A DNA stretch of 41,675 nt from an uncultured bacterium (GCA_903930455.1 CAIYYT010000120.1:1-41675); one strand, 5' to 3'; shown: positions 1-41,675, counted from the first letter of the stretch. Made by a program: numbers and translations. The notes: generated by a model not told the origin, from the sequence alone.

Positions 1-116
1 GGTCGGAAGGCGTTGCGCACCTCCGGTCGGTTGATCGTGATTTTGGCAACTCCTTCGGCCTTGTGATATTCGATGTCTCGATAATCACCCGCTTTGATCC
101 ACTGTATGGCGCTCAT
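1..116 (-). CDS. menB: MenB, 1,4-dihydroxy-2-naphthoyl-CoA synthase, N-terminal fragment
   Basis: Only the first 38 codons are inside the window; the gene runs off its left edge. The translation begins [20 protein letters not shown] and continues to a [18 protein letters not shown] stretch, the typical start of MenB in the crotonase superfamily. MenB closes the second ring of the naphthoquinone from o-succinylbenzoyl-CoA. A GGGAG ribosome-binding site lies seven bases before the ATG, and the gene begins 30 bases after the menH stop, so it is the last visible gene of the men operon. Family assignment rests on this N-terminus plus context. The catalytic residues are outside the window. Confidence 0.88.
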
Positions 117-146
117 CTTCACTCTCCCGCTTACCGTTGACTCCGA

Positions 147-944
147 CTAAGCGTCGGTATCATGGAGGAATTCTCGCAGTCGCGCAAGTAATTCCTGTGG
201 CTGCTCAAAATGTGAATTGTGACCGGCATTACCGATGATAATTTGTCGGCTCCGCGGCAACAACGCCGCCATCTTGTCCGCGATGTCGCAATACTTCATA
301 TCCGAAGCGCCGGTGATGACCAATGTTGGTATGTCTAGTCGGGGAATTTCCTGCCAGAGCGAAGGCTGCCGACCGACACTGAGTCCTCGCAATGCCGCAG
401 CCAGTGCGTGCAGATCATGCACGAGGCGCGATTGCTTGAGCAACGCAAGCTTCTCCTGCTTTGCATGCAGCGAGTCAAACAGCGGAGCGTTGTACCATTG
501 TTCGACAAAGGTTGCGACTCCTTTGTGTTCAATCTGTTCAGCGCGCAGATCGTCAAGCGCCGCACGATCTATTCGTTCTTTGTCATCTTCAATTCCCGGA
601 CTCGCACTCTCCAACACCAATGATTTCACGCGGTGTGCAAAGCGGGTGGCAGTATGCAAGGCGATGCGTCCACCCATCGAGTAGCCGAGAAGTGTGACAC
701 GATCAATCTTGAGATCATCCAAGAGGTTGATGATTGTTTCCGACGTGGCCGCCATGTCGAATGGCTGATGGCCCGATAATTCGCGGCTTTGACCATGTCC
801 CGGCAAATCGGGGAGAACACAGAAGTGATCCCGCGACAAATCCTGCGCGATTTCAAGCCAATCTTCGCCAAGCCCCAAGAAACCATGCAAGAACAGAATC
901 GCCGGATTCGATTGATCGCCTCGGACTTGAAAATGAAGTTTCAC
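147..944 (-). CDS. menH: MenH-like alpha/beta hydrolase (SHCHC synthase)
   Basis: A 265-residue alpha/beta-hydrolase. It shows the oxyanion segment LHGFLG (about 19-24), the nucleophile elbow GYSMGG with Ser89, and candidate triad partners Asp215 (TGASD) and His242 (GNAGHN). MenH eliminates pyruvate from SEPHCHC, the MenD product, to give SHCHC in the cytoplasm. The start is GTG with an AGGA element about 10 bases upstream, and it begins 14 bases after the menD stop. The position between menD and menB makes MenH much more likely than a generic esterase, although sequence alone cannot fully separate them. Confidence 0.85.
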   Translation of the reverse strand: MKLHFQVRGDQSNPAILFLHGFLGLGEDWLEIAQDLSRDHFCVLPDLPGHGQSRELSGHQPFDMAATSETIINLLDDLKIDRVTLLGYSMGGRIALHTATRFAHRVKSLVLESASPGIEDDKERIDRAALDDLRAEQIEHKGVATFVEQWYNAPLFDSLHAKQEKLALLKQSRLVHDLHALAAALRGLSVGRQPSLWQEIPRLDIPTLVITGASDMKYCDIADKMAALLPRSRQIIIGNAGHNSHFEQPQELLARLREFLHDTDA

Positions 945-958
945 GTAGAACGATCCTA

Positions 959-2725
959 TCAGGAAAGCGTCAGACCAACGCGAATTTCGTCCGCCACTTT
1001 CTGCCAGAGTTGTTGATGCTGTGTGAGATTGAGTTGGCGATCGCTGACTACCTCAATCAATTGTGATTCGCTGCTTGCCTGCGCCTGGGACAATTGCTGC
1101 TGGAACTCGGCGAAATGAGGGGCAATACAATGCGACAATCCGAATTGTCCGGCGATCTTTGCAAACGACATTCCGTGCGGTGTGCCGAAGTATGATTCAA
1201 AATGGCTTTTGGTTTTGGCAATCGGCAGAAACGAGAAAATGCCGCCACCGTTGTTGTTGATAACGACAATGGTGATTGGCTGCTGCGAGCGCTTCGCCAA
1301 CACCAGCGAATTGAGATCATGAAGCAGCGCCAAATCGCCAATCACGAGAGTTACAGGTCGCTGCAGGCCGTCGGCAAATCCCACCGCGCTTGCGATGGTG
1401 CCGTCGATGCCATTGACACCGCGATTCGCAGCGACCGGCAGCAGAAGATCACCTTGACAAACACCCGCCTCGGCGTCACGAATCGGCATACTGGTTGCAA
1501 GATACACGCCGCGCAGATCGCGGCTCTGCAAGAACACTTCGCGTGCAACGGCCAGCTCAAGTGACTGATTGGACTGGGCGGCAACAAAATCACGCAACAC
1601 TTTGCCTGCGATATGATCGGAAGCTGTCAGCGTCTCAGTCAGAGTCGACCGGTTGGCACTTACAATGCCAGCCAGATACGTGGCGAATGCTATCGGATCG
1701 GCTTCGATTCTATCGCTAACAACATGCTCGACATCCTGACGGAAGGGATGATCATTGACGACAATCCAGCGCGTACGACTGCCGCTAAGATATCGCAAGA
1801 GATGCTTTGATATGGGAGTACCGCCGAATTGCAGGATGCAATCGGGGGCTAGAGCTGTGCGCACTTCGGGAATGCGGAGATGAAGATCGTAGTGGCAGAG
1901 CAAATTCTCCGAGTGAGCGCCATAGCTACGCAAGCCGGAACAGATGTCGGCGAACACCGGCCAGTCGAGTTTCGCTGCCAGTCTCAAGATGCTGCTCTTG
2001 TCTTTCCAGCTCGGCAGTGTGCCAACGACGATGGCGCCTTTCCTTGCGGCGGCGATTTTGCGAGCAACGTTACCAACATCATACGAGCCAGCGCTTTCTG
2101 GAGATGCGTAGGTCGTATGTTGTCTTTCTGAGTGAGACCAAGTCACAATCGGAGCGAGATATGTACTCCAGTCGGTGGCTGTACCGGTTGGCGCCAATGG
2201 TTCGCGGAACAAACAGTTTAGATGCACAGCGCCAGCGGGAGAGCGTTGTGCACGGTAGCAAGCTTGATCAACTGTCGTCAAGACGAATGCGGGGGCGATA
2301 TTCTCATCCGGTGTCGGTAGAGTAAATGCCCAGCGAGCATATTTGCCGAAGATTCCCGTCTGGTCAATCGTCTGCAAAGCGCCAGTGTCCAACAACTCAG
2401 GGGGACGATCGGCACTAATGATGATCAGTGGCACACAAGACTGGCTGGCTTCGACAACGGCAGGAAAGCAATTGGCGACGGCAGTACCGGAAGTACAGAT
2501 CACAGCCGCAGGTTTGCCGGTGGCCCGGGCGTATCCCAACGCATAGAAGGCAGCGCCTCTTTCATCATAGTGAACAACGGTTTCGATTTTGCCATTCTCG
2601 GCGGCGGCGAGGGTAAGTGGTGTTGAGCGGGAACCGGGAGCGATGCAAATCCTGGTGATTCCGTTGCGCGCCAGCTCTTCGACAAGCAGCTTCGCCCAGA
2701 GCAGATTGATGTGATCAGCTTTCAT
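959..2725 (-). CDS. menD: MenD, SEPHCHC synthase
   Basis: A 588-residue thiamine-diphosphate enzyme that joins 2-oxoglutarate to isochorismate, the first committed step of menaquinone synthesis. It has the N-terminal ICIAPGSRSTPL motif (about 26-37), the HYDERGAAFYALGYA segment with the catalytic-site Glu, and the C-terminal VVINNNGGGIFSFLPI cofactor/Mg loop. Length is normal for the family. The ATG at 2725 is preferred over an in-frame codon 60 bases upstream, because it overlaps the menF stop as ATGA, has GGAGGA about six bases before it, and starts exactly at the family's conserved N-terminus. Translation is probably coupled to menF. Confidence 0.95.
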   Translation of the reverse strand: MKADHINLLWAKLLVEELARNGITRICIAPGSRSTPLTLAAAENGKIETVVHYDERGAAFYALGYARATGKPAAVICTSGTAVANCFPAVVEASQSCVPLIIISADRPPELLDTGALQTIDQTGIFGKYARWAFTLPTPDENIAPAFVLTTVDQACYRAQRSPAGAVHLNCLFREPLAPTGTATDWSTYLAPIVTWSHSERQHTTYASPESAGSYDVGNVARKIAAARKGAIVVGTLPSWKDKSSILRLAAKLDWPVFADICSGLRSYGAHSENLLCHYDLHLRIPEVRTALAPDCILQFGGTPISKHLLRYLSGSRTRWIVVNDHPFRQDVEHVVSDRIEADPIAFATYLAGIVSANRSTLTETLTASDHIAGKVLRDFVAAQSNQSLELAVAREVFLQSRDLRGVYLATSMPIRDAEAGVCQGDLLLPVAANRGVNGIDGTIASAVGFADGLQRPVTLVIGDLALLHDLNSLVLAKRSQQPITIVVINNNGGGIFSFLPIAKTKSHFESYFGTPHGMSFAKIAGQFGLSHCIAPHFAEFQQQLSQAQASSESQLIEVVSDRQLNLTQHQQLWQKVADEIRVGLTLS

Positions 2726-4149
2726 CGGTCTCCTCCAGCCAGCGCATTGATTGCCGGAGCAATCTTGTTTTCCAGTTCCTGCCACTCCGAATCGGGGTCG
2801 GAACCTTTGACTATTCCAGCGCCGGCAAACAGAGAGAGTGTCCTGCCGGTTATCAGACCGGAGCGAATCGCAACGGCCAGCTCGGTTGATTGATGCGAAA
2901 TCACTCCGACAGCCGAAGCATACCAGCCACGATCGAAACGCTCAATCTCTTTCAGCAGCGCCGACGCCGCTCTTGTGGGCGTGCCGCAAACGGCGGCAGT
3001 CGGATGAATGGCGGAAAGGATATCACTCGGGTTGATTGCGGGTTTGAGGGCACCTTCAAGGCGTGTGATCAGGTGTTGTACGTTTGATAATTGCAGGATT
3101 TCCGGGTCGCCGGTCGTTTCGACGGCGTTGCACAGTTCTGCGAGCTTCAGGTGTAGACCGTCGACGACATAACGCTGCTCGCGTTGATCCTTGCCACTGC
3201 CGAGCAGCTTTGCAGCATTGGCGGCTGTTTCTTTGGCATTGCTCCCGATTGCGGTGGTACCAGCGATTGCTTCGGTGACAAAATGATTGCCCGTCAATTG
3301 GAACAATAGTTCCGGCGTCAGCCCGACAAACGCGACCGTTCTGTTTGGCTGAAATAGAAACCCAAAGCAGCGTTTGCTCCGTGCGATCAGTGTCTCCAAG
3401 TAATGACATGGATCGAGAACACCCGACAACTGCAAGTCGCAACGTCGTGCCAACACAACCTTGTCAACTCTACCGGAATCGATTTCGGTCAAGACCGTCG
3501 TGATACCCGCGGACCACTGTTTACGATCGGGGGTATCGCTGCGTGCCATGATGTGTGGAAGCTGCTTGTCGGTTGTGTCGCCCTGATGGAAAAAGAGATC
3601 CAACGATTCGTATAGTCGCATTCGCACTTCGTCAATCTCGGAGATGCCATCCCAAAGTGTGGTAACGGTCAGAAAAAACCGGTCACTTTTGCGCGTGACG
3701 ATCACCTGCGGCAGCACAAACCAAAGACCGGGAAAAGAGTGCCAGAGTTGGTCAGGTGGTGTCTGCGGATCGAAACGAGTGCCACCGAAAAATCGCAGGA
3801 GAGGATTGTTCGGTTGCAGTTTCAAAATACGGTCGATGCGCTCAAAACTCGCAGCGAAATCCCCAGGACGGTCGGCTGTAATCGTGCACGCTGAGCCAAT
3901 GCCGGCAACTTCGAAATCACCATCACGATCGCGCCAGGCAACACGCGGGCAAACATTCACCCGTTGCAACCAGTGCAGGATATTGATTTTCTCGCAGCGG
4001 GTGGTGAAGCTGATGGGGATGGATTCAAACGAACCAGTCAGTTTTTCGAGAAGAGTGACCGCTTCCGTAACTTGCTGATCGATGCTCGCTTGAAACTTGG
4101 GAAGCAAGATCGAATGTGAACCGTGGCTCTTTCGGGAATCAGGCATCAT
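2722..4149 (-). CDS. menF: MenF, isochorismate synthase
   Basis: A 475-residue chorismate-utilising enzyme. The C-terminal half carries the family signatures: VDKVVLARR with the general-base Lys, TPELLF and EAIAGTT, the Thr/Ala stretch HPTAAVCGTPTRAA, the FDRGWYASAVGVI block and FAGAGIVKGSDPDSEWQE near the end. It isomerises chorismate to isochorismate with Mg2+ in the cytoplasm. Two adjacent ATGs (4149 and 4146) could start it. It lies six bases after the DAHP synthase stop with no good Shine-Dalgarno, so translational coupling is likely. EntC- or salicylate-synthase-like roles are possible for this fold, but MenD overlaps it by four bases, which fixes the pathway. Confidence 0.93.
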   Translation of the reverse strand: MMPDSRKSHGSHSILLPKFQASIDQQVTEAVTLLEKLTGSFESIPISFTTRCEKINILHWLQRVNVCPRVAWRDRDGDFEVAGIGSACTITADRPGDFAASFERIDRILKLQPNNPLLRFFGGTRFDPQTPPDQLWHSFPGLWFVLPQVIVTRKSDRFFLTVTTLWDGISEIDEVRMRLYESLDLFFHQGDTTDKQLPHIMARSDTPDRKQWSAGITTVLTEIDSGRVDKVVLARRCDLQLSGVLDPCHYLETLIARSKRCFGFLFQPNRTVAFVGLTPELLFQLTGNHFVTEAIAGTTAIGSNAKETAANAAKLLGSGKDQREQRYVVDGLHLKLAELCNAVETTGDPEILQLSNVQHLITRLEGALKPAINPSDILSAIHPTAAVCGTPTRAASALLKEIERFDRGWYASAVGVISHQSTELAVAIRSGLITGRTLSLFAGAGIVKGSDPDSEWQELENKIAPAINALAGGDR

Positions 4150-4155
4150 GGAATA

Positions 4156-5118
4156 TCAAGCGCCATTGCCGGCAAAAATGCGAGCCAAGTCTGGCAGCAA
4201 GATTGTGACCTGCTCCAGGGTCAGCGCTTGCTTGCCGTCGGAGAGTGCGCGCTGCGGTTGAGGATGCACTTCCAGCATGATCCCATCGGCGCCGGCAGCG
4301 GTTGCGGCTTTTGCCAATGGCGCCACCAGATCGGAGCGTCCCGCGGCGTGAGAAGGGTCGGCGATTACCGGATAAGACGTCTGTTGCTTCACTAGTACAA
4401 TGGCCGCGATATCGAGTGTATGCGCCACCTGCGGTTCGAAGGTGCGGATGCCACGTTCGCAAAGAATGATTTCGTCATTGCCACCGCGACTAACATACTC
4501 GGCTGCGGACAACCATTCGTCAATCGTTGCCGCCATGCCGCGTTTGAGCAATACCGGTCGCCGCATAGATCCGAGAGCCGTCAACAACGTGTAGTTGAAC
4601 ATGTTTCGCGACCCGACTTGCAGGATGTCGGCGTACTGGGCGACGGTGTCAATCTGTGATCGATCCATGACCTCGGTGACGACATACATGCCATGCAGAT
4701 CGGCGTATTTGCGGAGCAGCTCAAGCCCGGGCTTGCCGAGTCCCTGGAACGAATCGACCGAGGTGCGGGGCTTGAAGGCACCAGCGCGGAGATAGCGCAC
4801 ACCAAGCACGCTCAGGCGGGCAGCGGTCTCTGCCAATTGCTCTTCGTTTTCCACGGCACAAGGGCCGGCGATAATCGTCAGTTGTTGTCTCTTGAGCATT
4901 TGCGCATAACAGCCGGTCTCTTTCCCGCGTTTGATTGTCAGCTCCGGCGCGCTCCTGTTGATCTTGTCGAGCCTTTCACGCAGATCGCCGGTCAATGTCC
5001 CCAAGACTCGCACGACCGCGGCATCGTGCACGGAGATTTCATAATCGATGCCTGCTTCCTGCAGCATCTGGATGAAGTTCTCCTTGCGCCTATCGTTTAT
5101 CGCGAAACTGTAAATCAA
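4156..5118 (-). CDS. aroF: DAHP synthase (3-deoxy-7-phosphoheptulonate synthase), Thermotoga-like class
   Basis: A 320-residue DAHP synthase condensing PEP and erythrose 4-phosphate, the entry to the shikimate pathway. Residues 1-70 form a ferredoxin-like/ACT-type regulatory domain (the type found in the Thermotoga maritima enzyme and its relatives). The barrel then shows AGPCAVE, LRAGAFKPRTSVDSFQGLG, QVGSRNMFNY, LLKRGMAAT, ILCERGIRTFE and VIADPSHAAGRSD with EVHPQPQRALSDG. The start is TTG at 5118, overlapping the ubiE stop as TTGA, with GGGAAG about six bases upstream. It sits inside the menaquinone operon, which suggests co-expression of chorismate supply with isochorismate synthase. Feedback control by aromatic amino acids is expected from the N-terminal domain but not proven here. 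Confidence 0.93.
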   Translation of the reverse strand: MIYSFAINDRRKENFIQMLQEAGIDYEISVHDAAVVRVLGTLTGDLRERLDKINRSAPELTIKRGKETGCYAQMLKRQQLTIIAGPCAVENEEQLAETAARLSVLGVRYLRAGAFKPRTSVDSFQGLGKPGLELLRKYADLHGMYVVTEVMDRSQIDTVAQYADILQVGSRNMFNYTLLTALGSMRRPVLLKRGMAATIDEWLSAAEYVSRGGNDEIILCERGIRTFEPQVAHTLDIAAIVLVKQQTSYPVIADPSHAAGRSDLVAPLAKAATAAGADGIMLEVHPQPQRALSDGKQALTLEQVTILLPDLARIFAGNGA

Positions 5119-5891
5119 AGCTTTCTTCCCGTGTAGATCGTTACGATACCAAAGCTGACCGGCTCGGCGACAACTTCAACAAAACCGGCGTGTCTCATCA
5201 GCTTGCAAAAAGCCTCGCCCTGTGCATAGGTTTCGATAGTCTGATCAAGATAGCGGTAAGCATACTCATCGCCCGAGATGATTCTCCCGACAGTGGGTAC
5301 GATACGACGTAGATAGAAGCGGTGCAGCGATCGCAGTATTCGATTCGAGGGGAGCGAGAACTCCAGCACGACGGCTTTGCCGCCGAGATTCAGGAGTCGG
5401 TGAATTTCCCCAAGACACACGGAAGTGTCGGGCATGTTGCGAATGCCAAACGCGATCATGGCAGCATCAAAGCTTGCATCTTTGATGGGGAGTGTCATGC
5501 CGTCTCCGAGGATAAGCGAGATTGAGTTAGCGCGACGCCGAGCGATTTTGTCGGCAGCAAGTTGCAGCATCTGTTGAGCTCTGTCGATTGCGATCACTCG
5601 GCAGCCATTGCTCAGCCGATGTGCCGCCGCCAGCGCCAGGTCACCAGTACCGCAGGCGAGATCGAGAATTTGTTGACTCGGCTTTCGGTCCAGTTTGTCA
5701 ACGGCGCGACGTCGCCAGTAGAAATCAAGGCCGAGCGAAAGCAGGTGATTGAGCAAGTCATAACGACGAGAGATGCGATCGAACATCTGGTGTACGTTCG
5801 CCCTCGACGGTGCAGCCGGTGTATTCGTCGTTATCAGCCGTTCGTTCGTAATTGTCTCGTTGCTAATCGCCATCAAAACAAACCCAGTCAT
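5115..5891 (-). CDS. ubiE: UbiE/MenG demethylmenaquinone C-methyltransferase
   Basis: A 258-residue class I SAM methyltransferase. Motif I is LDLACGTGDLA (about 76-86). The UbiE signature, from VHQMFDRISRRYDLLNHLLS, lies at about 33-52, and the GIRNMPD segment is also present. It methylates demethylmenaquinone in the last step of menaquinone synthesis. Two starts are possible, ATG at 5891 or ATG at 5873, and neither has a good ribosome-binding site; I kept the longer. It is the first gene of the men operon and overlaps the DAHP synthase by four bases. A promoter-like sequence lies about 60 bases upstream. With menD/menF in the operon, the MenG role is favoured over ubiquinone synthesis. Confidence 0.93.
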   Translation of the reverse strand: MTGFVLMAISNETITNERLITTNTPAAPSRANVHQMFDRISRRYDLLNHLLSLGLDFYWRRRAVDKLDRKPSQQILDLACGTGDLALAAAHRLSNGCRVIAIDRAQQMLQLAADKIARRRANSISLILGDGMTLPIKDASFDAAMIAFGIRNMPDTSVCLGEIHRLLNLGGKAVVLEFSLPSNRILRSLHRFYLRRIVPTVGRIISGDEYAYRYLDQTIETYAQGEAFCKLMRHAGFVEVVAEPVSFGIVTIYTGRKL

Positions 5892-5949
5892 CTAAATACG
5901 CAGTTTCATCGTCAGGTCGCAGCACTCTCGGTGCTCACCCAAAACCATA

Positions 5950-5978
5950 AATATACCTTCCGGTGTCCCTGAAAGCAA
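5950..5978 (-). promoter_or_regulatory. Candidate sigma-70 promoter of the men operon
   Basis: On the minus strand a TTGCTT (-35), a 17-base spacer and TATATT (-10) are present. The predicted transcript start near 5943 leaves a leader of about 52 bases before the ubiE ATG. The -10 matches consensus at five of six positions and the -35 is weaker. Read-through from the PAS sensor gene upstream on the same strand cannot be excluded. Confidence 0.5.
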
Positions 5979-6069
5979 ATGCTTACCTGTTGGCGCGATG
6001 TAATGCGCAGCCGGGGGCAGCTGAACAGCGCTTCAAGTGTTTCTCTGTAGTGCTATGAAATGGATAGAC

Positions 6070-8991
6070 TTAAGTCGCCTGATGCGGTGCGTGTTGTGGC
6101 GTCGGGATTTCGGGAGGGGCACCACGTTCAGGCTCGGCAAGCACGAAGCTCATCACGAAACATTGATGTTCGTGCAACATTGCACTCTTGGCGCTCTGGT
6201 ATATGGGAATACGCACGCCATCTGCTCTGATGAGTGTCGCTCTTTGTCTGTCGGAGGCACGCTCGGCGTCATGGCTAGGATGCAGAGTGTCTCTGTTGGA
6301 GAGGATGAAGCAGTCAAGGCGGAGTCCAATGATCTGATCCATTGAAGAACCTATCAGGCTCAATGCCGCCAGATTGGCGTCGATGATGCTATTCGTTTCA
6401 GCATTGACAATCAGAATCCCGGCCTGAACCGTGTTGAAGACCGCCTGCAGATAGGATTGACTTTCACGCAGGGTCTCCTCAACACGTATGTTTTCATCAA
6501 CACTGCGCGAACTTGCAACCATAACCGGCAGGCCGTGGGGATCAAGCGCAGCTCGTACGACCGATTCCAACGTCACCCAAGAACCGTTCTTGTGTTTGGA
6601 GCGGTAGCGCACGGGTCGAGGTGCTTGTTGTCCGGCAAGCGCCTCGGAGAATGCCATCTTCGTTGTCTCCTGATCATCCGGGTGGACGTACTCGTCAAAC
6701 CGCTTGAGCGCTTGCTCGTGCAGTGCATATCCAAGAAGGTTGGTGAGGGCCGGATTCTGGTAACGGATTCGTCCATCGATATCGAATACAGTAATCAAAT
6801 CCGAAGCGTTTTCGATCATAGTGCGGAAATACTGCTCACTTAAGTGTTGTGCATCCTCGGTCAGCCGCTTGTCGGTGATATCGCGTGACACACTCACTAC
6901 CATTGCTGTTTTGCCATCGGCGTCAAAAATCGGCGATGTGACGGTATGGAAAATGCGCAATTCGTTGTCATGACGTTTAAGTGCTTCCTCAGGGATATCT
7001 GCCATAACGCCGAAACGGAAAACATCCGCATCGCCATTGCCGGCAAAGTCACGTTCACACTGGGACAGTTTCTCCAATGTCAGATTGTGGAAATTGAGGA
7101 ATGCTTGATTTGCCCAAACGATATTGTCGTTAGGTCCTCTAACCACGATCAGCTCGGCGATGGCGTTGAGAATCTGTTTGTTGCGTTCTTCGAGATCGCG
7201 AAGCATCTGCTGCACCTGTTTGCGGTCAGTGATGTCCAGCAATACGCCGTCTATCCAGGCAGTTTTTCCGTTTTGATCGAATATCGGCTTGCCTTGCCCA
7301 TGTACCCATCTGACCGAGCCGTCGACCGTCAGCACGCGATACTCGACAGTGAACGATTCACGGCGCGCCTGCGCAGTGGCAACGGCGTTGCTGACGATTT
7401 CCCGGTCATCAGGGAAAATGATATCGGCGAAACTGCGCACGTGGTTGCCGATAAAATCCTCTGCCGGAGCGCCGCAAATATTCCGTATTTCCGGACTCAG
7501 GTAGCGCATGGTGTATTGTGCATCGGCCTCGCAGCGGTAGACGACGCCGGGGATATTGCCGACCAGAGTGCGGAAACGTTCCTCGCTTTCAGCCAGAGCA
7601 CCCTCCATTTGCCTGCGTTTGGTGACATCCCAGGCGGTACCACTGGCGCCAATGACGTTGCCGTCGCGATCGAGCAGTCTCTTGGCGGATAGCAATATGG
7701 CGATTCTTGTGCCGTCCTTCCGGAGCAGTTCCATTTCGTAGTCACTCAGTACTTCGCCTTCCAGCACTCTTGCGAAGGCGATCGAATCCTTCTTCGCTTG
7801 CTGCGGAAGTTGCATTTCGCTGAGAGTCTGGCCGAGTAGTTCTCGCTTGTCACGGCCGAACAGTCTCGAGGCTGCGTCGTTCAGATAGAGCCAACGATTC
7901 TTCAAGTCAGTAACCCAGACAACTTCCTGTAGGCTATCAAGCCACTGATTCACTTTCTCTTCACTCTCCGTCAACGCCTCCTGAATGCGTGTCCGTTCAC
8001 TGATTTCTTTTTCCAGCCGGGATTTTTGAGCGAAGAACTCGACGATCAACGACGCGATCTCGCCAAATTCGTCTTTTTGGTTTCGTAGCTTGTGCAATAA
8101 CAACGGATCTCTCAAGCGCAGACTATTAGTCATTAACGCCAACGGCCGACGTACGCAGCGCGCCAATAGCACGGCCAACAGAACAAGCACGGAGAGCGCG
8201 AAAGCGATAAATACGGCCGCCTCGCGCTGGGACATACGCCGAAGATCACTTAGAAATTCCGATACTGCATGCAATTCCAGTGTTGCCACCGGAATGCCGT
8301 CCAACCCAAGCAGCTTCCTATTAACGACAATTTCCTGAGCGACGTCGGATGGTTGTCGCTCGACAGTCGTGCCGGCGGGAACCAGGGTAAGTGCACTGCC
8401 ACTTAGTTTGGCAAGGTCGTTGACATAGTTCTGAGTCCAGAGTCGACCGACAAAGAAATAGCCGGAGGGTGGTTCCAGTCCCAGCGTGTCCCATTGCCGC
8501 AAAATCGGCGTTCCCCGCAACTCCATCAAACCCTGTGACGTCATGGCGAAATAGTGGAAGAATTTTTGCTCGTGTATAGAGACCGCCACCAGCTCTTGCG
8601 AAGGTAATGCTCGACGCAATTGGGCATCATGAATTCGGTTGGTGAAGTAGATGGGTTGAAATTGCCTGTCAAAAACCCAGGAAGCATCGATGTTGAATAG
8701 TGGCATCGACAGTTCGATGTTGCCTTGTGCCCACAAAGTATCCGGACGGACCGCGGTGGCCAAAGTCACCATTTCATCCCAGAGGGCGTAGTCCTCGGCA
8801 TAGGTTCTGATTGAGTTGCCTGTCACTTGAATGATCTTGTCGAGAAGCGTAGCCTGTTCAATTTCCTTGTCTCTGACTGACAACTGCGCCCGCTCGGACT
8901 CCCAAGAGTCCAGCACAACCAGAGTCATGACAAACGTCACTGTCACGGCTGCAAAGAAAATGAGCAGTTTGGTGGGTGTTTTGAACGTCAT
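6070..8991 (-). CDS. CHASE4-HAMP-five-PAS membrane sensor without output domain
   Basis: A 973-residue signalling protein. Transmembrane helix 1 is at about 8-28; a periplasmic CHASE4-like domain spans about 50-250 (it includes the YALWDEM and NIDASWVFD segments); helix 2 is at about 258-278; a HAMP linker follows at about 279-335. Five PAS/PAC modules lie at about 345-460, 470-590, 600-710, 720-835 and 845-950. The protein then ends in a short Pro/His-rich tail. No histidine kinase, GGDEF, EAL or methyl-accepting domain follows, and the 178 bases between its stop and ubiE hold no remnant of one. It could be a sensory subunit acting on a partner kinase or cyclase, or a shortened kinase. The ligand is unknown. 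The ATG at 8991 has only a distant GAGG. Confidence 0.85.
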   Translation of the reverse strand: MTFKTPTKLLIFFAAVTVTFVMTLVVLDSWESERAQLSVRDKEIEQATLLDKIIQVTGNSIRTYAEDYALWDEMVTLATAVRPDTLWAQGNIELSMPLFNIDASWVFDRQFQPIYFTNRIHDAQLRRALPSQELVAVSIHEQKFFHYFAMTSQGLMELRGTPILRQWDTLGLEPPSGYFFVGRLWTQNYVNDLAKLSGSALTLVPAGTTVERQPSDVAQEIVVNRKLLGLDGIPVATLELHAVSEFLSDLRRMSQREAAVFIAFALSVLVLLAVLLARCVRRPLALMTNSLRLRDPLLLHKLRNQKDEFGEIASLIVEFFAQKSRLEKEISERTRIQEALTESEEKVNQWLDSLQEVVWVTDLKNRWLYLNDAASRLFGRDKRELLGQTLSEMQLPQQAKKDSIAFARVLEGEVLSDYEMELLRKDGTRIAILLSAKRLLDRDGNVIGASGTAWDVTKRRQMEGALAESEERFRTLVGNIPGVVYRCEADAQYTMRYLSPEIRNICGAPAEDFIGNHVRSFADIIFPDDREIVSNAVATAQARRESFTVEYRVLTVDGSVRWVHGQGKPIFDQNGKTAWIDGVLLDITDRKQVQQMLRDLEERNKQILNAIAELIVVRGPNDNIVWANQAFLNFHNLTLEKLSQCERDFAGNGDADVFRFGVMADIPEEALKRHDNELRIFHTVTSPIFDADGKTAMVVSVSRDITDKRLTEDAQHLSEQYFRTMIENASDLITVFDIDGRIRYQNPALTNLLGYALHEQALKRFDEYVHPDDQETTKMAFSEALAGQQAPRPVRYRSKHKNGSWVTLESVVRAALDPHGLPVMVASSRSVDENIRVEETLRESQSYLQAVFNTVQAGILIVNAETNSIIDANLAALSLIGSSMDQIIGLRLDCFILSNRDTLHPSHDAERASDRQRATLIRADGVRIPIYQSAKSAMLHEHQCFVMSFVLAEPERGAPPEIPTPQHAPHQAT

Positions 8992-9000
8992 CGTTAGAGC

Positions 9001-9279
9001 CAGTCCTCAGGGCTGTGAACTTGAAAATCAAGTCTGGCGACGATTTGAAGGACAATCAAGGTTTGCCAAGTCCAATGGCGAGAGCGGAAATCAATTTCCC
9101 CTAAAAAACCCCAAATAGTGCGCGACCTTCCCGCTTCCTCGTAAGATATTTATCGGCAGCCAAGCAAGATTCACGCAGTTTCCAACCACAACAATAGCCT
9201 GCGAGAGTCAATCGGGATCGCGCCTAGCCCGATGACGCATAGATTCAGTGTGAAACAGGCGGAAATTAGCGGGAGATTG
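9001..9279. other. Intergenic region upstream of the PAS sensor
   Basis: I see no credible gene here. A small inverted repeat (ACTTGA, three bases, TCAAGT) at 9019-9033 lies 28 bases before the sensor start and could bind a regulator, but it is short enough to be chance. Confidence 0.4.
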
Positions 9280-9316
9280 GCGCGGCTTATCAGGTTTCGC
9301 GCTCGATAAGCCGCGC
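9280..9316 (-). terminator. Perfect 12-bp hairpin across the acetyltransferase stop codon
   Basis: Arms 9280-9291 and 9305-9316 are perfect inverted repeats (GCGCGGCTTATC and its complement) around a 13-base loop. The stop codon of the acetyltransferase (9290-9292) lies within one arm. There is no U-tract after it, so it may be a Rho-type or mRNA-stabilising 3' structure rather than a simple intrinsic terminator. Confidence 0.5.
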
Positions 9317-9862
9317 GAGCAACGCCGTGCCGGCCTCCAGAGACGTTTCCGCCAGCAGACCATCGCGCCAGCGCTTGATAAATTGAGTATCGATGGAAAC
9401 CAATTCAAAGCCGTTGCGGACCAGGAAGCTCTGCGCCTTCGGGGCGTCCGCTGGAATCAGCGTATACAGTAATCGCAGTTCTCTGTCACGAGCCATGTCG
9501 TGGATTTGCGACAGCAAGTACTCGCCATAACCCTGGCCAAGGTAGTCGCGATAGAGGAAGGGCCCACGCAGTTCGCCACAATCATCCAGTGGGGCCAACC
9601 CAACAAAACCGAAGGGGAAGTGATCCTCGAAGGCGAGGTAGTACTCGCAACTGCCAAACGACATCTGCGTGGCGGCCTGGGAAGAGAGCATCTCGACTAA
9701 CCTCGCTCTGAGCTGGTCTCCTCCCGGCAGGAAGGTAGTTGACTCCACAATATCCAGCATCAGTGGTATTGCATGAGGATTGGCTTTCACAAGCCGGCGT
9801 TCTGGCATGGGAATAATATAGGCTCCGGCAGACAGCGGCGGCGAAGATTTCTTAGGAAACAT
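9290..9862 (-). CDS. GNAT-family N-acetyltransferase
   Basis: About 190 residues from the ATG at 9862. The C-terminal half resembles a GNAT fold. A GFVGLAPLDD beta segment leads to the acetyl-CoA-binding YLGQGYGEYLLSQIHDMA motif (the Q/RxxGxG/A type). A VRNGFELVSIDTQFIKRW strand pattern then ends the domain. The substrate cannot be predicted. The open frame continues upstream for another 91 codons, but that part would overlap the divergent lipoprotein gene antiparallel and has no family features, so I rejected it. A second in-frame ATG at 9808 is also possible. Ribosome-binding sites are poor for both, so the exact start is uncertain. Confidence 0.72.
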   Translation of the reverse strand: MFPKKSSPPLSAGAYIIPMPERRLVKANPHAIPLMLDIVESTTFLPGGDQLRARLVEMLSSQAATQMSFGSCEYYLAFEDHFPFGFVGLAPLDDCGELRGPFLYRDYLGQGYGEYLLSQIHDMARDRELRLLYTLIPADAPKAQSFLVRNGFELVSIDTQFIKRWRDGLLAETSLEAGTALLARLIERET

Positions 9863-9864
9863 TA

Positions 9865-9893
9865 TTGACAAAATCGGGAGTGTTACGTCATAT
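9865..9893 (+). promoter_or_regulatory. Candidate promoter of the Ig-repeat lipoprotein gene
   Basis: A perfect TTGACA (9865-9870), a 17-base spacer and TCATAT (or CATATT one base further) precede the lipoprotein start at 9917. The implied leader is short, about 17 bases, and consists mostly of the GGGAGGAG ribosome-binding site. Confidence 0.4.
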
Positions 9894-9916
9894 TGGTGAA
9901 GGGAGGAGTTCAAGCG

Positions 9917-11908
9917 ATGTACAGGAAAATTTTTACTTTTGTGGCGTTGGCCACTGTCTTGCTGCTTTTGCAGTGTTCGGACAAACCAACGGAGCCGGCA
10001 CAAGTCAAACTCGGCGAGTTGTTCACGCTCACACTCGGTAAAACGGTAGAGATTAAGGGCGAGGATTTGTCGTTGACGTTTCGGAGCGTGCCGTGCGATT
10101 CGCGCTGCCCGTTTAGTGTGTTGTGTTTTTGGCAAGGCATAGCTGAGATCGAAATCAAGCTTCGCTCGAAGGCGGGGGACACGACGCTAGTGACTCTTGG
10201 AGTGTTGGGTGGGACCAGATACAATGCAGAGAATCCCTATTTTGTTGACACTTTGGGGTATCGACTGACTCTATTACGGTTGGACCCATACCCTGAGGGG
10301 ATAGACAAGGCGCGGCTCGCGACGCCACCGCAACCAATGTCGGAGTACCATGCTAATCTTCGAATAGACCTTACACCTCTTGTGAGCAATCTGATTGGTT
10401 CAGTCACAATCACAAATTCGCCGCCAGATTCGATTCAGTTGGACTATTTTGCAATCGATTCGGTGTCAATTGTTGGAGACACTCTCAGTCTGGCGGTCAA
10501 CTATGGTGGTTGCTGCAAGAACCATTACTTCTTCCTGTTTATGAGTCCGGGATCATTCTTCGAGTCGTCGCCGATACAGGCAAATCTGTACCTTCGGCAT
10601 TTCGCGAACCACGATATGTGCAAGTGCATAGGGCGTGGTAATTTGAAATTCGATCTAAGGGCAATTGCTGACCTGTACCTACAGGTCTATGGCGTTGCCG
10701 AGCCAATTGCGCTGAATATTTCGGAATTTACGAATTCGATTCCTGATAGGTCATTTCGCGTGACTTACTACCCGACCGGCGCTAAACATAACCACGCGCC
10801 GCAGCTATCACATATTGGTCCGCAGACCGCGAAGGAAGGCGATACTCTGCAGTTTGCAGTTTCGGCGGTTGATCCTGACGGTATAACCCCGACTCTCAGC
10901 GCCATTGGATTACCTTCTCATGCAAGTTTCGTCGACAATGGCGGCGGCACGGGGAGGTTTCTCTTCGTTCCCGATACGAGTCAGGCGGGGGAGTATCAAG
11001 TTACCTTTGTCGCTTCGGATGGTGAGCTTGCGGATAGTGACTTGACGGAAATCACGGTCACGGAAGCGAGCAACCACGCACCAGTGTTGAACATACACGG
11101 CCCTCGCACGGTGGGAATCGGGGCTACCCTGGTTCTTATGGTCGGGGCGTATGACGGTGATCATACAACTCCTGTTGTAACTGCTTCCGGTCTCCCTGAA
11201 AACGCCATATTCACGCGCGATACTCTCACCTATTACACTTTCACTTTCACCCCGGACTCATCGCAAATGGGCGACCACGACATTCTGTTTGTCGCCTCAG
11301 ACGGCAGTCTTTCTGACAGTGAGACGGTGACCATCAGCGTCAGCGGTACCGCCTTGCTGATTCCTACTGCAGTCGGCAATTATTGGCTATACGATATCTA
11401 CGGCACTGATTCTGCCGGCGGAATGGCCGCTGCCTATGAAGAAGTGCTTATCACTAGATCGATTGTAGATGGGAACGGCAATAACGTCTGGTGGAGGTTG
11501 TCAGATTCACTCCCCCCATTCGGTACCCGATTCATGGTTAGACACGATAGCGTCTTCAGCGGATCGGGGCTGGAGTTTATCAGAGTCACCGACGGACCGC
11601 TGGAGTACTTCGTTACGTCCACACCTGAGTTTCCCGGATTTGACTTGCTTTCAGGCGCATCGCGTGTGGTTAGCCGCCTCGAATCCGTGATCGTCACGGC
11701 AGGGATATTCAAGAACTGCTATCGTTACGAACGTAAAGCGTGTGGCAACAGTTCGGCCGGTACAACCTGCTACGATGAGACTTACGTCATAGCACCGGGG
11801 GTAGGCATCATTGAAATCGGGCTCCAGAAAAGCGTGACACTGCCTGCGAATTCCTATGAAACGAAGATGCGCTGGCAGCTTTCCAGGTACAGGTTGGAGC
11901 AACAATGA
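9917..11908 (+). CDS. Ig-repeat outer-envelope lipoprotein
   Basis: 663 residues from the ATG at 9917, chosen because GGGAGGAG lies eight bases before it and the signal peptide follows directly. A lipobox LLLQC places the lipidated Cys at 20. Residues 30-155 contain a DSRCPFSVLCFWQG motif seen in a recurring bacterial beta domain. Residues 165-290 form a second Cys-containing domain (NYGGCCKNH, HDMCKC). Residues 295-382 and 387-476 are two cadherin/He_PIG-like Ig modules, each with FTPDSSQ/VPDTSQ and FVASDG signatures. Residues 480-663 are a further beta-rich domain (YWLYDIYG, IFKNCYRYER, APGVGIIE). Its likely place is the outer membrane surface or periplasm. The role is unknown; adhesion or binding is an inference from the Ig modules. 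Confidence 0.85.
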   Translation: MYRKIFTFVALATVLLLLQCSDKPTEPAQVKLGELFTLTLGKTVEIKGEDLSLTFRSVPCDSRCPFSVLCFWQGIAEIEIKLRSKAGDTTLVTLGVLGGTRYNAENPYFVDTLGYRLTLLRLDPYPEGIDKARLATPPQPMSEYHANLRIDLTPLVSNLIGSVTITNSPPDSIQLDYFAIDSVSIVGDTLSLAVNYGGCCKNHYFFLFMSPGSFFESSPIQANLYLRHFANHDMCKCIGRGNLKFDLRAIADLYLQVYGVAEPIALNISEFTNSIPDRSFRVTYYPTGAKHNHAPQLSHIGPQTAKEGDTLQFAVSAVDPDGITPTLSAIGLPSHASFVDNGGGTGRFLFVPDTSQAGEYQVTFVASDGELADSDLTEITVTEASNHAPVLNIHGPRTVGIGATLVLMVGAYDGDHTTPVVTASGLPENAIFTRDTLTYYTFTFTPDSSQMGDHDILFVASDGSLSDSETVTISVSGTALLIPTAVGNYWLYDIYGTDSAGGMAAAYEEVLITRSIVDGNGNNVWWRLSDSLPPFGTRFMVRHDSVFSGSGLEFIRVTDGPLEYFVTSTPEFPGFDLLSGASRVVSRLESVIVTAGIFKNCYRYERKACGNSSAGTTCYDETYVIAPGVGIIEIGLQKSVTLPANSYETKMRWQLSRYRLEQQ

Positions 11909-12027
11909 CGCCTGACAGTGCCTCTGCGAAAGGCAGCGAGCTACGAGCGATCTTTGTCGTTAAACACTATCGCACTGACTGCGTCTGTTCCTTAGAGCGC
12001 ATTCCTTGAATTATGGGGAGGTAAATC

Positions 12028-13263
12028 ATGTTCAGGAAAGCTGGTATATTCGTGATTCTCTGTTGCGGGCTGCTGGTGGTACAGTGTTCTGACAAGTCCA
12101 CGTCCACCCCCACACCGACGCCAGGGCGCGATTTGACCGCGGTGGAGAAAGAGCTCGTTTCTTCAAGCAACAAGTTCGGGCTCAAACTTTTCAGAGAGAT
12201 TGTCTCGCAAGAGGGTAACAAGAACGTTTTTGTCTCGCCGTTGTCGGTAGCGATGGCACTCGGGATGACCTACAATGGCGCCAACGGCGCCACGCAGGAA
12301 GCGATGCAAAACACGCTCGGATTGCAGGGAATGTCGCTTGAGGATGTCAACAGATCGTATCGCAGTATAATCGATTCGCTGCGCGGGCTTGATTCCAAAG
12401 TCACGTTTCAGATCGCCAATTCGATTTGGTATCGTCAAGGATTCGAGGTCGAGTCGACCTTTGTCAATCTCAACCGGACTTACTTTGACGCCATAGTGCG
12501 GGCGCTTGATTTTGCCGATGCGTCGGCGGTCGCAACCATCAATGATTGGGTAAATGAGAGTACGAACGGGAAGATCAGTACGATCTTGGATGTGATTCCT
12601 AAAGAAGCCGTCATGTACCTCATCGACGCTATCTATTTCAAAGGAGTCTGGAAGTTCAAATTCGATCCGGCTGAAACCAGTGCGCGGCCCTTTTACTTGC
12701 CGGATGGATCGACGAAAACCTGTCAAATGATGAAGATGACCTGCGATGAAGTTGTTACGCTACGTACCGACAGCTTCTCTGCCGTAGATCTCAAGTACGG
12801 CGGCGGCGATTACAGCATGGCAATACTGCTGCCAAATTCAAGCACAAATCTCGAATCGATCATGGCTCAGCTTACGGACGAGAACTGGCAAACCTGGCTT
12901 GGGGAGTTTCAGTCGCGCGGGATGACGCTCTATCTTCCCAAATTCGAAATCGAGTACGAGAAATCACTAAACGATGCCTTGACTGCGCTGGGCTTAGGAA
13001 TTGCGTTTTCCGGGTCCGCCGACTTTACGGGAATCAATCGGCTGGGAAATCTTGCGATATCGGAAGTGAAGCATAAGACGTATGTAAAGGTTGACGAGGA
13101 GGGAACTGAAGCGGCAGCCGTTACCTCCGTGGGAGTTTGGGTAACGTACCAGCCCTCTGGCCTTGATGTCAATCGGCCGTTCCTGTTCGTCATACACGAA
13201 AATCATTCCGGTACGATTCTGTTTATGGGGAAGATCGTTGATCCGACCGTGAAGACGATGTAA
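12028..13263 (+). CDS. Lipoprotein serpin (serine/cysteine protease inhibitor)
   Basis: 411 residues. A signal peptide with lipobox VVQC (Cys20) and a Ser/Thr/Pro linker precede a complete serpin fold from about 38. It has the NVFVSPLSVAMALGMTYNGA block (66-85), an FKGVWKFKFDP block (204-214) and the C-terminal RPFLFVIHENHSGTILFMGK block (383-402). The reactive-centre hinge EEGTEAAAVTS (357-367) is the small-residue pattern of inhibitory serpins. Aligning its length with alpha-1-antitrypsin puts P1-P1' at Thr373-Tyr374, in a V-W-V-T-Y context. The target is unknown; an elastase- or chymotrypsin-like protease or a papain-type enzyme is plausible. GGGGAGG lies eight bases before the ATG. As a lipoprotein it would guard the envelope from the periplasm or the cell surface. 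Confidence 0.95.
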   Translation: MFRKAGIFVILCCGLLVVQCSDKSTSTPTPTPGRDLTAVEKELVSSSNKFGLKLFREIVSQEGNKNVFVSPLSVAMALGMTYNGANGATQEAMQNTLGLQGMSLEDVNRSYRSIIDSLRGLDSKVTFQIANSIWYRQGFEVESTFVNLNRTYFDAIVRALDFADASAVATINDWVNESTNGKISTILDVIPKEAVMYLIDAIYFKGVWKFKFDPAETSARPFYLPDGSTKTCQMMKMTCDEVVTLRTDSFSAVDLKYGGGDYSMAILLPNSSTNLESIMAQLTDENWQTWLGEFQSRGMTLYLPKFEIEYEKSLNDALTALGLGIAFSGSADFTGINRLGNLAISEVKHKTYVKVDEEGTEAAAVTSVGVWVTYQPSGLDVNRPFLFVIHENHSGTILFMGKIVDPTVKTM

Positions 13264-13297
13264 CAATTGCGTTCACCACGGACGTTACATAACGACA

Positions 13298-13332
13298 ATA
13301 AAAACCCCGTCTCGCCGTAAGGCGAGGCGGGG
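13298..13332 (-). terminator. Intrinsic terminator of the sigma-factor gene
   Basis: A 12-bp GC-rich stem (13305-13316 with 13321-13332, GTAA loop on plus) is followed, reading minus, by TTTTTATTG. The U-tract is present only on the minus strand, so this mainly ends the sigma-factor transcript. The convergent serpin transcript may also meet the hairpin. Confidence 0.8.
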
Positions 13333-13362
13333 CCATAATAGGGAGGCTATCATGAAAAGAGG

Positions 13363-14070
13363 TTAAAAACTTTTCTCCCCTGCCTCTAACACTATCCCTG
13401 CCTTTTCTACGAACGAAGGGTACTTTCGAAGCAATTCTTTTCTCAATCTCAGGCGCGCCCGGTGCAAATACCATCTCACCGTCGCCTCAGGCATGCTGAG
13501 AATTTCCGATACTTCCTCGATCTCGTGCCCCTCAATGTCGCGCAGCAGAAACGCCTGTTTTTGCTTGTCGTTCAACGCATCAGCCGCCTGCAGGATGCAT
13601 TCCTTGATATTCTTGCGGTAGAGACTAATATCCGGTGTGTCGGCCGGGGTTTCAACGGAATCGCTGTAGGTTTCCAGCGTTTCGTGCCGATGCTTTTTCT
13701 GTTTGCGAATATAGTCGATTGACGCATTTACGGTAATGCGATAGAGCCAGGTCGAAAACTTCTTGGTCGTGTCGAAGCGATCGAGGTTACGAGAAGTTTT
13801 CACAAAGACCATCTGCGAAATATCCTTGGCCTCATCATAGTCCCCCACCATGCGATAGGCAATGCCCGCAACTTGGCTCTTGTATTTTTTCATGAGGCTA
13901 CCAAACGCTTTGTTCTCGCCTGATTGAATCCGTTTTATCAGAGCAATTGTTTCCATTTCGCTCGGATCGCTAACTGTCACACTACCGGTAGCAGCGTCTT
14001 CCACCTGGGCATCAACATCGTCGTCGAGTTGATCTGGTTCCTCGAGAACCGCAACATCCTTTGCCTTCAT
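13363..14070 (-). CDS. Sigma-70-family RNA polymerase sigma factor, ECF-like
   Basis: 235 residues from the ATG at 14070. An acidic N-terminal stretch of about 45 residues precedes sigma region 2 (about 46-115; IAYRMVGDYDEAKDISQMVFVK, KKFSTWLYRITVNASIDYIRK). Region 4 lies at about 160-215 (ALNDKQKQAFLLRDIEGHEI, MPEATVRWYLHRARLRLRK), with the helix-turn-helix at the end. There is no region 1.2 or 3, as in ECF sigmas. An in-frame ATG at 14112 is rejected. It has no ribosome-binding site and lies at or upstream of the predicted transcript start, whereas 14070 has AAAGG six bases upstream. No anti-sigma factor gene is adjacent. Its regulon is unknown. Confidence 0.92.
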   Translation of the reverse strand: MKAKDVAVLEEPDQLDDDVDAQVEDAATGSVTVSDPSEMETIALIKRIQSGENKAFGSLMKKYKSQVAGIAYRMVGDYDEAKDISQMVFVKTSRNLDRFDTTKKFSTWLYRITVNASIDYIRKQKKHRHETLETYSDSVETPADTPDISLYRKNIKECILQAADALNDKQKQAFLLRDIEGHEIEEVSEILSMPEATVRWYLHRARLRLRKELLRKYPSFVEKAGIVLEAGEKSF

Positions 14071-14115
14071 ACTCTGCCTTTCCGTAGTAATCCTGTCAAT
14101 GGTAGATCGCATATA

Positions 14116-14144
14116 ACTATCATGTTCTTTTAACGTTTTGTCAA
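14116..14144 (-). promoter_or_regulatory. Promoter of the sigma-factor gene
   Basis: On minus: perfect TTGACA (14139-14144), 17-base spacer, GATAGT (14116-14121). The predicted start near 14109 gives a leader of about 39 bases to the ATG at 14070 and excludes the upstream ATG. It looks like a housekeeping-sigma promoter rather than an autoregulated ECF site. Confidence 0.65.
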
Positions 14145-14558
14145 GTTACTTGTTCCAAGTGGGGTACAAAAAGATAAAATATTCCGATCAATAATAGCCG
14201 GTTTTTTCGAATGATCGGCTAACTCTTTTTGCCGCAATGCATACGGTCGCCTACTGTTTGCCAAAGCATTCTTCGGTCCGTCAAACTGATAGCTCCCCCC
14301 TTCCTCTATGAGTTGCTTTGCCGTACGACATTATACCCGCTTGTGAGGCACAACGAGATAGTCCAGCCGCTACAGGAGCCTAACCAGTTTTTCCACAGAC
14401 AACGAGAATCAAGATGAAATTCGCATGCTGGTATCGGTCGGAAACATCCGTTCCCAAGACCGTTTTGCCCCGCTCCTGTCAAAATGATCGGCAGAAGGTA
14501 TCCGGTTATAACTGAGAGTCACAAATTCTGGAGAGGATAAATTGAACAGTGGAAAGGA
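14145..14558. other. Gene-free stretch; possible small transcript on minus
   Basis: No protein gene is convincing here. A perfect TATAAT on minus (14330-14335) has no good -35 partner. Downstream on minus are two overlapping, mutually exclusive stems: TAGCCG/CGGCTA (14195-14200 with 14216-14221) and CCGATCA/TGATCGG (14184-14190 with 14212-14218). The second is followed by an AU-rich tail. Together they could bound a small RNA of about 140 bases or act as the 3' end of the M23 transcript. Confidence 0.3.
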
Positions 14559-15467
14559 CTAAAAATTCGGCCCGGCAGTGTATATGTACTGAACCGGATT
14601 GACAGTGCCGCCGAATTTTACCACTTCATAATGAAGGTGCGGACCAGTGGAGTAGCCGGTGTTTCCGATCAGTCCGATCAGCTCACCGCGTCTAACCCTC
14701 TGTCCTTCTTTGGTTTTGAACTGTGAGAGATGACCATATACGGTCTGGAAGCCGTTGCCATGGTCGACGACAACAGTGTTACCCAAGCCAGACTGGTAGC
14801 TGGTGGAAGTGACTACTCCATCGGCAGTCACGACTACCGGCGTTCCGATGCGATTGGAGATGTCCAGACCGGAATGCAGTTTCTGCTCTCCGGTAAACGG
14901 ATCGCTCTTAACGCCATAACCACGAATAAGATAGCCCTGGGTGGGCCAGATTGACGGGGTATGATCGAGGTCACTTTTCTTTTCCAGAAGCCGTTGATAG
15001 ATATAGTTGAACTGATCCTTTTCAAAAGAAGAGAGCGCTACCAACCTATCGATTTCGGCTTCAGACTGGAAAGCAGCATCTTTGGTGGGCGCCGAGCCGT
15101 TAGCGGAAGAAATCCCATCCGGACCACCAATACCCAGTTCGCGCTGTTGTGGGTCGATCTCTGGTAGTTCAAAGATAGTGCGGATTGCTTTTTCTTTCTC
15201 AACCAGCCCTTTGACCTCGTCGTTCAGCTTCCCGATCGACATGTTGATACTGGCAAGCTTGGCGTTGAGGAACTGATTTTCTTCCGACACCGACTTGTAG
15301 TGATGCGCTTCGATCTTGCGGGAGAAGAAGTCTACGGAAAATACCAGACTTGCGCCAGAATAGAGAAATACAACCGCCGCTAGACCAATCAGCAACGATT
15401 TGGAAAAGGAGAATTGCTTGATGTTACCTGAATCAGGAACAATAAAGACCGATAGTTTTTTCTTCAT
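14559..15467 (-). CDS. M23 family membrane-anchored metallopeptidase
   Basis: 302 residues. There is a cytoplasmic N-terminus, one transmembrane helix at about 24-44, a coiled coil at about 58-95, a Ser/Gly-rich linker, and a C-terminal M23 (LytM-like) domain at about 175-300. Zinc ligands and catalytic residues are visible: HSGLD (His198, Asp202), YGH (His246) and HLHYE (His277, His279). It therefore appears active, cleaving peptidoglycan cross-bridges in the periplasm, or acting as a septal or envelope hydrolase. It has its own promoter. The AGGG before the ATG is unusually close to the start. It lies next to the sigma-factor gene but is separated by 0.4 kb, so it is probably not in one operon with it. 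Confidence 0.93.
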   Translation of the reverse strand: MKKKLSVFIVPDSGNIKQFSFSKSLLIGLAAVVFLYSGASLVFSVDFFSRKIEAHHYKSVSEENQFLNAKLASINMSIGKLNDEVKGLVEKEKAIRTIFELPEIDPQQRELGIGGPDGISSANGSAPTKDAAFQSEAEIDRLVALSSFEKDQFNYIYQRLLEKKSDLDHTPSIWPTQGYLIRGYGVKSDPFTGEQKLHSGLDISNRIGTPVVVTADGVVTSTSYQSGLGNTVVVDHGNGFQTVYGHLSQFKTKEGQRVRRGELIGLIGNTGYSTGPHLHYEVVKFGGTVNPVQYIYTAGPNF

Positions 15468-15529
15468 CCCTAAAGAACATTACAGTGTGCGCTTCCAGCT
15501 CTGTCTTGAGAGCCCCCAAAAGTCCGGGG

Positions 15530-15558
15530 AACATATCCCGACACAACTTCTTTGTCAA
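15530..15558 (-). promoter_or_regulatory. Promoter of the M23 peptidase gene
   Basis: On minus: perfect TTGACA (15553-15558), 17-base spacer, TATGTT (15530-15535). The predicted start near 15523 leaves about 55 bases of leader before the ATG at 15467. Confidence 0.65.
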
Positions 15559-16060
15559 GCTTTTTTCCACACTTTTTGCTAACAAACTACGTGCCAACAA
15601 GATAAACTTTCTTCAAACGGTCTGTGGTCAGTTGTTTTCAACAGCCATGGTGGCCACAACATATAGTTGGTCACCTATCCACAAATCCTATATCGTCCCC
15701 TTCAACATCCTTTTTGTCACCATATCCGTTATCGGTTTGCCGAGCATGTTCGCGGCTGTACCAGTGGAAGTCGGAATCCGGCCATCGCTCTTGATTTCCC
15801 AAACGGACACCGGGATTGCCATCTTGGCGGGAAAGACATTCCCGTTTCTGCCCGTAACAGGCCCCTTTTAGCCAAATCTGCCCTGTGGCTTTTTTTGGCG
15901 CCTGCCCTCGATGCAGCCAATGCGCAAGCAGGCCGGCTCTCGGGCGAAAACAGCAATACGCCGGAAAGTAGTTCGATCTTGGTTGTTTTATGAAGTTGCT
16001 TTGAGACTGCTGGGAAGGGTCAAGAAATGCAGTTTGACGGGCTGGAGTCAACCGAGCGAG
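15559..16060. other. Gene-free stretch upstream of the M23 gene
   Basis: Open frames exist on both strands but none has a ribosome-binding site, domain or protein-like composition. A short stem AGCCA/TGGCT at 15870-15890 followed by seven T residues on plus resembles a weak terminator, although no plus-strand gene ends there. Confidence 0.4.
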
Positions 16061-16201
16061 CTATTTGATGACTTGCCACTCATGACGGAGGATCTTGTTG
16101 ACGACCTTGATGAATTTCTCGCTGTTGAGGTTCTGCAGCGAATAGAGGTGCCAGCAAGTCTTGTGAGGAATCTTGTATCCAGATCTGCGTTTTTTCGCCA
16201 T
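16061..16201 (-). CDS. Candidate 46-aa basic small protein
   Basis: An ATG-initiated frame of 46 codons starting MAKKRRSGYKIPHKTCWHLY and ending HEWQVIK. It has GAGG six bases before the ATG, which is a better ribosome-binding site than many certain genes here. The product is rich in Lys/Arg/His with two Trp and one Cys. It has no signal peptide or membrane segment, so a nucleic-acid- or ribosome-binding role is possible. A six-bp hairpin (16211-16225) abuts the Shine-Dalgarno. I do not recognise the family. It stands alone in an otherwise empty 1.6 kb, so it may be real or chance. Confidence 0.45.
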   Translation of the reverse strand: MAKKRRSGYKIPHKTCWHLYSLQNLNSEKFIKVVNKILRHEWQVIK

Positions 16202-16204
16202 AGT

Positions 16205-16225
16205 TCCTCTTAGCCGAGACGGCTA
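16205..16225 (-). promoter_or_regulatory. Hairpin flush with the ribosome-binding site of the small ORF
   Basis: TAGCCG and CGGCTA (three-base loop) at 16211-16225 lie directly before the AGAGG that precedes the ATG at 16201. Such placement could modulate ribosome access. The structure is small, and regulation is an inference. Confidence 0.3.
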
Positions 16226-17043
16226 TGTTTGCGACCTCTTGCCCGTTATCTAGAACACTTGAATCCTACTCAGGTGCCCGAATTAACTGCTGCAAATCCA
16301 GTGCCTAGCCTGCAAGTTATTCCTATCACAAAGCGGCTGAGCTATCCTATTGTATGTTAACAACTTGCGTTCTAATTACTACACTGAAACGGTGGTTATT
16401 GGTTTCGGAAAATGCCGGATTCACCCCATACTTTGCGGGGAATGTGCAGCAGAATGTCAACTGCTGTGGGAGGAGGGCAAATTCACCGGTTGGACGTGTG
16501 CCCGGTCGGACAAGTGAAGCCATCTGCAGCCCGATTGTTCTTGTAACCGTAAGGGCACGCGACGTGTGCTTGAGATGATTGCGGCCGATGTGAAAATTCC
16601 CCCCCCCAACGAGATTCTCGCTGACAGGTTCTGACAGGGGTGTGATGTATCCTGATTGGGGGTGTCTGGAATTTGTGTGGAACATGAATGGCAGTTGCGA
16701 TGATCAAAGTCGGTCGTTGGATGTGGATGTCAAACTCTGAGACTTGATACTGGCGACCTTGATGGACGTGGGAAACAATAGGAATGCAGAATGAATTGGC
16801 ATAAACCTGCCCCTTTGAGGGCTAACAAAGCGCCGCCGTGAGGAGCGTGTCAAATAAGTGTTGCTGACACTCCACAAAGTGAGAGATTGTACGTCAGTAA
16901 CATGGGTAGCGACTTTGTGATGACAGGCAAGGTGGGGTTCTCAGTCTCACCCTCGGAACCCCACTTGCCCGGATGATCGAGACGATGAAATCTCGACTCA
17001 CACAAAGCTACGAATTGGATTCCACTTCTGGAAGGAGAATATC
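16226..17043. other. Gene-free 0.8-kb stretch with a strong hairpin
   Basis: No open frame looks protein-coding. A run of nine C residues lies at 16599-16607. A 14-bp stem with one bulged G (16926-16940 with 16956-16969, 15-base loop) stands about 75 bases before the propeller lipoprotein start. It has no U-tract, so it is either a 5'-leader structure or a repeat relic. An 8-bp inverted pair CACAAAGT/ACTTTGTG flanks the region near 16874-16920. The lipoprotein's own AAGGAGA ribosome-binding site is at about 17033-17039. Confidence 0.4.
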
Positions 17044-18237
17044 ATGAAGAAAGAACGTTTGAATAGTTTGATCGCGTTGGTGTCGATCACGATTGTTGCG
17101 ATGGCAATGGGCTTGTTGGTGAATGGGTGTTCGAAAGACTGCCCGACCTGCCCGAAGGAGGCGGAGAGAAAGCCCTACAAGGGGTGGTTGTATTACACAG
17201 ATGATTATTCAGACCAGACCAACCTTTACAAAGTCGACTTGGAGACTGACTCAATTGTGGATAGCATGAAACATGAGGACGTCGCTCTGTACGCGAATGG
17301 CGCCGCCGTATCGAGTGATGGCCGCTATTTGGCGGTCTGGTACAGTGACGTCATGATCACGCGCGGATCGACGCGTCTATACAATGCACAGACTCTCGGA
17401 TTAATCGGAGAACTGCCTCAACGACTGGGATGCTTTTTCGATGCCGAGGATCATTGGCTTCTTGGCCTCGATTTGGGTTTCGATATCAATAGCGCAGCCT
17501 ATCGAATCTCGCGGCTATCCATATCGAGTCTGACGACGATTTCAACGGATACCGTCAGCAATTTCTGGCCGATGATTATCGATCCGAGTCGCAATCTGCT
17601 CTATGGCAACGCCGTCCAGAACAGTTCCGCTCCCGCAGTTTATCCACGCGGATTCTACTCCTACAACTACGTCACCCACGAAATCGAGTCGATTCCTCTT
17701 CTCTGGTCGCCAACTGATACCATTAAAGATGTGTACTCGCTTTCCCTCAGTTCGAGCGGCGAAATCCTCTATTTCACCGTGGATGAACCTGCAGGCGTTA
17801 CCGTGTGGGGGGCAGCAGCAGGGGCATACAATCTGAACAGCCGCACCCTGCTTTGGTACTATCCGCTTGTGACCCCAATAGGTGGCATTGCCGTCTCGCC
17901 CGACGGAAGCGAAGTCTGGGTTACCGATCCCGGCCCCACCGGATACGAATGGAACTCGGGCACCATCTTCATTCTGGACGCCGCCACCGGCCGCTATCTA
18001 CAAGGTATCTCCATGTACGGATACCTACCCGATGCAAATCCCTATTACTGCCTACCGGGAAGGGAAATCGTTTTCGCTCCCACAGGGGATCGAGCCTATG
18101 TACAGGCAAGGCAAACGTTCACCAATCCGTACGGAACGGTGGTTGTGGTTGACACAAAAAAGCGGGCGATTGTGAAACTACTCAGACCGGACATGCACAG
18201 TGCACCCGGCAAATTGCTAATTTGCCCAAAAACCTAA
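17044..18237 (+). CDS. YVTN-like beta-propeller lipoprotein
   Basis: 397 residues. The signal peptide ends in a lipobox LVNGC (Cys29), followed by a short Cys-rich segment, SKDCPTCPKE. From about 45 the sequence repeats beta-propeller blades, with YTDDYSDQTNLYKVDLETDS, AAVSSDGRYLAVWYSD, IAVSPDGSEVWVTDPG, GTIFILDAATGRYL and GTVVVVDTKKRAIVKLL, the pattern of YVTN/SMP-30-like seven-bladed propellers. It is probably anchored to the outer membrane. Ligand and role are unknown; such propellers often bind partners or carry surface layers. AAGGAGA lies shortly before the ATG. A hairpin with four T residues follows its stop by 13 bases. Confidence 0.83.
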   Translation: MKKERLNSLIALVSITIVAMAMGLLVNGCSKDCPTCPKEAERKPYKGWLYYTDDYSDQTNLYKVDLETDSIVDSMKHEDVALYANGAAVSSDGRYLAVWYSDVMITRGSTRLYNAQTLGLIGELPQRLGCFFDAEDHWLLGLDLGFDINSAAYRISRLSISSLTTISTDTVSNFWPMIIDPSRNLLYGNAVQNSSAPAVYPRGFYSYNYVTHEIESIPLLWSPTDTIKDVYSLSLSSSGEILYFTVDEPAGVTVWGAAAGAYNLNSRTLLWYYPLVTPIGGIAVSPDGSEVWVTDPGPTGYEWNSGTIFILDAATGRYLQGISMYGYLPDANPYYCLPGREIVFAPTGDRAYVQARQTFTNPYGTVVVVDTKKRAIVKLLRPDMHSAPGKLLICPKT

Positions 18238-18246
18238 GATAGCCCC

Positions 18247-18356
18247 GTAGCCCACCTATAGCGAAGCGACAGGTGGGTTTTCTGACGTTACTCGCGACAA
18301 GAAGACAGCTGCCATGACAATTGAACCCACCCGACGCTGTGCTCTGGGTGGGCTAC
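18247..18356. repeat. REP/BIME-like pair of inverted palindromic units
   Basis: Unit 1 (18247-18281) reads GTAGCCCACCT, a GC-rich loop, AGGTGGGTTTTC. Unit 2 (18322-18356) is the same layout reversed: GAACCCACCC, loop, GGGTGGGCTAC. Outer ends GTAGCCCACC (18247-18256) and GGTGGGCTAC (18347-18356) are perfect inverted repeats. Each unit folds alone (7 bp) and the two can pair with each other. Head-to-head palindromes 65 bases apart are typical of BIME elements. It lies between the propeller lipoprotein and tldD. Confidence 0.65.
18251..18281 (+). terminator. Terminator of the propeller lipoprotein gene
   Basis: A 7-bp stem CCCACCT/AGGTGGG (18251-18257 with 18271-18277) is followed by TTTT and lies 13 bases after the stop codon. 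It is one unit of the repeat pair and probably serves as the intrinsic terminator. Confidence 0.6.
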
Positions 18357-18520
18357 CGGCTGAAAATGGTGGGAAATCGGGGTTTCCAAGCGTTTCGTGC
18401 GGGCTTGAGCCGGTACCGCGAGAAATTTCTTGTTCGGGATGCCCGGTTGGCGTATCCTTTGAGCCACATAAATCGTATTCAGAGACATTGATCTTAGGGC
18501 AGAGAGCCTTTGGAGGTGTG

Positions 18521-19963
18521 ATGAAAGGTAAGCTCAAAGAGTGTATCGAATGGTTGCGCGGCAAGGGTGTAACGTACGCGGACTGTCGGTATATTCGCAA
18601 AGAAAACGAAGCGATTCGAGTTTCGGACAGTGTTGTCGACTCGCTGTCGCGCAACATCGATGTCGGAGTGGGTATGCGCGTGTTGGCGGACGGCTGCTGG
18701 GGGTTTGCGGCGACCGCCATCGTGACGCCTGCCGAACTGATGAAGACGGCTAATCAGGCGCTGCAAGTTGCCAAGGCGTCGGCAGTGACAAAACATGATC
18801 CCGTGGTACTTGCCGAGCAAGAGCCGTTCGTCGACTTCTATCAGTCACCATGCGTTAGAGACCCGTTCGCAGTCCCCACAGATGAGAAAATCGGGTTGCT
18901 TGTGAAGGTGACCGACGTTTTGAAGAAGGCCAAGAAAATCAAGTCGGCAGAAGCTGCGATGAATTTCTTCAAGACGAATAAGCTATTTCTGTCGTCCGAA
19001 GGTGCGGATATAGAGCAGGAGATTGTCGAATCCGGCGCCGGCTACCATGCGGTGGCTTTTGACGGCAAGGAAGCGCAGACCCGCTCCTACCCCAACTCTC
19101 AGGGGGGTGATTACGCTACGCGAGGCTGGGAATTTGTCGAGGAGATGGAACTGCTCAGTCATACGGAGCGAGTGCGCGAAGAGGCGGTGGCGCTGTTGCA
19201 GGCGGCTCCTTGCCCGGAATGCGTGACGACAATTATCATCTGCGGGCCGCAAATGGCGCTGCAGATTCATGAATCATGCGGACATCCGATCGAACTTGAT
19301 CGGGTGCTCGGCACAGAGATATCGCTTGCCGGAGGATCGTTCCTGTCGCTTGACAAGCTGGGCAAACTCAAATACGGATCAGATATCGTCAACATCAATG
19401 CCGACGCCACGATACCCGGTGGACTTGGTAGTTTCGGTTACGACGACGAAGGGGTCAAAGCGCAGCGAACACCGATTGTTGAACGCGGTTTGTTTGTCGG
19501 TTACCTGACCGGCAGAGATACGGCGCCGGTGATCAAGCAGCGTTCCAACGGAGCGATGCGCGCCGATGGTTGGAATCGCATTCCGATTATCCGCATGACC
19601 AATATCAACCTTGAACCGGGGGAATGGACGCTGGCCAATCTGATCGCCGATACCGAGCGTGGCATTTTCCTGGATTTCAACAAGAGTTGGTCAATTGATG
19701 ACAAGCGGCTGAATTTCCAGTTTGGCGTTGAGTGCGCCTGGGAAATCAAGAATGGCAAGCTGGGACAGATGTACAAAAATGCGGTTTACACCGGAATAAC
19801 GCCAGAATTTTGGAACTCGTGTGATGCCATCTGCAACCGGGACCACTGGCGGGTGTGGGGTGTTGCCAACTGTGGCAAGGGTGAGCCGATGCAGTCCATG
19901 CATGTCGCGCACGGCACATCGCCCGCGCGTTTCCGCAATGTCAAGGTGGGGGTGAGCAAATGA
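18521..19963 (+). CDS. tldD: TldD metalloprotease subunit (cytoplasmic)
   Basis: 480 residues from the ATG at 18521, which has GGAGG four bases upstream. The frame is open for 69 codons further back, but that part runs through the repeat element and has no TldD similarity. The zinc motif is HESCGH (His250, Glu251, His255), followed by GGLGSFGYDDEG and the C-terminal ANCGKGEPMQ, whose Cys451 is the expected third ligand. TldD with TldE forms a cytoplasmic protease that digests unfolded peptides and matures some RiPPs (microcin B17) and the CcdA antitoxin in E. coli. It overlaps tldE by four bases (ATGA). No RiPP precursor is apparent nearby. There is no signal peptide. Confidence 0.94.
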   Translation: MKGKLKECIEWLRGKGVTYADCRYIRKENEAIRVSDSVVDSLSRNIDVGVGMRVLADGCWGFAATAIVTPAELMKTANQALQVAKASAVTKHDPVVLAEQEPFVDFYQSPCVRDPFAVPTDEKIGLLVKVTDVLKKAKKIKSAEAAMNFFKTNKLFLSSEGADIEQEIVESGAGYHAVAFDGKEAQTRSYPNSQGGDYATRGWEFVEEMELLSHTERVREEAVALLQAAPCPECVTTIIICGPQMALQIHESCGHPIELDRVLGTEISLAGGSFLSLDKLGKLKYGSDIVNINADATIPGGLGSFGYDDEGVKAQRTPIVERGLFVGYLTGRDTAPVIKQRSNGAMRADGWNRIPIIRMTNINLEPGEWTLANLIADTERGIFLDFNKSWSIDDKRLNFQFGVECAWEIKNGKLGQMYKNAVYTGITPEFWNSCDAICNRDHWRVWGVANCGKGEPMQSMHVAHGTSPARFRNVKVGVSK

Positions 19964-21312
19964 TAGGAAAAGAGAAACTCCTGAAGAAGCTCGAGTCTAT
20001 TCTGGCTCACTCTACCGCCGATCAGACAGAGATCGTTTATATTGGCGACGAATTCGGACTGACCCGTTTCGCGAATTCGTTTATTCATCAGAATGTGTAC
20101 GAGAACAACTGCCGCATCCTTTTCCGCACCGTGTTGGGTAAGCGTGTTGGTGTGGCGTCTACCAATTCACTGATTGATGCGGATCTCAGACAGACGCTCA
20201 ATAATTCGATCGAAATCGCACGCAGCCGAGCGGAGAATCCGAAGTTTCCGGGATTGCCGAAGGCAGCGAAGTACAAACCGTTCGCAACTTTCGACAAGGC
20301 AACGGCTCACTGCACGCCGATGCAACGCGCGAAGACCGTGCAGAAGGTGATTGCCGAGGCAACCAAGCACGGATTTACGATGGCCGGGGCATATTCGACT
20401 TCAAGCGGTGAGATCGCCATTGTTAATTCGCGGGGAGTGCGCGCATACCAGCCGGTGACCGCGGCATCGATCAATATGATCACGATGTCAGACACATCAT
20501 CGGGATATGCGTCGGCAGTCTCGCGCCGGGTTTCCGACATCGATTTCAAAGCGCTGGCCAAAATCGCTGTGGACAAATGCAAATTGTCGCAAAATCCGCA
20601 GGCGCTTGAGCCGGGTGAATATGAAGTCATCCTAGAACCGGCTGCCGTGGCAGAGGTGATGGGGTGGCTGAACTACACCGGCTTTGGCTCCAAATCGTTC
20701 CAGCAAGGGACATCATTCCTCGCCGGCCGCATCGGACGCAAGATCACATCGGAGAAGATAACGATCTATGACAATGCGCTTGATTCCAAAGCAATCGCCT
20801 TCCCCTTTGATTTCGAAGGAGTACCCAAGAAGAAGGTGATGCTGATCGATAAAGGTATTGCCAAAGGCGTTGTCTATGACAGCATGGCAGCGATCAAAGG
20901 CAAGACCAAATCTACCGGCCATGCGCTTCCGGCGACCGAAGCGGCCGAAGGCGCGATCGGTCTTAACATCGTCGTAGCTCCGGGCAAAACGCCAAGGGCA
21001 AAAATGCTTTCCAGGGTCAAGCGTGGGATTTTGGTGACGCGTTTCCACTACATCAACGGCTTGATCGACACACGCAATTCGGTCTTGACGGGTATGACAC
21101 GTGACGGCACGTTCTTGATTGAGAACGGTGAGATCAAGTACGGTATCAAGAACTTGCGCTTCACCGATTCTATGATGCGCGCTTTCAAGTCGACAGTCGC
21201 GGTCTCGAAGGAATCGCAACTAGTGGCCTCGGGGGGGAATTCGGTGGGCTGTGACTCGGTTCCGACAATCCATCTCGGTTCGTTTAAGTTCTCCGGCAAG
21301 ACGGAGTTTTGA
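19960..21312 (+). CDS. tldE: TldE/PmbA, catalytically inactive partner of TldD
   Basis: A 450-residue PmbA/TldE-family protein. It has an N-terminal domain with GDEFGLTRFANSFIHQNV, and GWLNYTGFGSKSFQQGTSFLAGRIG where TldD has its HExxxH. It also has FDFEGVPKKKVMLIDKG and a C-terminal SQLVASGGNSVGCDSVPTI. As usual for TldE it lacks the zinc motif and completes the chamber of the TldD/TldE heterodimer. The start overlaps the tldD stop. A 10-bp hairpin follows the stop. Confidence 0.92.
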   Translation: MIGKEKLLKKLESILAHSTADQTEIVYIGDEFGLTRFANSFIHQNVYENNCRILFRTVLGKRVGVASTNSLIDADLRQTLNNSIEIARSRAENPKFPGLPKAAKYKPFATFDKATAHCTPMQRAKTVQKVIAEATKHGFTMAGAYSTSSGEIAIVNSRGVRAYQPVTAASINMITMSDTSSGYASAVSRRVSDIDFKALAKIAVDKCKLSQNPQALEPGEYEVILEPAAVAEVMGWLNYTGFGSKSFQQGTSFLAGRIGRKITSEKITIYDNALDSKAIAFPFDFEGVPKKKVMLIDKGIAKGVVYDSMAAIKGKTKSTGHALPATEAAEGAIGLNIVVAPGKTPRAKMLSRVKRGILVTRFHYINGLIDTRNSVLTGMTRDGTFLIENGEIKYGIKNLRFTDSMMRAFKSTVAVSKESQLVASGGNSVGCDSVPTIHLGSFKFSGKTEF

Positions 21313-21327
21313 TGAAAACACTTCAAG

Positions 21328-21351
21328 CCCCTCTCCCAATCGGGAGAGGGG
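21328..21351. terminator. Perfect 10-bp hairpin between convergent genes
   Basis: CCCCTCTCCC, loop AATC, GGGAGAGGGG. It lies 15 bases after the tldE stop and 29 bases beyond the end of the convergent FHA-GGDEF gene. No U-tract on either strand, so it may be a bidirectional barrier or a dispersed repeat of the common 'CTCTCCC' kind. Confidence 0.5.
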
Positions 21352-21380
21352 TGGGAAGCGAGAGTAGTTCTATCGCTTAG

Positions 21381-22274
21381 TCAGCTCGCACATTGGTTAC
21401 GGCCGGCGTTTTTGGCGCGGTAGAGTGCCTGATCGGCGAGCAGAGAGAATTCGTCCGGCGAAGCGACTTTCAGCGAGAGGGCGGCGGCGCCGACGCTGAT
21501 GGTGAAGAAAACGATTTTGTCTTTGACCAGAAAATCGGTCTTGCTCAATACAACTTGAATGCGCTTGCCCAGCGCCAGCGCATGCTCAACCGGCGTCTCG
21601 GGGCAGATAACCAGAAATTCGTCACCACCCAACCTACCGTAGTGATCCTCGAGGCGGAGGTGATCTTTGACGATGCGGCTGCTTTCGATCAGCATCTGGT
21701 CGCCGGCCAGATGTCCATAGGTGTCGTTGATCTCCTTGAAGCGATCGATGTCATAGATGAGAACGCTCAAGGGGCGATCATAGCGTCGGGCGCGGTTGAA
21801 TTCCTGTTCCAGTAGATTGATGATCTGTTGGCGGTTGGCGATGCCGGTGAGAAAGTCGGTGGTAGCGAGCGAATACATCTGCCCGAAAAATCGATTTTCG
21901 ACAAGGCTAGAGTGGATGAATTTGAAGAGCACTCGTCCAATCAGAACTAGATCGCCGTCGTTAAGAGGAATTTCGCTGACGCGTTTGGAGTTAACATAAG
22001 ACCCGTTGGTTGATTGCAGATCCGTCAGCCAGACCAGTCCATCACGGAAGTTGATCTCGGCGTGCTTGCGACTGACGTTGTCGTCTTCGATCTGGATGTC
22101 GCACTGGCTTGATCTGCCAATGGTCAAGACCGGCTGCTCAATCGTGAAAGTCTTGCCGAGTAGTGGCCCGTGTAATACCACGAGCATGGGTTGGCGATTG
22201 ATCGCAACATTAGCCGGCGTGCGATTTAGCGCCAGATTTGTGGCTGATGTCTGGTCGAAGTTTTCCTGTGGCAC
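21381..22274 (-). CDS. FHA-GGDEF diguanylate cyclase
   Basis: 297 residues. Residues 30-118 are a forkhead-associated domain (LTIGRSSQCDIQ, VSRKHAEI, STNGSYVN), which binds phosphothreonine. Residues 132-295 are a GGDEF domain with an intact active site GGDEF (216-220) and the inhibitory I-site RLED (207-210) exactly five residues before it. It should make cyclic di-GMP, with product inhibition, and be recruited or gated by a phosphothreonine protein. No Ser/Thr kinase is encoded nearby. The start is GTG with GAGGAAG about eight bases upstream. It is soluble, with no membrane segment. It follows the exported TldE-like gene by 206 bases on the same strand but a hairpin separates them. Confidence 0.94.
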   Translation of the reverse strand: MPQENFDQTSATNLALNRTPANVAINRQPMLVVLHGPLLGKTFTIEQPVLTIGRSSQCDIQIEDDNVSRKHAEINFRDGLVWLTDLQSTNGSYVNSKRVSEIPLNDGDLVLIGRVLFKFIHSSLVENRFFGQMYSLATTDFLTGIANRQQIINLLEQEFNRARRYDRPLSVLIYDIDRFKEINDTYGHLAGDQMLIESSRIVKDHLRLEDHYGRLGGDEFLVICPETPVEHALALGKRIQVVLSKTDFLVKDKIVFFTISVGAAALSLKVASPDEFSLLADQALYRAKNAGRNQCAS

Positions 22275-22417
22275 GTCGTCGCTTCCTCAGAGAACCTGGC
22301 TGCCCCCCAAGTTGTTTTGTTATTGCACATGACGACCTCTGGGCTGAAGTTCAGGCCCTTCGTGCCGTCTCCTTTTTTTTCGGCAATTTTGCGCGCAAGT
22401 TTATTGCCAAACGAGAA

Positions 22418-22457
22418 CCGGGTTTCCAATTCCCGCAAAAGGGAATCGAAAACCCGG
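22418..22457 (-). terminator. Terminator-like hairpin after the exported TldE-like gene
   Basis: An outer 8-bp stem CCGGGTTT/AAACCCGG and an inner 6-bp stem ATTCCC/GGGAAT are separated by a small internal loop. The tail on minus is moderately U-rich. It begins 24 bases after the stop at 22481. Confidence 0.55.
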
Positions 22458-22480
22458 CTTACTGATTTTGGGCCAAGGAG

Positions 22481-24253
22481 TTACTTGCCTGCGAGCGGCG
22501 AGGGAAGCAACGGTGGCTTCATGATTTTCTCTTCGTTCTTCTTGAGTTCCATTTCCTCGATCAGTACTGAGGGGGTAACGATCGATGCCGGCATCTCCGA
22601 GTCGTCATTCAGAAGGTAGTTGTAGACAAACATCTGATCGTCGGTCTGCAGAATGTCCTTGAGAATGCGGATGGTGACGTTGTTAAACTGAAGACCACGT
22701 ACCGGTTCTTCGCGTCCGTCGGGATAAACTTTGTAGATTTCCCAGGGGTAGCTCAAGGCATCCGGACCACCCGAACCACCTGAGCGCCGCATCATCATGT
22801 TACCAAGCCTCATCGCAATAGAGGCGTTGGACGCATTGGGGTCGCTCAAACGCTTGACAATCAAACCGTACGGCACATCGACATCCTTGCAGAGGGTGAT
22901 CAGCGTCTCCTTGAGTTTGGCATAGGGCACCTTCTCGCTCGATTCAAACACCAAATTGGACGGCTTGGCAGTAATCGCTTTGCTGACGGCGCCGCGCGCA
23001 TGACCGTTGGCATCCTTGATCTTCTTGGTCGGAGCAATTCCGATCAGCAGGTTAACCAGTTTGCCGTTTTCCACCAGCACCACCTTCTGCGGGGTATTGC
23101 CGGCATCATCCACATTGTAGCCACCAATCACGGATGAATTGCCAACCTTGCTAATAGTCGGATCATCGTACACCGTAAACGAAGCCGGCAAGACGCGACG
23201 GTTGAGTTTCTCGGCAAGCTCACCTCCACCGCCACCAAGTCGGGCGATCACCGCAGCCATTTGCTCATTTTCATAGGTCGGCTGCGGTAGGTTGGATATG
23301 CCGCGAACAAACAGTTGGCGGAAGAATTCACCGGCGGCATCAGCGGTGAAAACTACGGGACCAATGTACTCTTCGAGGGTATCTGCTTTGATCAGCTTGC
23401 TCATCCTGTCGGCATTGCCTTTTGCCCAGGCGGTCAGATCGCTGACCGAGGGTATAGCTGCGAGAGAGTTGTAGACGATCCGGTCGCCGTCGAAGATATC
23501 TTCGCCGTCCGCCGCTTTGCCCGTCATCGACAAGTCAAAGACATAGATCCGGTCGCCTCGCAAAGCACGTGTACCGTTACCGTTGAGGAGATACTGGTTG
23601 GCGATAGCACCCTGAATTTTCAGATCGGAAGAGATAATATCGGGATAGTCCCTGAACACGACGGTTGCAGCCTTTGCCAGCTCTTCGAACTTCGCCTTGT
23701 TGAGATCGAATTCCTCCGGCTTGTCGATGATTCGATTTGTCGGCAGTTTGAGGAAGTCATCCGGACGATTGGCAATGACGCGGGTTTGGAGGTAAGCCCG
23801 CTTTTTCGAGATCGTTTCCAGAGCGTCTTTGTAAACCTGATCGGTCTGCAAGTAGATCTGATTGCGGAGGGCGTCATAGTTGTTGTCGATTGGCAGTTGG
23901 GCATAGTTGGCGCCGAATCCGGAATAGCCAGATACGAAGTTGCTGTTGTCAAGCGAGTAGTTGCCCACTCTTAGATCAATAGACAGGTATCGTCCCCGGT
24001 TGAGGTTCGACTGGGTAAGCGTGCCCAGATTGGCGTGCACTTCGAGTTGTTGTGCATCGTCGATGGTATAGCTGACGAAGTAGGGTCTTTCAAGGTTCTC
24101 CATGACGAGCTGCGACATTGTACGATCGAGTTCGTCCTGCATGGCTTTGAAGAGCACGTCGCCGGCTTGCTGGGCATAAGCAAACGAAGCCATCCCAAGC
24201 AGAGCGGCAATAATGCCAACGACTATAGTTTTGCGTGAGTATCTGGTAATCAT
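22481..24253 (-). CDS. Exported TldE-like protein, zinc site lost
   Basis: 590 residues from the ATG at 24253. An ATG six bases earlier directly abuts the GAGGAGGGG ribosome-binding site, so the second is better placed. A Sec signal peptide (about 1-27, ending SFAYAQ) is followed by a TldD/PmbA-like fold. Where active relatives have YFHEIFGH this protein has FFRQLFVR (Arg312, Arg317). The C-terminal Cys ligand region reads LLNDDSEMPASIV without Cys. It therefore cannot bind zinc as TldD does. It begins 15 bases after the stop of the exported TldD-like gene, so the two are almost surely co-translated partners in the periplasm. It ends with a Lys/Pro-rich tail. Substrate unknown. Confidence 0.85.
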   Translation of the reverse strand: MITRYSRKTIVVGIIAALLGMASFAYAQQAGDVLFKAMQDELDRTMSQLVMENLERPYFVSYTIDDAQQLEVHANLGTLTQSNLNRGRYLSIDLRVGNYSLDNSNFVSGYSGFGANYAQLPIDNNYDALRNQIYLQTDQVYKDALETISKKRAYLQTRVIANRPDDFLKLPTNRIIDKPEEFDLNKAKFEELAKAATVVFRDYPDIISSDLKIQGAIANQYLLNGNGTRALRGDRIYVFDLSMTGKAADGEDIFDGDRIVYNSLAAIPSVSDLTAWAKGNADRMSKLIKADTLEEYIGPVVFTADAAGEFFRQLFVRGISNLPQPTYENEQMAAVIARLGGGGGELAEKLNRRVLPASFTVYDDPTISKVGNSSVIGGYNVDDAGNTPQKVVLVENGKLVNLLIGIAPTKKIKDANGHARGAVSKAITAKPSNLVFESSEKVPYAKLKETLITLCKDVDVPYGLIVKRLSDPNASNASIAMRLGNMMMRRSGGSGGPDALSYPWEIYKVYPDGREEPVRGLQFNNVTIRILKDILQTDDQMFVYNYLLNDDSEMPASIVTPSVLIEEMELKKNEEKIMKPPLLPSPLAGK

Positions 24254-24268
24254 CTTCATCCCCTCCTC

Positions 24269-25981
24269 TTAGTAAATCCCGCTGGTTTTTATCGGTTTGT
24301 AGGGAGGCGGCAAAATCGGCGGTTTCTGCTGCTCCTTGGACTTCTTCTCGACTTCCATTGAAGCGACCAGGATGCTGGGGGCAACAGCCGAAACCGGCAC
24401 CATACCCGACTCAGCACCACAGGTGCCGTTGAAGGCATCGTAATCATTGCCGGTGGCGATGATCTGCTCGAAACTCGCCAAGGGAGTGCCGACAATATCG
24501 ACGCCCCGAATCGCCTCCATCGGTCTGCCATCCGTGTAGTACTTGTACACCAACAGCGGAATGACTTTGAACGCCTGTGGGCCAGATCGCCCAGTTGATG
24601 TAAAACCGCCGGAGATATCATTGAAGATCAGTCCATACGGCTTGCCCTGTTTGCGACATTCTTCTTTGAGCAGCGTCAGAAGCGAGTCGAACGGCAATTC
24701 CTTGGTGGAACGAACCATGAGATTCCCCTGCCGAGAGACTACCGACCTGCCCGCTTGTTTGCGGCCATGAGCGTTGGAGACCGGGAATCCGCGCACCGGC
24801 GAACGTGACATCAGAAAGCTCTTCAGGACGCCATTATCGACTACGGTCACTTTCTCGGTTTTAACACCCTGGTCGTCGTAGAGGTAGTGTCCACGCAGGA
24901 ATTCGCCATTGAACTCCGACAATGTCGGGTCATCGAAAACACTGATAAAGTCGGGAAGGATTTTCTGATTGACTTTCTTCGCGAAGGTCTGTCCTTCAGA
25001 TTCGGATTTCTGGCGATGGCCTTCAATCCGATGACCGAAGATCTCATGGAAATAGACACCGGCGGCGCGATTGACCAGGATTGCCGGGCCAGAATACGGT
25101 TCCGCCAATGGGGCCTTCAACAGCACCTCCAACTCTCCGACCAGCCGGTGGATGGTCTTCACTACCACCGAATCAGTAGGCAGTCCGTCCATGGTTGCGG
25201 CGTCAAATCCTTCAAAGCGCTGGATTTGCATGCCGTCAGTGCACGTTCCTGAACAGAAAACGCTCAGCCGGACGTACGCTTGGCCTTGTTGAATCGAGGA
25301 ACCTTCGCTAGACACAAAGTAGCGATTGTCGTTGGTGATAGACATATTGACGGAGGAATTCTCGACAAATGGATAGTCCTTGAAAATGGCGCTCAATTCG
25401 CGCAATCGGGTTTCCCAGGCGGCCGTGTCGCAGGTAACTGCAACTGTGGAGCCGACGAAAACATTCGGTTTTTCGACGGAGAAATCCGCCGAAGTGTCTT
25501 CCTGCTCGACCATCACATCTTGATTTGTCTTAACCTTGGTATACTGTTCCAACGCCGTCTTGTATTCGTTGTCAGTTGCTTCCCAGATAGCCGTGCGGAT
25601 CGCCTTTTCGTCATCCTGCAAGGGCAACATCGTAGGCCCGCCGATGAAGGAGCCGTAATCGTAGCTGCCACGAATTTCGCGAGTGTTGTCGAGTCGATAG
25701 TCGCCGCAGCGCAGGTCCATATCGAGGATACGCGAGCGCGAGTAATCATCCATGCTGATCGCCCCATATGTGGCGCTGATCGTTCGCCTTTCAGTGTCGG
25801 TAACCTGATAGCTCAGGAAATACATCGGTACTGAGTCGGCATGAGCCAGCGTTTTCACCGAGCGATCCAACTCGGTTTTCATTGCAGTCAAGAGCGGTGA
25901 CTGCTCGACTGCGTAGAGAGAGGAGACTGCCAGCAACAAGATTGCCGTCAACAGCAGTCCTGCCGATCGTGTCCGCTTCAT
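24269..25981 (-). CDS. Exported TldD-like metalloprotease, zinc site intact
   Basis: 570 residues with a Sec signal peptide (about 1-24, SSLYA/VEQ). The family core contains AAGVYFHEIFGHRIEGH (zinc-motif residues His312, Glu313, His317), then PDFISVFDDPTL, GHYLYDDQG and SNAHGRKQAGRSVVSRQGNL. The C-terminal GTCGAESGMVPV contains Cys521 where the TldD Cys ligand is expected. All elements of an active zinc protease are present, but the protein should act outside the cytoplasm, unlike E. coli TldD. AGGAG lies seven bases before the ATG. It is first in a two-gene operon with the inactive exported partner, and is divergent from a receiver-domain gene. Both exported proteins end in Pro/Lys-rich tails. 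Confidence 0.88.
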   Translation of the reverse strand: MKRTRSAGLLLTAILLLAVSSLYAVEQSPLLTAMKTELDRSVKTLAHADSVPMYFLSYQVTDTERRTISATYGAISMDDYSRSRILDMDLRCGDYRLDNTREIRGSYDYGSFIGGPTMLPLQDDEKAIRTAIWEATDNEYKTALEQYTKVKTNQDVMVEQEDTSADFSVEKPNVFVGSTVAVTCDTAAWETRLRELSAIFKDYPFVENSSVNMSITNDNRYFVSSEGSSIQQGQAYVRLSVFCSGTCTDGMQIQRFEGFDAATMDGLPTDSVVVKTIHRLVGELEVLLKAPLAEPYSGPAILVNRAAGVYFHEIFGHRIEGHRQKSESEGQTFAKKVNQKILPDFISVFDDPTLSEFNGEFLRGHYLYDDQGVKTEKVTVVDNGVLKSFLMSRSPVRGFPVSNAHGRKQAGRSVVSRQGNLMVRSTKELPFDSLLTLLKEECRKQGKPYGLIFNDISGGFTSTGRSGPQAFKVIPLLVYKYYTDGRPMEAIRGVDIVGTPLASFEQIIATGNDYDAFNGTCGAESGMVPVSAVAPSILVASMEVEKKSKEQQKPPILPPPYKPIKTSGIY

Positions 25982-26168
25982 CCTTACACTCCTTTGTTAA
26001 GATTTCCCAGAAGGAACCGGATTATTGTCCTTGTATTTGATCGTAGTTGCACCTGCCACCAGACTTTAAGATAAACTACTTCAGCGGCAAAATGAACGTT
26101 TTTTCACTGCCCCCCGGAGATTGATAATCGGCGCTAAAGATTCCGGCGAACCGCACGATTAATATAGT

Positions 26169-26909
26169 GTGACCAATCAGAAGACAAAAGTGCTGGTTGT
26201 AGACGATGACCCCAATCTCACCGACTTGCTGGTCGATACGTTGGCGGCCATCGGATATGAAGCTTTTGCCGCCGAGTCGGCCAAGACGGCCTTGGAGGTT
26301 CTCCGGAAAGAGCATATCGATTTGGTCGTATCCGACATCAATATGCCGGATATGTCCGGAATTGAGTTGCTTGAAGAGATCAAGAAGGCCAATCGTTATC
26401 TGCCGGTGATGCTGATAACCGGAATTGGCAACGATTCGATCAGGAACCGGGCCTATTCGAGCGGAGCCGACGGTTTTCTTACCAAGCCGTTTCGCATCGG
26501 AACGATTGAGTCGGAGATCGGCAGAATGCTGTCCGGCATCAAACGAACACGCATACTGATCATCGACGACAACGAGGATTTCCTCTCCAGTCTGAAGCAG
26601 CGATTGGAGGATGCCGACAACATCGTTTATCCTTTCGCGACGATTTCAAAAGCCGCAAAGTTCCTAGAGAGCCATACCGTTGATCTGGTAATCACGGACC
26701 TAAAGATGCCGGACGGAGATGGTTTCTCGCTCTTCAACGACCTTCATAAGCGTTACCCCGATCTACCTGTGATAATGGTCAGCGCCTATGCGACGGATGA
26801 CATCCTGGAGAAGATCAAAGAGTCGGGTGTCAGCAAGTTTCTGTCCAAGCCGTTAGATTTCAAAGAGATCGAGACCGTTGTCGCCACGTGCAAGTCAAGA
26901 AGCTCATAG
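26169..26909 (+). CDS. Tandem receiver-domain response regulator without output
   Basis: 246 residues made of two CheY-like domains. REC1 (about 6-120) has acidic cluster Asp12-14, phosphoacceptor Asp56, Thr84 and Lys106. REC2 (about 126-244) has Asp133-134, phosphoacceptor Asp177, Ser205 and Lys227. Both look competent for phosphorylation. No DNA-binding, cyclase or kinase domain follows. The only possible start in frame is GTG at 26169 (a stop codon lies nine bases upstream), and no Shine-Dalgarno precedes it, so translation may be leaderless. It may be a phosphorelay intermediate, a phosphate sink or a protein-interaction switch. It is divergent from the exported TldD-like gene, with 187 bases between. 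Confidence 0.88.
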   Translation: MTNQKTKVLVVDDDPNLTDLLVDTLAAIGYEAFAAESAKTALEVLRKEHIDLVVSDINMPDMSGIELLEEIKKANRYLPVMLITGIGNDSIRNRAYSSGADGFLTKPFRIGTIESEIGRMLSGIKRTRILIIDDNEDFLSSLKQRLEDADNIVYPFATISKAAKFLESHTVDLVITDLKMPDGDGFSLFNDLHKRYPDLPVIMVSAYATDDILEKIKESGVSKFLSKPLDFKEIETVVATCKSRSS

Positions 26910-27045
26910 TCTTTGATCTCGCGCCTCAATCTGCTTTAGCCAACTGACCAACTCACCCTCCCATCTGCAAGAAGATTACGTCATGTGCGTACGGGTGCTT
27001 GATGCGCAGAAATCGCACTACCGTTCAGTTCTTGCCGGGTACGAT

Positions 27046-27852
27046 CTAATTGGTTGTCGCCAGAACACGGATCATCTGGCTGTGGATAGCGCCATTGGAG
27101 GCGAGGAGATGTTCGGAATAGATTGAGAATGGTTCTCCTCGGAAATCAGTAACTTCACCCCCCGCTTGTTTGACAATAAGTGTCGCGGCAGCTGTGTCCC
27201 AGGGATGAAGTTTCAACTCCCAGAATCCGTCAAAGCGCCCCATCGCGAGATAACAGAGATCAAGCGCCGCAGATCCGGCACGACGGATTGCGCGAGCGGT
27301 CTTGGAGAAACTAACAAAGTGATCGAGGTTGTTGATGCTGCTGGTTTGAAGGTCATAGGGAAAGCCGGTGGCCAACATGGACTGGTCGAGACGTCGGTGT
27401 TCACTGACACGAATCAGTCTTCCGTTCAGCCGGGCGGGTTTGTCTCGGACGGCGGTGAACAGTTCATCACGATTTGGATCATACACGCAACCGAGCACAA
27501 TCTCGCCACGCCATTCCAGCGCGATCGAAACGCACCAGATCGGAAACGTATGTGCATAGTTGGTTGTGCCATCAAGCGGATCGATCACCCACTTGTAAGG
27601 AGAATCGTTTTCGACAGCGCTGCCTTCCTCCGTAAGAAATGATGCGTTGGTGAGCAACTTGCGTAGTCGCGTGACAATCAGCTTCTCGCTTCTGAGGTCC
27701 ATTTCGGTTACGAGATTGATTTTCCCCTTGAAGTGCACCAACCGATGGCGGGAGACCTTTCGCAACAGCAGTTTCCCTGCCGCAATTGCCGTGGCGGAGA
27801 CTTCAGGAAGCAACGTTGTCAGTTGAGGTGTGGCAATGGCGGGCCGTTTCAT
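27046..27852 (-). CDS. Inositol monophosphatase-family phosphatase
   Basis: 268 residues of the Mg2+-dependent IMPase/FBPase fold. It has TEMDLRSE (about 49-56), the metal site EEGS (75-78), WVIDPLDGTTNYAH (88-101) with Asp91 and Asp94, GSAALDLCYLAMGRFDGFWE, and HPWDTAAATLIVKQAGGEV near the C-terminus. It hydrolyses sugar or inositol phosphates; SuhB-like, CysQ-like or histidinol-phosphatase activity cannot be separated by eye. It overlaps the stop of the upstream ABC exporter gene by four bases (ATGA), so it is the third gene of that operon, possibly trimming a phosphorylated substrate or only co-transcribed. Confidence 0.92.
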   Translation of the reverse strand: MKRPAIATPQLTTLLPEVSATAIAAGKLLLRKVSRHRLVHFKGKINLVTEMDLRSEKLIVTRLRKLLTNASFLTEEGSAVENDSPYKWVIDPLDGTTNYAHTFPIWCVSIALEWRGEIVLGCVYDPNRDELFTAVRDKPARLNGRLIRVSEHRRLDQSMLATGFPYDLQTSSINNLDHFVSFSKTARAIRRAGSAALDLCYLAMGRFDGFWELKLHPWDTAAATLIVKQAGGEVTDFRGEPFSIYSEHLLASNGAIHSQMIRVLATTN

Positions 27853-29630
27853 ACCGCCTCCTGGTCTTGATATTGAAGCTGGTAAAGACGCCAGTAGACG
27901 CCCTTCTGTCGCAGTAAGTCTTCGTGTTTCCCCTGTTCCACAATTCTACCTTTGTGAAAGACCAGAATTTTGTCGGCTTCCTTAATGGTTGACAGCCGAT
28001 GTGCTACGATTACTGAGGTGCGTCCCTCGAACATCTTTCGTAGCGCTTGCTGAATAATTTGTTCGGTTTCATTATCGACTGAAGATGTTGCCTCGTCCAG
28101 AATCAGTACTTTCGGGTTGCGCGCCAACGCGCGGGCGAAGCTGATCAACTGTCGTTGGCCAACCGAGAGTGAAGTTCCGCGCTCACCAACTCCGTGGTCA
28201 AAGCGCCGCTCCATTTTGTTGATAAACGGAAGCAGTCCGACCTGCTCGGCGGCTTTCGTTACTTGCTCGTCGCTGATATCGTCCGCACCAAGCGAAATAT
28301 TGTCTTTGATGGAGCCGGAAAAGAGGAAAATCTCCTGCGAGACCAGCCCGAAAGCGGAGCGCAAATCGTTCGGATCAAGCTGGTGGATGTCTATACCATT
28401 AAGCTTGATTCTGCCCGAGTTGACGTCATAGAAGCGGCAGAGCAATCCCACGGTCGACGTCTTGCCAGCGCCGGTAGCTCCTACCAGCGCGACTTTTTCG
28501 CCCGGTTTGACGCGGAAATTGATGTCATGCAGAATCAGATTGCCGGGATCGTAGGAGAAATCAACGTGCTCGAATTCGATATCCCCCGTAAACCCCTTCA
28601 GCGGCTGTGGCTGAGCCGGCGCCACGATTTCCGGTTTTGTGTCTAGCACATTGAAGATGCGCTCGGAAGCAGCCATAGCTGATTGTAGGATGTTATAGCT
28701 TTCCGCCAGGTCGCGCATCGGGCGGAAGAACATTTCGACATATTGCAGAAACGCCACCAACGTACCAACCGTCACCACATTTCGCACCACGGAACCACCA
28801 CCATACCAGAGTATCAGCGCCGTGGAAAGAGCACCGATCAGTTCGACAACGGGGAAAAAGATAGCATAGTAGTAGATTGATTTCTGATTTTCGGTGCGGA
28901 GGTCGTTGTTGATCGAACGGTACCGGTTCATCGTCTTCTCTTCCTGCACGAATGCGTGTACTTCGCTCATGCCAGCGAGGCTCTCCTGAGTGTAAGCATT
29001 AAGACGCGCGATAATGATCCTGATTTGTCGGTAAGCCTCGCGGACCCGCTTGCGGAAAACCATCGTGGCGATAACGATCAGAGGCATAATGACGAATGTC
29101 ACAAGAGCCAACCGAGGCGAGATGTAATACATCGCGGCCATGACACCGACAAGTTGCAGGATGTTACCGAGAATTTCGACGACTCCCGATGCAAACAACT
29201 CGTTGAGCGCATTAACGTCGGTGGTCACTCGTGTTAGTAGGCGGCCGGATGGATTCTTGTCGAAAAATTGCAGGTGCATCGATTGCACATGAGCAAATAG
29301 CTGTCGCCGCAAATCGAACATGGCGTGCTGACCGATCCACTCCATGATGTAAAGTTGGCCATAGTCGGTGAAAAATTGCACGAACAAAAACAACATATAG
29401 ATCAAGGCTATCTGCTGAAGACCGCCGAAGTCGGAGGCCGCGATATAGTTGTCGATCGCAATCTTGACCAGATACGGTCCGGCAAGCCCAAACGCCGAAC
29501 TGATCACGAGCAGCGTGATGGCGAGGGCGACATATTTGCGATAGGGTTTCAGATATTGCAGCAGCCGCGACATCAATTTCGAATCATAGCCCTTCCCGAG
29601 CTTGTCTTCTTCACGGTAGTCGTTTGCCAT
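27849..29630 (-). CDS. ABC exporter half-transporter, partner B (consensus ATPase residues, variant signature)
   Basis: 593 residues: a six-helix exporter membrane domain (about 30-320) fused to an ABC domain (about 350-593). Walker A is GATGAGKT (384-391), Walker B KVLILDEA has the catalytic Glu513, and the H-loop is VAHRLS. The signature motif is LSVGQ (488-492) instead of LSGGQ. Because it pairs with a partner whose Walker B Glu is changed, the two proteins together fit an asymmetric heterodimer (BmrCD/TM287-288 type). The start overlaps the partner's stop by one base (TGATG). Substrate unknown: lipid or drug export are both usual for this class. Confidence 0.93.
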   Translation of the reverse strand: MANDYREEDKLGKGYDSKLMSRLLQYLKPYRKYVALAITLLVISSAFGLAGPYLVKIAIDNYIAASDFGGLQQIALIYMLFLFVQFFTDYGQLYIMEWIGQHAMFDLRRQLFAHVQSMHLQFFDKNPSGRLLTRVTTDVNALNELFASGVVEILGNILQLVGVMAAMYYISPRLALVTFVIMPLIVIATMVFRKRVREAYRQIRIIIARLNAYTQESLAGMSEVHAFVQEEKTMNRYRSINNDLRTENQKSIYYYAIFFPVVELIGALSTALILWYGGGSVVRNVVTVGTLVAFLQYVEMFFRPMRDLAESYNILQSAMAASERIFNVLDTKPEIVAPAQPQPLKGFTGDIEFEHVDFSYDPGNLILHDINFRVKPGEKVALVGATGAGKTSTVGLLCRFYDVNSGRIKLNGIDIHQLDPNDLRSAFGLVSQEIFLFSGSIKDNISLGADDISDEQVTKAAEQVGLLPFINKMERRFDHGVGERGTSLSVGQRQLISFARALARNPKVLILDEATSSVDNETEQIIQQALRKMFEGRTSVIVAHRLSTIKEADKILVFHKGRIVEQGKHEDLLRQKGVYWRLYQLQYQDQEAV

Positions 29631-31483
29631 CAGTCCAGCAACTCCAGCTCACTAGCCAACAACTCGCGGCGGATGATTTCATAGTAGCGCCCCTGTTTGG
29701 CGATCAGTTCATCATGCGTGCCGGCTTCAACGATAGTCCCCTGGTCGAGAACCAGAACGCGATCCGCGCGGCGAATGGTTGACGGTCGATGGCTAATCAA
29801 GAGTGTCGTCGTCCTGTGGTCAGCCGTCGATAGATTTTCGAGGATTGACTCCTCCGTTTGTGTGTCAACGGACGAGAAGGCGTCGTCGAAAATCAGGATG
29901 CTTGGTTTTTTGAGCAAAGCCCGGGCGATAGCGGCACGCTGTTTCTGACCGCCGGAAAGGGTGATGCCGCGTTCTCCGAGAATGGTGTCATATTTCTGAG
30001 GGAACGACTCAATTTCGTTGTCCAAAGCCGCTTTGATGGCGGCATCTCTGACAGCTTCCTGATCGACTTGTGGTTGCGAGAAGGCGATATTGGCGGCCAC
30101 GGTGTCGGAAAAAAGATAGGGATCCTGCGCGACCAGGCCGACCATCGTGCGCAGATCGTCAAGAGGAAGCTTGTTGATATCAACGTCGTCGACAAAGATC
30201 GCATTGTCAGCGACCGGATACTTGCGCACCAAGAGAGAAATCAAGGTTGACTTGCCGGAACCGGTCGGCCCAACGATGGCCACGATTTCACCAGGCTGCA
30301 ATTCGAAGCTGATATCGCGCAGCACTTGCCTATTCGTTCCCGGGTAGGTGAAGGAGAGTTTGTTGTAGCGGAGCGTTCCTTCGCCGTGTGACTTTACGAG
30401 ATTGGCGCCGTTGTATACATCAGGTTTCTCGTTCAAGATCGAGTCAATGCGTTCCAGAGAAGCCGTGCCGCGTTGATAGAGGGAAATCACCCAACCGACC
30501 GCCAGCATCGGCCAGATCAACATTTTCAGATAGACCATGAACGCCACAAATTCGCCAAGCGTCAGCGTCTTGTTGATCACTCCATACCCGCCAGCCAGAA
30601 GTACGGTCAGCATGGTTAGTCCAGCGAGAAATTGGATGCTTGGTATAAACAGCGCTCGAATCTTCGCCAACGCCATATTCAAACGCACATATTCCTTGTT
30701 AACTTCGCGGAACTTCTCCTCACGGTAGCTTTCGCGGCGAAACGCTTTGACAATGCGGATACCGGAAAGCGACTCCTGTACAAACGCCGACAGCTTGGAG
30801 AAATGATCTTGTATTTTCATGAAGCGTCGGTGAATTTGCTGACCGACGAGCCACATCGTCAGTGACAAAAGTGGCAATAGAAGCAGCGAATAGAGCGTCA
30901 GACGCGGCGAAATGATCACCATCGAAGAGAAGGCCAGTACCCCGATGATGACCGTATTCATTAGCTGCATGACCGCCGGACCTACCATCATTCGAACAGC
31001 CTCGATGTCATTGGAGGCGCGGGCAATTATGTCACCGGTCGGTGTACGATTGTAGTATGACGCGGAGAGTTTCAGCAGATGCTCGAACAACTCGTTGCGA
31101 AGATCATACTCGATGTGGCGCGACGCCCAGATAAGCGTGCGACGGGCATAAAATCGGAAGACGCCGCCAACCATTGCCAAAGCAACGATTGAAAGCGCAT
31201 ACTTGACGAGCAAGGACTTGACGGCTATGGCGATGACTTCATAGACGGCCTCGCCTGGATACCAGAGAAGGTTCGGTCGAAAGCCTCCGGAACCGGTAGA
31301 AACGACGAAGCTGACGGCGTCGATGCCTTCCTTGAGTAGAAGTGGGGCTATGATGGCAAACCCGCTCGATCCGAGGAGCACCAAGAAGCCCCAGATGAAA
31401 TAGCCGCGATATTTGCGGTAATACTTCAGAATGGTTTGTTGTCGCGCGAAGGGATTGAGATCAGCCACTGAAAGTCTTTTCAC
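29630..31483 (-). CDS. ABC exporter half-transporter, partner A (degenerate Walker B)
   Basis: 617 residues: an exporter membrane domain (about 25-345), with an extracytoplasmic insertion near 60-85, and an ABC domain (about 370-617). Walker A is GPTGSGKST (405-413), the signature is canonical LSGGQ (509-513) and the H-loop is ISHRPS. Walker B reads ILIFDDA, so Asp534 replaces the catalytic Glu. This marks the non-hydrolytic nucleotide site of heterodimeric exporters. The start is GTG at 31483 with no clear ribosome-binding site; a second GTG four codons in is also possible. First gene of a three-gene operon. Confidence 0.92.
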   Translation of the reverse strand: MKRLSVADLNPFARQQTILKYYRKYRGYFIWGFLVLLGSSGFAIIAPLLLKEGIDAVSFVVSTGSGGFRPNLLWYPGEAVYEVIAIAVKSLLVKYALSIVALAMVGGVFRFYARRTLIWASRHIEYDLRNELFEHLLKLSASYYNRTPTGDIIARASNDIEAVRMMVGPAVMQLMNTVIIGVLAFSSMVIISPRLTLYSLLLLPLLSLTMWLVGQQIHRRFMKIQDHFSKLSAFVQESLSGIRIVKAFRRESYREEKFREVNKEYVRLNMALAKIRALFIPSIQFLAGLTMLTVLLAGGYGVINKTLTLGEFVAFMVYLKMLIWPMLAVGWVISLYQRGTASLERIDSILNEKPDVYNGANLVKSHGEGTLRYNKLSFTYPGTNRQVLRDISFELQPGEIVAIVGPTGSGKSTLISLLVRKYPVADNAIFVDDVDINKLPLDDLRTMVGLVAQDPYLFSDTVAANIAFSQPQVDQEAVRDAAIKAALDNEIESFPQKYDTILGERGITLSGGQKQRAAIARALLKKPSILIFDDAFSSVDTQTEESILENLSTADHRTTTLLISHRPSTIRRADRVLVLDQGTIVEAGTHDELIAKQGRYYEIIRRELLASELELLD

Positions 31484-31692
31484 CCGGGTTCTTCATGAGG
31501 AGTAAAGCCATAACAACTAAACTATAACGCCGCAAATCGGCCATTCGACACAGTTATTTTTGCGGGCGATTCGTCATTTCCACACTATTCATCACCCATT
31601 GCGAGTCGCGACAGTGTTCTTGACACTGTACACACCCGCCCTTAGCTTAGGGAAGGTAACATAGTATCTCTTACTCTAATCTCAAGTGATTT
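31484..31692. promoter_or_regulatory. Divergent intergenic region with a 19-bp palindrome
   Basis: ACAGTGT, TCTTG, ACACTGT at 31611-31629 is a perfect 7-bp inverted repeat. It overlaps a TTGACA (31620-31625) that has TAGCTT 17 bases downstream on plus, leading to the Mut7-C gene at 31693. This suits an operator covering a -35 box; the -10 is weak. Confidence 0.4.
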
Positions 31693-32181
31693 ATGCGTTT
31701 TGTCTGTGACAGCACGATGGGCAAACTGGCGCGACTCCTGCGAATGGCTGGATTCGACACGGCTTACGTCAAGGAAGACAACCTGGCACGAGTTCTAGCG
31801 ATCTCCAAAGAAGAGAACAGGTTGATCGTCTCTCGGAATTCCAAATATCTGGAACTGCAGTTGGCGAGCAACTTCCGCCATTTGACGGTTGACAAACCAC
31901 TGGATCAGTTCCGCAAGCTGGTAATTGATTTGCAGATGCAGCTCGACGAGAAGCAATTCCTGACGCGATGTCTGCAATGCAATGAACCGCTGGAGAAGAT
32001 TGCTACCGAAAGAATATCAGAGAGGTTGTATGATTTCGTGGCGCGGACGCAACAGGAGATATTTGTCTGTCCGCGCTGCGATAAACTCTATTGGCGCGCC
32101 ACACACGCTCACGCCATGATCACGAGGCTATTGGCGATCAAATCGGAACTTGATCGGAAGCCTGGCAGTGAGCGCAACTGA
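31693..32181 (+). CDS. Mut7-C RNase-domain protein with zinc ribbon
   Basis: 162 residues. The N-terminus FVCDSTMGKLARLLRMAGFDT is the hallmark of the Mut7-C (DUF82) domain, a PIN-related RNase fold. The C-terminus has a zinc ribbon with Cys93/Cys96 and Cys126/Cys129 and the conserved YWRATHAHAM ending. In relatives the middle motif is usually a TRD-type triplet; here it is SRN (47-49), so a presumed catalytic Asp is replaced by Asn. Activity is therefore uncertain. No ribosome-binding site is evident before the ATG. The last 44 bases overlap the convergent GH57 gene. Confidence 0.85.
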   Translation: MRFVCDSTMGKLARLLRMAGFDTAYVKEDNLARVLAISKEENRLIVSRNSKYLELQLASNFRHLTVDKPLDQFRKLVIDLQMQLDEKQFLTRCLQCNEPLEKIATERISERLYDFVARTQQEIFVCPRCDKLYWRATHAHAMITRLLAIKSELDRKPGSERN

Positions 32182-34321
32182 CCTTGCTGTCAGCCAATCG
32201 TTCAAATGACAGCTTGATTTCGATCTGCCACGAAACACCGGCAGCTAAAGATACCTGCCACTGCGGCACGATGATTGTGCCCTGATAGACCTTTTCAAAA
32301 CCGCCTTCCGACAACGAAACTGTCCAGAGCGGATGTGTCCAGAGGCGAGCCGTTTTGGAAAAGGTCATAGCGGTTTGGTATTGATAGAGGCGACTGTCAA
32401 GACGCAAGTCATTTGCCTCGGCATGCTCAGTAGGATTTGCAGCGTCAATCTTTCTGCCTAAGCCATTGGTTATCTCCGATTCGCTCATCGGGAAGGTGTA
32501 GCTACCAAATCCAAACTCGACACCAAATCGCAAATCAAGCGGTTTCTGCGACTCGTTGGCCAACTGATAGTGCGCCGTCAACTGACCGGTAACGGATTCA
32601 AACCGAAGAACTTTGGTTACGGTAATCGGTGATGTTGCGCCGTTGCGCTTGACCTGCCCATGACGGCTGAGTGTGACCTCGATGCGGCCGCCCTTGGAGT
32701 GATGCTTGCAAGTGTACGCTTTGCCGACGAAGTCCGCCATCTCCACGTAGCTTGAATCGGCAAAGCTATCAAGAGTCGTGTCATCGGCAAAGAAGTGGTC
32801 GATAAATAACCCACGGCGATAGGGATCTTCGACCAGCAGTTTTTCCAATCCTTCTTCCTTGACCAATACAAGATCATGAATTGACTGGGTGGCTGCGGCG
32901 GTCTGCTCGTGGCGGTTCAGTAGCTTTTTGTGGTAGCCTTCTTTGCGTCGCCCGACGATATCAACAAGGTTCTTGCAAACACCAAAATCATCCAGTTCCG
33001 AGATCATGCCGCCCAGCGTCGGGGCGATGATCGCCTTCTGGTGTTGTGTCGTGACCACAATCTCGTTGTTGCCGTCAGCATCAAAATCGCAGACTTCGGC
33101 TCCCGTGAAGGAATCCTTCTGTTTCCGACCATGATGGATGACTTTCTCGGCAGCGATGATTTCCTGAAAGACGGCTCCGCGAAGATGCGGCAGATAAAGC
33201 CCGCCGAAGACACCATGCCAGTACGGGCAGTTGCACTGACCGGCATAGAGATGTCTTTGCGCCCTGAGATAGTCGGCCTTACTCAACTCGGACTTATTCT
33301 TCTCCAGCAGGTCACTCACGTGAAGCATCCGCTTGTGAAGCAGATTCGACTCCGGATACTTCGTGAGGAAGTTGCGCCAGAAGCCGCCTTTGACGTAGGC
33401 GACGTTATCCTCGTACAGATCGGCTTTCTTGAGTTTGCCGACAAAAGTGTCGTATAGCTCGATTGCCGCGACCGGCATTGCCCATTCGTTCATCTCGCTG
33501 TAGGATGCCGTTGGCAAATAGATGGTACCGAGTGGTTGATTCTCGTTCAGTACTTCACCAAAATGCTTCATCTCGATCCAGTCGAGATTGTCGGAGATCA
33601 TTTTGAAGAATCTCTCCAGCCAACCCTTCTCAAAGCAGTGTTCGTAGGTCTTAGGCCAGACGCCGAATTTTTCGCCGTCGTCGGCGTAGATACCGACATT
33701 GCTGCAATCATCATTTGCCAGCCCGCGCAGGTATTCGACCGTCTTTTCCGGGTCGGCAAACGGGATTGCATAGCGCAACTGTTTGGAGATCGGAAACAGC
33801 GCCACCGGTTTGCCTTCATCCTCCGTGACATAGTAGCCGTGCAATTGCGACTCTTGTAGACCACTGTATCGAAAATGAATGTCGTCGAGAATTGTGTATT
33901 TGACTCCGGCCTGAAAGATGTACTTGGGGAGTGTTGGTTCCCAGACTCGCTCAGCCAGCCACATGCCGGTAGGCGTAACGCTAAACTCCGACTTAATGAA
34001 ATCGCTTTGCATCGTAATCTGCCCGACCTTATCGCGGTCGGGAATCACAGGTAGGATCGGTTCGAAATGGCCGCCGGTGAGCAGTTCAACTTGTCCACGC
34101 TCGACCAGCATCTTGATCAACGCCATACCTTCAGGATGAAATTCCTTCATCCAATCATACAGTATGCCGGTGAAATGCAGCGATATCCTGATTCCCGGAT
34201 ACTTCTCGAGTAGAACGAGAAACGGGAAGTACGATTTCTGAAATGCTTCCTCGATCACCCAACCAAAATTGCCGACCGGCTGGTGGTTGTGAATACCGAA
34301 ACAGAACTTAACTCTTTTCAA
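32138..34321 (-). CDS. GH57 4-alpha-glucanotransferase / alpha-amylase-type enzyme
   Basis: 727 residues. The GH57 catalytic motifs occur in order: HNHQP (11-15), GGHFEP (83-88), WLAERVWEP with the nucleophile Glu124, YADDGEKFG with the acid/base at Asp214, and YLPTASYSEMNEW (about 268-280). The large C-terminal beta-rich part corresponds to the DUF1925/DUF1926 region of Thermococcus litoralis-type 4-alpha-glucanotransferases. It would remodel alpha-1,4-glucans such as glycogen or maltodextrin in the cytoplasm; there is no signal peptide. The start is TTG, supported by GGGAGAA five bases upstream. No other glycogen genes are in the window. Confidence 0.92.
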   Translation of the reverse strand: MKRVKFCFGIHNHQPVGNFGWVIEEAFQKSYFPFLVLLEKYPGIRISLHFTGILYDWMKEFHPEGMALIKMLVERGQVELLTGGHFEPILPVIPDRDKVGQITMQSDFIKSEFSVTPTGMWLAERVWEPTLPKYIFQAGVKYTILDDIHFRYSGLQESQLHGYYVTEDEGKPVALFPISKQLRYAIPFADPEKTVEYLRGLANDDCSNVGIYADDGEKFGVWPKTYEHCFEKGWLERFFKMISDNLDWIEMKHFGEVLNENQPLGTIYLPTASYSEMNEWAMPVAAIELYDTFVGKLKKADLYEDNVAYVKGGFWRNFLTKYPESNLLHKRMLHVSDLLEKNKSELSKADYLRAQRHLYAGQCNCPYWHGVFGGLYLPHLRGAVFQEIIAAEKVIHHGRKQKDSFTGAEVCDFDADGNNEIVVTTQHQKAIIAPTLGGMISELDDFGVCKNLVDIVGRRKEGYHKKLLNRHEQTAAATQSIHDLVLVKEEGLEKLLVEDPYRRGLFIDHFFADDTTLDSFADSSYVEMADFVGKAYTCKHHSKGGRIEVTLSRHGQVKRNGATSPITVTKVLRFESVTGQLTAHYQLANESQKPLDLRFGVEFGFGSYTFPMSESEITNGLGRKIDAANPTEHAEANDLRLDSRLYQYQTAMTFSKTARLWTHPLWTVSLSEGGFEKVYQGTIIVPQWQVSLAAGVSWQIEIKLSFERLADSKVSCAHCQASDQVPI

Positions 34322-34438
34322 CGTTTCTCCCGAGTTTGAGTCATAGTCTTGATATCGGCATATAAAGCGCTAACGTTAAAGCCCTGATTGCCTTTGCTCT
34401 CCCTGCTATGTTACGCGGACAACGGGTGACTGTAGTAA

Positions 34439-35602
34439 TCAGGCTGCTCGCAAAGCATCGACAATCTTGAGGCGAGAGGCGCGCACAGCAGGCAGGAATC
34501 CACCGACAAACCCCATTACAATTGCAAAGATCATCGAAACAATGATCGTGCGGGGATTCAGGCTGAAGTTGAACGCCAGTTCTGACATCGTGTTGAAATT
34601 GGTCGTAGAAATCTGGATCAGATCCAGGAAAGAAGCCGCAACCAGTCCCAGTACTCCCCCAGCCAGCGAGATGACGATCGACTCGAAAAGGAACGTGTTC
34701 AGTATCGATGCCCGTGAAAAACCAAGTGACCTTAACGTGCCGATCTCCTTGGTGCGCCTGGCGACGGCGGCGTACATCGTAATCATCGCGCCGATGATCG
34801 CGCCGAAGCTGAAGACGATACAGATCACAATGCCGACGATCTTAATGAACGAAGTCGTACTACGTGACTGATCAGCGTAATATTCTTTTTCCCGTTTTAC
34901 ATCGAGCGACAGACGACGATCATTGTCGATTCGCTGCTTGACTTCATCGAACTTGGCGGGATCGGACAGCTTAAAGGTCAGCGAGGAATAGACGGGTCTG
35001 CGGAAGGCATCCATCATCTGGTCGATATCCCCCCAGATTTCCGAGTCAAAAGCCGAACCGCCGGCATCAAAAGTGCCGACCACAGTCCAATCACGGGAAC
35101 TAAACCGCACTGTCTCACCCAGCCCACAGCCCTGGAATCTCTTGGCGACCGACTTGCCAGCGATAACTTCCGCCGTTCCCGGTTTCCACATCCGCCCTCC
35201 GATCAGATGTACGGTCGGTCGTAGCACCATCGATTGCGGCGTAACTCCCCGCACCACGACATTGGAGTTTCCATTTCCGGAACGCTTGTCTCGGGCGATC
35301 AGAACATAAACTTCATTAGTAAACAGCGGTAGACCATCGGCTCCGGTACTGATCTCGGGATAGGTACTGATGATGTCGGATTGATCGCGGAAGATCACCG
35401 ACATCAATTCGGTTTGTGACCCTTTGCGGGTGACGATCGCGTTGTCATCTGCGCCTGAAGACACCAATGTCTTTAGCATGCCGTCAGCCAGCATCAACAC
35501 GGCTGCAAACACGAACACGACCAGCATCACGCCGAACAAGGTGAGTATCGACGTGACTCTATGATTCCAAAGATTCCTGAAGGTATAGCTTGCCGGTATC
35601 AC
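34439..35602 (-). CDS. ABC transporter permease, MacB/FtsX type (second permease)
   Basis: 387 residues. One N-terminal transmembrane helix (about 18-40) is followed by a large periplasmic MacB_PCD-like domain (about 45-260), then three helices (about 265-290, 315-340, 355-375) ending in the FtsX-type SRLKIVDALRAA tail. The start is GTG with GAGG about seven bases before it. It begins nine bases after the stop of the sister permease. The two permeases probably form a heterodimer with the ATPase. MacB-type machines are mechanotransmitters that push periplasmic substrates through an outer-membrane exit duct rather than carrying them across the inner membrane. Confidence 0.9.
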   Translation of the reverse strand: MIPASYTFRNLWNHRVTSILTLFGVMLVVFVFAAVLMLADGMLKTLVSSGADDNAIVTRKGSQTELMSVIFRDQSDIISTYPEISTGADGLPLFTNEVYVLIARDKRSGNGNSNVVVRGVTPQSMVLRPTVHLIGGRMWKPGTAEVIAGKSVAKRFQGCGLGETVRFSSRDWTVVGTFDAGGSAFDSEIWGDIDQMMDAFRRPVYSSLTFKLSDPAKFDEVKQRIDNDRRLSLDVKREKEYYADQSRSTTSFIKIVGIVICIVFSFGAIIGAMITMYAAVARRTKEIGTLRSLGFSRASILNTFLFESIVISLAGGVLGLVAASFLDLIQISTTNFNTMSELAFNFSLNPRTIIVSMIFAIVMGFVGGFLPAVRASRLKIVDALRAA

Positions 35603-35611
35603 AGATCAACC

Positions 35612-36766
35612 TCAATCAACTACTCTTAATCCATCGACGATCTTCATACGCACCACACGCTGCGACGGGAATATTGCCGCCAAAAGCCCTACGAAGAGTG
35701 CCACGCAAATGACTATCATAAAGGTCGCCGGAGTTACTACAAACACCGGAAACCACATCGCTACGGCGGACTTGACAATGTTAGCCACACCGAATAAAAG
35801 CAGCAGTCCCAGACCACCGCCAAGAAACGCTATCAGCAACGATTCACCGCTGATTATCCACACCAGATGATAAGCGCGGAAGCCGAGCGATTTCATATAG
35901 GCGTGCTCAGCAGTGCGTTCTCTGCCCGCCATAACCATGGTGTTAACCAGAACCATCAAGATGATGCCGATGATTAGAAATGACATCACTTTCAACAACA
36001 CCAGGATTGCTCCCGACATCTGCACGAAGCTCAGCGCAAATGCCTTTTCGGTTTCGGTGCGAGTTTCCGCAGTAGAATTCTTAAACTGCGTATCGATAGC
36101 CGACGATATCTCAGTCGACCTGTTCGGATCGCTCAACTTGAGGACGTACCAGCCGATTTGGGCTGCATAGCCAGGCCAGTTCTTCTTGATCCATGCGTCG
36201 AGATAATCCCAGCGCATCAGCATGCTTCCTTCATCAATCGTTTGATCCTTACCGGCGTAAATTCCAACAATATCGAAATCCCAATTATCTGTGTAAATGG
36301 ATCCGATCAACGTGATGCGGTCGCCGACTTTCCAGCCGAAGCGATCGGCCAGCTTCCTGCCAACGATAGCCCCGCGCAAATCATTCTTCCACGCCTCAAA
36401 CTGATCCGGCGGAGTAATGAATTCGGGAAAGACCTCGAAATAGGCATCCTTATCGACCGCGAATTGGGGAAAGAAGTTTTCGGGGTCAATATACGTGCCG
36501 CCGAACCAATTCGCCCATGTAACTTGCTTGACACCATCGATCTTGAGAATCTGTTCACGATAGGACAACGGCAATGTGGATGTAATCCCAACAGCGTTTC
36601 GAGTTACCAAACGATCAGGCGAAGATGCCTCGACACTGGAATACCATGCAGCAAGAATTGTCCGGATCAGGCCGAAAGCCATCACTGCCACGGCGACGCC
36701 AAGAATAGTCAGGAAGGTGCGGAGTTTGTGGCGCAGAGCGTTTCTGATGATCAGACTTAGTACCAT
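35612..36766 (-). CDS. ABC transporter permease, MacB/FtsX type (first permease)
   Basis: 384 residues with the same architecture as the next gene: a helix at about 15-38, a periplasmic domain of about 210 residues, three C-terminal helices, and a VVRMKIVDGLRVVD tail matching that of its sister. The proteins are clearly diverged from each other, as expected for a heterodimer. The ATG overlaps the ATPase stop by one base (TGATG), so translation is coupled. Confidence 0.9.
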   Translation of the reverse strand: MVLSLIIRNALRHKLRTFLTILGVAVAVMAFGLIRTILAAWYSSVEASSPDRLVTRNAVGITSTLPLSYREQILKIDGVKQVTWANWFGGTYIDPENFFPQFAVDKDAYFEVFPEFITPPDQFEAWKNDLRGAIVGRKLADRFGWKVGDRITLIGSIYTDNWDFDIVGIYAGKDQTIDEGSMLMRWDYLDAWIKKNWPGYAAQIGWYVLKLSDPNRSTEISSAIDTQFKNSTAETRTETEKAFALSFVQMSGAILVLLKVMSFLIIGIILMVLVNTMVMAGRERTAEHAYMKSLGFRAYHLVWIISGESLLIAFLGGGLGLLLLFGVANIVKSAVAMWFPVFVVTPATFMIVICVALFVGLLAAIFPSQRVVRMKIVDGLRVVD

Positions 36767-37440
36767 CAGGTCAACTCTCCCTTATTCAGATGCCGAATCA
36801 AGTGCGCCTTTTCGGCGGCGCGCGGGTCGTGGGTGACCACAATGATGGTCTTACCGAATTCTTTGTTCAGCCGCGACAATAGCGTCATGATATCCTCTGC
36901 CGACTGCTTGTCGAGATCACCGGTTGGTTCATCAGCCAACAACAGGGTGGGGTCAGAGACGATAGCGCGGGCAATGGCTACACGCTGTTCTTGACCGCCG
37001 GAAAGCTGACGAGGATAGTGTTTGACGCGATCCGCCAATCCAACTATCGAGAGCGCAGTCTCAACATGTTTGCGGCGTTCCGCTTTGCTCAGTTTGGTCA
37101 GCATTAGCGGGAGCTCGACATTTTCAAACGCCGTCAAGACCGGCAGCAGGTTGTAGAATTGGAAGACCAACCCGATATGCTCGGAGCGCCATTTCGCCAA
37201 CTGGCCATCAGTAAGCTGAGCGACATTTTCGCCGGCAACAGCCAAATCGCCCGAACTGGGACGGTCTATCCCGGAGATGAGATTAAGCAACGTCGTCTTG
37301 CCGGAACCCGATGGCCCCATCAACGCGAGGAATTCACCCTGCGGGATGTCAAAGTTGATATTTCGCAGTACCGGAATTTCCTGTGAATCGCGGTAGTACG
37401 ACTTACTGACATTTCTGATTTTGACTAGAGCTTCAGCCAT
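36766..37440 (-). CDS. ABC transporter ATPase, LolD/MacB family
   Basis: 224 residues. Walker A GPSGSGKTT, Q-loop QFYNLLP, signature LSGGQEQR, Walker B LLLADEPTGDLD and the H-loop VVTHDPRAA are all canonical. Length and motifs match the LolD/FtsE/MacB ATPase group. It lies 15 bases after the adaptor gene and directly before two permeases, so it powers the split MacAB-like exporter. A LolCDE role is less likely because a periplasmic adaptor is encoded in the same operon. Confidence 0.94.
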   Translation of the reverse strand: MAEALVKIRNVSKSYYRDSQEIPVLRNINFDIPQGEFLALMGPSGSGKTTLLNLISGIDRPSSGDLAVAGENVAQLTDGQLAKWRSEHIGLVFQFYNLLPVLTAFENVELPLMLTKLSKAERRKHVETALSIVGLADRVKHYPRQLSGGQEQRVAIARAIVSDPTLLLADEPTGDLDKQSAEDIMTLLSRLNKEFGKTIIVVTHDPRAAEKAHLIRHLNKGELT

Positions 37441-37455
37441 AGTTTTCTCATTTAC

Positions 37456-38649
37456 TCACTTTGTCAATTCCACTTTGTCACCCGTTTTCATTCCACCCGG
37501 AGGCGATACGACCACTACCTCGCCCGACGACAGCCCCGTGATGATTTCGGTCATTTGTCCCAGTTCCCGTCCGGCCTGAATAGGCGTTTCTTGAACATAA
37601 TCGCCGACTACTTTGAATACGACCTTGCCCCCATCGCGCGTTGTAATTGCACTCTTGGCCACAACCAATGTCGGTTTCTCCTGGGCAGCCTGTTTCTCCA
37701 CAACCGGCAGGAAATTGACCCGCGCCGACATCTCCGGAAGTACTTTGTCATCGATATTCTTGAAGCTGATCTTGGTCAATACCGTCGCGCGCGAGCGATC
37801 CGCAGTCGGCACGACTTTTTTGACGTAGCCTTGATACTTTACACCGGGGTAGGCATCCAGCACGATTTCGCACGGTTGCCCAACTTTGACCTTGTAGATA
37901 TTGGATTCCGATACGTCGGCTTCAACTTCCAGTGAAGACATATCGGCAATCGTAACCACCGCGCCTTTGGACGATGATGCCGAGGCAAACGGCGTTACCA
38001 TCTCGCCAACATCGGCGTTCTTGGTCAATACGGTGCCGTCAAAGGGAGCGCGGATAATCGTATTCTCCAGCGCCACTTCCGCCGAGCGAATCGACGCACG
38101 CCGCACTTGCATATTGGCAACCGCGCGATCAAAAGCCGCCGTGGCGGCATCTACCATATCCTGAGTAGTGGCATCGCCTTTGATCAGACCCTGTTGCCGG
38201 TTGAGATTGATCGACGACTCGACCGAATCAGCCCTCGCGGACAGCAGGCCGGCCTTGGCATAGTCAAGATCGGCGCGGATGTCGCTATTGTCGAGAATCG
38301 CCAGGATTTCGCCGGCCTTAACTTTATCCCCTTCTTCGACGTTGAGTACTTCAAGACGACCGGTCCCTTTGGAGGCTACCGCCGCTTTAACCTGCGCAAC
38401 AACATATCCGGTCGCTACTAGCTCTGCCGCGGCGTCTGTACCAGACAGAAGCTGAGCGCGAGCGGTTTGTACTTTGGTTGCGGGGGCGACCGACTTGATC
38501 GTTAACTGGTATCCGAAGTAAACAATGACCGGTATCAACAGCCAAAGGAGATGGAGCCATTTCCTGCCGCGGCTGGGAGCATCGGATTTCTGCCTGCGGT
38601 CGATTTTCAGAGCCGTCAAGTCAGCATTTTCTGGACGCGATTCGTTCAT
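37456..38649 (-). CDS. Periplasmic adaptor (HlyD/MacA-type membrane fusion protein)
   Basis: 397 residues from the ATG at 38649. One inner-membrane helix (about 29-49) precedes a lipoyl/barrel-sandwich half (GRLEVLNVEEGDKVKAGEIL), a coiled-coil hairpin (about 125-195) and the second lipoyl half (IIRAPFDGTVLTKNADVGEM). A beta-barrel region and a C-terminal membrane-proximal domain (GREL, TGLSSGEVVVVSPPGG) follow. It should link the permeases to an outer-membrane channel; no TolC gene is in the window. An in-frame TTG at 38691 is rejected, because that TTGACA more likely forms part of a promoter than a start codon. The ATG has only a weak ribosome-binding site. Confidence 0.92.
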   Translation of the reverse strand: MNESRPENADLTALKIDRRQKSDAPSRGRKWLHLLWLLIPVIVYFGYQLTIKSVAPATKVQTARAQLLSGTDAAAELVATGYVVAQVKAAVASKGTGRLEVLNVEEGDKVKAGEILAILDNSDIRADLDYAKAGLLSARADSVESSINLNRQQGLIKGDATTQDMVDAATAAFDRAVANMQVRRASIRSAEVALENTIIRAPFDGTVLTKNADVGEMVTPFASASSSKGAVVTIADMSSLEVEADVSESNIYKVKVGQPCEIVLDAYPGVKYQGYVKKVVPTADRSRATVLTKISFKNIDDKVLPEMSARVNFLPVVEKQAAQEKPTLVVAKSAITTRDGGKVVFKVVGDYVQETPIQAGRELGQMTEIITGLSSGEVVVVSPPGGMKTGDKVELTK

Positions 38650-38990
38650 ATCAAGAACCCAACAGTTTATTGATTCTCTCTTTGCTGTCAATCACTTTGA
38701 GAGTCTACATCGCCGCAAAGCATAATAACGCAAAAAACGGAAAAGGGTTGCCGGAAATGCCGACCCGAAGGCTTTATTTGTTGTCCACGGGAATCTGCTG
38801 GAATGGCTCTCGGACACCACCACCCAAGTGCCCGGAAAAGGATATCTCTAGGCCGCCTGCCTCTGGCAGTCATGACAATAGACATTGACATTGTCGCGCC
38901 GCAATCATAGGATACGTGCGAAAACGGTGGTTATGCCAGTGTTACCAGTGAGTCACTGGCGATAGTGCGTCTCGAATCAGAGGAATAACG
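38650..38990. other. Divergent intergenic region, adaptor versus zinc-ribbon gene
   Basis: No gene is seen. On minus, TTGACA (38686-38691) with TAAACT after 16 bases is a possible adaptor-operon promoter with a very short leader. On plus there is a good promoter (annotated separately) and a perfect 15-bp palindrome CCAGTGA-G-TCACTGG at 38945-38959, 31 bases before the zinc-ribbon gene. Confidence 0.45.
38885..38913 (+). promoter_or_regulatory. Candidate promoter of the double zinc-ribbon gene
   Basis: TTGACA (38885-38890), 17-base spacer, TAGGAT (38908-38913). The predicted start near 38920 gives a leader of about 70 bases containing the CCAGTGAGTCACTGG palindrome, which may be an operator or a leader hairpin. 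Confidence 0.55.
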
Positions 38991-39605
38991 ATGGATGCTG
39001 ATTACCTCGAAAAACTGTATGATCTCGGGGATCCGCAGTTGCTGCATATTGTTGCCTTCAAGTTGACCGACTACGTTCCGGAAGCGCGGGAGGTTCTCCG
39101 AACGATCTTGAAGGAGCGAGGCTTTTCCGACGCCGATGTTAGCGAGTATCGTGCGCTCTATCTGAAGCGCGATTCGCTCGGAGTAACTTGCGATTCGTGT
39201 GGTGTCGAGCTTGTTCTCGAACGCAAGGATTTGGAATCCGGGAATTTCACCTGTCCGGGTTGTGGCCGCCAATCGTTAATCGCTTATCCTGAGAGGTGGT
39301 ACCGTACTCCCCGGGAGGCGGTCGGCGAAGAGTCCTTCGATGAAGAAATTGCAGAGGAGACTCCAACGCCTGAACAGTCTGAGATCGAGGGGGACGATAC
39401 GGCAGCGGGTGAAGCAACTAGCGCTGAAGAAACTACCGAAGGCGATTCGCTGGTGACGTGCTTCAAATGTGGCAAAGAGCTTCAGAATGATGAAGTGTTT
39501 GTAACGGAGGGTGAGTTCTACTGCGAGCAGTGTTTCGGAAAGCTCATAGCCGCTTCCGGTACTCCACCACAAGAGCTGCCTGATGACGCGGAGAATCCGA
39601 ATTAA
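38991..39605 (+). CDS. Double zinc-ribbon protein of unknown function
   Basis: 204 residues. A helical N-terminus (1-55) is followed by two zinc-binding modules with the same spacing, CX2C-X17-CX2C: Cys67/70/88/91 and Cys157/160/178/181. An acidic, Glu/Thr-rich, probably disordered linker (about 112-152) joins them, and the C-terminus is acidic too. The second module (CFKCGKELQNDEVFVTEGEFYCEQCF) resembles a half LIM domain. No enzyme motif is seen; protein or nucleic-acid contacts are likely. AGAGGAA lies before the ATG. Its stop shares bases with the convergent DinB-like gene. Confidence 0.8.
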   Translation: MDADYLEKLYDLGDPQLLHIVAFKLTDYVPEAREVLRTILKERGFSDADVSEYRALYLKRDSLGVTCDSCGVELVLERKDLESGNFTCPGCGRQSLIAYPERWYRTPREAVGEESFDEEIAEETPTPEQSEIEGDDTAAGEATSAEETTEGDSLVTCFKCGKELQNDEVFVTEGEFYCEQCFGKLIAASGTPPQELPDDAENPN

Positions 39606-40069
39606 GAGAGATCACCTACAATTCGCAGGTACGCCGCTAGCTGTCCTCGGTGATGAGTTTCGTGATCAAGATTCCCTCTGATGATTATCCACCATACTTC
39701 AACTTCGCCGCCAAATCGGCTGTCGAAGATCCGACGTGAAAAGTCGTCTTCAGTCAGACTCCCGATGAGTATTTTGCGGCGTTCACCAATTTCACGAAGC
39801 TTGTCAATCAGACCATAGAAGACCTCATGACTGTGGACATCCACGAGGCCTGCTTGTCCTTGCAAAGGCGGCAACTCGGGTGTCTGAAGTTTCTGAAAGA
39901 GCCAGTTGTCCGCGTCGATCAGATGTTGAGCCATGTCTGCAAAGGAGAGCGAAGCTTCCGTCGGACGCCAGCTTTCGAAGCCCTCCGGCACTTGCAGCAG
40001 CCGCTTAAGTGTTGACTCTCTTACCGCAATTGACAACTGCGCCAATCGCAACGATTCAGAGGAAGCCAT
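39602..40069 (-). CDS. DinB-fold putative metalloenzyme
   Basis: 155 residues forming a four-helix DinB/YfiT-like bundle. The expected metal-binding His triad is visible: His49 in MAQHL, and His136 and His140 in DHETHHRGQL. The DHETHHRGQL ending is the strongest family mark. Members include bacillithiol or mycothiol S-transferases and many proteins of unknown function; the substrate cannot be told here. Its stop codon overlaps the convergent zinc-ribbon gene in a shared TTAA. The ribosome-binding site is weak. Confidence 0.85.
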   Translation of the reverse strand: MASSESLRLAQLSIAVRESTLKRLLQVPEGFESWRPTEASLSFADMAQHLIDADNWLFQKLQTPELPPLQGQAGLVDVHSHEVFYGLIDKLREIGERRKILIGSLTEDDFSRRIFDSRFGGEVEVWWIIIRGNLDHETHHRGQLAAYLRIVGDLS

Positions 40070-40111
40070 CTTCGATTTCGGGTCTAGTGACGTTTCGCAC
40101 TTGCATAACGT

Positions 40112-40600
40112 TCAGATGGAAAGCTTCCAGGCACACCAGTAGTTCGGATGCTTCTCATCCGGAGGGCACGAGAGACATTCAGTTTTGATGCGTGGGTCAA
40201 TGGTCTTTGCGAACAACACATACTCGACGACGCCGACTTCCTTGCAGGGGAACGGCTCGCGACCATCGCGTGCCCGCGCCGACTGCACGCGGCAGTCGTT
40301 CATACGGAAAACCAGACTGGTCGGGGTTTCCTCGACGATCTCTTGTGTGTTGATATGGGCATACATGCGATAACCGAGCGCGATTTTCAGAGTCTCCAAA
40401 CCGCCATTGGCGGGCAGATTGTGACGCTGCATGATGCGTTTGGCTTCGATAACCGTGAATTTCGCCCAGGTGTTCTTGTCAAGCTCAATTGCCTTCTCCA
40501 TACCGAAGGCCTTTTCCACTTCGAGAAACCACAACCCATCATGCGCCAACCATAGTTTGGCGGCGTCTTCGAGTAGTCCCTTGTCAACCTGATCGCTCAT
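40112..40600 (-). CDS. DUF6125-family protein
   Basis: 162 residues from the ATG at 40600, with AAGGAG about six bases before it. The frame is open for 29 more codons upstream, but these overlap the preceding gene and lack similarity. The sequence shows AKLWLAHDGLWFLEVEKAFG at about 15-34, a WAKFTVIEAKRIM segment, FRMNDCRVQSARARDG, and a Cys-rich ending with CLSCPPDEKHPNYWCAW. These are the recurring motifs of DUF6125, whose function I do not know. The clustered Cys residues suggest metal or thiol chemistry. It starts 10 bases after the stop of the lipoprotein gene, so the two are one operon. Confidence 0.8.
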   Translation of the reverse strand: MSDQVDKGLLEDAAKLWLAHDGLWFLEVEKAFGMEKAIELDKNTWAKFTVIEAKRIMQRHNLPANGGLETLKIALGYRMYAHINTQEIVEETPTSLVFRMNDCRVQSARARDGREPFPCKEVGVVEYVLFAKTIDPRIKTECLSCPPDEKHPNYWCAWKLSI

Positions 40601-40610
40601 AGTCGCTCCT

Positions 40611-41642
40611 TCACGGTTCCGTCTGTCGGTACTCTTCCACGATTCCCCAGACGTTGTTGACCTTGCCATCGATGTCCAGACGAGCACCCACCAGTGTCAG
40701 ACAGAGGCCGCCCTGGCGGACTGTCTTCCTGGTCCTCAGAATGATGGCATCGACGCTGAGTTCCACCGACTCGATTCCCATTGGCTCGGGAAGGCGCGAA
40801 CTCGAGTCTGTTTCCAGGAGGCCAACACGCACATGCTCAGAACCATCGGCGTACCGCAATGATCCAGCTGATGAGATGGAGACAAAATTCTTGAGAACGC
40901 CATTTCCAGCTGTTGTCGAATCTCCGGCAGCCAGAACGCGATATCCCGACATAGATGTCAAGGCAAACCACCTTTGATCGTTGTAACCCAGCTTGCTGGG
41001 GTCGGCAAACGGATTGTAACCCTCAATTTGCAGCAATTCGTAATAGACTGTTCCGGTGATTGTGTCGTTAGGCAATAGCAGCGTTCCCTGGCCGATTGCG
41101 TGACTTCGTCGGTCGATCACGCCGTTGCGAAGAGATTGCACGGGGGCCAAGCCGCTGAACTTCAAATCAAACTTGAGGTCATGACGGTCATAGGAGACTT
41201 CGCCGTTAGTGTATGGTTGCGTCCAGTTGAGCCCGCCAAACACGTAGGGGTAGTTTATATCCAGCCGCAAGGAGTCATGTCTCATCCGCGTGTAAGGCAG
41301 CGTGATCCAAACGCTACCATTATAGAGAAAGCCGGTGAAATCGCGTTCGGCGCGCTTGAATCGGTTATCGGCCAAGGCTCGACCAAACGTCACTGACAGA
41401 ACGTACCGCAGAGAATCCTGCTGCCCCAGAAACACTACATGATCGCATGTATAGTAGTTGTCATACTTGGAGTCCTGTCGAATGGAGTCGGGAATAAGCG
41501 CTCCGACATCCAGGCGAAAATCTTTGCTGACAATTCCCGACCGGGGGTCGAATTTGCTGTCCGGCCTTGTGCTGCAACCGGCAAACAGCAATGCCGAGGC
41601 TAACAGAGAGCTGACCAGACAGATAAGGCGTTGTGTCGTCAT
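40611..41642 (-). CDS. Lipoprotein of unknown function, beta-rich
   Basis: 343 residues from the ATG at 41642. A TTG six codons upstream is possible but would put a Cys and polar residues before the signal peptide. The signal peptide ends in lipobox LFAGC (Cys23). The mature part is predicted to be mostly beta strands, with many aromatic residues (YTCDHVVFLGQQD, YPYVFGGLNWTQPY, GTVYYELLQIEGYNPF) and no enzyme motif I recognise. Lipocalin- or CrtC/AttH-like folds are possible but unproven. It is the first visible gene of a pair with the DUF6125 gene; 33 bases upstream reach the window edge, so a further upstream gene may exist. Confidence 0.75.
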   Translation of the reverse strand: MTTQRLICLVSSLLASALLFAGCSTRPDSKFDPRSGIVSKDFRLDVGALIPDSIRQDSKYDNYYTCDHVVFLGQQDSLRYVLSVTFGRALADNRFKRAERDFTGFLYNGSVWITLPYTRMRHDSLRLDINYPYVFGGLNWTQPYTNGEVSYDRHDLKFDLKFSGLAPVQSLRNGVIDRRSHAIGQGTLLLPNDTITGTVYYELLQIEGYNPFADPSKLGYNDQRWFALTSMSGYRVLAAGDSTTAGNGVLKNFVSISSAGSLRYADGSEHVRVGLLETDSSSRLPEPMGIESVELSVDAIILRTRKTVRQGGLCLTLVGARLDIDGKVNNVWGIVEEYRQTEP

Positions 41643-41675
41643 TGACAAGCATGGTAACAAACCGGACTACCGTGA

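Follow-up and report, generated by a model that had tools for sequence, protein, structure and literature searches.

Does the TldD/TldE pair, known as a cytosolic machine, have an exported counterpart, and if so, is the dead half of that counterpart related to TldE or of separate origin? Two adjacent genes on the minus strand of a genome fragment from the candidate phylum Zixibacteria raise this question. The open reading frame of gene A (24269..25981) encodes a TldD-like catalytic subunit of 570 aa with predicted export, and that of gene B (22481..24259) a predicted exported and catalytically dead partner of 592 aa; all positions are counted along the window, which is the whole 41,675-nucleotide stretch of DNA that was analysed. 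A sequence-only reading had described the two as an active/dead pair re-created for the envelope, and this description has since gained support from the adjacency of the genes, their co-occurrence, natural fusions, confident structural models and the tree. We put the probability at about two in three that A and B form an exported, metal-dependent peptidase heterodimer working like cytosolic TldD/TldE.

Both proteins belong to the TldD/PmbA superfamily, as judged by the C-terminal TldD/PmbA domain PF19289, which scores 98.1 bits in A and 66.1 bits in B (cutoff 22). Neither has a match at E<=0.001 to the N-terminal and central domains (PF01523 and PF19290), yet the predicted fold of both is still like that of full-length TldD. 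NCBIfam TldD equivalogs reach A with 89.7 of 635 and 43.9 of 513 bits, far under their cutoffs, and gene B has no NCBIfam match. Among solved structures searched by sequence, A finds E. coli TldD entries only (5nj5, phmmer E=6e-12) and B finds no relative; among plasmid-borne annotated genes, the only relatives are of the cytosolic type at <30% identity, and none covers 80% of the query. To general family models the exported form, though present in more than 12 phyla, shows up as no more than a remote C-terminal match to TldD/PmbA.

The window also holds an ordinary cytosolic-type pair outside the A/B system, which the sequence-only reading missed: a TldD (18314..19963, plus strand; HESCGH; likely start Met70 at 18521) that matches PF01523, PF19290 and PF19289, and a TldE/PmbA (19960..21312, plus strand; PF19289 154.7 bits) that overlaps it by 4 nt and falls in the TldE clade. 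This pair lies 1.2-7 kb from A/B, is convergent with it and ends about 1.2 kb from the A/B end, and an FHA-GGDEF gene (21381-22274) lies between the two pairs. PF19289 was found at seven places in the genome, two of which are pieces of one gene on contigs C70 and C72 (overlap 141 bp), so this Zixibacterium carries, besides the exported pair, two pairs of the cytosolic type. Adjoining gene A, and divergent from it, is a gene for a stand-alone protein with two tandem response-regulator receiver domains and no output domain (26169-26909, plus strand). Elsewhere in the window are a full-length serpin (12028-13263, plus strand; Pfam 384 bits), a member of an inhibitor family that is uncommon in bacteria, and a menaquinone-type cluster (147-5891, minus strand) of an alpha/beta hydrolase, a MenD-like TPP enzyme, a chorismate-binding enzyme and a UbiE-like methyltransferase, which includes a DAHP synthase gene. 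Two long ORFs (17044-18237, plus strand; 40611-41660, minus strand) have no Pfam match.

E. coli TldD binds its metal through His262, His267 and Cys454, and its clamp is anchored by Lys456 to Glu270 and Asp272 (PMC5810440). The metal site has its counterpart in A, where HEIFGH (residues 312-317; 25031..25048) is an HExxxH motif in which both His are predicted to bind the metal and the Glu to be catalytic, and Cys521 (24419..24421), within NGTCGAESG, is the predicted third ligand; H312, E313, H317 and C521 align with H262, E263, H267 and C454 of TldD, as expected from the earlier claim that A keeps both the motif and the cysteine. Twenty sequences were aligned from A and from S, a single active-type homologue found in other genomes: H312, E313, G316, H317 and Cys521 are invariant, the metal ligands are kept together with a further Glu (E320), and H322, A523 and E524 are also invariant, while some Myxococcota singles deviate from EGH with EGN. 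Gene B has RQLFVR (residues 314-319, R314 to R319; 23303..23320) at the position of HExxxH and a clamp that aligns without the Cys, which agrees with its earlier description as zinc-dead. The same division runs through the best 80 loci, taken from at least 583 relatives in a scan of named genomes: HExxGH is present in all 80 A proteins and NGxCGxE in 77 of them, and neither motif occurs in any B. A shared Cys (A442/B457) was considered as a possible inter-subunit disulfide and dropped, since one or both halves of the fusions lack it.

The clamp of A is the part of the site that departs from TldD, with CGAES in place of CGK and EGH in place of EGD. The E. coli tethers Asp272 and Lys456 are His322 and Ala523 in A, which counts against the peptidase reading. 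These differences would suit a pair that is exported without being a peptidase, with A as an amidohydrolase or N-deacetylase of some small or cell-wall molecule, and the TldD family does include N-deacetylases, some of them in natural-product pathways; a review by Vobruba et al. from 2022, cited in PMC10885120, reportedly places such enzymes within the family. However, the metal ligands and catalytic Glu are all kept in A, its predicted fold best matches the peptidase TldD, and the genes around the pair include no biosynthetic cluster, so that a non-peptidase A appears unlikely.

Genes A and B are closely coupled, with A upstream and B downstream. Directly after the stop codon of A, the 9-nt spacer GAGGAGGGG (24260..24268) separates the TAA of A from the ATG of B and is the ribosome-binding site of B, in agreement with the coupled operon proposed before; the spacers of nine related A-B pairs range from -4 to 36 nt. 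The two subunits also end alike in a proline motif: KPPILPPP in A (residues 553-560; 24302..24325) and KPPLLPSPLA in B (residues 581-590; 22490..22519). A [KR]PP[IL]LxxP-like tail is found in 75 of 78 A relatives, and related KPPxLPxP-like tails align in other B proteins, so the Pro/Lys-rich tails remarked on earlier are conserved motifs, more than a matter of composition. The sequence-only reading had further credited each subunit with 100-130 extra residues. Once the signal peptides are taken off, B is about 113 residues longer than E. coli TldE (450 aa), within that range, and A about 65 longer than E. coli TldD (481 aa), below it; in the predicted structure, the extra residues are mostly an N-terminal domain insertion around a long helix.

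Export is predicted from the N-termini, each of which has the form of a Sec signal peptide: MKRTRSAG-LLLTAILLLAVSS-LYA^VEQ in A (residues 1-24; 25910..25981) and MKMITRYSRK-TIVVGIIAALLGMAS-FAYA^QQ in B (residues 1-29; 24173..24259). By a home-made hydrophobicity rule rather than SignalP, such a signal-type hydrophobic N-terminus is present in 74 of 79 A relatives and in 65 of 65 B relatives and is kept in S as well, a pattern that extends to nearly all relatives the signal peptides first noticed in this one pair. Judged by this heuristic, A and B would not be cytosolic, unlike the TldD/TldE heterodimer, and their location is probably periplasmic rather than secreted. With signal peptides judged by a simple hydrophobicity rule, and not by SignalP, and with their cleavage a prediction, the N-termini could be membrane anchors or unused, with A and B in the cytoplasm. 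That reading is highly improbable: Ala-x-Ala-type ends and hydrophobic cores occur in nearly all relatives and are absent from the in-window TldD and TldE, and natural fusions of the two genes lose only the B signal peptide, as expected if one suffices.

Three such natural A-B fusions were found, two in Eisenbacteria (L078 and L190) and one in Planctomycetota (L195). In each, the signal peptide of A is kept and that of B is gone, and a short linker joins the PPIL tail of A to mature B. With a single A signal peptide, both halves of a fusion would share one compartment. This arrangement is the outcome expected of selection for joint export, and the fusions are the best evidence at the level of sequence for contact between the A and B halves.

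The best 80 of the relatives come from Zixibacteria, Planctomycetota, Elusimicrobia, WOR-3, Cloacimonadota, Acidobacteria, Eisenbacteria, Electryonea, Calditrichaeota, Aminicenantes, Verrucomicrobia, Melainabacteria/Obscuribacterales, Ignavibacteria/Kapabacteria, Myxococcota and others, a span of more than 12 phyla according to the record titles of metagenome bins, which can be wrong. The adjacent arrangement noted in this one genome proved general, with B following A or fused to it at 73 of these 80 loci. Of the seven remaining, three have A at a contig end, L102, L111 and L128 have B elsewhere in the genome, and L064 is left over as the seventh. Among 58 related genomes, about a dozen carry the tandem pair and some others the single S. 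Sampling by phylum found the exported clade in 24 of 133 Zixibacteria genomes (14 of them with the pair), 7 of 47 from the Eisenbacteria group, 9 of 119 Planctomycetota, 18 of 119 Acidobacteria and, mostly as a single protein, 56 of 97 Myxococcota. The lone exported active-type form without B (loci L048-L056 and L199-L201) is known from Zixibacteria and Myxococcota. B is absent from the Zixibacteria that carry S, and in two of them (G005 and G039) S is the sole TldD-family protein found; six Myxococcota genomes that were checked each have one cytosolic pair and one exported protein. Searches of the pair flanks found no conserved third operon gene and no neighbor pointing to a substrate, and the largest flank clusters consisted of ORFs read in alternative frames of the A and B genes. 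In one Zixibacteria family (L045, L046, L047 and L059), a gene for an exported M16-type (insulinase-like) peptidase lies within a few kb of A/B, on the opposite strand.

The existence of S suggests that the active subunit may act without B. On this basis A could be a homodimer like the lone S, with B a separate exported binding protein or regulator and no structural half; S genomes without B favor this possibility, as does the separation of A and B in L102, L111 and L128. Against it, a B was found in every one of the 25 A genomes that were examined, the two genes are fused at three loci, the divergence of A is correlated with that of B (r=0.80, Mantel p=0.0005, from the distances within each), and joint models of the two are confident. 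An A homodimer with an independent B is thus quite unlikely. In 10 of the 25 A genomes no other TldD/TldE family protein was found, an absence that is provisional because most are metagenome bins.

The joint models support the heterodimer with a qualification of their own. Since A and B are in frame, the read-through of the window was modelled with AlphaFold as one two-subunit chain, giving a mean pLDDT of 87.4 and a pTM of 0.85, with poor confidence only at the linker (541-575) and in short loops; the fusion L078, from a differently built alignment, gave a pLDDT of 91.9 and a pTM of 0.88. Both alignments held unpaired rows, B-only in the window model and A-only in the L078 model, because the aligner stacked A-only and B-only rows on one half. 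By our estimate, two confidently folded but unplaced halves totalling 1142 residues (d0 ~11 A) would give a pTM of about 0.54, so the relative placement of the halves is confident. All 16 PDB fold matches at E<=0.001 are TldD, TldE or PmbA, with TM-scores of 0.66-0.76 by target length. However, dimers of TldD/TldE and of PmbA were part of the AlphaFold training data, and a confident two-half model is therefore no proof of A-B over A-A or B-B; the joint prediction called for by the sequence-only reading came out in its favor, and homodimers would also be compatible with it. Docking of B onto A is predicted, with support from the fusions and from the confident joint models.

A tree of 75 proteins (A 19, B 19, S 7, TldD 15 and TldE 15; 444 columns) bears on where the dead half came from. 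A, B and S together are separated from TldD and TldE by a branch of length 1.85 (support 100/100), and A, B and TldE each form a single group (100/97 or better). The shared fold and active/dead logic would by themselves suit the view that B is a TldE with an acquired signal peptide, the old split having been moved outside. This view is scarcely credible and is ruled out by the tree and the AU test: B is placed beside A and S and apart from TldE with 100/100 support, constraining B to join TldE lowers the log-likelihood by 178 units (AU p=0.0008), and mean identity is 28.7% between B and A compared with 15.4% between B and TldE. Lying outside the TldE clade, with that union rejected and no NCBIfam match, B is by these criteria not a TldE orthologue. 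Because B belongs with A and S, the active/dead split evolved twice, and the dead half, as far as phylogeny can tell, arose independently of TldE. This independent invention, its wide distribution and the existence of fusions go beyond what had been proposed for the locus. Support for the branching order among A, B and S is low (88/44), and S could accordingly be either a relic that predates the split or a form from which B has been lost.

We propose that an exported TldD-like ancestor underwent its own duplication into A and B, and that B lost its site independently. Made from one coupled operon and each exported by its own Sec signal peptide, the two proteins would pair in the envelope, probably in the periplasm, as a hollow heterodimer in which A gives the metal site (His312, His317 and Cys521) and Glu313 as general base. 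B, its site lost, would close the chamber and leave access to A to the ends of unfolded peptides alone. A would trim these peptides without ATP, on the model of E. coli TldD/E, whose closed chamber receives unfolded peptides that are then shortened from the N-terminus (PMC5810440). Substrates would presumably be envelope peptides; candidates are fragments of misfolded proteins, peptides from prey or food, or something specific. On balance, A/B is probably a TldD-type active/dead heterodimer that arose a second time, independently, and that serves many phyla as an ATP-independent, self-enclosed envelope peptidase and is the sole TldD-type enzyme in some members. If so, the exported version adds a self-compartmentalised peptidase to the envelope, a place without ATP where unfolded peptides still have to be cleared, and the TldD scaffold has repeatedly turned one copy into a dead lid. 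Given the separate origin of the dead partner, TldD/TldE and A/B would be a natural repeat of one evolutionary step. The lone S, carried by culturable Myxococcota, provides a contrast in which the dead half is missing; why TldD needs a dead partner becomes directly testable.

Among known systems, the closest is E. coli TldD/TldE (PmbA; MEROPS M103; PDB 5NJ5), which A/B resembles in fold, in having HExxxH and Cys in one subunit, in its dead partner and in its predicted hollow heterodimer. A/B differs in its predicted export, its N-terminal domain insertion, its conserved PPxLPxP tails, its CGAES/EGHR in place of CGK/EGD and the separate origin of its dead partner, and its mean identity to the TldD and TldE clades is 15-18%. 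The natural-product TldD-family enzymes, which carry out leader removal and N-deacetylation (PMC10885120), share family and metal motif with A/B; they act inside producer cells on precursors, whereas A/B has no surrounding biosynthetic cluster. In the searchable open literature, no activity measurement was found, and nothing direct on an exported TldD form apart from a report that M. xanthus MXAN_2519, a 'Peptidase U62' (an old family name), is OMV-enriched (PMC4158809). Myxococcus-type genomes that were searched have three members of the family, of which one is exported, and the OMV enrichment fits export if MXAN_2519 is the exported protein. The lone S, finally, recalls the TldD homodimer of Sulfolobus solfataricus (discussed in PMC5810440) as an active subunit on its own, the S. 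solfataricus form being cytosolic. In all these comparisons, A/B is a variant of a known machine.
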